Positions 1-64,000 of a DNA stretch of 64,000 nt are shown piece after piece. The DNA is taken from contig NZ_FPIY01000003.1 in assembly GCF_900119145.1 (NCBI RefSeq), positions 348,299 to 412,298 on the forward strand, in the 5' to 3' direction. How positions within the stretch are numbered: position 1 is the stretch's first letter; every line of letters begins with the position of its first letter. The translations under genes and the position numbers were made by a program. A model generated the notes under the pieces. The model had not been told where the DNA came from, searched no databases, and saw only the letters and a list, made by a program, of their open reading frames with translations. This stretch comes from Cellulophaga fucicola (GTDB lineage Bacteria; Bacteroidota; Bacteroidia; Flavobacteriales; Flavobacteriaceae).

Positions 1-1182
1 ACTACCTCCATTATCTGTAATTCGTGCAAAGTATTCACCTGCACTGTTTATTGTAATAGTGTTAGATGTTTCACCTGTAATAACAGCTCCATCTTTGTAC
101 CAAGAATACGTAACAGCAGCACTACTGCTAGTTACTTGTAAAGTTTTTGTTTTACTAGGTAAAATAACAAGATTTGCTTCGTTATCTCTAGTAAGTGTAA
201 CATTAGACGCTGTAGTTATAGAAATTGCAGCAGAACGCTCTAAACAAGCTCCTGTACCACTAATCTCTACAGAGTAATCACCTTCAAAACCAGCAGTTGC
301 ACCATTTACGGTATACGTATGGTCATCTACTGTTGGTGTAGTAATAGCAACATTATCTTTATACCAAACATATGTTAATCCTTGGCCAGATATGTTTGCT
401 GTTAGTGTTTCTGTGTCTGTAGAGCATAAACTAGTTTTAGATGGTGTATTTAGTGCAACACCTAAACTAGTACCTGTTGTTACCTCTATGATGTTAGAAT
501 CTGTACTTGCAGAACCAGAACAAATTGTTCCGTAATCTATTTGTACAGAATACATACCTGCTTGTGTAGTAGTTAAAGAAGGTCCTTTTTCTGATAATAA
601 TGTGCCACTCTTATACCAATTGTATTGGTAAGTTTCTGGATTAGGTACATTATGTGGAGCCATTGTAATAGCAGTACCATCACAAACCTCTATTGTACCA
701 CCTGATGGAATGTTACCATTACCATCCTGGCTCATTAAAATAGGAGAATTGTAATCTACATAATACATAGAGAAAGGGCCTGCAGTAGGACTTACCTTCT
801 CTGGACTTGTGCTTTTTACCCTAATTTTATAGTTCTCACCTCTTGTGTCTGTAGGTAGAGCAAACTGTATATTAAAATCAGATGTTGAGTTTTTGTCGTC
901 TAAAGTAGCTAATGCTACTGGGCTACCAAAGTTACCATTGGCATCAGACAGTTCAAGAATAAATTTGTTGTCGCTGTTTACAGCTGGAGCATTAATCCAA
1001 GTAAAATTAACCCAGTAAGAGTTAAAACTTGCCGATCCACAGGCAGCTGTCCATCCGCTAGAACCGCTACCACTAGGGTTGGCAATAGGTTCTGGAGCAT
1101 TCAAGATTTGAGCTGTTGCTGTAAATGAACAGGTAATTAACAATAATAGTACCAAAAGAATTGTAGTAGGTGTTGTTCTCAT
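1..1182 (-). CDS. Secreted Ig-like/PKD-type surface protein, N-terminal part (cut by window edge)
   Basis: The reading frame is open on the minus strand from an ATG at 1182 to base 1 (394 codons), so the C-terminus is outside the window. It starts with a signal peptide (MRTTPTTILLVLLLLITCSF, then an Ala-rich cleavage region ending ATAQ). Next is a beta-rich region with a fibronectin-like look, then at least three repeats of the Ig-like pattern seen in flavobacterial adhesins: a Cys near the repeat start, a YxWYKDG-type core (YNWYKSG, YVWYKDN, YSWYKDG) and a closing G-x-Y motif. Such proteins are usually very long, exported by the type IX secretion system and end in a gliding-motility-type sorting domain. 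That end cannot be seen here, so T9SS export is inference. The gene is divergent from glnS. Confidence 0.8.
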   Translation of the reverse strand, partial: MRTTPTTILLVLLLLITCSFTATAQILNAPEPIANPSGSGSSGWTAACGSASFNSYWVNFTWINAPAVNSDNKFILELSDANGNFGSPVALATLDDKNSTSDFNIQFALPTDTRGENYKIRVKSTSPEKVSPTAGPFSMYYVDYNSPILMSQDGNGNIPSGGTIEVCDGTAITMAPHNVPNPETYQYNWYKSGTLLSEKGPSLTTTQAGMYSVQIDYGTICSGSASTDSNIIEVTTGTSLGVALNTPSKTSLCSTDTETLTANISGQGLTYVWYKDNVAITTPTVDDHTYTVNGATAGFEGDYSVEISGTGACLERSAAISITTASNVTLTRDNEANLVILPSKTKTLQVTSSSAAVTYSWYKDGAVITGETSNTITINSAGEYFARITDNGGS

Positions 1183-1437
1183 GAGATGTTTGTTTTTGTA
1201 ACTATTTTATTGTCTGGGGACATAGTTGATTAAGATTAAACGTTTAAAATTTCTGCAAACATTTTAACGCGGGTGCGAAATTTGCTTAAACAAATATGGT
1301 TGTTTATAACTTGTTCATAAATTTATTGTTGTAGTAGTATTTAAATATGTTGTGAAAATGGGGTTATTGTATGGTGACCGAATTTTTAAGTCCTAGAATT
1401 AATCTTATTTTGTACCTTTACCGCTTAATTTTATCCT

Positions 1438-3123
1438 ATGAGTGAAGGCGAAAAATCATTAAATTTTATAGAACACATTATCGAGGAAGACCTGAAAAAT
1501 GGTTTCTCAAAAGAGGATTTACGTTTTCGTTTTCCGCCAGAACCTAACGGCTATTTACATATAGGACACGCTAGTTCTATTTGCTTAAATTTTGGCCTTG
1601 GTTTGCGTTATAATGCACCTGTAAATCTGCGTTTTGACGATACAAATCCTGCTAAAGAAGAACAGGAATACGTAGATGCAATTAAGAAAGATGTTGCTTG
1701 GTTGGGCTATAAATGGGACCACGAGTGCTTTGCTTCAGATTATTTTCAAAAGTTGTACGATTGGGCAATTTTTCTTATAAGAGAAGGTAAAGCATATGTA
1801 GATAGCCAATCTTCAGATGCAATGGCAGAACAAAAAGGTACACCAACAACTGTAGGTGTTGCTAGTCCGTTTAGAGACAGAACTGTAGAAGAAAATCTTG
1901 ATCTTTTTAACCGTATGAAAAATGGCGATTTTAAAGAAGGTGAACACGTTTTACGTGCTAAAATAGATATGTCTTCTTCTAATATGCTAATGCGTGACCC
2001 TCTTATGTATCGTATTTTACATAAAGCACACCATAGAACAAATACCGATTGGTGTATTTATCCTATGTACGATTGGACACACGGAGAAAGCGATTATTTA
2101 GAGCAAGTATCTCATTCTTTCTGTACATTAGAGTTTGCTATGCACAGAGAATTATACGATTGGTTTTTAGACCAAGTTTATGATTCTAAAAAAACACGTC
2201 CTAAACAAAGAGAATTTGCAAGACGTAACCTTAGTCATACAATAGTAAGTAAAAGAAAGCTACTAAAATTAGTACAAGAAGGTGTTGTAAAATCTTGGGA
2301 CGATCCAAGAATGCCAACTATTTCTGGTATGCGTAGAAGAGGTTTTACACCAGAGTCTATCCGTAATTTTGCAGATACAATTGGTATAGCTAAAAGAGAT
2401 AATTTAATAGATGTTTCTTTATTAGAGTTTCATGTTCGTGAGCATTTAAATAAAATTACTACTCGTGTTATGGGTGTTTTAGACCCTGTAAAAGTGGTAA
2501 TTACGAATTATCCAGAAGGTCAAGAAGAGTGGTTAGAGATAGAAAATAACCCTGAAGATCCAGAATCTGGTAGTAGAGAAATTCCTTTTTCTAGAGAAAT
2601 TTATATTGAAAAAGCAGATTTTAAAGAAGAGGCAAACAAAAAATTCTTTAGATTAAAACTAGGAGGAGAGGTACGTTTAAAAGGAGGTTATATTATTAAA
2701 GCGGAATCTTGTACAAAAGATACCGATGGGAATATTACCGAGATTCAATGTACGTATGATACAAAAAGTAAAAGTGGAAGTGGTACTGAAGAAAGTTTAC
2801 GTAAAGTAAAAGGAACATTACATTGGGTTTCTGTAAAACACGCAATAGAATCTGAAATTAGATTATATGACAGATTATTTACAGATGAAAGTCCGGATAC
2901 ACATAAAGACAAAGATTTTATGGAATTTATAAATCCAAATTCTTTAGAAGTGATAAAAGGTTTTGTAGAGCCAAGTTTAAAAGAAGCAAAAGTAGGAGAT
3001 CGTTTTCAGTTCCAGAGAATGGGTTATTTTAATATTGATACAGATAGTACTCCTGAAAATTTAGTTTTTAATAAAACTGTTGGTTTACGAGATTCTTGGG
3101 CTAAAATTGCAGAAAAAAAGTAA
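1438..3123 (+). CDS. glnS: Glutaminyl-tRNA synthetase
   Basis: This enzyme charges tRNA-Gln with glutamine in the cytoplasm. The 561-residue product matches the usual length of bacterial GlnS. It carries the class I signature near the N-terminus (PPEPNGYLHIGHA, HIGH at about residues 41-44), the RFDDTNP segment after it and a KMSKS-equivalent loop VSKRKL near residue 272, followed by the beta-barrel anticodon-binding part. The ATG at 1438 follows an AT-rich leader. It is a monocistronic gene, divergent from the surface-protein gene and convergent with the SPFH gene. GltX is encoded separately nearby, so glutaminylation here appears to be direct. Confidence 0.97.
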   Translation: MSEGEKSLNFIEHIIEEDLKNGFSKEDLRFRFPPEPNGYLHIGHASSICLNFGLGLRYNAPVNLRFDDTNPAKEEQEYVDAIKKDVAWLGYKWDHECFASDYFQKLYDWAIFLIREGKAYVDSQSSDAMAEQKGTPTTVGVASPFRDRTVEENLDLFNRMKNGDFKEGEHVLRAKIDMSSSNMLMRDPLMYRILHKAHHRTNTDWCIYPMYDWTHGESDYLEQVSHSFCTLEFAMHRELYDWFLDQVYDSKKTRPKQREFARRNLSHTIVSKRKLLKLVQEGVVKSWDDPRMPTISGMRRRGFTPESIRNFADTIGIAKRDNLIDVSLLEFHVREHLNKITTRVMGVLDPVKVVITNYPEGQEEWLEIENNPEDPESGSREIPFSREIYIEKADFKEEANKKFFRLKLGGEVRLKGGYIIKAESCTKDTDGNITEIQCTYDTKSKSGSGTEESLRKVKGTLHWVSVKHAIESEIRLYDRLFTDESPDTHKDKDFMEFINPNSLEVIKGFVEPSLKEAKVGDRFQFQRMGYFNIDTDSTPENLVFNKTVGLRDSWAKIAEKK

Positions 3124-3137
3124 CATAAGGTTTATTG

Positions 3138-3166
3138 ATACTAATTGAAAAACAATTGGTATTTTC
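3138..3166 (+). terminator. Hairpin terminator downstream of glnS
   Basis: A 10-bp stem (3138-3147 with 3153-3162, one G-T pair) closes a five-A loop and is followed by TTTT. It lies 14 nt after the glnS stop codon. Confidence 0.55.
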
Positions 3167-3339
3167 TATTAAAAAAGACCTTTTTTAAGCCTTTTTAATG
3201 AGTTTTTAAAAAACAGAAAGGTGATTATAAGAGTTTACTTTAGATGATAAAATACCGGGCTTTAAAATAATTTTTAGCCTTTTAAGATCTCAATTTTTAG
3301 TATTCTTCTGTTCTAAACCTTAGAAAACTGTAAAACATA

Positions 3340-3377
3340 AAAAATCCGATAGAAAACTTAATTTCTATCGGATTTTT
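3340..3377. terminator. Bidirectional terminator between glnS and the SPFH gene
   Basis: A perfect 16-bp stem (3340-3355 pairs with 3362-3377) has a 6-nt loop. The arms end in A-runs and T-runs, so both strands get a U-tract. It sits between the convergent glnS and SPFH genes, 27 nt past the SPFH stop. Confidence 0.9.
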
Positions 3378-3403
3378 TTGATTTTAAAACTATTACTTAA
3401 AAA

Positions 3404-4357
3404 TTAGTCATTTTTTGGTTTGTCTAATTTTTTAGCTTTACCTGTGTTATTTGCTTTCTTCATATTTTCACCAATCATATTACTTGCTGTAAATGATGCA
3501 ACCATGTCATTTAACATTTGGCTACCAGCTTGTGGTGAATTTGGTAATAATATTAAATTACTATTTGTTTCTTGACCAATAGATTGTAAAGTATCATAAT
3601 GCTGAGTAACAACAATTAGGGCAGAAGCTTCTTGAGAATTTATGCCAACTTTATTTAATACTTCTACAGATTCTTCTAATCCACGAGCAATTTCTCTACG
3701 TTGATCTGCAATACCTTGACCTTGTAAACGCTTACTTTCTGCTTCAGCTTTTGCTTTTTCTACAATTAAAATACGTGCAGCATCACCTTCATATTGTGCA
3801 GCAGTTTTTTCTCTATCGGCAGCATTAATACGGTTCATTGCAATTTTTACTTGAGGATCTGGATCAATATCAGTTACTAAAGTTCTAATAATATCAAAGC
3901 CATAATCCATCATAGCATCATTTAATTCAGCTTTTACAGCCAAAGCAATATCATCTTTTTTTACAAAAACGTCATCTAATTTCATTTTTGGTACTTCTGC
4001 ACGTACAACATCAAATACATAAGATGTTATTTGATCATGTGGATAGTCTAATTTGTAAAATGCATCATAGACTTTATCTTTTATTACTTTGTATTGTACA
4101 GAAACTTTCAATTTTACAAAAACATCATCTAAGGTTTTTGTTTCAATAATTACATCTAATTGCTGAATTTTTAAACTTAATCTCCCTGCAATTCTTTGTA
4201 TAAATGGTATTTTAAAATGTAGACCAGACTGTCTAATACTACTAAATTTACCAAATGTTTCTATTATAGCTGCTGTTTGTTGTTTTACAGAGAAAGCTGC
4301 AGAAAAAATAACAAAGACCAAAAATACTAGTCCTGGTATAAATAAATAATCTCCCAT
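3404..4357 (-). CDS. SPFH/Band 7 membrane protein (stomatin-like)
   Basis: 317 residues. One N-terminal membrane segment (about residues 4-24) is followed by an SPFH domain (ETFGKFSSIRQSGLHFKIPF onward). An Ala/Glu-rich helical region follows, with the typical stomatin-like sequence AAQYEGDAARILIVEKAKAEAESKR. The tail is polar and Lys-rich. Bacterial relatives (QmcA/YbbK, flotillin-like) form oligomeric rings in the membrane that organise lipid domains or proteases. The exact role here is unknown. It is transcribed alone: gltX upstream on the same strand has its own terminator. No NfeD partner gene is adjacent. Confidence 0.9.
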   Translation of the reverse strand: MGDYLFIPGLVFLVFVIFSAAFSVKQQTAAIIETFGKFSSIRQSGLHFKIPFIQRIAGRLSLKIQQLDVIIETKTLDDVFVKLKVSVQYKVIKDKVYDAFYKLDYPHDQITSYVFDVVRAEVPKMKLDDVFVKKDDIALAVKAELNDAMMDYGFDIIRTLVTDIDPDPQVKIAMNRINAADREKTAAQYEGDAARILIVEKAKAEAESKRLQGQGIADQRREIARGLEESVEVLNKVGINSQEASALIVVTQHYDTLQSIGQETNSNLILLPNSPQAGSQMLNDMVASFTASNMIGENMKKANNTGKAKKLDKPKND

Positions 4358-4442
4358 AATTTTTTTACGTTTTTAGGTTTATGTTTTAAATGTACAAATA
4401 CTGTACATATATATGTAGGTAAAATAGGGGATATGTTACATT

Positions 4443-4488
4443 TTTATAAAAAAAAAGCTACAAGCGTAATTAAACGGTTGTAGCTTTT
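4443..4488 (-). terminator. Terminator of gltX
   Basis: The 11-bp arms 4453-4463 and 4478-4488 pair perfectly, with an inner CGT/ACG extension. On the minus strand the hairpin is followed by a U-rich tract (4443-4452). It lies 19 nt beyond the gltX stop and separates gltX from the SPFH gene. Confidence 0.85.
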
Positions 4489-4506
4489 AATAAATTGATA
4501 TGTAGA

Positions 4507-6018
4507 CTATGCTAATCTTTCAATAGCAGTCTTTATTCTTGTTATTGTTTCTTCTTTGCCAAGTATTTCTATAATATCAAAAACATGCGGCCCTTTCATA
4601 TCACCAACTAGTACTAGTCTAAAAGGAGGCATTACCTTTCCAAAAGATAATTCTTTATCTGTAATCCATTGTTTTACAATAGTTTCTGTTTTTGTAGAAC
4701 TAAAGTCTGTTATTGAATCTAAAACAAATACCAATTGGTTTAATATGTCTTTAGTACCCTCTTTCCATTGTTTTTTCACGGCTTTTTCTGCATAAGAAGT
4801 AGGAGCTATGTAAAAATAGTCTGCAAGATCCCAAATATCATGTACAAATGTTGCTCTTTCTTTTAGTAAACCAACCAAACGTTCTACAGTTTCTGTAGTT
4901 GCTAATTTGTGACTTTCTTTAACGTGACTTAGAACTACAGGCATAAATAGGCTTGCTATTTCAGCATCAGATTTAGCTTGTAAATATTGTGTATTATACC
5001 ATTTGGTTTTATCTGGGTCAAAACGTGCACCAGATTTGTTTACTCGCTCTAAAGAAAACTCCTTTATAAGCTCTTCTAAACTAAATAATTCTTGTTCAGT
5101 TCCTGGGTTCCAACCAAGTAGTGCTAAAAAGTTAACAACTGCTTCAGGAAAATAACCTTCTTCTTTATATCCTACAGACTCGTTCCATGATAGCGGAAAC
5201 ACAGGGAAACCAAGTTTTTCACCATCACGCTTACTTAATTTTCCTTTACCTACAGGCTTCATAATTAATGGTAAATGTGCAAATTCTGGTGCTTGCCAAC
5301 CAAAAGCATCATACAATTGCTTATGTAATGCTAAAGATGGTAGCCATTCTTCGCCACGTATAACGTGTGTAATTTCCATTAAATGATCATCAACAATATT
5401 TGCTAAATGATAGGTAGGCATACCATCACTCTTAAAAAGAACTTTATCATCTAACACATTAGTATCTATATTAATAGTACCACGTATAATATCTTTTAAC
5501 TCTAATTTTTGATTCTCAGGACTTTTAAAACGAATTACAAATGCCTCATTTGCAGCTAATTTAGCATCAACTTCTTCTTTTGTAAGAGAAAGTGAGTTGT
5601 TTAGTTTTAAACGGTTATGCCAGTTGTATATAAACGTTTTTCCTTCTGCTTCATGTTGTTTTCTGTGTTCATCTAAACTTTCTGCCGAATCAAAAGCATA
5701 ATATGCATTACCACTTTCTATTAAATCGTCGGCATATTTTTTATACAAATGTTTACGCTCGCTCTGTCTGTAAGGACCAAATTTTCCTTCTTTACCAGGA
5801 CCTTCATCAAATCCAATTCCGCACCAGTTTAAACTGTCAATTATATATTGCTCAGCACCTTTTACATAACGGTTTTGATCTGTGTCTTCTATCCTTAAAA
5901 TAAATTCACCACCATTTTTTTTGGCAAAAAGGTAGTTAAATAGGGCAGTACGGACACCACCAATATGTAGTGGTCCGGTAGGACTAGGAGCAAAACGTAC
6001 TCTTACTTTAGAACTCAT
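4507..6018 (-). CDS. gltX: Glutamyl-tRNA synthetase
   Basis: 503 residues, the normal length for GltX, which attaches glutamate to tRNA-Glu in the cytoplasm. The N-terminus shows RFAPSPTGPLHIGGVRTALF (class I HIGH-type motif HIGG at about residues 18-21). A KMSKS-type loop KLSKRDG lies near residue 260. The C-terminal helical anticodon-binding region is complete. It starts at an ATG at 6018, about 13-20 nt from a good -7 promoter element, and ends at its own hairpin. Confidence 0.97.
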   Translation of the reverse strand: MSSKVRVRFAPSPTGPLHIGGVRTALFNYLFAKKNGGEFILRIEDTDQNRYVKGAEQYIIDSLNWCGIGFDEGPGKEGKFGPYRQSERKHLYKKYADDLIESGNAYYAFDSAESLDEHRKQHEAEGKTFIYNWHNRLKLNNSLSLTKEEVDAKLAANEAFVIRFKSPENQKLELKDIIRGTINIDTNVLDDKVLFKSDGMPTYHLANIVDDHLMEITHVIRGEEWLPSLALHKQLYDAFGWQAPEFAHLPLIMKPVGKGKLSKRDGEKLGFPVFPLSWNESVGYKEEGYFPEAVVNFLALLGWNPGTEQELFSLEELIKEFSLERVNKSGARFDPDKTKWYNTQYLQAKSDAEIASLFMPVVLSHVKESHKLATTETVERLVGLLKERATFVHDIWDLADYFYIAPTSYAEKAVKKQWKEGTKDILNQLVFVLDSITDFSSTKTETIVKQWITDKELSFGKVMPPFRLVLVGDMKGPHVFDIIEILGKEETITRIKTAIERLA

Positions 6019-6037
6019 AAATTTGTTATTAAAAGGG

Positions 6038-6045
6038 CAAAGATA
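6038..6045 (-). promoter_or_regulatory. Candidate -7 promoter element of gltX
   Basis: The minus strand reads TATCTTTG, an exact match to the Bacteroidota TAnnTTTG -7 box, ending 20 nt before the gltX ATG. No clear TTG -33 box was found at the usual spacing. Confidence 0.5.
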
Positions 6046-6148
6046 CAGTTACTTATTTGTCCTATTAAAGTGTTATAGTCACTTTTTAACAATTTTTTTC
6101 TAAATTTTTCTTAAACTGTAGGTATCTTGGTATTAAATATTATCCATT

Positions 6149-9100
6149 TTGAATAGTTTAGACCATATTTTAATAAAATTAAGGGCCTTTACTAAGCGGT
6201 ATTATGCCAAGACGTTACTTAAAGGATTGCTTCTTTTTTTAAGCTTTGGTTTACTTACTTTCTTAGTAATATTAGGCTTAGAGTACTTGCTATGGTTTAA
6301 TTCTACAGGCAGACTAATACTTTTTTTATGTTTAATTGTAGTTACAGTATACCTATTATATACCTATATAGTAACACCTATTTTTTATTTATTTCAGCTT
6401 AGAAAAGGTATTACTAATAAAGAAGCTTCATTATTAATAGGTAAACATTTTCCGGAGGTAGGCGATAAATTGTATAATTTATTAGATCTGGCGGATGATC
6501 CTAATAAGTCAGAACTTCTTTTAGCTAGTATAGAACAACGGTCTAGTGCAATGGATGCAGTTCCTTTTGTTAAAGCTATCAATTTAAAAGACAATTTAAA
6601 ATATTTAAAATACTTAGCTATACCTGTTTTATTAATGGTACTTATTTGGTTATCAGGTAACTTAAGTTCTTTTTTTGGTTCTTATGATAGGGTAGTTAAC
6701 TATAAAATGGCCTTTGAGCAACCAGCACCTTTTTCTTTTTTCTTAAACAATACCAAGCTAACTGTTTTAAAAGGAGAAAGTATTACGTTACAATTAAGTA
6801 CTAAAGGAGAGGTTAAACCAGAAAACGTTGCTATTGTTATAGATGATAAGGAACTTTTTTTACAAGAAAATAACGGATTTTTTGAGTATACCTTTGCTGC
6901 TCCTAGTAAAAGTGTTTCTTTTTACTTTAAAGCTAACAATGTAACTTCTAAACAGTATAATTTAGAAGTATTGGCTGTTCCGTTATTAGAAGATTTTAGC
7001 CTTAAATTAACGTACCCAAGCTATTTAAACCGTAAACCTGAAGTCTTAAAAAGTACTGGTAATGCCACGTTTCCAGAGGGTACAAATGTTAGTTGGTTTA
7101 TTAAGGGAGAGCATATTAGCACTATATCATTAGAAACAAAAGACACAACGATTTTATTTTCTAAAGCTGATGACAGTTATCAATTATCTAAAAAAGTTTA
7201 CAATAATCTAGATTATATAATAGGTACATCTAACCAGAATGTTACTAATTTTGAAAAACTTGGATACCGTTTCAATGTTTTAAAAGACGCAAACCCAACT
7301 ATTAATGTTACACAGGTTAAGGACTCTCTTAATCCAAATGTTTTGTATTATGCCGGTAATGCATCTGATGATAATAAACTAATAAGTATAAAATTAGTTT
7401 GTTATCCAGAAAACAACCCTAATAATAAACAAAGTATTACATTAAATGTTCCCAAAAGTAACGTTGCTCAGTTCTATTATACCTTTCCTTCTGGACTAAA
7501 TTTAGAATCAAATACAAACTACAATTTCTACTTTGTAGCTACAGACAATGACGCTATTCATAATGGTAAAAGTATTAAAAGTCAGGTATTTAGCACTGTT
7601 TTACTAGATGATAATGCCCTTAAAAACAACGATTTAAAGCAACAACAACAGCTGTTAGACAACTTAGATAATTCCTTAGAGAAGTTTAAGGAACAGAAAG
7701 AGAAATTAGATGACATAAATACCAAGCAAAAAGAGAAAGCTACTTTAAATTATACCGAACAGTCTGAAGTTAAAGACTATTTGCAAAAACAAGTTCAGCA
7801 AGAACAGATGATGGAGAAGTTTAGCAAGCAGTTAAAAGAAAATTTAGATAAGAATAATACAGAAGATAAACAGAATAAATTATTACAAGAAAGGCTAGAG
7901 CGTCAGGAAAAAGAAGCAAAAAAGAATCAGAAACTGCTTGAAGAGTTGAATAAAGTAGCTGATAAAATTAATAAATCTGAATTAACAAAGCGTTTGGAAG
8001 AGCTTGCTAAGAGCCAAAAAAACAGTGAGCGTAACTTAGAACAGTTACTGGAACTTACTAAAAAGTACTATGTAACTGAAAAATTAGCTCAATTAGGCCA
8101 AGATTTAGAGAAGTTAGCTGAGAAACAAGAATTGCTTTCTAAGCTTAATCAAGATCAAGATTTTGAAAAAAAGGAACAAGAAAAACTTAATAAGAAGTTT
8201 GATGAGTTTACTAAAGAGCTAGAGGAACTTAAAAAAGATAACCAAAAACTACAAAAACCACTAGATATTAATTCTGATAAAGCCAAAGAAGATGACGTTA
8301 AACAAGACCAGAATGATGCTTTAGAGGAGTTAAATAAGGAGCAGGGGAGTGATAATTCTTCTAAATCTGATAGCAAATCTGACAGTAAAGCTGCTAAAAA
8401 ACAGAAATCTGCTGCAGAGAAAATGAAGCAAATGAGTGATAAAATGCAACAATCTGCATCTGGGGGTAGTGGAGAATCTATTACTGAGGATGCTGAAATG
8501 TTGCGTCAAATCCTGGAAAATTTAGTTATTTTTTCTTTTAAGCAAGAACAATTATACCAAGATATTAGTTCTAGAGATGAAGATGTTTCTAAGTTTTCTA
8601 CAACTATTAAGCGTCAAAAGGAGTTAAGAACAATGTTTGAACACGTAGATGATAGCATTTTTGCTTTGTCTTTACGTCAGGCGGAGATATCTGAACAGGT
8701 GAATAAAGACATTACAGAAGTGTATTATAACCTTGATAAATCTCTTGAACAACTTGCAGAAAACAGGTCTTTCTTGGCTACTGCTAACCAAAAGTATGTA
8801 CTTAACGCATCTAATAGTTTGGCAGATTTTTTAGCTAATTTACTTGACAATATGAACCAGAGTATGAAATCTGGTGCAGGTAAAGGTCAGGGAAAGGGTC
8901 AGGGTTTTCAGCTACCAGATATAATTAAAGCTCAAAATAGCCTTAAAAAGAAGATGGGTGAACAAGGTAAATCTAAATCTTCTGAAGGCAAAAAGCCTGG
9001 TGAAGGAGAAAAAGGAGCGGAAGGAAAACCCGGTTCTGAGGGTGAAAAAGGTAAATCTGGTGAGCAGGGTAAAGAAGGTAAAGGTGGAAAAAAGGGTGAG

Positions 9101-9607
9101 TCTGGTGAAAATGGTGAAGGAGGTAAAGCTGGTTCTAAAGGTGAAAATGGAGAAGGAAAAGGTGGTCAACTAGGTGGCCAATCTGAGGAAGAATTACAAG
9201 AAATCTTCGAAATTTACAAACAACAACAAACAATTAGACAGGAGTTAGAGAAGCAATTAAATGATATGATTGCTAAAGAAGACAAGGATTTAGCTAAGAA
9301 ATTGTTACAACAAATGGAAGATTTTGAGAACGATTTACTAGAAAATGGTATAACTAATAGGACCCAAGACAAGGCTAATAACATACAACACCAACTTCTA
9401 AAGTTAGAGAATGCTTCCTTAAAGCAAGGAGAAAAGAGTACAAGAGAAGCTAATAAGGCTAAAAATAAGTTTAAGAATCCTATTACGACTAAGCCTGAAG
9501 CATTGGAGAATTATCGTAACGAAATAGAAATTTTAAATAGACAAGCACTACCTTTGCAGCAAATTTTCCAAAATAAAGTGCAACGTTATTTTAAAACAAA
9601 TGATTGA
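6149..9607 (+). CDS. DUF4175-family membrane protein with coiled coils and a collagen-like stretch
   Basis: 1152 residues of the DUF4175 family found across Bacteroidota; the function is unknown. Two membrane helices lie near residues 24-46 and 52-78 and a third near 150-170. A beta-rich presumably periplasmic region comes next, then a very long charged coiled coil (about 490-760). Residues 953-1003 form 17 unbroken Gly-X-Y triplets (GEK, GAE, GKP and so on), and a final helical region follows. The start codon is TTG: it gives the family's usual N-terminus (NSLDHILIKLRAF), and no better ATG is available. The end overlaps ybeY by 8 nt, so the two are translationally coupled. It may act as a cell-envelope scaffold, but that is inference. 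Confidence 0.88.
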   Translation: MNSLDHILIKLRAFTKRYYAKTLLKGLLLFLSFGLLTFLVILGLEYLLWFNSTGRLILFLCLIVVTVYLLYTYIVTPIFYLFQLRKGITNKEASLLIGKHFPEVGDKLYNLLDLADDPNKSELLLASIEQRSSAMDAVPFVKAINLKDNLKYLKYLAIPVLLMVLIWLSGNLSSFFGSYDRVVNYKMAFEQPAPFSFFLNNTKLTVLKGESITLQLSTKGEVKPENVAIVIDDKELFLQENNGFFEYTFAAPSKSVSFYFKANNVTSKQYNLEVLAVPLLEDFSLKLTYPSYLNRKPEVLKSTGNATFPEGTNVSWFIKGEHISTISLETKDTTILFSKADDSYQLSKKVYNNLDYIIGTSNQNVTNFEKLGYRFNVLKDANPTINVTQVKDSLNPNVLYYAGNASDDNKLISIKLVCYPENNPNNKQSITLNVPKSNVAQFYYTFPSGLNLESNTNYNFYFVATDNDAIHNGKSIKSQVFSTVLLDDNALKNNDLKQQQQLLDNLDNSLEKFKEQKEKLDDINTKQKEKATLNYTEQSEVKDYLQKQVQQEQMMEKFSKQLKENLDKNNTEDKQNKLLQERLERQEKEAKKNQKLLEELNKVADKINKSELTKRLEELAKSQKNSERNLEQLLELTKKYYVTEKLAQLGQDLEKLAEKQELLSKLNQDQDFEKKEQEKLNKKFDEFTKELEELKKDNQKLQKPLDINSDKAKEDDVKQDQNDALEELNKEQGSDNSSKSDSKSDSKAAKKQKSAAEKMKQMSDKMQQSASGGSGESITEDAEMLRQILENLVIFSFKQEQLYQDISSRDEDVSKFSTTIKRQKELRTMFEHVDDSIFALSLRQAEISEQVNKDITEVYYNLDKSLEQLAENRSFLATANQKYVLNASNSLADFLANLLDNMNQSMKSGAGKGQGKGQGFQLPDIIKAQNSLKKKMGEQGKSKSSEGKKPGEGEKGAEGKPGSEGEKGKSGEQGKEGKGGKKGESGENGEGGKAGSKGENGEGKGGQLGGQSEEELQEIFEIYKQQQTIRQELEKQLNDMIAKEDKDLAKKLLQQMEDFENDLLENGITNRTQDKANNIQHQLLKLENASLKQGEKSTREANKAKNKFKNPITTKPEALENYRNEIEILNRQALPLQQIFQNKVQRYFKTND

Positions 9608-10019
9608 TTTTCATTATGAAACAGAATTTAGTCTAGAAGATAATACCAAGTATATCGATTGGATTAATAGGATTATAGCTTCTGAGGAGCATTTAGTAGG
9701 TGATATTAATTACATTTTTTGTGATGATGCTTACCTTTTAAACATCAATCAGCAGTACTTAGATCACGATACCTATACAGATATCATCACTTTTGACTAT
9801 ACAGATGGTAAGCTAATTGGGTCAGATATCTACATTTCAGTAGACAGAGTTAAAGAGAATGCAGTAGATTTTAAGGTAGATTTTAGTCAAGAATTGCTTA
9901 GAGTTATGGCTCACGGCATACTACATTTATGTGGTTTTAAAGATAAATCTACAGAAGAAGCTGCTTTAATGAGAAGTAAAGAAGAAGAAAAAATTAAATT
10001 GTTCCACGTGGAACATTAA
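9600..10019 (+). CDS. ybeY: Endoribonuclease YbeY (16S rRNA maturation)
   Basis: 139 residues, matching the UPF0054/YbeY family, which acts in 16S rRNA 3'-end maturation and ribosome quality control. The metal-binding segment reads HGILHLCGFKD. His105 and His109 fit the H-x3-H part of the family motif, but the position of the third zinc ligand (His in E. coli) is Asp115. The start overlaps the DUF4175 stop (9600-9607). The last codons contain a parS-like palindrome. mnmG follows after 4 nt, so DUF4175-ybeY-mnmG looks like one operon. Confidence 0.93.
   Translation: MIDFHYETEFSLEDNTKYIDWINRIIASEEHLVGDINYIFCDDAYLLNINQQYLDHDTYTDIITFDYTDGKLIGSDIYISVDRVKENAVDFKVDFSQELLRVMAHGILHLCGFKDKSTEEAALMRSKEEEKIKLFHVEH
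10000..10015. other. parS-like 16-bp palindrome, site 1 (inside ybeY 3' end)
   Basis: TGTTCCACGTGGAACA is a perfect palindrome that fits the widely conserved chromosomal parS pattern TGTTNCACGTGNAACA bound by ParB. It overlaps the last coding triplets of ybeY. No parA or parB gene is in the window. The identical 16-mer recurs at 11925-11940. Confidence 0.75.
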
Positions 10020-10023
10020 AGTT

Positions 10024-11892
10024 ATGTTTGATAAAGAATACGATGTTATTGTAGTAGGTGCCGGTCACGCTGGTGCTGAAGCAGCAGCTGCTGCAGCTAA
10101 CCTGGGTTCTAAAACCCTCTTGGTTACTATGAACCTGCAAACTATTGGACAAATGTCCTGTAACCCTGCTATGGGCGGTATTGCTAAAGGGCAAATAGTA
10201 AGAGAAATTGATGCGTTAGGTGGGTATAGTGGAATTATTTCTGATAAATCTGCCATACAATTTAAGATGCTTAACAAGTCTAAAGGACCTGCAATGTGGA
10301 GTCCTAGAACACAAAATGACCGTATGCGTTTTGCTGAAGAATGGCGTTTAGCACTAGAGCGAACACCTAAAGTTGACTTCTATCAAGAGATGGTTTCTGG
10401 CTTAATTATAGAAGGAGAAAAGGTATGCGGAGTTAAAACTTCTTTAGGAATAGAGATAAGATCTAAGTCTGTTGTACTTACAAATGGCACCTTTTTAAAT
10501 GGATTAATTCATATAGGAGAGCGCCAATTAGGAGGTGGTAGAGCAGGTGAAAAAGCAGCTACAGGTATCACAGAACAACTAGTAGATTTAGGTTTTGAAA
10601 GTGGTAGAATGAAGACCGGAACACCTCCTAGAGTAGATGGTAGATCACTAGATTATTCTAAAATGATAGTGCAGCCTGGGGATGAAATTCCAGAGAAATT
10701 TAGCTATACAAATACCAAAGCTTTATCTCATCAAAGAGATTGTCATATGACGCATACGAGTACTTTAGTACACGATTTATTGCGTGAAGGTTTTGATAGA
10801 TCTCCTATGTTTAATGGTAGAATTAAAAGTCTTGGACCAAGATATTGTCCGTCAATTGAGGATAAAATTAATAGGTTTGCAGACAAGGATAAGCACCAAT
10901 TATTTGTTGAGCCAGAGGGGTGGGATACGGTTGAAGTTTATGTAAATGGCTTCTCTACATCGCTACCAGAAGACGTTCAATTTAAGGCTTTACGTTCTGT
11001 AGTTGGGTTCGAAAATGTGAAGTTTTTTAGACCTGGTTATGCTATAGAATACGATTATTTTCCGCCTACACAATTAAAGCATACATTAGAAACTAAGCTT
11101 ATAAATAACTTGTATTTTGCTGGTCAAATTAATGGCACAACTGGGTACGAGGAAGCAGCAAGTCAAGGTCTAATGGCAGGTATAAATGCGCACTTAAAAG
11201 TGAAAGAAGAAAGCCCTTTAATACTAAATAGGGACGAGGCTTACATAGGTGTTTTAATAGATGATTTAATTACAAAAGGTACAGAAGAGCCATACAGAAT
11301 GTTTACTTCTAGAGCAGAATATAGAACATTATTAAGACAAGATAATGCTGATATTAGGCTTACTCCAATGGGCCATAAAATTGGTTTAGCTTCTGATTCT
11401 CGTCTAAAAAGAATGGAAGAAAAGCTTAAAAAATCTGATGCTTTTGTAAACTTTTTTAGAGAGACAAGTGTTGTTCCAGAGGATATAAATCCTATTTTAG
11501 AATCTGTAAATTCGGCTCCTGTTAAACAATCTCACAAGATGTTTAAGAGCTTTTCTAGGCCAAATGTCACTATGGATCACATGCGTAATTTAAAGTCTGT
11601 AGCAGACTTTATAGAGAAGGAAAATATAGATGGAGAGGTAATGGAGCAGACCGAAATTCAGGTTAAATATTCAGGTTACATTGCTAAAGAAAAGAACAAT
11701 GCAGATAAGCTACAGCGCCTAGAGAATATTAAAATTCCAGAGAATTTTGATTATAGATTATTAAAGTCATTGTCTTACGAAGCACGTGAAAAGTTAGAAG
11801 CTATAAGGCCTGTAACTATATCGCAAGCATCTAGAATTAGTGGTGTTTCGCCTAGTGACATTAGTGTGTTACTTGTTTTTATGGGCAGGTAA
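10024..11892 (+). CDS. mnmG: tRNA U34 carboxymethylaminomethyl-modifying enzyme MnmG (GidA)
   Basis: 622 residues. With MnmE it installs the carboxymethylaminomethyl group on uridine 34 of certain tRNAs, using FAD and folate. The N-terminal Rossmann motif VVGAGHAGAEAA, the GidA signature with SCNPAMGGIAKG, GERQLGGGRAGE and the GTPPRVDGRSLD segment are all present. The C-terminal helical domain that binds MnmE is complete (ending SDISVLLVFMGR). The ATG lies 4 nt after the ybeY stop. The gene ends 25 nt before a palindromic terminator that also holds a parS-like site. gidA is classically found near replication origins, which fits the two parS-like sites around it. Confidence 0.97.
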   Translation: MFDKEYDVIVVGAGHAGAEAAAAAANLGSKTLLVTMNLQTIGQMSCNPAMGGIAKGQIVREIDALGGYSGIISDKSAIQFKMLNKSKGPAMWSPRTQNDRMRFAEEWRLALERTPKVDFYQEMVSGLIIEGEKVCGVKTSLGIEIRSKSVVLTNGTFLNGLIHIGERQLGGGRAGEKAATGITEQLVDLGFESGRMKTGTPPRVDGRSLDYSKMIVQPGDEIPEKFSYTNTKALSHQRDCHMTHTSTLVHDLLREGFDRSPMFNGRIKSLGPRYCPSIEDKINRFADKDKHQLFVEPEGWDTVEVYVNGFSTSLPEDVQFKALRSVVGFENVKFFRPGYAIEYDYFPPTQLKHTLETKLINNLYFAGQINGTTGYEEAASQGLMAGINAHLKVKEESPLILNRDEAYIGVLIDDLITKGTEEPYRMFTSRAEYRTLLRQDNADIRLTPMGHKIGLASDSRLKRMEEKLKKSDAFVNFFRETSVVPEDINPILESVNSAPVKQSHKMFKSFSRPNVTMDHMRNLKSVADFIEKENIDGEVMEQTEIQVKYSGYIAKEKNNADKLQRLENIKIPENFDYRLLKSLSYEAREKLEAIRPVTISQASRISGVSPSDISVLLVFMGR

Positions 11893-11917
11893 CTTAAGTT
11901 TATATAATAAAGAATTT

Positions 11918-11954
11918 ACCCAATTGTTCCACGTGGAACAATTGGGTTTTTTTG
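11918..11954 (+). terminator. mnmG terminator built on a 30-bp perfect palindrome
   Basis: Bases 11918-11947 are a perfect inverted repeat (13-bp stem plus a 4-nt ACGT tip when folded), followed by a seven-T run. It is 25 nt after the mnmG stop. The central 16 bp are the second parS-like site. Confidence 0.85.
11925..11940. other. parS-like 16-bp palindrome, site 2 (inside the mnmG terminator)
   Basis: The sequence TGTTCCACGTGGAACA is identical to site 1 and shares its centre with the 30-bp palindrome of the terminator. One element may therefore serve both ParB binding and transcription termination. Confidence 0.75.
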
Positions 11955-11955
11955 T

Positions 11956-13170
<1,215 letters not shown>

Positions 13171-13231
13171 AATAATTCTTGGTTTAATTTTTGTTGCTAT
13201 TAAAAAATAAATTCATTCTAAAAAACGTAAA

Positions 13232-13792
13232 ATGAAAAACGTATTTGTTGTTGTTGTAGTTTTAATTTTTTTTCAATCTTGTATTCCTTTGCGTGTTGCT
13301 CCCAATATTGAAGATTACAAAATTACCAAAGGCAAAACTTTTAAGAGAGGTTTACCCAAACAGCGAGTTTTTGTTTTTGAAGATCCAAAAAACGAAAGTG
13401 AATTTTATAATTATATAAACACAAAGTTTCAGTTATACAATGCAGATGTTTTTGACAATGTTCCTTTTTTTATAAATAACACACCTTATTATTTTTCGTT
13501 TTACGAAGTAGAAAAGAAAGATAAGAGTATAGACATACTTTCTCCTACTCTAGGTGTTCTTGCAAATAGAGCTATAGGTTCAGAGAACAATCCTTCTGAT
13601 TTTTTTAATGAGCAGCCTAAATTGCGTATAGATGGTAATTATTATATTGCTATTAACGCTTATGATGAAAGCGGAAAAGATTGCTTGGATAAAAAATCAC
13701 TTTCACGTCCTTTAGTTTTAAACTATCTTCGTGCTTTAAAGAAAGAATATTTAGCTACGCACAATTACAATGAAGTTTTATTTAAAAACTAA
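13232..13792 (+). CDS. Hypothetical lipoprotein
   Basis: 186 residues with a lipoprotein signal peptide (hydrophobic VVVVVLIFF then QSC, the predicted lipidated Cys at residue 16). I recognise no domain in the mature part, which is rich in aromatic residues and Asn. The tandem repeat ends 61 nt upstream. The 3' end overlaps the methyltransferase gene by 23 nt, so the two are probably co-expressed. Confidence 0.75.
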   Translation: MKNVFVVVVVLIFFQSCIPLRVAPNIEDYKITKGKTFKRGLPKQRVFVFEDPKNESEFYNYINTKFQLYNADVFDNVPFFINNTPYYFSFYEVEKKDKSIDILSPTLGVLANRAIGSENNPSDFFNEQPKLRIDGNYYIAINAYDESGKDCLDKKSLSRPLVLNYLRALKKEYLATHNYNEVLFKN

Positions 13793-14597
13793 AGACCACT
13801 CTGTAACTCAAGAAGAGTTTACATTAAACTATAATGCAGATTTAGATATGTTGGTTACAGATCCGCAACCAAAAAATTTAGGAGTGTATTACGAGAGCGA
13901 TGATTATATCTCTCATACAGATTCTAAAAAAACAGTTGTAGACAAAATGTACCAAACTGTAAAAAATTATAGTTTACAGAAAAAGATACAAATCTTAACC
14001 AAGTTTACAAAAGGAGAAAAAACATTATTAGATGTTGGTGCAGGTACTGGCGACTTTTTAATTACAGCCAAAAATAATAAATGGATTTGCGATGGTGTAG
14101 AGCCAAGTACATCTGCAAGAGAAAAAGCAACACAAAAAGGTTTAGAGCTTTTTAGCAGTTTAGAAACTTTACCAGAAAAAAAATATAACGTAATTACGCT
14201 TTGGCACGTTTTAGAACATTTGCCAAATTTGGATGAACAAATAAAAACACTAGAATCTAAATTAACTGAAGACGGAACTTTAATTATAGCTGTTCCTAAT
14301 TTTAATAGTTACGATGCCAAACACTATAAAGAATTTTGGGCTGCTTATGATGTCCCTAGACATTTGTGGCATTTTTCTAAAACAGCAATAAAAAAGATTT
14401 TTGCAAAACATAATATGAAACTGGTACAAACCAAGCCAATGTTGTTTGATGCATTTTATGTTTCGCTATTATCTGAAAGATACAAAACCGGAAACCAGAA
14501 TATGCTAACAGCATTTTATAGAGGATTACGTTCTAATATATCTGCGATGAAGACTAACGAACATTCTTCTATCATATACATCCTAAAAAAGAGCTAA
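13770..14597 (+). CDS. Class I SAM-dependent methyltransferase
   Basis: 275 residues. The SAM-binding motif I is LLDVGAGTGDFL, with an acidic strand end (GVEPS) as motif II and the usual post-motif WHVLEHLPN. The layout matches Methyltransf_23/UbiG-like enzymes of flavobacteria. The substrate cannot be told from the sequence. It overlaps the preceding lipoprotein gene by 23 nt and ends 23 nt before a hairpin terminator. Confidence 0.88.
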   Translation: MKFYLKTKDHSVTQEEFTLNYNADLDMLVTDPQPKNLGVYYESDDYISHTDSKKTVVDKMYQTVKNYSLQKKIQILTKFTKGEKTLLDVGAGTGDFLITAKNNKWICDGVEPSTSAREKATQKGLELFSSLETLPEKKYNVITLWHVLEHLPNLDEQIKTLESKLTEDGTLIIAVPNFNSYDAKHYKEFWAAYDVPRHLWHFSKTAIKKIFAKHNMKLVQTKPMLFDAFYVSLLSERYKTGNQNMLTAFYRGLRSNISAMKTNEHSSIIYILKKS

Positions 14598-14620
14598 AAC
14601 GTATTTTAAAGCTATTTAAG

Positions 14621-14666
14621 AAGGGTTTAGTGCTTGCAGCGAGTAATAAGCCCTTTTTTCTTTTTT
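14621..14666 (+). terminator. Terminator after the methyltransferase gene
   Basis: Arms 14621-14628 and 14648-14655 pair (8 bp, one G-T pair) and run into a T-rich tract to 14666. The rest of the 363-nt gap to ompH (14598-14960) is AT-rich, with degenerate copies of ATAGTTTTTATTGATT around 14710-14770, and holds the ompH promoter. Confidence 0.7.
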
Positions 14667-14870
14667 AATTGATTAAAAGTTATTTATGAAAGCTGTTTTT
14701 GATAGTTTTTAACTATTTAATATGTTTATATTAATAGTTTTTATTGATTATAGTTTTTATTGATTTAAATAGCTGTTTTCTATCTATTTTCATTATAGTT
14801 TCTAAAATGATGTTTTTTTAGAAAAAGACTAAAAACTAAATTTCAATCAATTTTAAAACTAACATCTGTT

Positions 14871-14903
14871 TTTGTTGAAGATTAAAAAACTTTTCTATTT
14901 TTG
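14871..14903 (+). promoter_or_regulatory. Promoter of ompH (-33/-7 type)
   Basis: TTTGTTG at 14871-14877 lies 18 nt before TATTTTTG at 14896-14903, an exact TAnnTTTG -7 box, so both halves of the Bacteroidota promoter are present at normal spacing. Its position rules out the upstream in-frame start at 14901 for ompH. Confidence 0.7.
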
Positions 14904-14960
14904 CTCAACTTAAATTTTGACTTTCCGTCGGTTCGGAAGTTTTATATTAAAAACCTAGAA

Positions 14961-15467
14961 ATGAAAAAAATTATTTTTGCACTTGCATTCATCGGTTTAG
15001 TAGGATGCCAACAAAGTAAAATGGGTTACGTAGATAACGTAAAACTAATGAACGATTATAAAGAGAAAGTAGATCTTGAAACTAAGTTTAAAGCTAAGAT
15101 TGAAGCTTTTGGTAAAAAAAGAGATAGCGTACAGCAAGCTTTTCAGATGGAAGCACAAGCTTTCCAAGTAAAGGCTCAGAAAATGGCACAGGCTAAAGCA
15201 CAAGAAGAGTACGGTATGTTACAGCAAATGAGCCAGCGTATTGGTCAACAGTTGCAAGCAGAAGAAAAGCAATTACAAGTAACCAGCCAAACAGAAATGG
15301 ATAGCTTAGTTGCTAAAGTAAAAAGAGAGATTAAAGCATATGGTACAACAAACGGTTTCTCTTACATCTTTGGTGGTGGAGACGGTGGTAGCGTATTATA
15401 CGGATCAGAAGCAGATGACCTTACTGATGAAATTACTAAGATCTTAAATGATAACTACAAGAAATAA
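14961..15467 (+). CDS. OmpH/Skp-family periplasmic chaperone-like lipoprotein
   Basis: 168 residues from the ATG at 14961. A lipobox-type signal (ALAFIGLVGC) is followed by GYVDNVKLMNDY, the OmpH start, then a long Gln/Ala/Lys-rich helical hairpin and the C-terminal segment ending TDEITKILNDNYKK. Skp-type proteins hold unfolded outer-membrane proteins in the periplasm. The lipid anchor here is inferred from the Cys. I chose this start because an upstream in-frame TTG overlaps the promoter and would spoil the signal peptide. It is flanked by its own promoter and terminator. Confidence 0.9.
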   Translation: MKKIIFALAFIGLVGCQQSKMGYVDNVKLMNDYKEKVDLETKFKAKIEAFGKKRDSVQQAFQMEAQAFQVKAQKMAQAKAQEEYGMLQQMSQRIGQQLQAEEKQLQVTSQTEMDSLVAKVKREIKAYGTTNGFSYIFGGGDGGSVLYGSEADDLTDEITKILNDNYKK

Positions 15468-15492
15468 TAACTTGTAAGTAACACATATTAAG

Positions 15493-15519
15493 AGTCTCAG
15501 CATTTGCTGGGGCTTTTTT
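15493..15519 (+). terminator. Terminator of ompH
   Basis: A 9-bp stem (15493-15501 with 15506-15514, two G-T pairs) and ATTT loop are followed by six Ts, 26 nt after the stop. Confidence 0.85.
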
Positions 15520-15601
15520 GTTTTTACCTCTAAATTAAAAAATCTATATTTATAGTTCTATAATTTGTACACTCGCGTAAAAGCGCTACTAAAACAATTG
15601 T

Positions 15602-16300
15602 ATGACTCAAGAAATAAAGACAGAAGCATTAGAGATGATCAAGGAAGATGTTCTGTTTGGTTTTTATAGTGAAGAAGAAATATTTAATAGTATAAGCGAT
15701 GCATTTTACGATGCAGAAGATTTTGATGACGATTGGCTTACCAAAGAAATAAACAAACAATTTGTAGCGCATAAAAACAATAGTACTAGCTGGAACAAGC
15801 AAACCATATTTACAAGACTTGTATCTGTTTTTGACCAACTAAACAAAGAAAAAATAGTAAGCCTACATAAAGCTGGCTACACCAGGCAAGATGCCCAGGA
15901 CGATTGTAGAGAAATAGTAGACGAACTAGGCGCTATTGGCATAATAGCAAAAGGGTATTGCTATTACCACGCTCAAGACTTACAGAGAGCGCTAGGAGAA
16001 GACGGAATGCTTTATATTGGATATGATAGTATAGAACCAACAGATAGTGCAGCAGAAGCCGTAGCAAACAGAATTGTTACCCTATTAAGAGAAAATGGCT
16101 TTACAGTGTCTTGGAACGGATTTATAGACACTAGAATAGAAATTAAAAACATTACGTGGCAAAAAGTGTACGATGGTGTAGACTACAACTACAGCCGTGT
16201 TTTTTCTATTATAGAAGAACATCACGCACCAAAAAATAAGCTTGATACTACCACAACTAAAACTACCCAAAAATCCTTCTGGAAATTATGGAAACACTAG
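15602..16300 (+). CDS. DUF6891-family protein
   Basis: 232 residues, predicted cytoplasmic with no signal peptide or membrane segment. It resembles the DUF6891 family, whose function is unknown. The N-terminal third is acidic, the middle carries DELGAIGIIAKGYCYYHAQDL and the C-terminal part contains VANRIVTLLRENGFTVSWNG and WQKVYDG. It starts with an ATG and is transcribed alone, with a hairpin after it. Confidence 0.75.
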   Translation: MTQEIKTEALEMIKEDVLFGFYSEEEIFNSISDAFYDAEDFDDDWLTKEINKQFVAHKNNSTSWNKQTIFTRLVSVFDQLNKEKIVSLHKAGYTRQDAQDDCREIVDELGAIGIIAKGYCYYHAQDLQRALGEDGMLYIGYDSIEPTDSAAEAVANRIVTLLRENGFTVSWNGFIDTRIEIKNITWQKVYDGVDYNYSRVFSIIEEHHAPKNKLDTTTTKTTQKSFWKLWKH

Positions 16301-16335
16301 TGTTTATAGTGTAAAACAATAATTATTTTATTTTT

Positions 16336-16381
16336 AAGCTGAAAACAACGTAGGTAAAAACTGTCTTGTTTTTAGCTTTTT
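16336..16381 (+). terminator. Terminator after the DUF6891 gene
   Basis: A 13-bp stem (16336-16348 with 16366-16378, one G-T pair) and 17-nt loop, followed by Ts to 16381. Confidence 0.75.
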
Positions 16382-16484
16382 ACGTATTTCCGTAATTTTT
16401 TATTGCGATTATCTGTTATATTTGAGAAGCAATTCTTTCCCCCAAGATTTATTTTTTAATTGATTTAATAACATACCAACAAAG

Positions 16485-16883
16485 ATGAATTTAGAGCCTT
16501 TGAATAATGATGATCTAGCTTGGTCTGATGTAGGTTTATCTGATGTTTATGAGAAAATAAGCACTCAAAATGAACTTCTAATAGAGAATAATAAAGAGCT
16601 ATTATCTTTATTGGAATATCAACAAAAAGAGAACATAAAATTAGGAAGACGAAATACAATATTGACCTATATTTCTTTGGGTATTTCCTTGTTTTTTGTT
16701 GCTTCAACAATTTATAATACAATTAATAGGGTTGATTATGATTATTATATTTTGTCAGAGTTGAAGAAAAGTAATAAAGTTAATGAGGAATTTCAAAATA
16801 AACTATTAAAATTAGTTTCTCAAAAGCATAAGAAATCAGAGCTTACTAATTCAACAAACAATAATTTAAAGCTGGCTTTATGA
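16485..16883 (+). CDS. Small membrane protein, unknown
   Basis: 132 residues, not recognised. An acidic N-terminus and a short helical region (NELLIENNKELLSLLEYQQK) are followed by one membrane helix (about residues 63-84, TYISLGISLFFVASTIYNTI) and a Lys/Asn-rich tail. It overlaps the next gene by 4 nt, which points to coupled translation. Confidence 0.65.
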   Translation: MNLEPLNNDDLAWSDVGLSDVYEKISTQNELLIENNKELLSLLEYQQKENIKLGRRNTILTYISLGISLFFVASTIYNTINRVDYDYYILSELKKSNKVNEEFQNKLLKLVSQKHKKSELTNSTNNNLKLAL

Positions 16884-17305
16884 AAATCAGATACACTAAA
16901 AAAAAGGTACGTACCAATATTCTATTCTCATTTTTGTTTGTTATTTATGCATTATACAAATCGGTATATCTTACTATAAAAAGTGATTCTATAAAGTGGA
17001 TTGGCTTTATTTTACTAATTATAGCTATTATTTGGTTTATAAAATGCATACTAAAATCTACCAATTATTACCTGTCTATAGACAATGGTATTATAAAAGA
17101 AAGAAATTTTTTTCGTAAAAAAACAGCATTAGAAGATATAAGTTATTTAAGAAAAACAGATGATCAGTATATTATAAAAACTGCAAAGTCCGAGTTGGTT
17201 GTTTATAGTAAAGATGTAGAAGAAAAATCTCTTAAAAGCTTAGATAAAGTATTAGCAACTTTAGACTTGCCAGCAGAAAAATATCCTTTTGCAGTTAGTC
17301 AGTAA
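16880..17305 (+). CDS. Membrane protein with a small beta-rich (PH-like) domain
   Basis: 141 residues. Two membrane helices (about 13-30 and 41-58) are followed by a soluble beta-rich segment (YYLSIDNGIIKERNFF to AKSELVVYSKD) that resembles bacterial PH-like/YcxB-type domains. The likeness is weak and the role unknown. Its start overlaps the previous gene by 4 nt. Confidence 0.65.
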   Translation: MKIRYTKKKVRTNILFSFLFVIYALYKSVYLTIKSDSIKWIGFILLIIAIIWFIKCILKSTNYYLSIDNGIIKERNFFRKKTALEDISYLRKTDDQYIIKTAKSELVVYSKDVEEKSLKSLDKVLATLDLPAEKYPFAVSQ

Positions 17306-17338
17306 TCTTTTATTTAAGCTTAAATTAACCACTTTAAA

Positions 17339-17373
17339 AAAACCAACGTTAGTTTGTTGCTATTATTGGTTTT
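17339..17373 (+). terminator. Possible weak terminator
   Basis: AAAACCAA (17339-17346) pairs with TTGGTTTT (17366-17373) around a 19-nt loop, 34 nt after the preceding stop. The T tract is short. Confidence 0.4.
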
Positions 17374-17440
17374 GTCTCTAAAAAGCGCTTAAAACAGCTT
17401 TAAAACAGAGGTTATTTGCGCTACACTGTAAAATTAAAAT

Positions 17441-17749
17441 ATGAATGAGATAAATTTTAAAAAGTGGGCATTTCATTTTACTATTTGGAGCTTTATTATA
17501 AATGGAATATCCCTTTTCTTTAAAATAAACTTTAATAGTATTACTGGTGAAGTATATAATTATGAAGAAAGAATATTTTATTTAAGTATTCTTTCTCAAC
17601 TAATGTTGCTACTAGCTATTGTGTTTTTGGTAATAAGCATTGTAAAAAAAGAAAAACGTAATTACCAATTCTGGACTACTCTTGTTTACGCGCTAGTTTT
17701 TGGCATAATCCCTATTTTAATTCTTATGTTTGGTTATCATTTTGTTTAA
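17441..17749 (+). CDS. Small three-helix membrane protein, unknown
   Basis: 102 residues with three hydrophobic helices (about 10-27, 47-68 and 76-98). No family recognised. It lies in a run of short membrane genes between the DUF6891 gene and the histidine kinases. Confidence 0.55.
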   Translation: MNEINFKKWAFHFTIWSFIINGISLFFKINFNSITGEVYNYEERIFYLSILSQLMLLLAIVFLVISIVKKEKRNYQFWTTLVYALVFGIIPILILMFGYHFV

Positions 17750-17801
17750 AAAAGTGAGCCTATAAATAGCTAGCTAGTATTTCTCAGCCTTAAAAGTATT
17801 T

Positions 17802-18128
17802 ATGAAAATAGTAAAACTCATTCTTGGTTACATTCTTTGGGCTATTCTAATTTGTCTTTCTTCATTAGGGCTAGTACGTTTATGGATAGGTCCAAAAAAA
17901 ATAGCCGTAACATTTTTAGAGCAATTAATGGATTGGGGTTATGGTTTAACTTTAATGATAGATTCTGCTTTAATTGCTAGTATTACTACTGTACTTTTTA
18001 TTCTTTTAGATGTTTTTATCCTCAGAAAAAAATTAAAACCCAATCATAAACCAATTGGTATTAAATTAATTTTAGCTCTTGTGTTAACAGCTGTGGTAGG
18101 TGTCATCTTTTTGTTAATAAATCCTTGA
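17802..18128 (+). CDS. Small three-helix membrane protein, unknown
   Basis: 108 residues with three hydrophobic segments (about 5-25, 48-70 and 86-105) separated by short charged loops (LRKKLKPNHK). No family recognised. It runs towards the minus-strand histidine kinase gene, 71 nt away, with no clear hairpin between them. Confidence 0.6.
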   Translation: MKIVKLILGYILWAILICLSSLGLVRLWIGPKKIAVTFLEQLMDWGYGLTLMIDSALIASITTVLFILLDVFILRKKLKPNHKPIGIKLILALVLTAVVGVIFLLINP

Positions 18129-18199
18129 TTTTCTTATATTGTTAAGTAGCACGTTTGTGTTTGGTCTCAGATTCAAAATGGTGAAATTAGTATAACAAG

Positions 18200-19582
18200 T
18201 TACGTGTTTTTTAAATACGTGTTAATTGTAAACCTAAATGTAGCACCAATTTCTGCGTTGCTTTCTAAGGTTAATTTACCGCCAAGCATTTCTGTATATG
18301 CCTTTGCAATAGTTAGGCCAATACCAGAACCGTGTAATGCATTTTTATGGTCTACATCTACTTGGTAAAATGCTTTAAAAATAGCATTAAACTTATCTTT
18401 AGGAATGCCAATACCACTGTCTTTAATTAAAAACTCAATAGTGTTTTGGTCTTTATAAAAACACCTAAAGTCTATGGTTCCCTTTTCGGTATACTTAATA
18501 GCGTTTTTTAAGAGGTGTTTTAGCACTTCTGTGAGCTTTTCTTTGTCAGAATATATAATGGCTTCAGTTGTACTAATTAAGTTGTTCTTGGTAAATACAA
18601 TTCCCTTTTCTTTGGCCGTTGGTAACAATGTATTGTGTACAAGATCTATAACTTCGGTTACATTAAAAGTAGATGCCTCTACAAGCATTAAACCTGTTTC
18701 TACTTTAGAGATATTTACAATATCAGAAATAATGTCTAATAGCTTATTTCCGTTATTATTTATAAGTTCTACGTACTCTTGGTATTCTTTATCTTCTTTA
18801 TTATATTCTTTTAAAAAATCTGTGCAGCCTAGAATACCATACATTGGTGTGCCAATTTCGTGACTTACATTTGTTAAAAATGCAGATTTTAATTGGTCAG
18901 ACTTTTCGGCTCTAAGTTTTGCAGCAACTGCATTGTTGTGCTTTACTACCAATTCTTGCTGTAATAAATTTTCTTTAATTAGGGCATTATGCAATTGCTC
19001 TATTAAAAATGAAATAGAAAAAACCAGAATAAAATTAAAGAGCACATTATTAACAGTAACTACCGCAAATACATCAAAATCGTACTCGTTAAAAATTGGA
19101 AGATGAAAGAAGTTAAAGTAAAAAGCGGCTATTAAAATTACATACAATACTACACTTATTAAAACCGAATTTATACCAGCCTTTCTACCTTTGTATAATG
19201 TAATTAATCCTGTAGTTGTAAAAATTAAAATACTTCCGTTTCCTTTAAACCCAAGGTGTAATAATAAAGCAAAGGATAAGAGATAAAGGTTTATAGAAAA
19301 TATTGTTTTTTTAGTTTCAAAATCTATTCTTTTATTTAGAACTATAAAAGTTAAAACCAATACTGCAATTGTATCTGCAACTAAAACAAACCAATCTCCT
19401 CTTGTAACAGCAACATAACTACTGGGCATATAAGATAGAATGCCAATTAAAAAAGTGAGTAAAAGAATAGAGATAAACAGTTTATCTCTAAAATAGTCAA
19501 GGCCTTTTTTCTTATTTAACTCTTTAAAATTACTGTAACTTACATACCAGTTTATATAAGATTTCCACCATTTCTGAATCAT
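18200..19582 (-). CDS. Membrane histidine kinase, paralogue 1
   Basis: 460 residues from the ATG at 19582. The N-terminus has about six membrane helices and no recognised sensor domain. A linker follows, then HisKA with the box SHEIGTPMYGILG (phosphoaccepting His), and HATPase_c with the N box LLKNAIKYTEKG, G1 DSGIGIP and G2 GSGIGLTIA. A GTG 24 nt upstream extends the frame, but the paralogue begins with the same MIQKWWKSY, so I use the ATG. In the H box, Gly replaces the common Arg of SHExRTP. No receiver domain or response-regulator gene is nearby. It is a tandem duplicate of the next gene. Confidence 0.9.
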   Translation of the reverse strand: MIQKWWKSYINWYVSYSNFKELNKKKGLDYFRDKLFISILLLTFLIGILSYMPSSYVAVTRGDWFVLVADTIAVLVLTFIVLNKRIDFETKKTIFSINLYLLSFALLLHLGFKGNGSILIFTTTGLITLYKGRKAGINSVLISVVLYVILIAAFYFNFFHLPIFNEYDFDVFAVVTVNNVLFNFILVFSISFLIEQLHNALIKENLLQQELVVKHNNAVAAKLRAEKSDQLKSAFLTNVSHEIGTPMYGILGCTDFLKEYNKEDKEYQEYVELINNNGNKLLDIISDIVNISKVETGLMLVEASTFNVTEVIDLVHNTLLPTAKEKGIVFTKNNLISTTEAIIYSDKEKLTEVLKHLLKNAIKYTEKGTIDFRCFYKDQNTIEFLIKDSGIGIPKDKFNAIFKAFYQVDVDHKNALHGSGIGLTIAKAYTEMLGGKLTLESNAEIGATFRFTINTYLKNT

Positions 19583-19887
19583 CTTAGGGTTTATTATAGC
19601 GTCCACAAGTCAATTTTTTTTGATACAAGTGGTTGGTTTTGGTTAATAGTTTTACTAAAAGTAGTAATTTTAAAGTTATTATTTTTAACTAGTTATGCTT
19701 TAAAACACAACTTTTAACAAACTATTTAGCCCCCTTTTTCTTTTTGGTGTAGTTAACAATAGGTTTATTCTTAATAATATAAGGCTTAGCAAGGCATTTT
19801 AGTACAAAATTGTTTTTACAAGGAACATTAAATAAATTTTTAAGAAGAATTCTATTTAATAATCATAGAGAACATGAACAATATATT

Positions 19888-21306
19888 TTAGGCAGAGGTA
19901 TTTTTATAAGCAGAAGATCCTTCTGCTTTCTTTTGTAAATGTATATCTATAGTAAACCTAAATGTGGTGCCTAATTCCCAGTTGTTTTCTAAGCTTAATT
20001 TTCCTCCTAACATTTGTGTATATGCCTTTGCTATTGCCAGGCCAATACCAGAACCGTGCAAAGCATTTTTATGTTCGGTATCTACTTGATAAAAAGCGTT
20101 AAAAATAGATTCAAATTTATCTTGCGGAATACCAATTCCGGTATCTTTAATTAAGAATTCAATGGTATTTTCATCACTATAAAAACATCTAAAATCTATA
20201 GACCCTTTTTCTGTGTATTTAATGGCATTTTCTAATAGTTGTTTAAGTACTTCTTTTAACTTTTCGCTGTCTGAATGTATAATTGCTTCATTGGCATTAA
20301 TTAAGTTATTTTTTGCAAAAACAATGCCTTTTTCCTTGGCAGCAGGTGCCAAAGTTGCGTAAACTTCGTCTATAACATCAGATATATTAAAAGTAGAGGC
20401 ATTTACTTGCATTAGTCCGGTTTCTACTTTAGAAATGTTAACAATACTAGCTATTAAGTTTATAAGCCTAGTACCATTGTTTTCTATAAGTTTTATGTAA
20501 TCTTGGTATTCTTTATCGTCTTTATTATATTCCTTTAAAAAATCTGTAGTACCCAAAATACCATACATTGGTGTGCCAACTTCGTGACTTAAATTTGTTA
20601 AGAAAGCAGTTTTTAGTTGTTCAGATTTTTCAGCTCTAATTTTTGCAGAAACGGCATCGTTGTGTTTTACAATTAGTTCTTGTTGTAATTTTGTTTCTTT
20701 TATAAAGGCTCTGTGTAATTGGTTTATTAAAAACGAAATAGAGAAAATAATTACCAAGTTAAATAGTAAGTTATTTAAAGCTATAATAATGAACTCTGTA
20801 AAATGATAATTAACAGTATACACAAGCTCAATAACATTAAAATAATAACTTAATAATATAAGCGTATAAATTAACATAGCTATAAAAAAGGAATACAGGC
20901 CCGCTTTTCGCCCACTATAAAGTGTAATAATACTGGTAGTCATAAATAAAAGCACAGGACCATTACCACTTAGTTCGTGATTTATAAACAATACAGAAGA
21001 TAATAAAAGCAGATTTGCAGAGAATATATTTTTTTTAGCACTTAAAGTCAAGGGCTTAAAAAAAGTAACAAATAATACAACACCTATTGCAAAAGTATCT
21101 GTGAATACTACAATCCAATTTTCATTTATAAAACCAACTATTACTGTTGGTATATAAGCAATAACACCAATAAGTGTAACTAATAGTAATATAGAGATAA
21201 ACAAGATGCTTCTAAAATAAGCTATGCTTGTTTGTTCTTTTTCTTGTGTAAGATTAGTATAATCTAAATACCATTGCAGGTAAGATTTCCACCATTTTTG
21301 AATCAT
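19888..21306 (-). CDS. Membrane histidine kinase, paralogue 2
   Basis: 472 residues with the same layout as the neighbour: MIQKWWKSY start, about six membrane helices, HisKA (SHEVGTPMYGILG, again Gly in place of Arg) and HATPase_c (LLENAIKYTEKG, DTGIGIP, GSGIGLAIA). The catalytic half is much more alike between the two than the membrane half, which suggests duplication followed by divergence of sensing. No partner regulator is adjacent. The 305-nt gap between the two kinases (19583-19887) shows no gene and no clear hairpin. Confidence 0.9.
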   Translation of the reverse strand: MIQKWWKSYLQWYLDYTNLTQEKEQTSIAYFRSILFISILLLVTLIGVIAYIPTVIVGFINENWIVVFTDTFAIGVVLFVTFFKPLTLSAKKNIFSANLLLLSSVLFINHELSGNGPVLLFMTTSIITLYSGRKAGLYSFFIAMLIYTLILLSYYFNVIELVYTVNYHFTEFIIIALNNLLFNLVIIFSISFLINQLHRAFIKETKLQQELIVKHNDAVSAKIRAEKSEQLKTAFLTNLSHEVGTPMYGILGTTDFLKEYNKDDKEYQDYIKLIENNGTRLINLIASIVNISKVETGLMQVNASTFNISDVIDEVYATLAPAAKEKGIVFAKNNLINANEAIIHSDSEKLKEVLKQLLENAIKYTEKGSIDFRCFYSDENTIEFLIKDTGIGIPQDKFESIFNAFYQVDTEHKNALHGSGIGLAIAKAYTQMLGGKLSLENNWELGTTFRFTIDIHLQKKAEGSSAYKNTSA

Positions 21307-21596
21307 TTTCTATGTGTATATGTAGTACACTAGCAACAGGAAAGTTACTAATGCTTGGGGTTTTTAATTGACTACACTATAAGAACGTTCTCAGAGCCTT
21401 TCTATTTTTTAGAATATTGGTTTTTCGTTGAACGGGCGTTTTTTAGTAAAAAACTTAAGAATAAGTTTACAATAAGCTATGTTTTTTTAACCTTAAGTAA
21501 ACCTTTAAATTCTTTTTTATATAATGTCCCCTTTTTTATTTCAGTATCGTTATAAGGTTGAAGTTTAATTTATTACTAATTTTAAAACAAAAAACG

Positions 21597-21947
21597 ATGA
21601 AAGATTTTATGCTAATTTTTATTGGAAAAGAATATACAGACCTAGGCCTTTCTCCAGAACAAATGCAAGAACGTATGGGTAAATGGTTTGCTTGGAGCCA
21701 AAAAATGGAAAAGCAAGGTATTGTAAAACACGGAGAGGCTTTACACCCAGAAGTAAGACAAATTAGTGGTCCTAACAGAACGGTTACAGACCGTACAGCT
21801 GCAGAACTTAAAGAAATTGTTGGGGGTTATTATATGATAAAAGCTAAAGATTTAGATGCAGCATGTGCAATTGCGCAAGATTTTCCAGATTTTGATCTTG
21901 GTAATACCGTAGAGGTACGTGAGGTAATGGTTTTTGATAATTTCTAA
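21597..21947 (+). CDS. DGPF/YCII-related protein, partner of an ECF sigma factor
   Basis: 116 residues from the ATG at 21597. It resembles the YCII-related (DGPF) family: MKDFMLIFIGKEY start, PEQMQERMGKWFAWSQKMEK, and YYMIKAKDLDAACAIAQDFPDF. In other bacteria such genes sit beside ECF42-type sigma factors. Here the sigma-factor gene starts 2 nt after its stop. An in-frame upstream start at 21558 would add a non-conserved Leu/Lys-rich leader, so I rejected it. The 290-nt region upstream (21307-21596) shows no other gene. Confidence 0.85.
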   Translation: MKDFMLIFIGKEYTDLGLSPEQMQERMGKWFAWSQKMEKQGIVKHGEALHPEVRQISGPNRTVTDRTAAELKEIVGGYYMIKAKDLDAACAIAQDFPDFDLGNTVEVREVMVFDNF

Positions 21948-21949
21948 GA

Positions 21950-23194
21950 ATGCAAGAACAACAAGTAATAGACCATCTTTTTAGACATCAGTACGGAAAG
22001 ATGGTTTCTATTTTAACGCGCATTTTTGGATTCAAAAATTTTGAACTTATAGAAGATGCCGTACAAGATACTTTTGCAAAAGCTACTGTGCAATGGCGTA
22101 CTAAAATTCCTGAAAACCCTGAAGCTTGGTTCACTACAGCGTCTAAAAATAGGGTGATAGATTTATTGCGAAAAATAGATGCTGATAAAAACCGAATAGA
22201 GAAGTTAAAGTATAGTGTTTCGGCAATCTCGTTTACTAATTTATTTGAAAAAGAAGAAATACAAGACAGTGAATTAAGAATGATTTTTACTGCATGCCAC
22301 CCTCTACTAAATTCTAAAGACCAAATAGCGTTTGCATTAAAAACTATTGGCGGTTTTAGTACATCAGAAATAGCTGCAGCATTGCTTTTAAAACCAGAAA
22401 CAGTAAAGAAGCGTTTAGCTAGAGCTAAGAAAACAATTGTAGATAAAAATATAGATTTTAAATTTCCAGCAAAGAATAAGCTGCAAGAACGTTTACATAG
22501 CGCGTTAGAGGTAATTTACCTTATTTTTAACGAAGGTTTTCACTCTAACCACAAAAAGTTATTGGTGCGCAAAGAATTATGCGGAGAAGCGCTTAGATTA
22601 ACTAAAATGATTTTATCTAAAGATGAATTAAGGTGCGGAGCCAGTTATGCCTTATTTTCTTTAATGTGTTTTCATTCGTCTCGTTTAGAGGCTAAGGTAG
22701 ATTCAGATTTTAATAGTATCAATTTAAAAAACCAAGATCGTACCAAATGGTATTTTCCTTTAATTAATTTAGGACACAATGCTTTAGAGAAAGCAGAAGA
22801 CTACTCAGATTTTTCTACATATCATTTAGAGGCGGCTATTGCTGCAGAACACGTAAAAGCCAAAACATTTGAAGAAACCAATTGGCAAAAAATTCTAACA
22901 TTATACAAGCAATTGCAAGAGAATGATAAAAATGCAGTTGTTTCTTTGGCTATGGCAATTGTGTTTATACAGTTACAGCAACCAGAAAAAGCGTTAGAAA
23001 TATTAGAAGAGTTAAGTCCGTCTAGCTTAGAACAACGATCTTATTTGTATTATGGGGTAAAGGCAAAATATTACCAAAGTACGGGTAATGTTAGCGCTGC
23101 TGTTAATTGTTTAAATACAGCCATTACTAAAGTAACCAACCAGGTAGAAAAGGCATATTTAACTAAGAAAAGAGATGGGTTGCTTACACTATAA
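21950..23194 (+). CDS. ECF RNA polymerase sigma factor with C-terminal extension (ECF42-like)
   Basis: 414 residues. Sigma region 2 is at the N-terminus (FELIEDAVQDTFAKA, NPEAWFTTASKNRVIDLLRK). Region 4 follows (LRMIFTACHPLL, KTIGGFSTSEIAAALLLKPETVKKRLARA). The remaining half is a helical DUF6596/TPR-like extension with NEGFHSNH. This layout, together with the DGPF partner directly upstream, matches the ECF42 group, which has no anti-sigma factor. Its 3' end overlaps the convergent phosphotransferase gene by 11 nt, so there is no room for a terminator between them. Confidence 0.92.
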   Translation: MQEQQVIDHLFRHQYGKMVSILTRIFGFKNFELIEDAVQDTFAKATVQWRTKIPENPEAWFTTASKNRVIDLLRKIDADKNRIEKLKYSVSAISFTNLFEKEEIQDSELRMIFTACHPLLNSKDQIAFALKTIGGFSTSEIAAALLLKPETVKKRLARAKKTIVDKNIDFKFPAKNKLQERLHSALEVIYLIFNEGFHSNHKKLLVRKELCGEALRLTKMILSKDELRCGASYALFSLMCFHSSRLEAKVDSDFNSINLKNQDRTKWYFPLINLGHNALEKAEDYSDFSTYHLEAAIAAEHVKAKTFEETNWQKILTLYKQLQENDKNAVVSLAMAIVFIQLQQPEKALEILEELSPSSLEQRSYLYYGVKAKYYQSTGNVSAAVNCLNTAITKVTNQVEKAYLTKKRDGLLTL

Positions 23195-24182
23195 AAGCAT
23201 TTTGGTTTTCTTCGCAAAAGCTTGTCCAGTTTTTTAATCTTCCTAAATACATTTTTAGGTAGTTTTCACTTAAAAATATATTAGACCAATCAAAACGTTG
23301 TGCTTGTACTCCTAAATAAAACAACCAAATGGCTTTGCCTGCTGTAGGTATTAAGTCTAATTCTTGTTTTGTAAGTGCTCTTTGTTTTTGGTAGCCTTTT
23401 AAAAACTCTTTTACTTTCAACTCGTACGCCTCTTTATCTGTTTCTATATGAAAAAGCTGCATACAGAAATAAGCAACATCTAACACCAAATAACCGTTGC
23501 CACAAAAATCGAAATCGAAAATTGTAATTTCTCTGTTATCGGTAATGCTCATATTATCATACCAAATATCTAAATGAATAATACCTTTTGGTATATCATC
23601 TAAGGCTATATCTTTAAAGGTGTTTGTAACTTGTTCTCCTTGTGCTTTAACAAATTTAAGTTCTGGTAAATCTTCAGAAAAATACGTCTTTAAAAAGTCA
23701 TATGGCTTATGAACAAGGGTATCTGTAGTATAATTTACACGTGCTACAGTTTTATGAATGGTAACATTATGTATTTTACCCATTAAAGCACCAACTGCAA
23801 AACTAGTTTCATGATCTATAAACCTTACTTTTCCTCCTTCAGCAAAAGAAAAAAGTACTGCATAACGCTTACCTTCCGGAGCGTGTATAGTTTGTAAATA
23901 TGCACTGTTTTTATCTTTTAAAGCATAAGACACAGACAACTCGTTTCTTTTTAAAAGTTCTAAAAGTTTAATTTCTTCTAGAATTTCTTGTTTAGATCTC
24001 CAATTGCAAGAATACACACGCAAAACATATGTAGTGTCTTTGTTTTTTAAAAAGTAGGTGTGGTTTATGCCTGTTCTAAATAAAGTACAGTTAAAATCAC
24101 TAGATAAATTGTATTGTTCTTTTACCAGCAAGCCTAAAGCTGTTGCAGATAGGGTAGAGGCAGTTGCTGGAAAATGTGTCAT
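23184..24182 (-). CDS. Phosphotransferase (APH/SrkA-like kinase fold)
   Basis: 332 residues of the aminoglycoside-phosphotransferase/choline-kinase fold. The catalytic loop is GIIHLDIWYDNMSI (HxDxxxxN) and the metal-binding motif is TIFDFDFCGNG. Such proteins in Bacteroidota resemble SrkA/homoserine-kinase-II-type enzymes. The substrate is unknown and antibiotic resistance should not be assumed. The ATG overlaps the stop of the 50-aa membrane gene upstream (ATGA), suggesting translational coupling. Confidence 0.85.
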   Translation of the reverse strand: MTHFPATASTLSATALGLLVKEQYNLSSDFNCTLFRTGINHTYFLKNKDTTYVLRVYSCNWRSKQEILEEIKLLELLKRNELSVSYALKDKNSAYLQTIHAPEGKRYAVLFSFAEGGKVRFIDHETSFAVGALMGKIHNVTIHKTVARVNYTTDTLVHKPYDFLKTYFSEDLPELKFVKAQGEQVTNTFKDIALDDIPKGIIHLDIWYDNMSITDNREITIFDFDFCGNGYLVLDVAYFCMQLFHIETDKEAYELKVKEFLKGYQKQRALTKQELDLIPTAGKAIWLFYLGVQAQRFDWSNIFLSENYLKMYLGRLKNWTSFCEENQNAFIV

Positions 24183-24331
24183 TTTTTAAAGAATAATCTT
24201 CCGCTTGCAATGTAAGCCGCTGCTGGAATAAAGATGAGGTAATTGTAATTTGTTATTTCAAAATATAAAAAAGACAATGCCATTACTATGACTAGCAATA
24301 GCATTAAAATTTCGAATTGTTTTTTCTTCAA
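24179..24331 (-). CDS. 50-residue membrane protein
   Basis: The frame runs from a TTG at 24331 to a TGA at 24179 and encodes about 50 residues: a basic start (KKKQFE), a membrane helix (ILMLLLVIVMALSFLYF), a short loop and a second hydrophobic stretch (YLIFIPAAAYIAS), then GRLFFKK. It starts 4 nt after the DoxX gene stop, and its stop overlaps the phosphotransferase ATG, so it fills the space exactly. The start codon is not certain. Confidence 0.6.
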   Translation of the reverse strand: MKKKQFEILMLLLVIVMALSFLYFEITNYNYLIFIPAAAYIASGRLFFKK

Positions 24332-24335
24332 ATGT

Positions 24336-24737
24336 CTACTTATTAGCTAATAGGTAAAGTAGAAATATAGCAGGCATAAAGTAAATAACTATGGTTTTTG
24401 CACCTTCGTAATCTTTAGCTATTCGCTGACCAAATAGTAAGAACAACAATGTAATACAAGATAAAATAGTACCGTAAATAGCCATACTGCTTTTGCCGTC
24501 TATAATAAATTGTACAACACCAAAGCCACAAAGTGCACCAGCTATAACCTCTATCACTAAGATAATACCTAATAATAACGGAACCGTGTTTTTTAAAGGC
24601 GTAGCACTAAAATGCCCTTTTAGCCAAGATAGGTTTCCTTTCCAGTCTGCAACCTTATCAAAACCACTTTGCAAAAAAGTAATAATTAAAAAGATTAGCA
24701 ATAGTACTTCTGTAATATTTTCGTGTAAATTATTCAT
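24336..24737 (-). CDS. DoxX-like membrane protein
   Basis: 133 residues, four membrane helices, with the DoxX-family pattern at the first helix (IFLIITFLQSGFDKVADWKGNLSWLKGHF) and the second helix (LLLGIILVIEVIAGALCGFG). The function of such proteins is poorly defined; some act in redox or sulfur metabolism. It starts 3 nt after holB and is followed at once by the 50-aa membrane gene. Confidence 0.85.
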   Translation of the reverse strand: MNNLHENITEVLLLIFLIITFLQSGFDKVADWKGNLSWLKGHFSATPLKNTVPLLLGIILVIEVIAGALCGFGVVQFIIDGKSSMAIYGTILSCITLLFLLFGQRIAKDYEGAKTIVIYFMPAIFLLYLLANK

Positions 24738-24740
24738 TTT

Positions 24741-25892
24741 TTAGTTTGCTTTTTTATGTAAAAATCTAGTTAGTTTTATAGATAAATCGGTTAAAATTAG
24801 TTTTGCATTACCATTACGTTCTATATGGTACATTGCTGTTTCTAGCTCTGTAATAATGTCTATAATGTTATTCTCATGAATAAAGGGTGCAAACTTTTCT
24901 AGTTTAAAACCTTCTACGTGTATTTCCATAAAAGCCAACTCTTTTGTGTTGTAATTTACCAACATTGCTTGGCGCATTATAGCCATACAATAGGTCAGGA
25001 ATTTTTTCTGTGTTTCCCTTCCTGTTTTTGCAATTTCGTTACTCCATAAAATTAAATCTTGTATTGCTGCTTTGTTTCCTTTTGCTCTAAATGCAGAACG
25101 CACCCATTGTACAAACCATTTTTCAAAAACAAGATCTTCAGAATCATTGTTCATTAAATCTAATGCTTTATTAAAATTGCCATTAGCTTCATGTGCAATT
25201 TTAAAAGCGGCTTGTTGGTTTAAACCTTTTTTTATTAATGCAGATGTTATTGCGTTTTCAGCCAAAGGCGGAAAATGTAAAATCTGACATCTAGAACGTA
25301 TGGTTTGTATTATTTGCTCTTCATCTTCAGCAATTAAAATAAATATGGTTTTTTCTGGTGGCTCTTCAATAAGTTTAAGCAATTTGTTTGCTGCGGCAGT
25401 ATTCATTTTATCAGCCATCCAAACAATCATCACCTTATAACCACCTTCATAAGACTTTAAGGACAGTTTTTTTACAATGTCTTGGGCTTCATCTACACCA
25501 ATTTGGCCTTGTTTTTTTTCAATACCAATAAGTCGGTACCAGTCAAACAAATTACCATAAGGCTGCTCGTTTACAAACTGTCGCCAATCTTGCATATAGT
25601 GGTTACTAACTGCGTGGCTTTTTACTTTGTCCGAGTTGGTTACCGGAAAAGCAAAATGCATATCTGGGTGCGATAAATTTCCGCATTTTAAATTGCAAGC
25701 TTCTATACCGCCTGTGTTTTCGGCATCTGTATTTTTACACAACATATATTGTGCATAAGCAATTGCCATTGGTAAAGTGCCACAACCCTCATTACCCACA
25801 AATAATTGTGCATGCGGAATTCTACCTGCATCTGCGCTTAAACACAAGTGCTTTTTTATATGAGAAAGTCCTAAAATATCTTGAAATAGCAT
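24741..25892 (-). CDS. holB: DNA polymerase III clamp-loader delta-prime subunit
   Basis: 383 residues from the ATG at 25892. Clamp-loader AAA+ fold: MLFQDILGLSHIKKHL, a degenerate P-loop (GNEGCGTLPMA, Lys missing, as expected for delta-prime), Cys residues in the zinc-module region, DEAQDIVKKLSLKSYEGGYKVMIV, and the sensor EEPPEKTIFILIAEDEEQIIQTIRSRCQ. An upstream in-frame start six residues earlier gives a non-conserved start. It leads a minus-strand operon with doxX, the 50-aa gene and the phosphotransferase, and is divergent from pgk. Confidence 0.92.
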   Translation of the reverse strand: MLFQDILGLSHIKKHLCLSADAGRIPHAQLFVGNEGCGTLPMAIAYAQYMLCKNTDAENTGGIEACNLKCGNLSHPDMHFAFPVTNSDKVKSHAVSNHYMQDWRQFVNEQPYGNLFDWYRLIGIEKKQGQIGVDEAQDIVKKLSLKSYEGGYKVMIVWMADKMNTAAANKLLKLIEEPPEKTIFILIAEDEEQIIQTIRSRCQILHFPPLAENAITSALIKKGLNQQAAFKIAHEANGNFNKALDLMNNDSEDLVFEKWFVQWVRSAFRAKGNKAAIQDLILWSNEIAKTGRETQKKFLTYCMAIMRQAMLVNYNTKELAFMEIHVEGFKLEKFAPFIHENNIIDIITELETAMYHIERNGNAKLILTDLSIKLTRFLHKKAN

Positions 25893-26116
25893 AACGTCAA
25901 AGATATGCAAAGTGAGCGCAACTAAAAATTTTGTTATGGGGTAAAAATAGCAGCTTTTAGGTTTTATTATTCTTGTTTTTTCTAAAATGATGCCATAGTA
26001 AATGTAAATAACATAAAAATGATGGCCTAAAAAGCTTTTTATGATAATGATATTGACTTTACGCTGTTCAAAGCTAAAAATACTGTTAATGGTTTTACAT
26101 GCTATACTTAAATCTT

Positions 26117-26124
26117 TACATTTG
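26117..26124 (+). promoter_or_regulatory. Candidate -7 promoter element of pgk
   Basis: TACATTTG matches TAnnTTTG exactly and ends 45 nt before the pgk ATG. A clear TTG -33 box is not seen. Confidence 0.45.
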
Positions 26125-26169
26125 GTGTTTGTTAAACGTAACAGAGCAAAAATTAAACCTAAGTATAGT

Positions 26170-27360
26170 ATGAAAACGATAAACGATTTTAATTTTGAAA
26201 ATAAGAGAGCATTAATTCGTGTAGATTTTAATGTTCCTATGGATGAAAATTTTAATGTAACAGATACTAACCGTATTGAAGCTGCAAAGCCAACAATTAT
26301 AAAAGTGTTAGAAGATGGTGGTAGTGTTGTTTTAATGAGTCACTTAGGTAGACCAAAAGGGCAAGTTGTTCCAGAATTATCTCTAGAACATATCTGTAGT
26401 AAAGTGTCTGAAGTTTTAGGCGTACAAGTAAATTTTGTTGCTAGTTCTGTAGGCGAAGAAGCAGAAAAAGCAGCTTCTAGTTTGGTAAGCGGACAAGTGT
26501 TATTGTTAGAAAACTTACGTTTTAATGCAGAAGAAGAAAAAGGCGGAGAAGCATTTGCAGAACAACTATCTAAATTAGGAGATGTTTACATTAACGATGC
26601 TTTTGGTACAGCGCACAGAGCACATGCATCTACAACAGTTGTTGCTAAATTTTTTCCAGAAAATAAATGTTTTGGTTCTTTATTAGCCAAAGAAATTACA
26701 GCTATAGATAAAGTAATGGAAACAGGTGAAAAGCCAGTTACTGCAATTTTGGGAGGCGCAAAAGTTTCTTCTAAAATTACCATTATAGAGAATATTTTAG
26801 ATAAAGTAGACCACTTAATTATTGGTGGTGGTATGACGTATACTTTTGTAAAAGCTAAAGGCGGACAAGTGGGGGATTCTATCTGCGAAGACGATAAAAT
26901 GGAATTAGCATTAGAAATTTTAAAACAGGCAAAAGCAAAAGGCGTAGAAGTACATATACCTGTAGATGTAATTGCAGCAGATGATTTTAGTAATACTGCA
27001 AACACTAAAATAGTAGACGTAGATAAGATTGAAGCTGGTTGGCAAGGTTTAGATGCCGGACCAAAAACGTTAGAGATATTTAAAGAAGTTATTTTAAAAT
27101 CTAAAACAATACTTTGGAATGGACCAATTGGTGTTTTTGAAATGGAAAGTTTTGCAAACGGAACTATCTCTATAGGAAACAATATAGCTGAAGCTACAAA
27201 AAACGGTGCCTTCTCTTTAGTAGGTGGTGGCGATTCTGTAGCGGCTGTTAAACAATTCGGTTTTCAAGACAAAGTTAGCTATGTGTCTACTGGTGGCGGG
27301 GCAATGTTAGAAAGCTTAGAGGGTAAATCTTTACCTGGAATTGCTGCTATTAAAGCATAA
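26170..27360 (+). CDS. pgk: Phosphoglycerate kinase
   Basis: 396 residues, the usual Pgk length, from the ATG at 26170. It converts 1,3-bisphosphoglycerate and ADP to 3-phosphoglycerate and ATP in glycolysis. The signature is [21 protein letters not shown], the basic patch [19 protein letters not shown] and the nucleotide-binding [14 protein letters not shown] with STGGGAMLE are present. The open frame extends 43 codons upstream, but that part is not conserved and would overlap the promoter. Confidence 0.97.
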
Positions 27361-27474
27361 AACTTAGCTTAGGCATAATTGTTGTGTGTTGTAAAAAGCG
27401 TTAAAAATTTTATTTTTAAATAAAAAAGTGCGACTTTACACCGCACCAACTAAACACGCCAAAATATAATTAAA

Positions 27475-29091
27475 ATGAAAAGTATTTATTTAGGAGTACT
27501 GTTGCTCTCTAGCGCCTCTATTTTTGCACAAGAAAAAGATAGTATATCGTCTATTACAGCAAGTCAAGAAATATTAAGTGTTATTAAAAATGACACTGTA
27601 GATTCTATAGCAAAAAAAGCAAGTAATATGCCTGAAAAGGTTAGACCTATTACTGCTCTTATTGTAAATGATTCTAATAAGACTAAGTATGAGTTGGCAG
27701 ACCATAAAAATGCCGCTGCTTACGATCGTTTGTGGTTAGAGCAAATGCGTAAGAGTGCTTCTCTTTATGATACTATTTACAATAAAATAGCAGATGAACG
27801 TATAGAAGACATGAAGGTTAGTCATATAGACTTACCTACAGATACTTTAAAAGCTAGGTTGGCTCGTTTAAATGCAAAAACACCTTTTAATGTAGAATAT
27901 AACGAGTCTTTAGAACGCGTTATAAAATCGTATCTTACTCGTAATAGAGGTCTAATGGAGCGTATGCAAACTGTTAGTCAGTTTTACTTTCCTATGTTTG
28001 AGCAGGAATTAGATAACTTTAATATGCCTTTAGAAATGAAATATTTGGCTATTATAGAATCTGCGCTTAATCCTAGGGCTAAATCTAGAGTTGGTGCAAC
28101 TGGTTTGTGGCAATTTATGTACGGTACAGGTAAAGAACAAAATTTAGAGGTTAATAGTTATGTAGATGAGCGTAGCGACCCTATAAAATCTACAAGAGCT
28201 GCATGCGAATATTTAACGCGTTTGTATAGTATTTATAACGATTGGGATTTAGCATTAGCAGCATATAATTCTGGACCAGGAAATGTAAATAAAGCAATTA
28301 GGCGTTCTGGTGGATATACAAATTACTGGAATATTAGAAATCATTTACCTAGAGAAACTGCTGGTTATGTTCCTGCATTTTTAGCTACTATGTATATTTT
28401 TGAATATGCCAAGGAACACGGTATATCTGGAGAAGTGGTAGAGCGTCCTTATTTTGAAACTGATACAGTGCACGTTAAAAGTCTTTTAACTTTTGATCAG
28501 ATTTCTAGATTTACTGGCGTTACAGTAGAAGAGTTAGAGGTTTTAAATCCATCATACAAATTAAATATAATTCCTTTTCAAGAAGGTAGAGACCACTCTT
28601 TACGCCTGCCAACAGGTGTTATGGGTAAGTTTGTAACTAATGAAGATGCTATTTATGTTTTAGCTGAAGAAGAATTAAAAAAAGAAGAAAAGCCATTAGC
28701 TAAATTGGTAGAGGCAGAGTCGCAATCTAGATATAGAGTTAGAAGCGGTGATTTTCTTGGTAAAATTGCAGAGAAATTTGGAGTTAGGGTTAGTGAAATT
28801 AAACGTTGGAACGGATTAAGAAGTAACAATTTAAAAATTGGACAGCGCTTAACTATCTATTCTAGAAATTCTAAAGCAATAGCATCTGCAAAACCACAAT
28901 ACAAGAAAAAGTCTATTCCGCCTGGTACTAAGACGCATACAGTGCAATCTGGAGATTCACTTTGGACCATTTCTCAAAAATATACTGGAATTTCTGTAGA
29001 CAATTTAAAAGATTGGAACGGTATTAGCGGTAAGAATCTTAAGCTAGGTACAAAAATTATGTTGTGCGATTGCTCTGAGAAAAAAATATAA
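27475..29091 (+). CDS. MltD-like lytic transglycosylase with two LysM domains
   Basis: 538 residues with an N-terminal signal peptide (LGVLLLSSASIFAQ). The SLT domain lies around residues 160-310, with the catalytic Glu in YLAIIESALNP, plus SRVGATGLWQFM and LALAAYNSGPGNV. Two LysM modules follow (RYRVRSGDFLGKIAEKFGV and THTVQSGDSLWTISQKYTG). Such periplasmic enzymes cleave the glycan strands of peptidoglycan. Downstream, the DUF4837 gene is 25 nt away and probably in the same operon. Confidence 0.93.
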   Translation: MKSIYLGVLLLSSASIFAQEKDSISSITASQEILSVIKNDTVDSIAKKASNMPEKVRPITALIVNDSNKTKYELADHKNAAAYDRLWLEQMRKSASLYDTIYNKIADERIEDMKVSHIDLPTDTLKARLARLNAKTPFNVEYNESLERVIKSYLTRNRGLMERMQTVSQFYFPMFEQELDNFNMPLEMKYLAIIESALNPRAKSRVGATGLWQFMYGTGKEQNLEVNSYVDERSDPIKSTRAACEYLTRLYSIYNDWDLALAAYNSGPGNVNKAIRRSGGYTNYWNIRNHLPRETAGYVPAFLATMYIFEYAKEHGISGEVVERPYFETDTVHVKSLLTFDQISRFTGVTVEELEVLNPSYKLNIIPFQEGRDHSLRLPTGVMGKFVTNEDAIYVLAEEELKKEEKPLAKLVEAESQSRYRVRSGDFLGKIAEKFGVRVSEIKRWNGLRSNNLKIGQRLTIYSRNSKAIASAKPQYKKKSIPPGTKTHTVQSGDSLWTISQKYTGISVDNLKDWNGISGKNLKLGTKIMLCDCSEKKI

Positions 29092-29116
29092 CCGTAATAA
29101 ACCAATTAGTCATCAG

Positions 29117-30115
29117 ATGAAAAAATTATCAATCTTAGTTTTTGCTATTTGTTTAGCATTAACGTCGTGTAAAGAAGGTGGTAGCACCAAAGAAGATTTT
29201 ACGCCAAGCTCTATAGGTCAGGTAAACTCACTTACTGTAGTAATGAGCAATGAACTTTGGGAAGGGAAAGTAGGAGATAATGTTAGAGATCATTTTGCTG
29301 CATCTGTAGTTGGTATTGCTTGGAACGAACCTATTTTTACGTTGCGCCATTTACCAGAAACCGTATTTACTGGAGCTGTGCGTAAATCTAGATCTGTTTT
29401 AGTTGTGCAAAAGAAGGACACAACAAATATGTCTTATATTAACTCTAATATGTATGCGCGTCCGCAAAACGTAGCGGTTGTTGTTGGGTCAACAGAAGAA
29501 GGGATTATAGAAACGCTTAATAAGCAGGCAGATCATATTATATCAGAATTTAATAAAACAGACTTAAAGGTAACGCAGGGTAACTTTAAGCGCTCTTTAA
29601 ATAAAGAAACAGATATACAAGATAAGTTTGGTGTTAAGATGGATATTCCTTCTGTTTATAACGTTGGTAAGAGTGAAGATAATTTTGTTTGGCTAGACCG
29701 TAGTATTAAAAACGGTACAATGAATTTAATTGTTTACGCTTTGCCTTGGGATTCTTTTAGTAATGATGCTACTTTTATTAGCGATATAGTTAGAAAGAGA
29801 GATTCTATAGGTAAAAAATATATTCCAGGACCTAATGAAGGTACGTACATGGATACAGAAAAGGCATTTGCTCCATCTGTTTATCCTGCAGAAATAGGAG
29901 GTAAAAAAGCCGCTGAGGTTAGAGGTCGTTGGGAAATCTATAATTATTCTATGGCTGGTCCATATGTGTCTTATATTATAAATGATAAAGAAAACAATCG
30001 TAAGTTGGTTGTAGAAGGCTTCACATTTGCTCCTGCAGCTGTTAAGAGAGACTTTATGTTTGAGCTTGAAGCAATTGTTAAAACATTACGTTTTGTGCCT
30101 AAAACGGCCGAATAA
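29117..30115 (+). CDS. DUF4837-family lipoprotein
   Basis: 332 residues. The signal peptide ends in a lipobox (ALTSC, Cys at about residue 18). The mature part matches DUF4837, a Bacteroidota family of unknown role: VVMSNELWEGKVGDNVRDHF, PIFTLRHLPETVFTG, FVWLDRSIKNGTMNLIVYALP and GRWEIYNYSMAGPYVSYIIND. It follows the transglycosylase gene closely, which points to an envelope function, and ends at a strong hairpin. Confidence 0.88.
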   Translation: MKKLSILVFAICLALTSCKEGGSTKEDFTPSSIGQVNSLTVVMSNELWEGKVGDNVRDHFAASVVGIAWNEPIFTLRHLPETVFTGAVRKSRSVLVVQKKDTTNMSYINSNMYARPQNVAVVVGSTEEGIIETLNKQADHIISEFNKTDLKVTQGNFKRSLNKETDIQDKFGVKMDIPSVYNVGKSEDNFVWLDRSIKNGTMNLIVYALPWDSFSNDATFISDIVRKRDSIGKKYIPGPNEGTYMDTEKAFAPSVYPAEIGGKKAAEVRGRWEIYNYSMAGPYVSYIINDKENNRKLVVEGFTFAPAAVKRDFMFELEAIVKTLRFVPKTAE

Positions 30116-30144
30116 CGACTTACACACATAACAGATATAACTAA

Positions 30145-30177
30145 AAAGGCTCCAATAAAATTGGAGCCTTTAATTTT
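30145..30177 (+). terminator. Terminator after DUF4837
   Basis: A perfect 11-bp stem (30145-30155 with 30161-30171) and TAAAA loop are followed by a T-rich end, 29 nt after the stop. Confidence 0.9.
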
Positions 30178-30248
30178 CACATAGTATTGCACAAATAAAT
30201 GCAACGGTTAGTCTTTAATTTGTTCTTCTGTTTAAATCTAATTGCCAT

Positions 30249-30419
30249 TTAAACAAAAGCGAAACCTGTAAGTACTCTATACAATAAAGCATAAGCTGCA
30301 ACGGCGATCAAGGCAAAACAGAACCAAGAAAACGCTTTCAGATAATTTTTAAGGATAAAATGCCCAAGGTTTTTAAATCCATTTAAATAGATTTCTTTAC
30401 AAAGTAAAATTCCTTTCAT
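30249..30419 (-). CDS. DUF6747-like small membrane protein
   Basis: The ATG at 30419 to TAA at 30249 encodes 56 residues: a start with KEIYLNGFKNLGHFILKNY, one membrane helix (FSWFCFALIAVAAYALLYR) and the ending LTGFAFV. This looks like the DUF6747 family of tiny flavobacterial membrane proteins of unknown function. It is alone in a 580-nt gap between two terminators. No partner gene is adjacent. Confidence 0.75.
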   Translation of the reverse strand: MKGILLCKEIYLNGFKNLGHFILKNYLKAFSWFCFALIAVAAYALLYRVLTGFAFV

Positions 30420-30624
30420 AAGCTTGCATTTAAGTTAATAAACCATGAAAATCGTCTAAGTGCTCGGTACAAAGCAAAGATTCTAGTTAAACTGCAACAT
30501 AAAAAGGTTCTATTCCCGCTTAAAAAAATAACACCGATAAACTACATTATCAGGCAGTTAACTGTGTTTCTGCCTTGTAAGTAATACCTTATAACTTATA
30601 AAGGATTTGTAGTATTTGTAAATC

Positions 30625-30657
30625 AAAAAAGTCTCAAACTTTAGCTTGAGACTTTTT
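30625..30657 (-). terminator. Terminator of the PD40/OmpA gene
   Basis: A perfect 12-bp stem (30626-30637 with 30646-30657) and 8-nt loop. On the minus strand a U-run follows. It lies about 42 nt past the stop of the gene at 30699. Confidence 0.9.
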
Positions 30658-30698
30658 ATTTACATTTTGTTTTTTTAAAATAATGTTGTGTTTGTATA

Positions 30699-32795
30699 TT
30701 ACATATCTACAATTATAAATTCTGAACGTCTGTTTTCTTGGTGTTCTTTTCTTGTGCAGCTAACTCCATCCGCGCATTCGTTTATCAATTGCTCTTCTCC
30801 ATAACCAATAGCACTTATAATTCTGCTTGGATCTATGCCTTTAGAGATTATATATTTTTCTGTAGATTTTGCTCTTTTGTCTGATAAATACTTGTTATAC
30901 GCATTGTTACCTCTTGCATCTGTATGAGATTCAATTTTAATTCTCATTTCTGGATACTCGTTCATTACAGAAACAAGTTTGTCTAATTCTTCACCAGCAT
31001 CTTGTCTTATATAAGATTTATCAAAATTAAAGAAGATTTTTTCTGTTTTAAGTTTCTTAATTCCATTTTCTATAGCAATCATTTCATGAAGTTTTCTCAT
31101 AGCAATACCCACATTTACTACTTCATTCTCTTTAGTTGTTGTTGCTAGTTCTTCGCCAAAGTATGTTTCTTTGTTAGTTTGTATTTTGTACTTAGTATTA
31201 CTGTCTAAATCTTCAAAAACAAAACTACCATCGTCTTCTGTTAAAACCTCTTTAAGTTTAATATTGTTTTCATCTAACAATGTAATTAAAGCTTTAGGCA
31301 TAAGTTCTCCTGTTACAATTTCTGTTACTACACCAGCAATTGCATTTTTGTTTACCTCTTCTACCATTAAATTCTTAAACGAGTAAATATCGTCATCCCC
31401 TTTGCCACCTTGTCTGTTAGATGCAAAGTATCCTTTTTGTGTTTCTTCGTTAATTATATAAGAGAAATCGTCTTTATTACTATTTATGGGTTGTCCAACA
31501 TTAACAACGTCTTTAAATCCGTCTTCATCATAAGCAACTTCATATACGTCTAAACCACCTAAACCTACGTGCCCGTTAGAAGAAAAGTATAATTTTTTAC
31601 CGTTAATAAACGGAAACATTTCTTTTTGTTCTGTGTTAATTTTTGGACCTAAGTTTTTTGGAGAAGAAAATAAACCATCTTCTAAAACGTCTACAACAAA
31701 AATATCTGTTTCGCCTATACTTCCAGGCATATCAGATACAAAATACAACTGTTTACCGTCTGGGCTTAATGCAGGGTGTCCTGTAGAATACTCATCGCTA
31801 TTAAATGGTAACTCTACTGCCTCTGTCCATTCACCATCAATTTTCTTAGACATATATAGCTTAAGGTTGTTCACGCCATTTTTATCTCTTCTTAATTTTT
31901 TACCATAGTTATTTCTAGTAAAATACATTGTTTTGTTATCTGGAGAAAACGTAACAGATGCTTCATGATACTTTGTATTTACCTTTTTAGAGAATTTTAT
32001 AGCGTCTTTTAAATCGTCTGATTGCTGATTTATTTTTGCAACATATAAGTCTAAATAAGGTTGATTGTTCCACTTGTATTTTCTTGTACTAAAAAATGAT
32101 GAATCTTTGGCAGAAGCAAATACAATTTCTTCTTTGTTGTAAAACATTGGAGAAAAATCTGAATTCTCGGTGTTTACTGATAAGTTTTTAAGTTCTGAGT
32201 TTGGCTTTCTGCTTAAAATACCATCTAAAACTTGCTCGTTACGCTCGCTAGTTTCTAAAGTTAAACCAGACTCTAAAGGAGCATCTTTTTTCATACGATT
32301 GTACAAACGCATAAAACGCTTTGCTTTTCCGTATTTTCCATTCCCTTTTAATGCATGAGAATATTTAAAAATTTGATCGGCACTTAAATCATCTTTATAA
32401 GTATCATATAGAATTTTATACCAATGGTAAGCCATTTCCATATTGGTATTGTAGTAGTGAGAATCTCCTGCTTTTTGTAATATTTCTTGAGTGTAATTTT
32501 CTTTGTCTTTGTTTAAAGCCTCATCATACAATTCTGCTGCTTCTGCATACCAAAGCATATCAAAATATGCATTAGCTCTTTCAATTAGCTTGTTATTGTT
32601 TCCTGACGATTTGGATTTTTTAATTATGTCGTTAGTCTCTGCATCGTCTGTAAATGAATAGTTATTCAAATCCATAACAGGATATTCAGCCTCTTTGGTA
32701 GGGCTGTTTTGAGTTGTAGTAGTTTCTTTTTTTACTTCTTGGGAGAAGATACTTAAAGAAAATAAAAGCAGACAAGTAGGTACTATTTTTTTCAT
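30699..32795 (-). CDS. OmpA-family outer-membrane-associated protein with TPR and PD40 repeats
   Basis: 698 residues. In order: a signal peptide (LLLFSLSIFSQ), TPR-like helices (about 60-170, AYFDMLWYAEAAELYDEAL), a PD40/WD40-like beta-propeller (about 220-480, with SPDNKTMYFTRN, SPDGKQLYFVSD and NGKKLYFSSNGHVG), a carboxypeptidase-regulatory-type domain (AGVVTEIVTGELMPKALITLLD) and a C-terminal OmpA peptidoglycan-binding domain (FNFDKSYIR, IESHTDARGNNAYN, NRRSEFII). The family includes PorE-like anchors of type IX secretion and gliding components, usually next to a PorP/SprF gene. No such gene is next to this one, so the role is open. Confidence 0.9.
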   Translation of the reverse strand: MKKIVPTCLLLFSLSIFSQEVKKETTTTQNSPTKEAEYPVMDLNNYSFTDDAETNDIIKKSKSSGNNNKLIERANAYFDMLWYAEAAELYDEALNKDKENYTQEILQKAGDSHYYNTNMEMAYHWYKILYDTYKDDLSADQIFKYSHALKGNGKYGKAKRFMRLYNRMKKDAPLESGLTLETSERNEQVLDGILSRKPNSELKNLSVNTENSDFSPMFYNKEEIVFASAKDSSFFSTRKYKWNNQPYLDLYVAKINQQSDDLKDAIKFSKKVNTKYHEASVTFSPDNKTMYFTRNNYGKKLRRDKNGVNNLKLYMSKKIDGEWTEAVELPFNSDEYSTGHPALSPDGKQLYFVSDMPGSIGETDIFVVDVLEDGLFSSPKNLGPKINTEQKEMFPFINGKKLYFSSNGHVGLGGLDVYEVAYDEDGFKDVVNVGQPINSNKDDFSYIINEETQKGYFASNRQGGKGDDDIYSFKNLMVEEVNKNAIAGVVTEIVTGELMPKALITLLDENNIKLKEVLTEDDGSFVFEDLDSNTKYKIQTNKETYFGEELATTTKENEVVNVGIAMRKLHEMIAIENGIKKLKTEKIFFNFDKSYIRQDAGEELDKLVSVMNEYPEMRIKIESHTDARGNNAYNKYLSDKRAKSTEKYIISKGIDPSRIISAIGYGEEQLINECADGVSCTRKEHQENRRSEFIIVDM

Positions 32796-32887
32796 TGGGA
32801 ATTGTTAAAAAATCTAATGGATTTTATTTTACAGAAGCAAAACTCACATTTATATGTTACTTCTATAGCTAAGTTTTTAAGTTCGTT

Positions 32888-32905
32888 ATGGTATAATTAT
32901 ACCAT
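32888..32905. repeat. 18-bp perfect palindrome upstream of the OmpA-family gene
   Basis: ATGGTATAATTATACCAT is a perfect inverted repeat, about 93 nt upstream of the ATG at 32795. It could be an operator or a chance AT-rich palindrome. The rest of the 450-nt gap (32796-33245) shows no gene. It also has a 7-bp inverted repeat at 33138-33144/33157-33163. Confidence 0.4.
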
Positions 32906-33245
32906 GTATTAATTCTTTCGGTTAAGTTTATAGGTCTCAAATAAGAACGTCTATAGCTCCCTTATTCTATAATTAACGCTTAAAATTAACTTTTCGTGTA
33001 TAACTTGTTAATAAATACATATGCAGGTGGGTTGGAGTAACGTATATCTTTCTTAAGTATAGGGACTTAAAATAGGTAACTTAGATAGGAAAGTTGTCTT
33101 TAATTTTCAGATGAAGTATCAAAGATACAAGCCTCATATACAAGACTACTTTTATTCTTGTATAAGAGAAGAAATATGTGTTTAAAAGTAGTAGATAATG
33201 TTGTTTTAAAATATCCTTCTTGTTTTTATTCAGGATTTTTTAAAA

Positions 33246-33271
33246 ACAAAAAACCCCGCATAAATGCAGGG
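33246..33271 (-). terminator. Terminator of tatA
   Basis: Arms 33254-33261 and 33264-33271 pair with one C-A mismatch. On the minus strand the GC-rich hairpin is followed by a U-rich run (33246-33253), 27 nt past the tatA stop. Confidence 0.85.
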
Positions 33272-33297
33272 ATTGTGTAAATTTATATAGTGAAAAA

Positions 33298-33489
33298 TTA
33301 CTTTTTCTCTTCTAGCTTGTCATTAGAATCATCTTCTTTAGAAGCATCTTTAAATTCTTTTATTCCGCTTCCTAAACCTCGCATTAATTCAGGTATTTTT
33401 TTACCTCCAAAAAGCAATAAAACGGCAACAACTATAAGTGCTATAGATGCACCACCTGGTATGGCCAACATAATATTTGATGAAATCAT
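33298..33489 (-). CDS. tatA: Sec-independent protein translocase TatA/TatE
   Basis: 63 residues from the ATG at 33489. One membrane helix ([14 protein letters not shown]) is followed by the [23 protein letters not shown] amphipathic helix diagnostic of TatA, and an acidic tail. It forms the pore of the twin-arginine export pathway. An upstream in-frame start adds a 16-residue stretch that overlaps the promoter and is not part of the family. tatC is not in the window. Confidence 0.93.
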
Positions 33490-33509
33490 AATAATTAATT
33501 TTTGTAGAA

Positions 33510-33517
33510 CAAAGATA
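33510..33517 (-). promoter_or_regulatory. Candidate -7 promoter element of tatA
   Basis: The minus strand reads TATCTTTG, an exact TAnnTTTG match, 20 nt upstream of the tatA ATG. A TTG at 33532-33534 is closer than the usual -33 spacing. Confidence 0.5.
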
Positions 33518-33653
33518 ATAAAAACTAAATACAACACTGTTAATATTAGAAATAGAATTAGTTTTTATGAAAAGAGTAATTAAATTAGGCATTATTAACT
33601 TAATTTTGATGCTTAGTTGCCCTATTTTGTTAGTGTAATAAAATTCTAAAGTT

Positions 33654-33661
33654 TATATTTG
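33654..33661 (+). promoter_or_regulatory. Candidate -7 promoter element of the M23 peptidase gene
   Basis: TATATTTG matches TAnnTTTG and ends 6 nt before the ATG at 33668. A TTTTG lies at 33625-33629, 24 nt upstream, slightly long for a -33 box. If it is used, the transcript would start about at the ATG (leaderless). Confidence 0.5.
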
Positions 33662-33667
33662 TTTGTT

Positions 33668-34537
33668 ATGGCAAAAGAAAGTAAAAAAAGAAAGGAAATT
33701 AAACGCAAGCTTTTAAATAAGTATCGTTTGGTTATACTTAACGAAGATACTTTTGAAGAAAAAATTTCATTCAAACTTAGTAGACTTAATGTTTTTGTAC
33801 TCGGCTGGGTTTCTACTTTTGTTTTAATTGCATTAACTACAGTACTTATTGCATTTACTCCGCTGCGAGAATATATACCGGGTTATTCATCTACTAAATT
33901 AAAAAGACAAGCAACGGAGCTTACGTATAAAACAGATTCTTTGGTAAATGTTTTGAATTATACCAATAAGTATTTATCTAATATACGTATGGTGTTAAGT
34001 GGTGATGTGGCCAATAATAAAATGAATAGAGATTCGCTTTTTGAGCAAGTTAAAATAGATCCCAATACTGTAGATCTTAGTCCAATTAAGGAAGATTTAA
34101 ACTTAAGGGCACAAGTAGCACTAGAGGATAAGTACAATTTGTTTGGCAATACAAAAACTGAATCTTCATTGGTGTTGTTTTCTCCTGTGAGCGGTACAAT
34201 TTCTCAAGATTACGATAAAGATAAAAAACACTTTGCTGTAGACGTTGTGGCTCCAAAAGATAGTCCAATAAAATCTGTAGCGCAAGGAACGGTAATATTT
34301 GCGGACTGGACAACAGAAACCGGTTATGTAATTATAATAGAGCATAAAGATAACTTACTATCAGTTTACAAGCACAATAGTACGTTGCACAAATCGCAAG
34401 GTGAAATTGTAAAAGCTGGCGAGGTAATTGCAACTATAGGAAATACGGGCGAGTTAACAACTGGGCCTCATTTACATTTTGAATTGTGGAATAACGGAAC
34501 TTCTGTTAACCCAACTAATTATATAGATTTTAAATAA
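33668..34537 (+). CDS. M23-family (LytM) metallopeptidase, membrane anchored
   Basis: 289 residues from the ATG at 33668. A basic N-terminus (KESKKRKEIKRKLLNKYR), one membrane helix (about 45-65), a helical periplasmic linker and a C-terminal peptidase M23 domain: HFAVDVVAPKDSPIKSVAQG with the first metal-ligand motif HxxxD, then GPHLHFELW with HxH. Such enzymes or their inactive relatives act in peptidoglycan remodelling. Here the metal ligands are intact. A TTG three codons upstream is in frame, but it lies inside the -7 box. The gene starts a co-directional series with GH3 (6 nt apart). Confidence 0.9.
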   Translation: MAKESKKRKEIKRKLLNKYRLVILNEDTFEEKISFKLSRLNVFVLGWVSTFVLIALTTVLIAFTPLREYIPGYSSTKLKRQATELTYKTDSLVNVLNYTNKYLSNIRMVLSGDVANNKMNRDSLFEQVKIDPNTVDLSPIKEDLNLRAQVALEDKYNLFGNTKTESSLVLFSPVSGTISQDYDKDKKHFAVDVVAPKDSPIKSVAQGTVIFADWTTETGYVIIIEHKDNLLSVYKHNSTLHKSQGEIVKAGEVIATIGNTGELTTGPHLHFELWNNGTSVNPTNYIDFK

Positions 34538-34543
34538 TAAATT

Positions 34544-36043
34544 ATGTCTTTAAAATCTTTTGCAGCAAAAATCTTTGCTAAAAAAATAGTGGCTAAAAAT
34601 GCCAAATGGATTTCTAACCCTATAGAAGCCCAAGAAAAAGTATTTAAACAATTAATAGAAAAGGCAGCGCAGACCCAATTTGGTAAGGATCATAATTTTA
34701 AAAGTATTAAGTCGCACCAAGATTTTGTGACTAATGTGCCAGTTAGAGATTATGAAGCGTTAAAAGTGTATGTAGAAAAAGTTGTTGAAGGGCAACCAGA
34801 TATACTATGGCCAGGAAAACCATTATACTTTGCTAAAACATCTGGAACAACATCTGGAGCTAAATACATACCAATAACAAAAGAATCTATTAAATACCAA
34901 ATAGAGGCATCTAGAGATGCAATTTTAAATTACATACACGAAACAGGACAGGCAAATTTTGTAGATGGTAGAATGATATTTTTACAAGGAAGTCCGGTTT
35001 TACAAGAAAAAAATGGAATAAAATTAGGTCGACTTTCAGGAATATCTGCTCATTATGTTCCTAAGTATTTACAAAGAAACAGATTGCCAAGTTGGGAAAC
35101 CAATTGTATTGAAGATTGGGAAACCAAAGTAAATAAAATAGTAGAAGAGACCAAGGCAGAGGATATGAGCGTTATTGCTGGTATACCATCTTGGGTGCAA
35201 ATGTATTTTGAAAAACTTGAATCTACTACAGGTAAAAAAGTCGGAGATCTATTTCAAAATTTTCAATTGTTTATATATGGCGGTGTTAACTACGAACCTT
35301 ATAGATCTAAATTTGAGAACTTAATAGGTCGTAAAGTAGATAGTATAGAGCTTTTTCCTGCTAGTGAAGGTTTCTTTGCATACCAGAATTCTCAATATAA
35401 AAAGGGAATGTTGTTGCTTTTGAACTCTGGAATTTTTTATGAGTTTATAAAAGCAGATGAATTCTATGAGGATAATGCAGAACGCATCACTCTAAAAGAT
35501 GTAGAAATAGGCGTAAATTATGTGATGATAATTTCTACTAATGCTGGTTTGTGGGGGTATAATTTAGGAGATACCATTCAGTTTATTTCTGTAGCTCCTT
35601 ATAAAATAGTAGTTTCAGGAAGAATTAAGCATTTTATTTCTGCCTTTGGAGAACATGTAATTGCTAAAGAAGTAGAAGAGGCAATGCAAATTGCAATAAA
35701 AAAAACAGGGGCCAGAATAAATGAATTTACAGTTGCTCCGCAGACAGCCCCAAAAGAGAAAGAACTTCCTTACCATGAGTGGTTTATTGAGTTTGAGAAG
35801 GAACCTACCAATATGGCGCAGTTTATTTCTATTTTAGATGAAAAGTTACAAGAGCAGAATAGTTATTATTTTGATTTAATTGATGGGAAGGTGCTACAAA
35901 CCTTAAAAATCACCAAAGTAAATAAAGACGGTTTTAAAAATTATATGATTGGGATTGGCAAATTTGGAGGCCAAAACAAAGTACAACGTTTGTCTGATGA
36001 CAGAAAACTGGCAGACGGATTGAAAGAATTTACGTTAAACTAA
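34544..36043 (+). CDS. GH3-family acyl-adenylating enzyme
   Basis: 499 residues. Matches the GH3 auxin-responsive-promoter family, the acyl-acid-amido synthetase fold. The ATP-binding motif is AKTSGTTSGAKYIPI; ELFPASEGFFAYQ and GLWGYNLGDTIQF are the later adenylation motifs. In plants GH3 proteins conjugate amino acids to hormones; the substrate in Bacteroidota is unknown. It starts 6 nt after the M23 peptidase gene and is followed by DUF6909. Confidence 0.88.
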   Translation: MSLKSFAAKIFAKKIVAKNAKWISNPIEAQEKVFKQLIEKAAQTQFGKDHNFKSIKSHQDFVTNVPVRDYEALKVYVEKVVEGQPDILWPGKPLYFAKTSGTTSGAKYIPITKESIKYQIEASRDAILNYIHETGQANFVDGRMIFLQGSPVLQEKNGIKLGRLSGISAHYVPKYLQRNRLPSWETNCIEDWETKVNKIVEETKAEDMSVIAGIPSWVQMYFEKLESTTGKKVGDLFQNFQLFIYGGVNYEPYRSKFENLIGRKVDSIELFPASEGFFAYQNSQYKKGMLLLLNSGIFYEFIKADEFYEDNAERITLKDVEIGVNYVMIISTNAGLWGYNLGDTIQFISVAPYKIVVSGRIKHFISAFGEHVIAKEVEEAMQIAIKKTGARINEFTVAPQTAPKEKELPYHEWFIEFEKEPTNMAQFISILDEKLQEQNSYYFDLIDGKVLQTLKITKVNKDGFKNYMIGIGKFGGQNKVQRLSDDRKLADGLKEFTLN

Positions 36044-36099
36044 AAAGTCTGCCTTAACAAATTAGTGTTAATTTGTGTAGATTTGCATGAATAATATAT

Positions 36100-37785
36100 A
36101 TGAATAAGATAATAAATACAACCAGAGCACAGGAGTCTACAAATGCCATTGAGCGTTTGTATATTACAATGAGACACTTGTTTAATAGAGGTTTTTATAA
36201 ACCTATGGGTGTTTCAGGAGAAACATTACGCAATGCATTATTGCAATTAAGACCAGAGATTTATGGGTCTATAGGGGAAGAAAAATCGGAATTAAGTGGT
36301 TTAACTTATGTTTTAGAGCGTCTTCCAGAAGGCATAGAGCAATGTAGGTATATAAATTTAACATCAGATGAAGGTTATGGCGATTCTCATTTTAAAGCTA
36401 TAATTCCAGCAAAAAGAAGAAGAGATTGTTACCGCATAGATGAGGATCAAATGAATATTGTAATTACCAGAGGAAGGTCTGATATTTATGATATTCTAAC
36501 ACACCTTACATTTTTGTTTATTGAATCAGAGAAAATATGTAAACGTGTTTTAATAGAGGATACTAAAAAAACAATTAGAGATTGGAGTAAGTTAGAGGCT
36601 GCCTTAGAAACGGAAGAGTTAACTCAGGCTGAACTAGAAGTAGCGTTAAGTTACACCGCAAATATCTTAGGTAGATCTTTTGTTGAGGTAAAAGAAATGC
36701 ATCAAGTTTTTGCTACTAAAGAGAATCCAGAAAAGTTTTTACGTACCATTTATTGGATGGGTAAATTAGCAATTGAAGAAGAAACTCTAGGTGATAAAAG
36801 AATAATTACTTTTAGTCCCGTTTTACGTGAGCGTTTAGGGCACCATATACATGGAGACCGTTGGGCGTTAACTATAAAAGAGACATTAGAGGAAAACGGA
36901 ATTTTGCACAGACCAATTCATATCATTAGTGCTAATATGCACAGTGTAATGAATTCTTTATTCGCTAAAAAAGCACTTGCAAAAGAATATCCAAATTCTA
37001 AAGATAGCTTAGAGATTTACGAAGATTTAAGTAAAGAGCAAAATAATAAGCTAAGAGCTAAAGTAACTGCTTATGCCAAGAAAAATGGTATGATTTCTCT
37101 AAAGGATACTTCAGGAACAAACATTGATGTACAAATTTTTGATACAGCTAAGTTTGGAGATAGTGCTTGCTGTTTTGATCTTCCAAAAGGGACATCGGAA
37201 GATGATAAACCCGTTATTTTTGTAATGGATTATGCTTTTGGTGAGCAAGCTTACGAGACTATTGATGAGTTGCTAAAGCCATATGAAAAAGCTGACGAAA
37301 AAGAATTTTTAAATATTGAGTCGGTCTCTATTATGGGGAAAGCAGGAATATTAGAAGGAGGTAAAGGCGATATTATGATTGCTACTGCTCATATTTTTGA
37401 AGGCACAGCAGATAACTATCCATTTAAAAACGAATTATCTGCATCTGATTTTGAAGGTCACGGTCTTAAGGTTCTAGAAGGGACAATGGTAACCGTATTG
37501 GGAACGTCTTTACAGAATAAAAATATCCTGCAATTTTTTAAAGATTCTACTTGGGGTGTTATTGGTCTAGAAATGGAAGGTGTGCATTACCAAAAAGCAA
37601 TACAAGCAGCTTCTAGAATACGAAAAAGTATTAAAGAAGACGTAAAGGTTAGGTATGCGTATTATGCATCAGATAACCCATTAGAAACAGGTGGTACATT
37701 AGCATCTGGTGGTCTGGGAACTACAGGGGTAAAACCAACATATTTAATTACAGACAAAATATTAAAACAATTATTTAATTCATAA
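36100..37785 (+). CDS. DUF6909-family protein with a nucleoside-phosphorylase-like C-terminal half
   Basis: 561 residues, no signal peptide. It resembles the DUF6909 family of Bacteroidota (TRAQESTNAIERLYITMRHL, RGFYKPMGVSGETLRNALL). The N-terminal half is helical and includes ITRGRSDIYDILTHLTFLF. From about residue 350, blocks such as KPVIFVMDYAFGEQAYETIDE, SIMGKAGIL and WGVIGLEMEGVHYQKAI (about residue 490) look like a purine-nucleoside-phosphorylase/MTA-nucleosidase fold with its EMEG motif. The fold link is my reading, not a verified match. It ends 2 nt before the Wzz-like gene. Confidence 0.75.
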   Translation: MNKIINTTRAQESTNAIERLYITMRHLFNRGFYKPMGVSGETLRNALLQLRPEIYGSIGEEKSELSGLTYVLERLPEGIEQCRYINLTSDEGYGDSHFKAIIPAKRRRDCYRIDEDQMNIVITRGRSDIYDILTHLTFLFIESEKICKRVLIEDTKKTIRDWSKLEAALETEELTQAELEVALSYTANILGRSFVEVKEMHQVFATKENPEKFLRTIYWMGKLAIEEETLGDKRIITFSPVLRERLGHHIHGDRWALTIKETLEENGILHRPIHIISANMHSVMNSLFAKKALAKEYPNSKDSLEIYEDLSKEQNNKLRAKVTAYAKKNGMISLKDTSGTNIDVQIFDTAKFGDSACCFDLPKGTSEDDKPVIFVMDYAFGEQAYETIDELLKPYEKADEKEFLNIESVSIMGKAGILEGGKGDIMIATAHIFEGTADNYPFKNELSASDFEGHGLKVLEGTMVTVLGTSLQNKNILQFFKDSTWGVIGLEMEGVHYQKAIQAASRIRKSIKEDVKVRYAYYASDNPLETGGTLASGGLGTTGVKPTYLITDKILKQLFNS

Positions 37786-37787
37786 TA

Positions 37788-38837
37788 ATGAGTAACAATC
37801 AACAGCCACAACCAGGTTCAGAAGAAATAGATTTAGGGCAGTTATTTCAGTTAATAGGAAATGCTTTTAAAAAGCTATTTGCTTTTATAGGTAGTATTTT
37901 TAAAGGGGTTTTTCATTTTATAATGTTGTTTTTAATCTTTATTCAAAAGCACTTTATAAAATTTGTGATTGCAGGAGTAATTGGTATTGGTTTAGGTGTA
38001 TATTTAGACTTGAGAAAGCAAGATGTTTTTGTTTCTAGTATGGTTGTAGAGCCTAATTTTAATAGTGTGCAACAGTTGTACAATAACATTAGCTTTTATA
38101 ACGAATTGGCAAAAGCTCAGGATTCAATTACTTTGGCAAGTGCTTTAAAGATAACAGCTAAAGAAGCGGCTAGTATTAAGAAGTTTGAAATAGAGTCGTT
38201 TTCAGATGAAAACCAGAAGGTGCTATTATTTGATAAGTTTATTAGAGAGTTAGATTCGACCACGGTAAAGAACCTTGATTTTGAAGCTTATTTAAAAAAC
38301 TTTAATACGTTTGATGCACGTTTTCATAAGATTAACTTGGTAAGTACAAATAGTACTGTTGCTAAAAAGGCTCAGCCAACAATAGTTAAATCAATATCTA
38401 GTAACGGTTACTTTAAAGAGCAAAAAGAAACTAACGATAAGAATATTGGTTTTCAAGAAGAGATTTATAAGCAACAATTAAACGAAATTATTTCTCTACA
38501 GCAATTGTATAAAGATGTAATGGTTAAAGAAGCTTCTAAGGAAATAGGAGGAACGAACATTAATCTTGCAGATAATGGAAGTGGTAAAAACAAAGAGATA
38601 GAGCTCTTAAAAGAAAGAGACGATTTAAAAGAGAAAATAGTAGAGTTAAACTTAGAAAAAGCAAATAAAGCAACCATTCTTAATGTAATATCTGATTTTC
38701 CAACAAGAGGTGTTAAGTTAGGTGGGATTACAAATCAGTATAAATTTTTATTGCCTTTATTATTGGTTTCTTTGGTTTTAATTTTGTTATTGTTATTAGA
38801 GTTGAACAAAGCATTAAAGAGTTATACTAAAAAATAA
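37788..38837 (+). CDS. Wzz-like chain-length determinant/polysaccharide co-polymerase
   Basis: 349 residues. Two membrane segments frame the protein: an N-terminal pair of hydrophobic stretches (about 30-77) and a final helix (FLLPLLLVSLVLILLLLLEL, about 322-341). Between them lies a charged, mainly helical periplasmic domain with coiled-coil (about 225-300). This is the plan of Wzz proteins, which set the length of O-antigen or capsule chains made by Wzy. Its stop codon overlaps the rmlB ATG by 1 nt, tying it to the polysaccharide locus. Confidence 0.8.
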   Translation: MSNNQQPQPGSEEIDLGQLFQLIGNAFKKLFAFIGSIFKGVFHFIMLFLIFIQKHFIKFVIAGVIGIGLGVYLDLRKQDVFVSSMVVEPNFNSVQQLYNNISFYNELAKAQDSITLASALKITAKEAASIKKFEIESFSDENQKVLLFDKFIRELDSTTVKNLDFEAYLKNFNTFDARFHKINLVSTNSTVAKKAQPTIVKSISSNGYFKEQKETNDKNIGFQEEIYKQQLNEIISLQQLYKDVMVKEASKEIGGTNINLADNGSGKNKEIELLKERDDLKEKIVELNLEKANKATILNVISDFPTRGVKLGGITNQYKFLLPLLLVSLVLILLLLLELNKALKSYTKK

Positions 38838-39880
38838 TGAATATCTTAATTACAGGAGGGGCAGGGTTTATCGGATCTCATGTAGTTAGGAGGTTTGTGC
38901 AGTCATATCCAAAATATCATATTTATAACGTAGATGTCTTAACGTATGCTGGTAATTTAGAGAATTTATCAGATATAGAAGGATTGTCAAATTATACGTT
39001 TATAAAGGGTGATATTACAAATGAGAATTTTATTCAAGATATATTCAAAAAATATAATTTTGATGGAGTTATTCATTTAGCAGCGGAATCACATGTAGAT
39101 AGATCCATTGCAGACCCTATGGCTTTTGTGAAAACAAATGTGATTGGAACAGTAAATTTGCTTAATGCTGCCAGAGATTGTTGGAAAAATGACTTGGAAA
39201 GTAAACGATTTTATCATATAAGTACAGATGAAGTGTACGGAGCTTTAGGAGAATCTGGTTTATTTACGGAGTCTACGGAGTACGATCCTAATTCGCCCTA
39301 CTCAGCTTCTAAAGCAAGTTCAGACCACTTTGTAAGAGCATACGGAGAAACGTATAAGTTACCATATGTAATAACTAATTGCTCTAATAATTACGGGCCA
39401 AATCATTTTCCGGAAAAATTGATTCCGTTATTTATCAATAATATCATACATAAAAAGGCATTACCTGTTTATGGAGATGGTAATTATACTAGAGATTGGC
39501 TATATGTAATAGATCATGCCAGAGCTATAGATTTGGTTTTTCATAAAGGGAAAAATGGAGAAACGTATAATATAGGCGGATTCAACGAATGGAAGAATAT
39601 TGATTTAGTAAAATTATTGTGTAAAATAATGGATGCTAAACTGGAGAGACTTAATGGTAATAGCGAAAAGCTAATTACCTATGTTAAAGATAGACCAGGT
39701 CACGATTTACGTTATGCTATAGACGCATCAAAAATTAATAAAGAATTGGGTTGGGAACCATCTGTAACTTTTGAAGAAGGCTTAGAAAAAACTGTAGACT
39801 GGTATTTACAAAATGAAGAATGGCTAGAAAGTGTAACTTCCGGAGCATATCAGGATTACTATAAAAAACAGTACAATTAA
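38837..39880 (+). CDS. rmlB: dTDP-glucose 4,6-dehydratase
   Basis: 347 residues of the extended SDR family. It converts dTDP-glucose to dTDP-4-keto-6-deoxyglucose, the second step of dTDP-rhamnose synthesis. It shows the NAD motif GGAGFIGSHVV, HLAAESHVDRSI, the catalytic STDEVYG and YSASK, and NCSNNYGPNHFPEKLIPL. It heads rmlBACD in the usual flavobacterial order. Confidence 0.97.
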   Translation: MNILITGGAGFIGSHVVRRFVQSYPKYHIYNVDVLTYAGNLENLSDIEGLSNYTFIKGDITNENFIQDIFKKYNFDGVIHLAAESHVDRSIADPMAFVKTNVIGTVNLLNAARDCWKNDLESKRFYHISTDEVYGALGESGLFTESTEYDPNSPYSASKASSDHFVRAYGETYKLPYVITNCSNNYGPNHFPEKLIPLFINNIIHKKALPVYGDGNYTRDWLYVIDHARAIDLVFHKGKNGETYNIGGFNEWKNIDLVKLLCKIMDAKLERLNGNSEKLITYVKDRPGHDLRYAIDASKINKELGWEPSVTFEEGLEKTVDWYLQNEEWLESVTSGAYQDYYKKQYN

Positions 39881-39889
39881 ATAAGAGTT

Positions 39890-40753
39890 ATGAAAGGTAT
39901 AATACTTGCAGGGGGATCTGGATCTAGATTGCATCCGCTTACATTAAGTGTAAGCAAGCAATTAATGCCTATTTATGACAAGCCAATGATTTACTACCCG
40001 CTATCTACCCTAATGTACGCAGGTATAAAAGAAATTTTAATAATATCTACTCCAAAAGATTTACTGTTATTTAAAGATTTGTTGGGAGATGGAACAAAAT
40101 ATGGCTGTAATTTTCAGTATGCTGTTCAAGAAAGTCCTAATGGATTGGCAGAGGCTTTTATTATAGGAGAAGATTTTATAGGTAACGATAAGGTTGCTCT
40201 TATATTGGGTGATAATATTTTTTATGGTTCCGGATTAGCACAATTATTACAATCTAATAATGATCCTGAAGGAGGAATAATATATGCTTACAGGGTACAT
40301 GATCCAGAACGTTATGGAGTAGTTGAGTTTAATGATGAAGGTAAGGCTATTAGTATAGAAGAAAAGCCAGAAGAACCTAAATCTAATTATGCTGTTCCAG
40401 GTATTTATTTTTATGACAATACAGTAGTTTCTATAGCTAAAAATATGAAGCCAAGTAATCGTGGAGAACTAGAAATTACGGATGTAAATAAAGCATATTT
40501 AGAGCAAGGCAAGTTAAGTGTAAGTATTTTAGATCGCGGTACAGCTTGGTTAGATACGGGTACTTTTCAATCTTTAATGCAAGCATCACAATTTGTAGAG
40601 GTTTTAGAAGAGCGTCAAGGTTTGACTATTGGAGCCATTGAAGCCGCAGCATATGAAATGGGTTATATCAACAAAGATCAATTTATAGCTTTGGCAGAAC
40701 CATTGTTAAAAAGTGGTTATGGGAAGAACCTTTTAGGAATATTGGATAAATAA
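39890..40753 (+). CDS. rmlA: Glucose-1-phosphate thymidylyltransferase
   Basis: 287 residues, the usual length for RmlA, which makes dTDP-glucose from glucose-1-phosphate and dTTP. The nucleotidyltransferase signature [38 protein letters not shown] and [19 protein letters not shown] are all present. It lies 9 nt after rmlB and 2 nt before rmlC. Confidence 0.97.
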
Positions 40754-40755
40754 GA

Positions 40756-41301
40756 ATGAAGGTTACAAAAACAAAATTGGAAGGTTGTGTAGTTATAGAG
40801 CCTACGCTATTTAATGATGAAAGAGGATACTTCTTTGAAAGTTTTAATACCGAACGGTTTAATACTGCTATTGGAAATGAAATTAATTTTGTTCAGGATA
40901 ACCAATCATTTTCAACGAGAGGAGTTGTAAGGGCATTACATTTTCAAAAGGGTGATGACGCTCAAGCAAAGTTAATTCGTGTTTTAAATGGTGTTATTTT
41001 AGATGTGGTGGTAGATTTAAGGCCCCATTCTAAAACCTACGGAGAATATTTTTCAGTTGAACTATCTTCAGAAAATAAAAAACAGTTATTTGTACCAAAA
41101 GGTTTTGCACATGGGTTTTCTGTGTTGAGTGATACTGCTGAAGTTCTATATAAGTGTGATAATTATTACAACAAAAAATCTGAAGGTGGAATAATCTATA
41201 ACGATGCAACTTTAAATATTGATTGGAAGCTTAAATCAGAAGAAATTAAAGTTTCAGAAAAAGATTTGATTTTACCAACTTTTAAGAGCGCATTGGTATG
41301 A
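40756..41301 (+). CDS. rmlC: dTDP-4-dehydrorhamnose 3,5-epimerase
   Basis: 181 residues, cupin-fold RmlC. It shows FFESFNTERF, the QDNQSFS segment, RGVVRALHFQ (catalytic His) and LFVPKGFAHGFSVLSDTAEVLYKCD. It overlaps rmlD by 4 nt (ATGA). Confidence 0.97.
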   Translation: MKVTKTKLEGCVVIEPTLFNDERGYFFESFNTERFNTAIGNEINFVQDNQSFSTRGVVRALHFQKGDDAQAKLIRVLNGVILDVVVDLRPHSKTYGEYFSVELSSENKKQLFVPKGFAHGFSVLSDTAEVLYKCDNYYNKKSEGGIIYNDATLNIDWKLKSEEIKVSEKDLILPTFKSALV

Positions 41302-42077
41302 TAAAGATTTTAGTAACTGGTGCAAACGGACAATTAGGACAGAGTATTCAGGCTATAAAAGACAATTATATTGATATAGACTTTACATTTTGTAATTCTA
41401 AGGATTTAGATATAACGAATACTGAAGAAGTAAAAGAATTTTTTAGCACTAATGAATTTCGCTATTGCATAAATTGTGCTGCTTATACAAATGTAGAGCA
41501 ATCAGAGAAAACTCCAGAAAAGGCTTATTTAGTTAATGGTGATGGTGCAAGAAATATTGCAAAAGAGTGTGAAAAATATAATATAATACTTGTTCATATA
41601 TCAACAGATTATGTTTTTGATGGAGAAAAAGGCTCACCATATGCAATATCAGATAGCACAAACCCTATTAATGAGTATGGAAAATCTAAATTAATAGGAG
41701 AAAATTATATTAGAGAAATAGTAAAAAAATATTTTATAGTAAGAACATCTTGGTTGTATTCAGAATTTGGGCATAATTTTTATAAAACAATTTTATATAA
41801 AGCAAGAAAGGGAGAAGACTTAGCCGTTATAGATACAGAAACAGGTTGCCCTACAAATGCAAATAATCTTGCAAAATATATTTTGGAATTAGTTAGTTCT
41901 AATAATAAAAGTTTTGGAGTGAAGCATTTTACAGATAATAAACCAATGACTTGGTATAGTTTTGCTAGTGAAGTTTTAAAAAATAATAAGTTAGATAAGA
42001 CTACAAAGCTTGTAAGGGCTAATAATTATCGTAGTTTTGCTAAAAGGCCTAAGAATAGTACACTTTTGTGTAACTAG
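41298..42077 (+). CDS. rmlD: dTDP-4-dehydrorhamnose reductase, C-terminally shortened
   Basis: 259 residues, whereas RmlD is usually near 285. The NAD(P) motif ([12 protein letters not shown]), [21 protein letters not shown] and the catalytic YGKSK are intact. The conserved AKRPKNSTL block near the end is present but is followed only by LCN and a stop, so the last helical segment (about 25 residues) is missing. In the next frame the bases just after (about 42067-42105) encode [11 protein letters not shown], which could be a leftover of that tail. A small deletion with frameshift is the simplest explanation; whether the enzyme still works is open. Confidence 0.85.
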
Positions 42078-42105
42078 TTTAGGTTGTAATAAAAAAATAC
42101 AGAAA

Positions 42106-43506
42106 GTGATAAAGAAGATTTGTTGTATAGGAGCAGGATATGTTGGGGGACCAACAATGGCTATTATTGCTCAAAAGTGTCCAGAAATCGAGATTACGGT
42201 AGTTGATTTAAATCAGAAACGAATTGATCAATGGAATGATACAGATGTATCTAATATTCCGATATATGAGCCCGGTTTATCTGATGTGGTTGCAGAGGCA
42301 AGAGGAAGAAACTTGTTTTTTGATACTGATATAGATAAAGCTATAGATGAGTCAGATATGATTTTCATCTCTGTAAATACGCCAACCAAAACATATGGTA
42401 AAGGTAAAGGTATGGCAGCAGATTTAAAATATATAGAGCTTTGTGCAAGGCAAATAGCACGAGTTGCAAAGTCTGATAAAATTGTAGTAGAAAAATCTAC
42501 CTTGCCTGTTAGAACAGCTCAAGCTCTTAAAAATATATTAGATCATACAGGTAACGATGTTAACTTTGAGATATTATCTAATCCAGAATTTTTAGCAGAA
42601 GGTACTGCCGTATCAGATTTAACTAATCCAGATAGAGTGTTAATAGGTGGTCAGCAAGAAACTGAAAAAGGAAAGCAAGCTGTAGAGGCTTTAGTGAGTA
42701 TTTATGCAAATTGGGTCCCTAAAGATAAAATTTTAACCACTAATTTATGGTCATCAGAATTATCTAAACTAACTGCGAATGCCTTTTTAGCGCAAAGAGT
42801 TTCCTCTATTAATGCAATGAGTGAACTGTGTGAAATAACAGGGGCAAATGTAGACGAAGTTGCAAAGGCAATAGGAATGGATAGTCGTATTGGCCCAAAA
42901 TTTCTAAAATCGTCAGTCGGCTTTGGTGGCTCTTGTTTTCAAAAAGATATTTTAAACTTAGTTTATATAGCTAAATCTTATGGTTTAAACGAAGTAGCAG
43001 ATTATTGGGAGCAAGTAATTTTAATGAACGATCACCAAAAGAGAAGATTTGCGCATAATATTGTTAAAACATTATACAATACCGTATCAGATAAGAAAAT
43101 TGCATTTTTAGGATGGGCATTTAAAAAAGATACAAACGATACTAGAGAGTCTCCTGCTATTTATGTGGCAGAAGAGTTGTTGTTAGAACAGGCTAAAATA
43201 TCAGTTTGGGATCCCAAGGTTAAAGACGCACAAGTTTATACAGATATTAATACACTAGGTTCTATTGAAGCCGATGAGGTTGATAACAAGTTACAGGTTG
43301 CTAAAGACCCTTATGAAGCGTGTAAAAATTCACACGCTATTGCTGTTTTAACAGAGTGGGAGGAATTTAATACGTATGATTGGCAGCGTATTTATGATAA
43401 TATGCACAAACCAGCCTTTGTTTTTGACGGTAGAGGTGTTTTAGATAAAAATAAGCTTCAAGAAATTGGTTTTGTGTATTACAGAATTGGTGAGGGAGGT
43501 GTTTAA
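42106..43506 (+). CDS. ugd: UDP-glucose 6-dehydrogenase
   Basis: 467 residues from a GTG at 42106, which gives the family start ([16 protein letters not shown]). It oxidises UDP-glucose to UDP-glucuronate. It resembles the animal-type enzyme common in Bacteroidota: [42 protein letters not shown], and the catalytic Cys in [16 protein letters not shown]. An ATG at 42037 extends the frame, but the extra 23 residues overlap rmlD and are not conserved. With the decarboxylase at the right end it provides UDP-xylose. Confidence 0.95.
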
Positions 43507-43582
43507 AAAACAATTTAACATTATTTATTAAATAACAAGTTTTTTTATTGTTGATAATGTAATAATTATAATAAAAAATAAT

Positions 43583-44599
43583 ATGGAGTTTAAAGGAAAA
43601 TCATTATTAATTACAGGAGGTACGGGATCTTTAGGCAAAGCACTAACCAGTCATATTTTAAGTAATCATTCGGAGATAAGAAGATTAATTATTTTTTCTC
43701 GCGATGAGCAAAAACAATTCCAAATGGCTCAAGAGTTTCCAGTTTCAAAATTCCCTCAAATTAGGTTTTTTATTGGAGATGTTAGAGATAAAGATAGGTT
43801 AATCAGAGCTTTTAAGGGTGTTGATTATGTTATTCACGCGGCAGCTATGAAACATGTTCATTTAGCTGAATATAACCCTGAAGAATGTATAAAAACTAAT
43901 GTAGGAGGTGCTCAAAATGTGGTAGATGCCTGTTTTGAAACTAATGTAGAAAGAGTTGTGGCCCTATCTACAGATAAAGCTTGTGCTCCAATAAATTTAT
44001 ATGGAGCAACAAAATTAACTTCAGATAAACTCTTTGTTGCAGCAAATAATATTAAAGGAGATAGTCCTATTAGGTTTTCAGTAGTTCGTTATGGGAATGT
44101 AATGGGTTCTAATGGTTCTGTTATTCCTTTTTTTATTAATAAAAAGAATACGGAGGGGAAACTTCCTATTACTGACCCAAAAATGACTCGTTTTAATATT
44201 TCTCTGCAAGGTGGTGTTGATATGGTTATGCATGCGTTGGAAAATGCTTGGGGAGGAGAAATCTTTGTTCCAAAAATACCGTCTTATAGGATTATGGATG
44301 TTGCTGAGGCAATAGGCCCTAGTTGTGAAAAGCCAATAGTTGGTATTAGGCCTGGAGAAAAAGTACATGAAGAAATGATTACATCTTCAGATTCTTTTTA
44401 CACTTACGATTTAGGTAAGTATTATGTTATTATTCCAGCAACCCACAAATGGAAAATAGATGATTTTAAGACAACTTTTAATGCGGAAAAGGTATCTGAG
44501 GGTTTTAGTTATAATTCTGGAGATAATGAAGAGTGGGAGACCATAGAAAGTTTAAGGAAATTAATAATAGAACATGTAGACCCTAATTTTATAGCATAA
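43583..44599 (+). CDS. pseB: UDP-GlcNAc 4,6-dehydratase (inverting), first pseudaminic acid enzyme
   Basis: 338 residues of the extended SDR family. It carries the NADP motif GGTGSLGKAL, HAAAMKHVHLAEYNPEE, STDKACAPINLYGATK (catalytic YxxxK) and VRYGNVMGSNGSVIP. PseB makes UDP-2-acetamido-2,6-dideoxy-L-arabino-hexos-4-ulose. It starts a tightly packed pse run: the next gene begins 1 nt inside its stop. A 76-nt AT-rich gap before it may hold a promoter. Confidence 0.95.
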   Translation: MEFKGKSLLITGGTGSLGKALTSHILSNHSEIRRLIIFSRDEQKQFQMAQEFPVSKFPQIRFFIGDVRDKDRLIRAFKGVDYVIHAAAMKHVHLAEYNPEECIKTNVGGAQNVVDACFETNVERVVALSTDKACAPINLYGATKLTSDKLFVAANNIKGDSPIRFSVVRYGNVMGSNGSVIPFFINKKNTEGKLPITDPKMTRFNISLQGGVDMVMHALENAWGGEIFVPKIPSYRIMDVAEAIGPSCEKPIVGIRPGEKVHEEMITSSDSFYTYDLGKYYVIIPATHKWKIDDFKTTFNAEKVSEGFSYNSGDNEEWETIESLRKLIIEHVDPNFIA

Positions 44600-45744
44600 T
44601 GAATTCTATACCATACGGAAGACAAAACATAGAACAAGATGATATTGATGCTGTCGTTAAAACGCTTACTGCAGATTTTTTAACTCAAGGACCTAAGGTT
44701 AAAGAGTTTGAAGAGAAGTTTGCAGTATATGTTGGTGCTAAGTATTCAGTGGCAGTAAATAATGCTACTTCTGGTTTACATTTAGCAGTTTTAGCTTTAG
44801 GTTTAAAAGAAGGAGAACGTGTTATTACAACACCAATTACTTTTGCAGCATCAGCTAATTGTATTAGATATGCAGGAGGAGAAGTTTGGTTTGCAGATAT
44901 AGACTCAGACTCGTATGTATTATCTTTAGAGAGCACTAAAAAACTTATTGAAAGTAAACCTAAAGGTTTTTTTAAAGGTATTATACCAGTTGATTTTGCA
45001 GGGTTACCTGTAGATTTAGAAGCATTTAAGAAATTAGCTGATGAACATGGTTTATGGATAATTGAAGATGCTTGCCATGCACCAGGAGGATACTTTACAG
45101 ACTCCAAGGGTATAAAACAAATGTGTGGAAACGGTAATTACGCAGATATAGGAATCTTTTCTTTTCACCCTGTAAAACACATTGCTTGTGGTGAAGGTGG
45201 AATGGTAACAACAAATTCTGAAGAAGTATATAAAAAGCTAGCATCACTTAGAACACACGGAATAACCAAAGAAAATATGGCGGAAAACCATGGAGGATGG
45301 TTTTACGAAATGCAAGAATTAGGGTATAATTATAGGCTTACGGATATTCAATCTGCTCTTGGAATTACACAACTTGCTAAGAACAAAGCAGGAGTAGCCA
45401 GAAGAAACGAAATAGCGAATGCATATAAAGAAGCCTTTAAGGGAATAATCAAGTATCAAAACTTGCCTGAAGACGTTTTAAATGCACACCACTTATTTGT
45501 TATTGAAGTTGACGATAGAAAAGGTTTATATAATTACTTGAGAGAGCATAACATTTTTTCTCAAATACATTATATACCTGTACATACGCTGCCTTATTAT
45601 AAGAAAATAGGATACAATGAGGCTAATTTAGATAATTCTGAACATTATTACTCTAAATGTATTAGTTTACCAATGTACCCTAGCTTAAAAGATGAGGAAC
45701 AGGCTTTTGTTATCGAAAAAGTATTAACTTATATTAATGGCTAA
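44599..45744 (+). CDS. pseC: UDP-4-amino-4,6-dideoxy-N-acetyl-beta-L-altrosamine transaminase
   Basis: 381 residues of the DegT/DnrJ/EryC1 aminotransferase family. The PLP lysine is Lys193 in FSFHPVKHIACGEGGM. VNNATSGLHLAVLALGL, TPITFAASANCIRYAGG and VDFAGLPVD fit PseC. It performs the second step of pseudaminic acid synthesis. Its end overlaps pseF by 8 nt. Confidence 0.95.
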   Translation: MNSIPYGRQNIEQDDIDAVVKTLTADFLTQGPKVKEFEEKFAVYVGAKYSVAVNNATSGLHLAVLALGLKEGERVITTPITFAASANCIRYAGGEVWFADIDSDSYVLSLESTKKLIESKPKGFFKGIIPVDFAGLPVDLEAFKKLADEHGLWIIEDACHAPGGYFTDSKGIKQMCGNGNYADIGIFSFHPVKHIACGEGGMVTTNSEEVYKKLASLRTHGITKENMAENHGGWFYEMQELGYNYRLTDIQSALGITQLAKNKAGVARRNEIANAYKEAFKGIIKYQNLPEDVLNAHHLFVIEVDDRKGLYNYLREHNIFSQIHYIPVHTLPYYKKIGYNEANLDNSEHYYSKCISLPMYPSLKDEEQAFVIEKVLTYING

Positions 45745-46426
45745 TTTAGCAATCATACCGGCAAGAGGAGGAAGCAAACGAATTCCAAGAAAGAATATCA
45801 AAGTTTTTTTGGGCAAACCTATTATGGCCTATTCAATAGAAGCCGCGATACAAAGTAATTTGTTTGATGAGGTTATGGTATCTACAGATGATGAGGAAAT
45901 TGCACAAATAGCTAAAAAATATGGAGCAACAGTTCCGTTTTTGAGAAGTAAAAATAATGCTAACGATTTTGCTGTTTTAGCAGATGTAGTTCAAGAAGTT
46001 GTAAGTAAATACAAAGAGAAAAACAAGAAATTTGATAATATCTGCTGTATACTACCAACGGCACCTTTTGTAACTTTCAAAAAAATTAATGAAGCATATA
46101 CCACATTTATAGACAATAATTTTGATAGTGTTTTTCCTGTATTAGAATTTTCTTTTCCAATACAACGTTCTCTAAAAATAGAAGCAGATAAAGTAGCTAT
46201 GGTTTGGAGTGAACACTTAAATACGCGTTCGCAGGATTTAGAGTCTAGATACCACGATTCTGGTCAGTTTTATTGGTTAAAATCTACATCTTTTAATAAT
46301 AATAAAAAGTTATTTACAGATAACTCTGGAGCTATAATTATTTCGGAACTAGAAGCCCAAGATATTGATACTGAAACGGATTGGAAACTAGCAGAAATTA
46401 AATATAAACTCCTACTCAATGACTAA
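45737..46426 (+). CDS. pseF: Pseudaminic acid cytidylyltransferase
   Basis: 229 residues of the CMP-NeuAc synthetase family. It shows the CTP motif IPARGGSKRIPRKN, STDDEEIAQIAKKYGA, and the PseF-like YHDSGQFYWLKS. It makes CMP-pseudaminic acid. It overlaps both neighbours by 8 nt. Confidence 0.94.
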   Translation: MANLAIIPARGGSKRIPRKNIKVFLGKPIMAYSIEAAIQSNLFDEVMVSTDDEEIAQIAKKYGATVPFLRSKNNANDFAVLADVVQEVVSKYKEKNKKFDNICCILPTAPFVTFKKINEAYTTFIDNNFDSVFPVLEFSFPIQRSLKIEADKVAMVWSEHLNTRSQDLESRYHDSGQFYWLKSTSFNNNKKLFTDNSGAIIISELEAQDIDTETDWKLAEIKYKLLLND

Positions 46427-47897
46427 GAAAATAATCTTTAGAGCAGATGGAAGCTCCACAACTGGATTAGGTCATTTATACAGATTATTTAGTCTTGTAG
46501 AAATTGTTAAAGATACTTTTGAGTTTGTTTTTTTAACAAACGAAACTTCAACAGTTTCAGTTATTCCTTCAAATTATAATAAAGAAGTTATACCGGAAAA
46601 CATTAAAACGGAAGATGAACCAAAATGGTTAGCAGTAAATTATTCACCTCAAGAATATATCATAATTGCTGATGGCTATCAATTTATATCGTCTTATCAA
46701 AAAGAAATAAAGCAAAAAGGCTATAGTTTAATTTATATTGATGATTTATCCAAAGAATACATGTACGCAGACGTGGTTATAAATCATTCACCTTATATTC
46801 AGGATATAGACTATGAAAAGGAAGCATACACAAAGCTAGCTTTAGGGACTAAATACGCGTTATTGAGACCGCTTTTTTTAAAAGAAGCTAAAAAGAATAG
46901 AGTTATAAACGTAATTGATAGTGTATTTGTATGTTTTGGCGGTGCAGATCCTTTTAATTTAAGTTTGAAAGCTGTTGAATCGCTTTTAAAAATTTCTAAT
47001 TTTAAAAATATACACGTTGTTTTAGGGGCTGCGTATAAGCATAAAGAAATTTTTTATTTAGAAGAAAAATATTCTGGTAAAATAAAAACATATAGAAATC
47101 TTAGTGAAGAAGATTTAATAAAAACTATACAACTATGTAATTTTGCAATTGCACCTTCTAGTACGATTGTATATGAGTTATGCTCAATAAAGCTGCCAAT
47201 CTTATCTGGGTATTTTGTAGACAATCAGAGGGGTATTTATGACTCATTACTAAAATCAGGCGCTATTTATGGAGGAGGTAGTTTTAATAATTACACTGTT
47301 CAAGACTTTGAAGTTAAAGTTGAGGAAATATTAAAACATAGCGAAATAAGTCACTTTATTAAAAACCAAAAGAGACTCTTTAGCGGAGATAGTAAAAATA
47401 ATTTATTAGAACTATTAAACCCTTTATTGATAACATTTAGATTAGCCAAAGTAGAAGATATGCTAATGGTATATGATTTGTCTAATGATGAAACTGTTAG
47501 GTATTTTTCCTATAATTCAAAACCAATTGTACTTGAAAGTCATAAAAAATGGTTTGAGAGTAAAATAACAGATAAAAATTGTTTGTTTTTAATTGCCTTG
47601 TTTAATAATGAGTCTGCAGGGATTATCCGCTATGAAATGAATGATAAATTTGCAACAGTAGGAGTCTTAATCGCAAAAAAATTTCGAGGAAAAAAAATGG
47701 CTCCTTATTTTTTAAGGGAATCGGCAAAAAAATATTTTGAACAAAATGATCTTCCTATTTTTGCTTATATTAAAGAAGAAAATAAAGCTTCAATTAAATC
47801 ATTTGAGAACTCTGGTTATTCTTTTTATAAAAAGGAAAATGTTAAGGGAGAACCTAGTCTTATATATAAATTAGAAAAAAACAATGTTAAACCATAA
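46419..47897 (+). CDS. Fused UDP-sugar hydrolase PseG and N-acetyltransferase PseH
   Basis: 492 residues. The N-terminal part (about 1-340) is PseG-like: RADGSSTTGLGHLYR with the catalytic His19, then VCFGGADPFNLSLK and APSSTIVYELCSIKLPIL. PseG-type enzymes remove UDP from the diamino sugar. The C-terminal part (about 345-490) is a GNAT acetyltransferase like PseH: FRLAKVEDMLMVYDLSNDE, GVLIAKKFRGKKMA and NKASIKSFENSGYSFYKK. In Campylobacter these are separate proteins; here they form one chain, so two successive steps are physically linked. It overlaps pseF by 8 nt and pseI by 14 nt. Confidence 0.92.
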   Translation: MTKKIIFRADGSSTTGLGHLYRLFSLVEIVKDTFEFVFLTNETSTVSVIPSNYNKEVIPENIKTEDEPKWLAVNYSPQEYIIIADGYQFISSYQKEIKQKGYSLIYIDDLSKEYMYADVVINHSPYIQDIDYEKEAYTKLALGTKYALLRPLFLKEAKKNRVINVIDSVFVCFGGADPFNLSLKAVESLLKISNFKNIHVVLGAAYKHKEIFYLEEKYSGKIKTYRNLSEEDLIKTIQLCNFAIAPSSTIVYELCSIKLPILSGYFVDNQRGIYDSLLKSGAIYGGGSFNNYTVQDFEVKVEEILKHSEISHFIKNQKRLFSGDSKNNLLELLNPLLITFRLAKVEDMLMVYDLSNDETVRYFSYNSKPIVLESHKKWFESKITDKNCLFLIALFNNESAGIIRYEMNDKFATVGVLIAKKFRGKKMAPYFLRESAKKYFEQNDLPIFAYIKEENKASIKSFENSGYSFYKKENVKGEPSLIYKLEKNNVKP

Positions 47898-48897
47898 ATG
47901 TTTTATAATAGCCGAATTATCAGCAAATCATGGCGGATCTTTAGAGATAGCCAAGGAAACCGTAAGAGCGGCTAAGCGTGCCGGTGCTGACGCTATTAAA
48001 TTACAAACGTATACCGCAGATACAATAACACTTAATGTAAGAACAGATGATTTTAAAATTACTCAAGGTACAGCTTGGGATGGCCAATATTTATATGATT
48101 TATATAAAGGCGCTTCTTTGCCATGGAAATGGCATAAGCCATTATATGATTTAGCTAAGGAAGAAGGTCTAATTTGTTTTTCTTCCCCATTTGATAAGAC
48201 TGCAGTAGATTTTTTGGAGGAATTAAATACGCCTATTTATAAAGTAGCTTCCTTTGAAATAACGGATATTCCTTTAATAAGCTATATGGCTTCCAAAGGA
48301 AAACCAATAATAATTTCTACAGGCATAGCTACCATTGAAGATATTGAGTTGGCAATAGAAACATGTATCCTTGCAGGAAATAAGGACATTACTATATTAA
48401 AATGCACATCTGCTTATCCTGCAGCGCCAGAAGATGCCAACCTGTTATCTATTCCTGATATAGCAAAGCGATTTGGAGTGAAAGCTGGGTTGTCCGATCA
48501 TACATTGGGTATTGAAGCGCCTATGATTGCTACAGCATTGGGCGCAAAAGTAATTGAAAAACACTTTATTTTAGATAAAACAATAGGGGGAGCAGATGCT
48601 CACTTTTCCTTAGATGAAAAGGAATTTAAGCAAATGGTAGATGCAGTAAGGCTCACCGAAAAGCTGATGGGTAAAGTAGATTATGAAATGACCGATAAAA
48701 AGAAAAAAAGTAGAGAGTTTTCAAGATCGCTATATGTGTCACAAGATGTAAAAGAAGGAGATGTTATTACGAAGGAGAATATTAGGTCTGTAAGACCAGG
48801 TTATGGTATGCATCCTAAGCATTACAATGAAGTGATTGGTAAAGAATTTACAGGAGATTTTAAGAAGGGAACACCTTTGTCTTGGGAACAATTTTGA
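47884..48897 (+). CDS. pseI: Pseudaminic acid synthase
   Basis: 337 residues of the NeuB family. It condenses the diacetamido-trideoxy-altrose with phosphoenolpyruvate. It shows IAELSANHGGSLEIA, DAIKLQTYTADT, ISTGIAT, CTSAYPA, GLSDHTLG and EKHF. The C-terminal SAF (antifreeze-like) domain is present (FSRSLYVSQDVKEGDVITKE onward). It is the last gene of the compact pse run; a 54-nt gap follows. Confidence 0.95.
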   Translation: MLNHKCFIIAELSANHGGSLEIAKETVRAAKRAGADAIKLQTYTADTITLNVRTDDFKITQGTAWDGQYLYDLYKGASLPWKWHKPLYDLAKEEGLICFSSPFDKTAVDFLEELNTPIYKVASFEITDIPLISYMASKGKPIIISTGIATIEDIELAIETCILAGNKDITILKCTSAYPAAPEDANLLSIPDIAKRFGVKAGLSDHTLGIEAPMIATALGAKVIEKHFILDKTIGGADAHFSLDEKEFKQMVDAVRLTEKLMGKVDYEMTDKKKKSREFSRSLYVSQDVKEGDVITKENIRSVRPGYGMHPKHYNEVIGKEFTGDFKKGTPLSWEQF

Positions 48898-48951
48898 TGT
48901 TTTAGTTAAAACAGGTAATTCGTTGCCTAAAATAATATTAAATTGAAAAAA

Positions 48952-49665
48952 ATGAAAAAAAGTAACATATATGCTATTATACCATCTCGTTCAGGGTCAA
49001 AAGGGTTTAAAGATAAAAATATAAAAGAGTTGGGAGGAAAGCCTCTAATGGCGTATTCTATAGACTTTGCCAAAAAGCTAGGAGTAGATAAAATAATTTG
49101 TTCAACAGACTCCGGTGAGTATGCTAAAATTGCTCAGAAATATGGTGCCGAAGTCCCTTTTTTAAGAAGTTCAAAGGCTTCAGCAGATAATGCTATGGAG
49201 GAGGATATATTAGAAGATTTATATAAATGTTTTGATAGACACGATATGTTATATCCTGATATTATCGTTTGGTTAAGACCCACGTTTGTTTTTAGAGATT
49301 TAGATATTATTAAAAAGGCAATTAGTACATTAATAGAGGAAGAAGAGATTAGTGCGGTAAGAACAATTTGTGAGTCAGAATCAAGATTATACAGATTAAC
49401 TAAGTCTGATAAAATTGAAGCCTGTTTTGAGGACTATGGAAAATCTATGATACGAAGGCAAGATATGGAGTCAAAATTTAAAGTGTTTAGTACAGATGTG
49501 TTTAGAGGGATTCCTAAAAATATATCGGATTCATTTTTAGGAGATAATGTAAAAGGTTTAATTATTCCTAAATTGTGTGGTTTAGATATTGATGATGAGG
49601 ATGATTTTATTATAGTTGAAAGTTTAATTAAAAATAGCAATAATGTCCAAAAGTATATGCACTAG
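48952..49665 (+). CDS. Second CMP-nonulosonate cytidylyltransferase (NeuA-like)
   Basis: 237 residues from the ATG at 48952. CMP-sialic-acid-synthetase family: IIPSRSGSKGFKDKNIKELGGKP, STDSGEYAKIAQKYGAEVPFLR, IIVWLRPTFVFRD. It differs clearly from pseF in sequence, for example in the region that binds the sugar, so it probably activates another acid. It overlaps the phosphatase gene by 23 nt. With the two following genes it forms what looks like a second nonulosonate cassette. Confidence 0.85.
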   Translation: MKKSNIYAIIPSRSGSKGFKDKNIKELGGKPLMAYSIDFAKKLGVDKIICSTDSGEYAKIAQKYGAEVPFLRSSKASADNAMEEDILEDLYKCFDRHDMLYPDIIVWLRPTFVFRDLDIIKKAISTLIEEEEISAVRTICESESRLYRLTKSDKIEACFEDYGKSMIRRQDMESKFKVFSTDVFRGIPKNISDSFLGDNVKGLIIPKLCGLDIDDEDDFIIVESLIKNSNNVQKYMH

Positions 49666-50329
49666 TATTAAAGAATTAATCGAAAATAATCTAGAAGAGA
49701 TAATTTCGCTTAGGTCTCAAAAGACTTTAAAGCCTGATAATAGTTATGTGTCTAAGGGAGATCTACTATGCGAAGAATTAATTAAAAATTTTTTAAAAGA
49801 AAATCACCCTAATATCTTTTTAGTATCAGAAGAAAGCCCTACAGATAATATTGAGAATGTTAAAAAGCCTGAAGTATTAATTTTGGACCCCATAGATGGG
49901 ACAGAAAACTTTATTTCTGGATTAAAAGAATGGGGTGTAGCTCTTTCCTATTATAAGAATGGAAAACACCAAGAATCTTTATTAGCTATGCCTGAATTAA
50001 ACTGTTATTTAAAAACAGGAGATAAAATTGAAAAATTTAATTCAAGGATTTCTGGAATATCATCAAGCCTTACAAAAGAAGATATGCTAAAGTTAGAGCC
50101 TGGTTTTGAATATAGAATAATTGGATGTTGCGTGTATAATATGTATAATGTAGTAATGGGATCATATTATTCATTTGAAAATATAAAAGGAGCATATGTT
50201 TGGGATATAATAGGAGGGTTAAATTTAGCCATTGAGAATGGCCTTAAAATTGTTGTAAATAATAAATCATATTATGGAGAATTACTTGAACCAAATAAAA
50301 AACATACTTTCAGAATTACAAACGAATAA
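49643..50329 (+). CDS. Inositol-monophosphatase-family sugar phosphatase
   Basis: 228 residues of the IMPase/CysQ/FBPase fold. The metal-binding motifs are intact: EES (63-65), LDPIDGTENF (81-90) and the C-terminal GAYVWDIIGGLNLAIENG (Trp187-Asp188). It is slightly shorter than typical IMPases. Its place between a CMP-sugar synthetase and a NeuB-like synthase suggests it removes a phosphate from a nonulosonate-9-phosphate or a related sugar phosphate. That role is inference. Both ends overlap neighbours (23 and 56 nt). Confidence 0.8.
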   Translation: MSKSICTSIKELIENNLEEIISLRSQKTLKPDNSYVSKGDLLCEELIKNFLKENHPNIFLVSEESPTDNIENVKKPEVLILDPIDGTENFISGLKEWGVALSYYKNGKHQESLLAMPELNCYLKTGDKIEKFNSRISGISSSLTKEDMLKLEPGFEYRIIGCCVYNMYNVVMGSYYSFENIKGAYVWDIIGGLNLAIENGLKIVVNNKSYYGELLEPNKKHTFRITNE

Positions 50330-51842
50330 AGTATATATAGTAGGAAAAGGACCAAGTCTGGCTAATATTAACCCAGATAGATTAGTTGATGGTGTTGTGT
50401 TTAATCTTAATGATTCTGAAAGGTTTTATCCTGGTCATTTCTCAATATTACATAGTTTTTGGGCTTTTCAGAGTGTTCAGCAAAATGAATTTAAATCTAA
50501 ATGTTATATTTCAGATAGGAGTTTCCCGGAACATATTAATTCTATAAAACTAGAATACGAACCAGATAACTACGAAAGTTTTAATTCGATAAGTAGTTCG
50601 TTGCTAAGTAAGCCTGTTGTAATTTCTGATTTTTTATTTATAACGGCAATACAGCTGGTATTATATACAGCCAGAACATTGAACATAAAGTTAGATGTTT
50701 ATTTCTTGGGTTTTGATTTTGGTGATGCTAACACTGTTAAAATTGTAGAGGACCACTCAGGGCACTCAAAGGCGTTGGCAGATGCTATTTTACATACACA
50801 GGAAGACTTATTTAAAAGTGTGAAGAGTTATATTGATAAAAATTTTGCGTCTCTAAATGTTATTCATGTTGGAGAAAAAATATATAGCAAAACTTCAGTA
50901 TTTAAATTTAATAAGGAAAGTATAAAAGAAGACTACAAGTATAAAACTAATATAGAGTTGTATGAAGATATAAAATTGCAAATAGCTAACAATATACCCG
51001 TAGTCGTGGCAGAGCTTACGAACAACCATATAGGAGATGAAGAACGTTTAAGAACGATGATACGGTTGTCCAAAGAGCAAGGTGCAGATATGATTAAAGT
51101 ACAGAAAAGGGATGTTAGTACTTTTTACACCAAAGAAGAACTTGAGAGTGATTATAATTCACCGTTTGGTAAGACATTAAAGGATTACAGAGAATCTGTT
51201 GAGCTTACCGACTATTTGTTTGAAGTATTAATAGAAGAATGTAAGTTAAATGAAATATGTTGGTTTACATCAATTCTAGATAAGAATTCATATGATTATA
51301 TTTTAAAATACGATCCTCCGCTTATTAAGCTTCCAAGTACTATTTCTAATCATAGAAATTATTTGAGCTTGGTAGCAGAAACATTTACCGGAGATGTTGT
51401 TGTTTCGACGGGGTTTACAGATAAAGAATATGAGTCATTTGTGTTACAATCTTTTAATAAGAGTAATAACTTATTCCTTTTACAATGCACATCTTCATAT
51501 CCTGCGCCACCAGAATCTTGCAATATAGCGGTTATAAACCACTATAATAATTTAAAAATATCAGATTACGATAATATAATTCCAGGTTACTCAAGCCATG
51601 ATGTAGGACCATTGGCTAGTCAAATGGCTGTTAGCGCAGGAGCGTTAATGTTGGAGAAACATGTTAAATTTGGAAACTTGGATTGGATTCATTTTGATGG
51701 TGTTGCTTTAGATTTGACAAAAGGGGAATTGGCTAATTATGTAAAAGAGATTAAAAAAGCAGTAACTATAAACGGTAGCAAAGACAAAAAGCCTCAAAAA
51801 GCAGAACATCATAAATACAAGATCAATTCAAAGAGTAATTAA
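50274..51842 (+). CDS. Fusion: GT42-like sialyltransferase domain plus NeuB-like synthase domain
   Basis: 522 residues. Residues about 19-215 resemble GT42 sialyltransferases such as Cst-II of Campylobacter: VYIVGKGPSL (20-29), NLND (44-47), YFLGFDFG (143-150) and EDHSGHSK (159-166), which aligns with the Cst-II segment holding its catalytic His. Residues about 240-498 are a NeuB-like barrel: VVAELTNNHIGD, MIKVQ, VVSTG, LQCTSSYPAPPE, GYSSHDVG and EKHV. No SAF domain follows; the tail is a basic, low-complexity stretch. The frame overlaps the phosphatase gene by 56 nt; a TTG at 50286 is another possible start. I infer that the protein both makes and transfers a nonulosonic acid. Confidence 0.75.
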   Translation: MENYLNQIKNILSELQTNKVYIVGKGPSLANINPDRLVDGVVFNLNDSERFYPGHFSILHSFWAFQSVQQNEFKSKCYISDRSFPEHINSIKLEYEPDNYESFNSISSSLLSKPVVISDFLFITAIQLVLYTARTLNIKLDVYFLGFDFGDANTVKIVEDHSGHSKALADAILHTQEDLFKSVKSYIDKNFASLNVIHVGEKIYSKTSVFKFNKESIKEDYKYKTNIELYEDIKLQIANNIPVVVAELTNNHIGDEERLRTMIRLSKEQGADMIKVQKRDVSTFYTKEELESDYNSPFGKTLKDYRESVELTDYLFEVLIEECKLNEICWFTSILDKNSYDYILKYDPPLIKLPSTISNHRNYLSLVAETFTGDVVVSTGFTDKEYESFVLQSFNKSNNLFLLQCTSSYPAPPESCNIAVINHYNNLKISDYDNIIPGYSSHDVGPLASQMAVSAGALMLEKHVKFGNLDWIHFDGVALDLTKGELANYVKEIKKAVTINGSKDKKPQKAEHHKYKINSKSN

Positions 51843-51848
51843 AAGTTA

Positions 51849-53291
51849 ATGAAGAAATTAGCATACCGCTTATGGAATTCTCCAACTATTACAACTTGGG
51901 CTAGTTTAGTGGTTCTTTCTGCAAATACAATTTTTGTATTGCCTTTAGTTTTAACTAAATTTTCTTTAGCGGAGGCCAATATTTGGTTTGTATTTATGAC
52001 TATTTTTAGATTTAAAGACATATTTGACTTTGGGCTAAAAAATAACGTTTCTAGATTGTATTCTTATGCCTGTGGAGGGGTTAAAGATATAAGTTCTATT
52101 GGTAACATAGAAAGTCAAGAAACAAGCAACGAGCCAAACTTTTTATTAATAGCTTCTATTTATAATAAATCGGTAAAGTATTATAGTATAGTCTTTATTT
52201 TAGCAATATTAGTACTAGGTATAATAGGCACAATTAGTTTGTACGGTTTAATTGGAGCTAGAGAAGACAATTGGATAGCCTGGTTAATTTTACTATTAGG
52301 ATCTTGTATTTTTTTATTTGGTAATTTATTTACTTCATACCTTATAGGTATAAATAAAGTGGCATTATTAAAACGTTGGGATACCTTTTTTGGCTTATTA
52401 ACCTCTTTTTCAATAATTTTAGTAATGCTTACAGTTCCTAGCTTATTAAACATAATAATAATAATGAATTTTTGGGTGATTATTAATGTTTTAAGAAATT
52501 ACTATTTAGTAAAAAAAACAAAAAACTCTTTTTTAATTGATTACGATAAGTTTAATAAAAAACATTATTTAGATGTAAGTAAAAGCATCATAGAGCCTTC
52601 ATGGAGAACCTTTGTTGCTGGATTAGCAGGTACGGGAACAAAGTATGGTTTAAATTTAATTATTGCGAATTTAGTGAGCGCAGAAATTTCTGCTTCTTAT
52701 TTATTGGCAGATAGGTTATTAGATCAATTGAAAGAGGTTTCAAGGGCCCCCTTTTATTCTAATATCCCTAGGTTTTCAAAATTAAGAGCTCAGAACAAAA
52801 TATTTCTTTTAGTTAAGGAAGTAAAACAAGCAATGTTATTTTCCTATGGAGTAAATTTTATTGGTATTGTAGGTTTATTGTTTTTTGGAAACTATTTAAT
52901 TTCTCTTATAGGATCAAACGTGACTTTTGTCTCTAATATGATGCTTGTTTGTATGGGATTTTATTTATTTATAGAGAGGTTTACTGCAATGCACTTACAG
53001 TTGTATACCTTTATGAAAAATAGGGTAATTGGTCATATTGGTTTAATTGTAACAGGTATATTGTTATTATTACTTACTTCGGTATTATTTCCTATACTTT
53101 CTATAATGGCAATACCTATTGCAGGAATTTTGTCGTATTTATTTTTTTATTCTTGGTTTGTAGCATTGAAAAACTATAAAATACTTGAAACTAGTTTTGT
53201 TAAATTTGAAAAAAAGTTAATTATTTTATTTAATCTGCTGCTAATTTTATTGTTCATTATTTATGAAATACTTATTCCACATACACAGTAA
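51849..53291 (+). CDS. Wzx-type polysaccharide flippase
   Basis: 480 residues with about 12-14 membrane helices, of the MATE/Wzx-like oligosaccharide flippase superfamily. It would move lipid-linked repeat units across the inner membrane. Family assignment is by topology and overall look (LVVLSANTIFVLPLVLTKF start, LLADRLLDQLKEVSRAPFYSNIPRFS in the middle), as Wzx sequences are variable. It overlaps the next gene by 29 nt. Confidence 0.82.
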   Translation: MKKLAYRLWNSPTITTWASLVVLSANTIFVLPLVLTKFSLAEANIWFVFMTIFRFKDIFDFGLKNNVSRLYSYACGGVKDISSIGNIESQETSNEPNFLLIASIYNKSVKYYSIVFILAILVLGIIGTISLYGLIGAREDNWIAWLILLLGSCIFLFGNLFTSYLIGINKVALLKRWDTFFGLLTSFSIILVMLTVPSLLNIIIIMNFWVIINVLRNYYLVKKTKNSFLIDYDKFNKKHYLDVSKSIIEPSWRTFVAGLAGTGTKYGLNLIIANLVSAEISASYLLADRLLDQLKEVSRAPFYSNIPRFSKLRAQNKIFLLVKEVKQAMLFSYGVNFIGIVGLLFFGNYLISLIGSNVTFVSNMMLVCMGFYLFIERFTAMHLQLYTFMKNRVIGHIGLIVTGILLLLLTSVLFPILSIMAIPIAGILSYLFFYSWFVALKNYKILETSFVKFEKKLIILFNLLLILLFIIYEILIPHTQ

Positions 53292-54330
53292 TATTAATTT
53301 ATTAGTTGCAATTGGTATTGTAGAAAAATGTAACTACCGAAAAGAAGATGTTTTTTTTTTACTAAATAGAGGTATAAAGACAAGTTTTTTGGTTAACACT
53401 ATTGATATCCCTGAAAATATTTACTATCATCCATTTAATACTATAAAAAAGTTAAAAAATTTAAATTTCTTAAAAAATAAAGCTATTCTAGCTGAAATAG
53501 ATTCGATTATAAAATCAGCTACACTAGGAGGTGAATTTATTTATTTTTGTGCAAATAGTAGAGTTCCATTTTATAGAGCTTTTTTTTCTCATAAGAAATG
53601 CAGTGAAGTTCATTATATAGAAGACGGAATGGATGCTTATTTGCCAGCTAAAGAACTAGAGAGTAAGTACCCCAAAAAGATACCAAAACATTTGTTAGTA
53701 ATAGATTTTTTTTTAAAATTTCTACCCTGGTTTTGCAGTAATAGGTTGAGGTATTTAAACATAGACTTTATGGGGAACTTCAAAAACAAAAAATCAGTAG
53801 TATACTGCATAAATAAAAAGGCGTATGATAATCAATCAAATAATAATAAAGTTGTATTAAACATAGACGAGATTTCTTTTTTTAATAAACAGAACTTAAA
53901 GAATGATGTTCTATTTGTTTTTGACGCTGTTGTGGAACAGAAAGTTATAAAGGAGGAAGATTTAAATAAGTTTGTAGATTGGTTTTCTGAAATATATTTC
54001 AAGGGAAAAAATATATCAATAAAGTTTCATCCATTTCAGTCAAAATTAACTCAGCAGCAGATTGTTAAAAAAATAGAAGCGAATGGAACTCATGTAGAAG
54101 TCATTTCTAATGACATTATAATGGAGGTGCTTTTTGTAAAGAAAAAACAACTAATAATTTATGGAATTGGATCTTCTTTATTGGTTTATGGCTCAATGAT
54201 AAATAACCATAAAGTAAAAGTTCTTTACCCATATTTTGAAAAACAATTAGGGGTTTTATCACCTAGGTTAAATACCTGGAATACTATGTTTTTGAATAAT
54301 GACCGTGTAGAATTATTAGAAAAAATATAA
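53263..54330 (+). CDS. Glycosyltransferase with polysialyltransferase-like motifs
   Basis: 355 residues. It carries three motifs known from bacterial sialyl- and polysialyltransferases (GT52/GT38-type): an acidic EDG (120-122 in HYIEDGMDAY), HP (256-257 in IKFHPFQ) and a Ser-Ser motif (304-305 in GIGSSLLVYGS). I therefore infer that it uses a CMP-nonulosonate donor. The overall sequence is divergent and the acceptor unknown. The ATG lies inside the flippase gene (29-nt overlap). Confidence 0.65.
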   Translation: MKYLFHIHSNINLLVAIGIVEKCNYRKEDVFFLLNRGIKTSFLVNTIDIPENIYYHPFNTIKKLKNLNFLKNKAILAEIDSIIKSATLGGEFIYFCANSRVPFYRAFFSHKKCSEVHYIEDGMDAYLPAKELESKYPKKIPKHLLVIDFFLKFLPWFCSNRLRYLNIDFMGNFKNKKSVVYCINKKAYDNQSNNNKVVLNIDEISFFNKQNLKNDVLFVFDAVVEQKVIKEEDLNKFVDWFSEIYFKGKNISIKFHPFQSKLTQQQIVKKIEANGTHVEVISNDIIMEVLFVKKKQLIIYGIGSSLLVYGSMINNHKVKVLYPYFEKQLGVLSPRLNTWNTMFLNNDRVELLEKI

Positions 54331-54335
54331 TAATT

Positions 54336-55553
54336 ATGAATAAGAAAATATTATTTTTTCCTCAAAATAATGAACATGTCTTAAATATGAACCCTGTTTT
54401 AGAAGAGTTACAGAAGTCTGATTTTAAGTGTGAATATTTAGATACAAGAGCAGTATACAAACAAAAGTTAGAGTTTAACTCTGGATGTAATTTTAGTAAG
54501 GTTTTTTTTCCTGAATTAGAAAATTCTTTTTACCATTTAAGCAGTATAGATAGAATTATTTATATACGATCAGTAAGAAAAGTAATTAAATCTCTTGCGG
54601 ATGAATACGATTTGTTTGTTTTTGGAAATGATGGCGCCTTACAACGTTTAGTAAATTATTACGCAAAGAAACAAGATAAACCATCGGTAATGATTCTAGA
54701 TGGCCTTGTAGGGGCTAATAAGTACTCTTATAGCGATGTTCTTTTTCAATCTAAGGAAAAAATAAAAGATGTTAAAATAAAAGCAATAGACAGTTTTAAG
54801 TATTTTATTTCTAAATTGTTCTCAGGTAGTAGTATTAGTCCATATTTACCGAGTACTATTGGCTCTAGTAATCTAAATGAAATATATACTATAGGAGATT
54901 TTTCTAAATCTTATATAGAAAACCATAAGCATAAAACAACAAAAGTTTTTTCGTTTGGATTACCTCGTATGCGGCAACATTTTTTAGAGAACGAGACTTT
55001 TTTTATTCCTAAAAAACCTAAATCGATATGTTTTATTACTTCTGCATACAAATGGCATAATTTAGACCACTTTCATGATTCTCAAATCCAAGATATTTTA
55101 TTAATTCAAGAATGTATTAATGAGATATACCCTAAAGATGATGAAATAAAATTATATGTTAAATTGCACCCTAGAGAGCGTATGGAGGATTATGACCTTT
55201 TTAAAAATAGTAAAAGGATACAATTAGTTGTGGGAGAGCCATTGGTAGAAACTTTTAAAAACTATAAATTGCTTTTTAGTAATATTTCTACTTGTATTGT
55301 TGAAGGTGTAAACAAGGGTGTAAAAGTTCATTCTATTTTAATTAATTTCCCTTATTGGAAATTTAAAAATGGTTTTTTAAAAGAACCAAGTATTAGTAAA
55401 ATATTTACAAAAAATGAATTGAGTTTTAGAATAAAAAACGAATTAGAAGAGGATAAAGTGGTTTATGATATACCTGTAGAAAATAAATTTCTCTCAGCAG
55501 AAACTCAAAATTCAGTTAAGAATATTTCAGAAAGCATCAAAAAATTAACTTAA
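54336..55553 (+). CDS. GT-B-like glycosyltransferase, possibly sialyltransferase-related
   Basis: 405 residues, no membrane segment. It shows LDG (121-123), a basic HP motif (VKLHPRE, His278-Pro279) and a Ser/Thr motif (SNISTCIVEG, 315-324), the same order of motifs as in its neighbour. Such motifs also occur in CDP-glycerol transferases and capsule-modifying enzymes, so the donor is not certain. It is followed 1 nt later by the acyltransferase remnant. Confidence 0.55.
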   Translation: MNKKILFFPQNNEHVLNMNPVLEELQKSDFKCEYLDTRAVYKQKLEFNSGCNFSKVFFPELENSFYHLSSIDRIIYIRSVRKVIKSLADEYDLFVFGNDGALQRLVNYYAKKQDKPSVMILDGLVGANKYSYSDVLFQSKEKIKDVKIKAIDSFKYFISKLFSGSSISPYLPSTIGSSNLNEIYTIGDFSKSYIENHKHKTTKVFSFGLPRMRQHFLENETFFIPKKPKSICFITSAYKWHNLDHFHDSQIQDILLIQECINEIYPKDDEIKLYVKLHPRERMEDYDLFKNSKRIQLVVGEPLVETFKNYKLLFSNISTCIVEGVNKGVKVHSILINFPYWKFKNGFLKEPSISKIFTKNELSFRIKNELEEDKVVYDIPVENKFLSAETQNSVKNISESIKKLT

Positions 55554-55554
55554 T

Positions 55555-55836
55555 ATGGTTTTTAATTCTTTGGAGTTTTTGCTCTTTTTCCCTATTGTTT
55601 TTGCTCTTTATTATATAATTCCAAATAAGTCATGGAATATATTTTTGTTGCTTTCTAGTTATTATTTTAATAAGTACGGGGTTAAAGTTTTAGACTTAAA
55701 TAAGGCTTATAAAAAATTAGATTTAAAAAAAGAAGATTTTTTAGATTTAATACATGTAAATTGGTTAGGAGCAAACAAAGTATCCATAATGTTTTCTGAA
55801 TGGATGAAGGATCAATATAATATCAAAACACAATGA
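55555..55836 (+). pseudogene. Deletion scar: MBOAT acyltransferase start joined to an SGNH-type protein end
   Basis: 93 codons. The first 38 or so match the N-terminus of MBOAT O-acyltransferases (VFNSLEFLLFFPIVFALYYI then LLLSSYYF). The remainder (about 40-93) looks like the C-terminus of an SGNH/DltD-AlgX-like partner, with DLIHVNWLGANKVSIMFSEWM, where the DxxH pair is typical. These two proteins are normally about 470 and 300 residues and lie next to each other. An in-frame deletion of roughly 2 kb would join them near 55670. It is still open and overlaps wzy by 4 nt, but cannot be a working acyltransferase. Confidence 0.75.
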
Positions 55837-57086
55837 GATTAAAATATATATATGCTATAATGGCTTTAATTATTTTAAGCTCGGTTAGTTATATTGTCAA
55901 CTATAGCCTAAAGGATATATTGTCATTTGATTTTGCAAAGGTGATAAATGTTTTACTAGCTATGACAATATTTTTATTGTCTTCATTTGCAGTATTAAAG
56001 AATGGGAAAATCACAAGTTTTACTCCTTTAAATTTATATGGGTTACTTGTTTTTTGGCTTTTATTGGTAGGAGTTTTTTCTAATACGCCATTAGAAATTT
56101 TACCTAGTTTTTTTAGATTTTGTATGTACTATTTTTTAACTCTAGTTGCATATCAGTATTTAATGAATGAAGGATTAAATCAATTTAATAAGTCGGTTAA
56201 GAGGTTTACTGTCTGTTTAGTAATAGTGGCACTTGTATTTGGATATTACGAAGTTTTTTTTGGTTCTGTTAGATTTATGAACGGAGCATATAGACTATCC
56301 GGCTCTTTTAAATTACACCCTTTAGCAGACTCTATGTTTTTAGGTATAGTTATAATTCTTTGGATAGAATATTTTGTTGTGCAAAAAAAGATGGGTTTTC
56401 TTAATTTTTTAGTATTAGTAGGCTTGGCATACCTTTTCCTAAATACCCATTCTAGGATGCCATTACTCTTTTTAATAATTTCATATGTGACTTATACTCT
56501 TTTAAAATTAAAAAAAATTATTAAAATTATAAAAGTATCTGTAGGTGTTATTATTTTATTAGTTTCCTCTTATTCAATTGTAGTAAATACTGAAATATCG
56601 CCTAGATTAAAAAAAGTATTTGTCTCGAAAAACTCTCTTAGAGATAACTCAACCAAGACTAGAATAGAAATTATAGAGAATACATATAATGCTATGAGTG
56701 CTTACGAAAAGGCGGTAGGTATTGGATTAGGTGGTTTTAATAATTTTTATAGAGATGCTAAAGGTAAAGATGGAGTTGCTGCACATAATAATTTTTTATT
56801 ATTTTTTGCAGAAGGGGGCATTATAGGACTTACAATATTTTTATCTTACCAGGCGATTTTATTTATTACTCTTTTTAAGTTTATAAGAAAAAAAATGAAT
56901 TATGGTGGTAGTGTTAATTATCAGCGGCTTGTTTTTGTTTCTGTTTTTTTATTTGAGATATGTTCTTTTTTATTGAATAATTATTATTTTTTTACTTCTC
57001 AATCTATTGTTTTCATTTTAATAGGGTTAATGATGTTTCTAATGAAAAACAATCACGAAAATAAAGTTAACCTTAAGCCCTTGTAG
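55833..57086 (+). CDS. O-antigen polymerase/ligase family membrane protein (Wzy-like)
   Basis: 417 residues with about 10-12 membrane helices. The Wzy_C-type block has NTHSRMPLLFLIIS, VGIGLGGFNNFYRDA and AAHNNFLLFFAEGGIIGL. It would polymerise repeat units in the periplasm or ligate them. A second protein of this superfamily lies at 59766. Which one is the polymerase and which the ligase cannot be told from sequence alone. Confidence 0.82.
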   Translation: MRLKYIYAIMALIILSSVSYIVNYSLKDILSFDFAKVINVLLAMTIFLLSSFAVLKNGKITSFTPLNLYGLLVFWLLLVGVFSNTPLEILPSFFRFCMYYFLTLVAYQYLMNEGLNQFNKSVKRFTVCLVIVALVFGYYEVFFGSVRFMNGAYRLSGSFKLHPLADSMFLGIVIILWIEYFVVQKKMGFLNFLVLVGLAYLFLNTHSRMPLLFLIISYVTYTLLKLKKIIKIIKVSVGVIILLVSSYSIVVNTEISPRLKKVFVSKNSLRDNSTKTRIEIIENTYNAMSAYEKAVGIGLGGFNNFYRDAKGKDGVAAHNNFLLFFAEGGIIGLTIFLSYQAILFITLFKFIRKKMNYGGSVNYQRLVFVSVFLFEICSFLLNNYYFFTSQSIVFILIGLMMFLMKNNHENKVNLKPL

Positions 57087-57114
57087 TGGCCTTTAACGAA
57101 TTTAATAGGAAGTT

Positions 57115-58035
57115 ATGAGTAAAAGATACTTTATCATTGCACCATGTTATAATGAAGAAAAAGTAATTGAAAGATTTCTCAAGGATTTAGAAACAAAATT
57201 AGTTAAAACAGATGCAGAATTTACGGTAGTAATTGTGGACGATGCTTCTTTAGATTTGAGTCTAAGTATACTTAAGGGTTTTCGATTTAGCAGCGAAAGT
57301 TTTACTTTAAAAATAATACGACTTAATTTTAATATGGGGCATCAAGCAGCTATAAATATTGGTCTTAATTATGTAAATAAATTCAAAGACGATATTGAAG
57401 GTGTTATTGTAATGGATAGTGACGGAGAAGATGATCCTAACGCAATAAAAGAACTTATAAAATTAAAAGATTTTGATATTGTCTTTGTAAGTAGGGGGAA
57501 AAGAAAAGAAGGGCTCCTTTTTAAGGTAGGTTATTTTTTTTATAAAGGATTGTTTAAGATGGTTGTCGGTAAAAGTATAACATTTGGAAATTACTCACTT
57601 ATTAATCCAAATGTTCTTTTTTCTATTCATAATCAGCGGTTTTCGCATTATGCAGCTTTTTTATCTAAGCAAAAATTTAAGATTAATAAAGTTCGTTTTG
57701 ATAGGCAGCATAGAATTGATGGTAAGTCAAAAATGAGTCATAAAAATTTAGTCTTTCATGGACTTTCGTCTTTAATTGAATATTCAGAAGAAATTTTATA
57801 TTTTTTAATCAAATTCTTTTTTGCTTTAATTTGTTTTAATATTGTTTTAGGGGGGTACGTTCTATACAGTAAATTTATTTTACATACAGCTATTTTAGGT
57901 TGGGCTAGTACTATTGGTTCTAGTATACTTATTATTTGTGTTTTAATTATAAGCACTGTTATTTTAGGACTATTACTATTATCAATAAAAAGAACTATTT
58001 TCAATAATATTATATCATATGAGGAAATTAAGTAG
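57115..58035 (+). CDS. GT2 polyprenyl-phosphate sugar synthase-like glycosyltransferase (DPM1/GtrB type)
   Basis: 306 residues. The GT-A domain has IAPCYNEEKVIERFL, VDDASLD, LNFNMGHQAAINIGL and the DxD-type VMDSDGEDDP. Two C-terminal membrane helices (about 225-250 and 262-290) follow, as in GtrB/DPM1-like enzymes that charge undecaprenyl phosphate with a sugar. The gene end overlaps the large membrane-protein gene by 17 nt, a pairing typical of lipid-sugar donor synthase and GT-C transferase. Confidence 0.82.
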   Translation: MSKRYFIIAPCYNEEKVIERFLKDLETKLVKTDAEFTVVIVDDASLDLSLSILKGFRFSSESFTLKIIRLNFNMGHQAAINIGLNYVNKFKDDIEGVIVMDSDGEDDPNAIKELIKLKDFDIVFVSRGKRKEGLLFKVGYFFYKGLFKMVVGKSITFGNYSLINPNVLFSIHNQRFSHYAAFLSKQKFKINKVRFDRQHRIDGKSKMSHKNLVFHGLSSLIEYSEEILYFLIKFFFALICFNIVLGGYVLYSKFILHTAILGWASTIGSSILIICVLIISTVILGLLLLSIKRTIFNNIISYEEIK

Positions 58036-59713
58036 TTTTTTTAGACAAAACGTTTTGTTTTTTGGGGGATTATTTATTTTGGTAACTCCGTATTTTTTTT
58101 GGTATAGTTTAGCTGGTGAATCTTATGTGTTAATCCACGATAATATAGATTCTGAATTTGTATACATCAAAAATATTATAGAAGAAGGGGTAACTCTTAG
58201 TTTTGGTTCCGAGCCAATTATAGAAAGGGTGATGAATGGTCTTCCTAGGGGATTGTTGAGGAGTGGGTTAAACTTTACGTTTTTGCTTTTTGCTTTATTG
58301 TCACCCATTATAGCTTATATAACTAATCATTTGTTCGTCCATATTATTGGGTTTGTTGGAATGTATTTATTGTTAAAAAGGTTTTTTGTAAAAAATAATG
58401 ATTGGTTAGTTGTGCTAATATCATTGTGTTTTGGCTTTTTATCATATTATCAAATACAATATGGAATATCAATTTCGGGACAGCCAATACTGCTTTTCGC
58501 ATTTTTAAATTTACTTTATAAAAAACAAAAGTGGTATGATTGGTGTATTATTGTCTTGTTTCCGTTCTTCTCATTTTTAATTGTGACACTACCTTTTTTT
58601 GTTCCTTTTCTTTTGTTATTAGGTTTAATTTATACTAAAAAAAACAGTTTTCCTAGAAATTTTTTTTTAGGAATTCTAATTTTATGCTTGGTTAATTTAC
58701 TTGTAGAAATACAGCTTATTTACACAACTTTTTTTCAATCTGACATAATTTCTCATAGGACTGAATGGCAAGTTTTAAAACCTTCATTTAATAATGTTTT
58801 AGATACGGCAAAGACATATTTTAGTGCAACACATTATCATTCAGGACTTTTAGATGTTAGACCTATATTGGCTCTGTTTCTAATAGCAATATTATTTTCA
58901 AAGTTAAAATTTAAGGGTGAAGTAAAGTTTGTTTTCTGTAGCATATTATTCATTATAATATGGGTGTGCTTAAATCCCTATTTGGTATATTTTTTAAATG
59001 ATTTTAGTATTTTTAGAAGTTTTAACTCATTAAGGTTTTATTTTATTTTACCATTTTTGTGGCTACTATTACTTGCTTTGATTTTGAATAAGCTAAATGC
59101 TAAATCATCAATTAAGAAATTAATAGGAGTTCTTTTATTGACCTTTTGTTTGTTTAATATTATCGATAATAATAAAGAGTATACTAATAATATAAAATCT
59201 TATTTTGGTTTAGAGATTGGTGGGCCAAATTTTAATGAGTTTTATGCAGAAGACTTATTTGAGGAAATTAGTACTTTTTTAGGAAGGGAAGAGGTTGCTA
59301 AACACAACTTTCTGAATTTAGGAATTTATCCTAATATAGCTCAATATAACGGATTTAAAACCTTAGATAGTTATCAGAATAACTATCAACTTTCATATAA
59401 GCACCAGTTTGAGAAAATCATTAAGGAAGAACTTTACAAAAATGATAAAATAAAAATGTATTTCATTAATTGGGGAAGTAGATGCTATTTGTTTTCATCA
59501 GAACTAGGAAGAAAGTATCTGTTTTCTAAAAAGACAAATACTGTGGTTAAAAACCTTGATTTAGATGCAAAGGTATTTAAAGAGATGAATGGTAAATACT
59601 TAATTTCATCGGTTCCAATTATGAATTATGAAGAAATTAACTTTAAGTTTTTAAAATCTTTCAGCAATTCTAACTCTTACTGGAAGTTGTATTTATATAA
59701 GGTGGATATCTAA
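58019..59713 (+). CDS. Large membrane protein, possibly GT-C-like (DUF6044-like)
   Basis: 564 residues, about 11-12 membrane helices with a soluble C-terminal part (from about 400). The first loop holds IHDNIDSEFVYIKNIIEEG, an acidic segment placed like the DxD/ExD loop of GT-C enzymes. The likeness to DUF6044 is from memory and not firm. Its 17-nt overlap with a GtrB-like gene suggests that it uses that enzyme's lipid-linked sugar. Confidence 0.6.
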   Translation: MRKLSSFFRQNVLFFGGLFILVTPYFFWYSLAGESYVLIHDNIDSEFVYIKNIIEEGVTLSFGSEPIIERVMNGLPRGLLRSGLNFTFLLFALLSPIIAYITNHLFVHIIGFVGMYLLLKRFFVKNNDWLVVLISLCFGFLSYYQIQYGISISGQPILLFAFLNLLYKKQKWYDWCIIVLFPFFSFLIVTLPFFVPFLLLLGLIYTKKNSFPRNFFLGILILCLVNLLVEIQLIYTTFFQSDIISHRTEWQVLKPSFNNVLDTAKTYFSATHYHSGLLDVRPILALFLIAILFSKLKFKGEVKFVFCSILFIIIWVCLNPYLVYFLNDFSIFRSFNSLRFYFILPFLWLLLLALILNKLNAKSSIKKLIGVLLLTFCLFNIIDNNKEYTNNIKSYFGLEIGGPNFNEFYAEDLFEEISTFLGREEVAKHNFLNLGIYPNIAQYNGFKTLDSYQNNYQLSYKHQFEKIIKEELYKNDKIKMYFINWGSRCYLFSSELGRKYLFSKKTNTVVKNLDLDAKVFKEMNGKYLISSVPIMNYEEINFKFLKSFSNSNSYWKLYLYKVDI

Positions 59714-59765
59714 ATTTAAGTAATAAGTTTTGTGTATTTGTAATTATTAAAAAAATTTTTATTTA

Positions 59766-61037
59766 ATGTCGAAAATATTGAAGTCAATTGTTCAAGAGAA
59801 CAATTTGAAAACTATCAATGATAGAATGGTTTTTATTGCTTTTCTACTTGTGTTAATTTCGTATCCTTTTTCCATAGGCATTAATAGTATTGCTATTTTG
59901 TTATTAACAGCAGTATCTTTAATTAAATTAATTAAAGAAAAAGAGGTTTTTTATAATAAGATATATTTATTGTTTATTATTTATTTTTTGACTCGTTTTT
60001 TTTCATTACTGTACTCAGATAACTTAAGTACTGGATGGAGAGCAATAGAACGTTCTCTTTCAATAATAGTTTTTCCTTTAATTTTTATGATTAATAAACC
60101 TATCTTGTTAAATAGAATTTTTTTCTTAAAAATACTTAATGTGTCAACAGCAGTTGCTTGTGTTTTCTGTCTTTTTAATAACTATTTGTTTTTTGTAGTA
60201 AATGAGATTCCTACTAATTGGTGGCTAGATTGGAAGTATAATCATCATCATTTAAGTTCTTATTTAGATTTTGGGCCTAACTATTTTTCAGTGATAATAG
60301 TTCTTAATTTAATTGGTGTTTTTTTTTATAGAGTAAATTTAATTAAAAGTAAAATTATATTTTTGATTGTTTATATAGTGCAGTTGTTTTTTTTGTTTCT
60401 TCTTTCATCTAGATCTCTCATCTTTTTTTACCTCGTATGTACGGTTATATTATTAACTAGAAATGGATATATAAAATATAAGATTAAGGGAGTGGCTATT
60501 TCTTTGGTTGGTTTATGCTTGATTTTAATTTCTGTCTATTTATACGTTCCGATTGTGAAACAGCGTTTTAGAAAAACATATTCAGAGTTTATTTCAGATA
60601 ATAAAAAGGATACACAAGTGGGTGGGTTTATTAATAGATTACAAAATGTAAATAGTGCTACAGAAATCATTAAACGCAACTACATTTTAGGTATAGGTAT
60701 AGGAGATGTAAAAGATGAATTAAAAAAAGAATATTTTAGAATTGATTTTAAAGAAGGAATAGATCATTCATTTGATGCTCATAATCAATATTTACAAAAC
60801 TATTTAGCTTCAGGTTTTTTTGGTTTCCTATCATATATTTTAATTTTTATTGTTATTTGTAGATTACTAATAAAGACTAAAAAACATTTTTATATAATAA
60901 TAGTCCTTATGTTTGCTTACTTTTCTTTGTTTGAATCTTTAATTGAAACACATAAAGGAATTGTTTTGTTCTCCATTTTGTTTTTATTAATAACTCCATA
61001 TGAAGGGCCTAAAGATAATTTTGTTATAAATAAATGA
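59766..61037 (+). CDS. O-antigen ligase/polymerase family membrane protein (WaaL/Wzy-like)
   Basis: 423 residues with about 10-12 membrane helices. The Wzy_C/WaaL block has LLSSRSLIFFYLV, ILGIGIGDVKDELKK and FDAHNQYLQNYLASGFFGF, with the His in the large periplasmic loop that is conserved in ligases. Two such proteins in one locus would fit one Wzy polymerase and one WaaL ligase. I cannot assign which is which. Confidence 0.8.
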   Translation: MSKILKSIVQENNLKTINDRMVFIAFLLVLISYPFSIGINSIAILLLTAVSLIKLIKEKEVFYNKIYLLFIIYFLTRFFSLLYSDNLSTGWRAIERSLSIIVFPLIFMINKPILLNRIFFLKILNVSTAVACVFCLFNNYLFFVVNEIPTNWWLDWKYNHHHLSSYLDFGPNYFSVIIVLNLIGVFFYRVNLIKSKIIFLIVYIVQLFFLFLLSSRSLIFFYLVCTVILLTRNGYIKYKIKGVAISLVGLCLILISVYLYVPIVKQRFRKTYSEFISDNKKDTQVGGFINRLQNVNSATEIIKRNYILGIGIGDVKDELKKEYFRIDFKEGIDHSFDAHNQYLQNYLASGFFGFLSYILIFIVICRLLIKTKKHFYIIIVLMFAYFSLFESLIETHKGIVLFSILFLLITPYEGPKDNFVINK

Positions 61038-61071
61038 TATTATTTACTGTTGACCACTTTGTTTTGAAAAG

Positions 61072-61091
61072 GTTAGATTATTTTATCTAAC
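61072..61091. repeat. Short hairpin without T-tract
   Basis: A 7-bp perfect inverted repeat (61072-61078 with 61085-61091) around TATTTT lies in the 122-nt gap before the GT26 gene. No U-run follows, so I do not call it a terminator. Confidence 0.35.
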
Positions 61092-61159
61092 GCGAATTGA
61101 TAATTCTATTCTTAAATCGATTTGGTTTTTGAATTTACCGATGTTTATTAAACATTTTT

Positions 61160-61861
61160 ATGAGTTTTATAAAAAAAATAATTACAAAAATTAACAAATT
61201 AGAGAGGGAGGATATTCATCTAATTACATTTGTTAATCCATATTCTTACCTGGAGTTGCGAAAAATTAAATCAACTGTTGATGAGATTGATAAAATTTAT
61301 GTAGATGGAATCTTTTTAGTTTATTTTTTTAGACTTATTGGGGTTAAAACAAAAAGGAAAAGTTTTGATATGACCTCTTTGGCTCCGATTGTATTTAACG
61401 ATTGTATTAAATACAAAAAGTCTATTTACTTTGTTGGTTCAACAGATACTGCAATAGAAGGATTTATTAGTACTATTAATTCTGAATATAAAAATCTAAA
61501 TGTATTAGGCTATAGAAATGGATATTTTAGTGATGTACAAGAAAAACAAAAGTTTATTAATAATTTAGCTAAGATTGAACCTGATATTTTAGTTGTAGGA
61601 ATGGGTACACCTCACCAAGAGGAATTCTTAGTTAGCTTAAAAAATAGTGGTTGGAAAGGTGAAGGGTATACTTGTGGGGGGTTTATTCATCAAACATCAA
61701 AAGGAATTAATTATTACCCTAAGTTTTATGATAAATATAATTTACGATGGCTTTATAGAATGATTGATGAACCTAAATTAATCAAAAGATACTTATTATA
61801 TTACCCTTTATCTGTTTGTTTTTTTATTTTTGATGTGCTAAAATATAAACTTAAGAAATAG
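61160..61861 (+). CDS. WecG/TagA/CpsF-family glycosyltransferase (GT26)
   Basis: 233 residues. GT26 signatures: YVDGIFLVYFFRLIG, FVGSTDTAIEGF, the core VVGMGTPHQEEF, and NLRWLYRMIDEPKLIKRYL near the end. Such enzymes usually add the second sugar to an undecaprenyl-diphosphate-linked primer. The gene lies just before the initiating transferase gene, which fits. Confidence 0.92.
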   Translation: MSFIKKIITKINKLEREDIHLITFVNPYSYLELRKIKSTVDEIDKIYVDGIFLVYFFRLIGVKTKRKSFDMTSLAPIVFNDCIKYKKSIYFVGSTDTAIEGFISTINSEYKNLNVLGYRNGYFSDVQEKQKFINNLAKIEPDILVVGMGTPHQEEFLVSLKNSGWKGEGYTCGGFIHQTSKGINYYPKFYDKYNLRWLYRMIDEPKLIKRYLLYYPLSVCFFIFDVLKYKLKK

Positions 61862-61873
61862 GTAATTCACTAA

Positions 61874-63226
61874 ATGCTATCTAACCAACACAGATTTTCT
61901 TCTTTACTTGTGCCGTTTTCATATGGACTAGATTTACTTATAATAAATCTACTAGCTTTTTACTTGCCTATTAATTTTGAGAATGCGCTATTATTTCATT
62001 GTTACCTATCTTGTGCTTGGGTGATACTATCACTAAAAAGTAATTTTTATGAAGTTTACAGATATAGTAAGGCAACCAGAATATTAATATTACTTTTTAC
62101 ACAGTTTGTATTTTTCTTTTTAATTCTCTATGCTTTTATTGGGTTTTTTAAGCAGCCCAATATAAGTAGGCTAGAGTTGGGTAAGTACTTTTTGTATGTA
62201 GGTCTGGTAATATCTATTGTCAAGTTTTTAAATTATTATCTTTTAATGAGCTATAGAAAAAGGATAAAAGGCAATTTAAGAAACGTAGTTGTTATTGGTA
62301 AAAACAAAAAAGCAGATCAGTTGGTAAATGTTTTTAAAGAACGTGTAGAATATGGTTTTCAGTTTTTTAAACAGTTTTCAACTAAGGTAGATGGTTTTAA
62401 ATTAGAAAATAGTTTTGACTATATATCTGAAAATAATATAGATGAAATTTATTGTTCGGTTTCAGAACTAACAAATAAGGAAATGACTCACCTTATTAAT
62501 TTCGCAGATAATAATTTAAAAACGCTAAAGTTTATACCAGACAATAAAAACATCTTTTCTAAAAAATTAAAATTTGAGTACTATGACTATATACCAGTAC
62601 TTTCATTGCGAGAAATTCCTTTGCACGAAGGCATAAACTCATTTGTAAAACGATTGTTTGATGTTGTTTTTGCTTTACTAGTCATTGTTTTTCTTTTATC
62701 TTGGCTTATCCCTTTAATGGCAATTATTATAAGCCTTGAGTCTAAAGGTCCTGTTTTTTTTAGGCAAAAAAGAAACGGTGTAGATAATGAAGAATTTTAC
62801 TGCTACAAGTTTAGGTCTATGGCACCAAACAATGATGCAGATAACCATATGGCAACTAAAAACGATATGCGCATAACCAAAGTAGGTAGGTTTATACGTA
62901 AAACTAGTATAGATGAGTTGCCTCAGTTTTATAATGTATTATTTGGGTCTATGTCAGTAGTTGGTCCACGACCGCATATGGTAAAGCATACAAGTGAGTA
63001 TGCAACCAAAGTAAATAAATACATGGTAAGACACTTTGTTAAACCAGGTATTACAGGTTTAGCACAAGTAAGAGGGTATAGAGGGGAGATAGAAAAAGAC
63101 GAAGACATATTAAACAGAACTAAATTCGATATTTTTTATATTGAAAACTGGTCTTTATTTTTAGATTTAAAAATTATAGTACAAACCGTACTTAACGCTG
63201 TTTCTGGAGAAGAAAAAGCATATTAA
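61874..63226 (+). CDS. Undecaprenyl-phosphate sugar-phosphate transferase (WcaJ/PglC superfamily)
   Basis: 450 residues. About four N-terminal membrane helices, a CoA-binding-like Rossmann region ([15 protein letters not shown]), another membrane helix, and the catalytic domain with [59 protein letters not shown] and [15 protein letters not shown]. It starts repeat-unit synthesis by loading the first sugar phosphate on the lipid carrier. The sugar, glucose, galactose or other, cannot be told. Confidence 0.92.
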
Positions 63227-63234
63227 CATATAAA

Positions 63235-64000
63235 ATGAAAAAAGTACTTATAACTGGAGCAGCAGGATTTTTAGGATCTCATTTATGCGACAGGTTCATA
63301 AAAGAAGGTTTCTACGTAATTGCAATGGACAATTTAATTACGGGAGACTTAAAAAATATTGAGCACCTTTTTCCATTAGAGAATTTTGAGTTTCAACATC
63401 ATGATGTTTCTAAGTTTATTCATATTCCAGGTAAATTAGATTATATATTACATTTTGCATCACCAGCAAGCCCTATAGATTATTTAAAAATTCCTATTCA
63501 GACGCTAAAAGTTGGAGCATTGGGAACCCATAATTTATTAGGCGTAGCAAAAGAAAAGAATGCAAGAATACTAGTTGCTTCTACATCTGAAGTATACGGA
63601 GATCCATTAGTGCACCCGCAAACCGAAGAATATTACGGAAATGTTAGTCCGGTTGGACCACGTGGCGTGTATGATGAGGCCAAACGTTTTATGGAATCTA
63701 TTACCATGGCGTACCATCGTTTTCACGGAATAGAAACTAGAATAGTACGAATATTTAATACCTATGGACCAAGAATGCGACTAAACGATGGTCGTGTTGT
63801 TCCAGCGTTTATGGGTCAGGCTTTGCGAGGAGAAGATTTAACGGTCTTTGGCGACGGAAAGCAAACTAGGTCCTTCTGTTACATAGATGATCAAGTAGAG
63901 GGTATTTATAGGCTTCTAATGAGCGATTATAGTTACCCAGTTAACATAGGTAATCCGCATGAGACTACAATAGGCGAATTTGCAGAAGAAATAATAAAAC
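63235..64000 (+). CDS. uxs: UDP-glucuronate decarboxylase (UDP-xylose synthase), N-terminal part
   Basis: 255 complete codons from the ATG at 63235; the C-terminus lies beyond the window. Extended SDR fold: [28 protein letters not shown], the catalytic Ser in [22 protein letters not shown] (YxxxK) and [11 protein letters not shown]. It matches UXS, which converts UDP-glucuronate to UDP-xylose. With ugd at 42106 the locus can supply UDP-xylose. It starts 8 nt after the previous gene. Confidence 0.93.

Follow-up and report, generated by a model that had tools for sequence, protein, structure and literature searches.

A NeuB-type synthase joined to a second domain within one polypeptide is a real, conserved fusion, which is encoded in the window (the whole 64,000-nucleotide stretch of Cellulophaga fucicola DNA analysed here) and is preceded directly by a gene of the inositol-monophosphatase (IMPase) family in 19 of 19 loci, the IMPase gene being its strictest genomic partner. 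The explanation favoured here, tentatively and with a confidence that falls a little short of even, is that three adjacent, overlapping genes, for a CMP-sugar synthetase, the IMPase-family protein and the fusion, form a portable cassette that makes a nonulosonic acid from a housekeeping sugar phosphate and attaches it.

The fusion protein, its gene neighbours and its recurrence

The fusion gene (50274..51842, + strand) is an open reading frame with an ATG start that encodes 522 aa, with an N-terminal domain of about 230 aa (about residues 1-232; 50274..50969, + strand) and a NeuB barrel without a SAF domain (about residues 241-504; 50994..51785, + strand). The barrel is matched by Pfam PF03102 over residues 262-504 (E 6.3e-38; 131 bits against a gathering score of 22.1) and no SAF domain was found in the protein at E<=1, in agreement with the first-pass annotation, and the GxGPSL, NxND, LGFDF and H-x2-HSK motifs that it had listed are all present in this one protein (GKGPSL at 24-29, NLND from 44, LGFDF from 145 and HSGHSK from 161). 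Two further cassette genes lie upstream on the + strand: a PseF-like protein of the CMP-sugar synthetase family (CTP_transf_3; 48943..49665; Pfam PF02348, E 2.4e-20), which is the CMP-activation gene already located two genes upstream by that annotation and which scores 109.2 bits with NCBIfam PseF, under the equivalog cut-off of 205.7, and the IMPase-family phosphatase (49643..50329; Pfam PF00459, E 4.6e-16). The first-pass annotation was silent on this phosphatase gene, which has the CMP-transferase gene on one side and the fusion gene on the other. The IMPase and fusion genes overlap by 56 bp in the window and in 14 of the 19 loci, a count that depends on the start codons, and the IMPase motifs EE, DPIDGTENF and WD are invariant in 19 members. 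The three cassette genes are presumably co-transcribed.

The 19 surface-sugar loci examined belong to Bacteroidota, a Balneolales MAG, Gammaproteobacteria (capsule loci of E. coli and Enterobacter among them) and a planctomycete MAG, and the search for the same domain pair that had been proposed for other Bacteroidota found it there and beyond; the loci are not fully independent, as they include five Enterobacteriaceae and three close Bacteroidota relatives, and their ORFs were picked longest-first, some of those near L034 being doubtful. CMP-sugar synthetase genes, which come from dissimilar groups, were observed near the fusion in 17 of the 19 loci, the locus scan having shown none at L033 and L034. 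Among 390 Bacteroidota genomes, the three close matches to the fusion-type NeuB all lay in frames of 509-531 aa, with the scores falling from 303 to 107 bits below them, and all three close matches in plasmid records were also fused; no unfused copy of this NeuB type was found in the 390 genomes or the 3 plasmid records. Another stand-alone NeuB as the partner of the fusion was rejected, since no other was found in the C. fucicola genome, which holds just PseI and the fusion at E<=0.001. A phage or viral origin was also rejected, with no match to the N-terminal domain among 50,697 phage records and no confirmed match to the fusion protein in viral contigs. For the few capsule loci of E. coli and Enterobacter that carry the fusion, some of which are plasmid-borne, the only annotation is 'N-acetylneuraminate synthase family protein'. 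The first-pass annotation knew of no described example of the pairing, and among the titles listed on such fusions, Kdn, teichulosonic acid and the superfamily none describes it.

The window also carries a separate pseudaminic acid set (43583..48897, + strand; NCBIfam), comprising PseB (501.6 bits), PseC (456.5 bits), PseF (309.5 bits), a PseG-PseH fusion and PseI (507.1 bits), all over the NCBIfam cut-offs, as is the PseG part of the fusion (172.2 bits), with the PseH part under its cut-off (28.8 bits). The PseI of this set (47884-48897) has a SAF domain that was found in the same Pfam scan that gave none in the NeuB fusion. In the locus comparison, clear matches to precursor genes of the Pse pathway were limited to the window and L030, and no precursor genes appear in the annotation of the E. 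coli and Enterobacter loci. NeuC/Leg-type genes were looked for in part of the loci; weak Epimerase_2 matches were observed in L029 and L031, and neither has a NeuC match (NCBIfam, E<=0.01). As precursor genes were mostly not seen, central metabolism may be the source of the aldose.

The synthase barrel and its substrate class

The barrel motifs around E247, N251-H252, K275-Q277, K352-S355, S441-D443 and E461-H463 are conserved, and E..NH, K.Q, IK.PST, SSHD and EKH, which we take to be the catalytic-type motifs of the NeuB family, vary little or not at all across the 13 members aligned. The NeuB/PseI equivalogs TIGR03569 and TIGR03586 gave 116.4 and 110.1 bits, below their cut-offs of 399.65 and 340.25. 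Among the unfused relatives in 60 genomes, the highest scores belong to four SAF-less synthases, L003-L006, with about 30% identity to the fusion; three of them adjoin a CMPT-HAD two-domain gene, and L005 adjoins a CMPT gene without the HAD part. Such a two-domain gene beside a synthase is the layout of the Kdn route, and from this layout L003-L006 are assumed to be of the Kdn type. Seven positions (R279, P297, T301, R306, T382, F394 and W471) are common to 13 of 13 fused proteins and 4 of 4 of L003-L006 and occur in at most one of nine PseI/NeuB-type synthases, and the same count gave two diagnostic positions shared with the fusions for PseI and two for the NeuB/Leg types. These positions are not exclusive to SAF-less or phosphate-using enzymes, as the SAF-bearing synthase L014 shares R279, P297, T301 and R306 with the fusions, together with three further positions outside the seven. 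The synthase groups are almost equal in their overall identity to the fused proteins (27.3, 26.8 and 25.1%). In the tree, the fused proteins form one clade (13 members, 100/100), which does not pair with L003-L006 and joins, with a long-branch warning, at the fork between these four and 15 others. Both tree and signature count used the fused proteins from 13 of the 19 loci, with L021-L023, L051, L052 and L053 omitted, and the stand-alone synthases L014 and L016-L020 were in the tree and outside the seven-position count.

These observations also bear on the alternative that ranks first among those considered, although it is still unlikely, namely that the substrate of the NeuB domain is an unphosphorylated sugar, as it is for PseI and NeuB, and that the IMPase acts elsewhere, for example on a precursor phosphate. 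The nearest solved structure is PseI by fold (8h2c, E 1.1e-15 with the full model in Foldseek) and also by sequence, well ahead of the SAF-less 6ncs, and the residues of L014 show that the diagnostic positions are non-exclusive; against this stand the constant IMPase partner, the absence of SAF from the fusion, and the seven positions shared with L003-L006, compared with two and two for the other types. A phosphorylated substrate, which the favoured pathway would require, is the tentative reading here.

The N-terminal domain

By profile comparison and predicted fold, the N-terminal domain is placed in the MptE-like/DUF115 superfamily, of which GT42 and Maf are members too, a placement better supported than the GT42 label given at first pass. 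Five of 13 N-terminal domains matched Pfam MptE-like (PF01973) at E<=1 (best E 8.6e-4), and the protein of the window gave E 0.066 and 13.4 bits, below the gathering score of 34.6. Alignment by hhalign with six MptE-like proteins (A5) reached a probability of 95% over 174 columns, with controls at 0.4% and 0.2%, a value that is not independent because the six, which remained of 12 places after three fusions and three proteins not MptE-like by eye were dropped, came from a profile of the fusion family. With the model of the domain, Foldseek gave 17 BFVD matches at E<=1e-3, two under the name MptE-like, one DUF4214 and the rest unnamed or uncharacterized; the best has E 2e-7 (uncharacterized), with MptE-like proteins at ranks 7, 16 and 28 and DUF115 at rank 19. 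In the PDB, no Foldseek match reached E<=1e-3, and the 50 listed, which are of low TM and mostly Rossmann-like, include no GT42, a human sialyltransferase (6apj) standing at rank 45 (E 0.2). The NCBIfam scan gave no usable match, and that of PHROGs nothing usable apart from an alpha-2,3-sialyltransferase PHROG (E 0.066). The Maf flagellin nonulosonate transferases are presumed to go with the MptE-like/DUF115 proteins. Nineteen positions, which include K25, N46, D47, E49, D148, E177 and H198, are invariant in 19 of 19 members, so that the domain looks like having an active site. The fusion family has an invariant GKG, where GNG occurs in GT42 and most MptE-like sequences seen, and its NxNDSE and HVGxKxYS-like motifs, likewise invariant, are its own.

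Four other accounts of the domain or its joining were weighed against the putative transferase. The domain could be kinase- or pyrophosphokinase-like, as MptE is, and make a sugar phosphate for the NeuB domain, so that consecutive steps would be fused, as compared with animals, where a ManNAc kinase is followed by a 9-phosphate synthase. The relatives that family scan and fold give by name are MptE-like, K25, D47, E49, D148 and E177 lie within the invariant set, the IMPase is a constant partner, and the fusion would be explained more simply than by a first step joined to a last; we nevertheless think it rather unlikely, as the MptE-like profile, when searched against the PDB, ranks GT42 sialyltransferases (2drj, E 1.7e-6; 2p2v, E 4.4e-4) before MptE itself (8sd5, E 0.0068), and the supply of free sugar would be an assumption. 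Similarly unlikely is a non-catalytic domain that binds a nucleotide or CMP-sugar and stands in for the lost SAF in oligomerisation or feedback. SAF is indeed absent and the GT42-type His region is not conserved, but the invariant positions look like an active site, and stand-alone synthases of ~290-340 aa (SAF-less by length, with L003-L006 scanned) are frequent in Bacteroidota with no such domain.

A Cst-II-type GT42 sialyltransferase fused to NeuB, as the first-pass annotation had it, is improbable. The motifs that suggested it do occur together in this protein, and a search of the PDB with a profile of the domain (A4) gave under E 10 only six sequences, all of them alpha-2,3/8-sialyltransferases; these matches span ~24 residues, however, at E 1.5-5.5, and a larger profile (A6) gave GT42 at E 1.1 with a ribonuclease Z ranking among its matches. 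The PDB entries of GT42 are, we assume, Cst-I and Cst-II. Pfam CST-I (PF06002) gave no match at E<=1 in the window's protein or in 13 N-terminal domains, and HSK, whose His we take to be the catalytic-region His of GT42, occurs in 1 of 19 members; 7 of the 19 have a His in this column, and 5 lack one throughout the stretch. CST-I relatives were sought in 198 genomes from the phylum of the window, in the genomes of 4 loci and in 321 from the class to which L032 belongs, which gave one sub-cut-off fragment, control genomes also being without a match. Plain GT42 membership was rejected on the missing family match, the unkept H-x2-HSK and the family's own invariant residues, while the true fusion, the SAF-less synthase and a distant kinship to GT42 stood from the earlier claim. 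Finally, the possibility that the fusion is an artefact of assembly, of a frameshift or of chance joining is negligible, since relatives carry the same fused frame in 19 of 19 loci, which rules out an error of assembly at the joint, and the 13 members in the tree form a single clade.

Proposed pathway and comparison with known systems

In the favoured pathway, the NeuB domain would condense PEP with an aldose-6-phosphate to a nonulosonate-9-phosphate, with mannose-6-phosphate as the first candidate; the IMPase-family protein would dephosphorylate the product, the CMP-sugar synthetase would activate the free nonulosonate, and the N-terminal domain, as a remote relative of transferases that use CMP-sialic acid (GT42, Maf), would transfer the sugar onto a surface glycan. 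The sugar made would most likely be Kdn or one closely related to it. Of seven sugars, only Man-6-P was converted by the Kdn-9-P synthetase of P. parvum, and a B. thetaiotaomicron enzyme also takes Man-6-P (PMC6200933). Two further genes lie downstream of the fusion on the + strand: directly after it a Wzx-like flippase (51849..53291; NCBIfam WZX_like, E 2.5e-40, under the cut-off), a homologue of which directly follows the fusion in L028 and L030 as well, and then a polysialyltransferase-like protein (53263..54330; PF07388, E 2.5e-11), which is present in four loci (the window and L027 with PF07388, L028 and L030 with a homologue) and competes with the N-terminal domain as the candidate nonulosonate transferase. 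No clear enzyme of this kind came out of Pfam scans of ten neighbouring ORFs.

With somewhat less than even confidence, one polypeptide may carry both the committed first step and the final one in a sialylation cassette of three genes and four activities, which starts from a housekeeping sugar phosphate, has a fixed phosphatase and an interchangeable CMP-synthetase and has moved between phyla, its N-terminal domain founding a new glycosyltransferase family beside GT42 and Maf. Nonulosonate pathways are usually spotted through precursor genes, and this cassette appears without its own, which would explain the sparse annotation of the loci. If the reading is true, an IMPase gene beside a SAF-less NeuB fusion of 510-540 aa would be a sequence signature for a Kdn-like sugar of surface glycans, and the N-terminal domain may supply a new transferase family; it also raises the question of why one chain should hold a synthase together with a transferase when two reactions separate them.

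Compared with known systems, the fusion shares with PseI and the NeuB/Leg-type synthases the barrel fold and the catalytic-type motifs, but the PseI of the window has SAF and the nine synthases compared mostly lack the seven positions. Towards MptE-like/DUF115 proteins, including Maf, its N-terminal domain is alike in fold and profile and differs in scoring below the PF01973 cut-off, in GKG for GNG and in its own two motifs; towards GT42 (Cst-I, Cst-II), a remote superfamily kinship runs through the intermediate MptE-like profile, whereas the domain has neither a family match nor the HSK and is joined to a synthase. The capsule NeuB of Serratia marcescens KL1/KL2 also carries an extra domain, of another kind of fusion, and with the neuA of its locus yields Kdn and a little Neu5Ac (PMC9000132). 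The Kdn-9-phosphate synthase systems (the BT1714 type of B. thetaiotaomicron, the P. parvum enzymes) likewise combine a SAF-less NeuB barrel with phosphatase and CMP-transferase partners, and the seven positions are common to the fusion and its putative relatives of this type at L003-L006; the fusion differs from them in its extra N-terminal domain and in a phosphatase of the IMPase family, where theirs is of the HAD type.

The fusion gene and its partner genes

The fusion ORF (50274-51842, + strand) is uninterrupted and encodes 522 aa, with a NeuB domain at residues 262-504 (Pfam, 131 bits); SAF was absent at E<=1 from the Pfam scan that detects it in the PseI of the window (47884-48897), and the ~230 N-terminal residues matched no Pfam or NCBIfam model above cut-off. 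Upstream lie an IMPase-family (inositol-monophosphatase-family) gene (49643-50329), which overlaps the fusion gene by 56 bp, and a CMP-transferase-family gene (48943-49665), which the IMPase-family gene also overlaps. A separate pseudaminic acid set is located just upstream (43583-48897), with PseB, PseC, PseF, PseG and PseI exceeding the NCBIfam cut-offs and the PseH part below; PseG (above cut-off) and the PseH-like acetyltransferase (below) share one 492-aa protein (46419-47897). PseI and the fusion are the two NeuB proteins of the genome at E<=0.001. A 93-aa ORF at 55555-55836, for which Pfam gave no match at E<=0.01, resembles by eye an MBOAT acyltransferase at its start and the SGNH-type partner of such an enzyme at its end, pointing to a remnant left by an internal deletion.

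Nineteen fusion loci were compared (the window, L021-L035 and L051-L053), collected via N-domain or whole-protein similarity and including five from Enterobacteriaceae, with L024-L026 mutually close. The IMPase gene lies directly upstream of the fusion on the same strand in all 19 and overlaps it in 14, a count that hinges on the chosen start codons, the overlap in L053 being arithmetic on its ends. The CMP-transferase gene is nearby in 17 of 19 (downstream in L035 and L052), and none was seen near the fusion in L033 and L034. The IMPases are 40-75% identical to that of the window, with DPIDGTENF and WD invariant, whereas the CMP-transferases form dissimilar groups, down to 17% identity to the enzyme of the window, so the CMP-synthetase has been swapped and the IMPase has not. 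Two differing CMP-transferase-family genes stand in tandem ahead of the IMPase-fusion pair in L027 (5719-7277); a hexapeptide-type transferase gene between the CMP-transferase and IMPase genes of E. coli KE47 (L022, 13435-14319) may indicate an acetylated sugar; and the gene after the fusion in L024 (9662-10969) has a match below cut-off (E 9e-6) to the BNR repeat, which occurs in sialidases.

Distribution of the fusion

The pairing of the two domains in one protein, pointed out by the first-pass annotation, recurs in single frames in relatives. A full-length fusion protein was found in one other of 60 related genomes (56% identity). Two short N-domain patterns, scanned against genome contigs, matched 91 times and led to 12 loci, of which L028 is the contig of the 56%-identity relative. 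By title the 12 come from Bacteroidota, a Balneolales MAG, Silvania, Halomonas and a Pirellulaceae MAG, and each has a single fused ORF of 510-547 aa. In the plasmid collection three records carry the fusion, Enterobacter roggenkampii and two E. coli, and searches with the synthase part and with the N-domain agree on these three; one E. coli record, L022 (NZ_CP141089.1), is 4.94 Mb long and labelled 'plasmid unnamed1', by appearance a mislabelled chromosome. A nucleotide search of 5426 E. coli genomes with one E. coli fusion gene matched four: three carry it on plasmids at >=99%, and in the fourth the match (91.7%) is chromosomal. The phylum of the window yielded three strong matches in 395 genomes, all in fused frames, while in the phylum of L034 (199 genomes) and the class of L032 (321 genomes) the starting genome alone matched at E<=1e-5. 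With matches so few and dispersed, the cassette is rare and scattered, the pattern expected of a mobile surface-glycan cassette.

When the synthase part alone was searched against 390 genomes of the phylum, the matches divided sharply: three (303-634 bits, 53-100% identity) occupied open frames of 509-531 aa, and the next (107 bits, 30%) lay in a frame of 321 aa; the remaining matches listed were mostly in frames of ~290-350 aa, with a few longer (maximum 657 aa). NeuB matches in ~600-657-aa frames (G164, G287, G424 and G021:C2:141895) may represent other kinds of NeuB fusion. In the tree, 13 fusions form one clade with support 100/100, consistent with one fusion event behind them.

Family placement of the N-terminal domain

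The GxGPSL, NxND, LGFDF and H-x2-HSK motifs, on which a GT42 sialyltransferase domain of Cst-II type had been proposed, are all found in the fusion protein of the window. The direct case for GT42 is thin: a profile of the smaller N-domain alignment (A4) matched six sialyltransferase sequences along ~24 residues, with E 1.5-5.5, and that of the enlarged alignment (A6) brought no improvement and included a ribonuclease Z among its matches. Evidence is better for membership in a wider superfamily comprising MptE-like, GT42 and Maf proteins. Five of 13 N-domains matched MptE-like (PF01973) at E<=1 (best 8.6e-4), and hhalign against six MptE-like proteins gave 95% over 174 columns (94% over 36 columns with A4), against 0.4% and 0.2% for two unrelated control alignments, a score not fully independent because the six proteins came as weak matches to the N-domain family profile. 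Against structures, the MptE-like profile matched GT42 2drj (1.7e-6) and 2p2v (4.4e-4), MptE (0.0068) and 5mu5 (0.04), the last a Maf protein. The predicted N-domain model (mean pLDDT 77.6, pTM 0.81) had 17 BFVD matches at E<=1e-3, two named MptE-like, one DUF4214 and the others uncharacterized or unnamed, followed by a DUF115 protein at 1.4e-3; no PDB match reached E 1e-3.

Of the 19 fusions, one has HSK and seven have a His at the corresponding alignment position. Nineteen N-domain positions are invariant (G24 K25 G26, N46 D47 S48 E49, W63, Y78, P97, A125, G146 F147 D148 F149, E177, H198, G200 and S205), and this set looks like an active site, though one differing from that of Cst-II. Downstream of the cassette in L053, a free-standing MptE-like protein (2949-3752; 54.9 bits, Pfam cut-off 34.6) is a stand-alone relative of the N-domain; near that of L033, a 226-aa protein (7139-7819), with no Pfam match at E<=0.1, resembles by eye a further superfamily member.

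Substrate of the synthase and proposed route

Among the 19 loci, the window and L030 alone show clear Pse-pathway matches. Other loci have weak PseB-like matches, which where scanned proved to be different dehydratases (gmd in L027, dTDP-glucose dehydratase in L051, an unassigned one in L033); one gene in each of L029 and L031 matches Epimerase_2 weakly, and neither matches NeuC at E<=0.01. In the annotated loci of E. coli and Enterobacter, capsule export and rhamnose genes are listed and, in an incomplete plasmid annotation, no nonulosonate precursor gene. That no precursor gene is visible at the synthase, yet the phosphatase is constant, suggests a phosphorylated route.

The top-scoring unfused relatives in the 60 genomes (L003-L006) all lack SAF by Pfam; L003, L004 and L006 adjoin a gene with cytidylyltransferase and HAD parts, and L005 a cytidylyltransferase without the HAD part. 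R279, P297, T301, R306, T382, F394 and W471 are common to 13/13 fused proteins and 4/4 of these relatives and occur in at most one of nine PseI and NeuB/Leg-type proteins, the equivalent count being two positions favouring PseI and two favouring NeuB/Leg types; R279 and R306 may contact phosphate. However, the SAF-bearing synthase L014 has R279, P297, T301, R306 and three more positions in common with the fusions, mean identities of the fusions to the synthase groups are nearly equal (27.3, 26.8 and 25.1%), the unrooted tree, with a long-branch warning, places the fused clade at the fork of L003-L006 versus 15 others, and the nearest solved structure to the synthase is PseI.

The most likely reading is a four-step route, in which the NeuB domain would condense an aldose-6-phosphate with PEP to a nonulosonate-9-phosphate, the IMPase would release the free sugar, CMP activation would follow, and the N-domain, a candidate transferase, would transfer the sugar from the CMP-sugar. 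The main rivals have the N-domain acting ahead of the synthase as a kinase-like enzyme, or the synthase taking the free sugar. On the four-step route, two reactions lie between the steps of the two domains, so the role of the fusion may be to keep a complex assembled or simply to fix stoichiometry. Four loci (the window, L027, L028 and L030) carry a PF07388 polysialyltransferase-like gene or homologue, and thus a second transferase candidate.

Both parent kinds of the fusion are already known; among the titles listed by literature searches none describes the domain pairing, the IMPase partner or the spread, which, with subscription papers mostly outside the search, does not prove that no description exists. 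The characterised P. parvum Kdn-9-P synthetase gave product from Man-6-P alone of seven sugars tested, and the B. thetaiotaomicron enzyme likewise accepts Man-6-P (PMC6200933). Serratia marcescens KL1 and KL2 produce Kdn, with neuA in the capsule locus and a NeuB carrying a COG1082 domain, and offer a precedent for a compact Kdn pathway in a capsule locus (PMC9000132).
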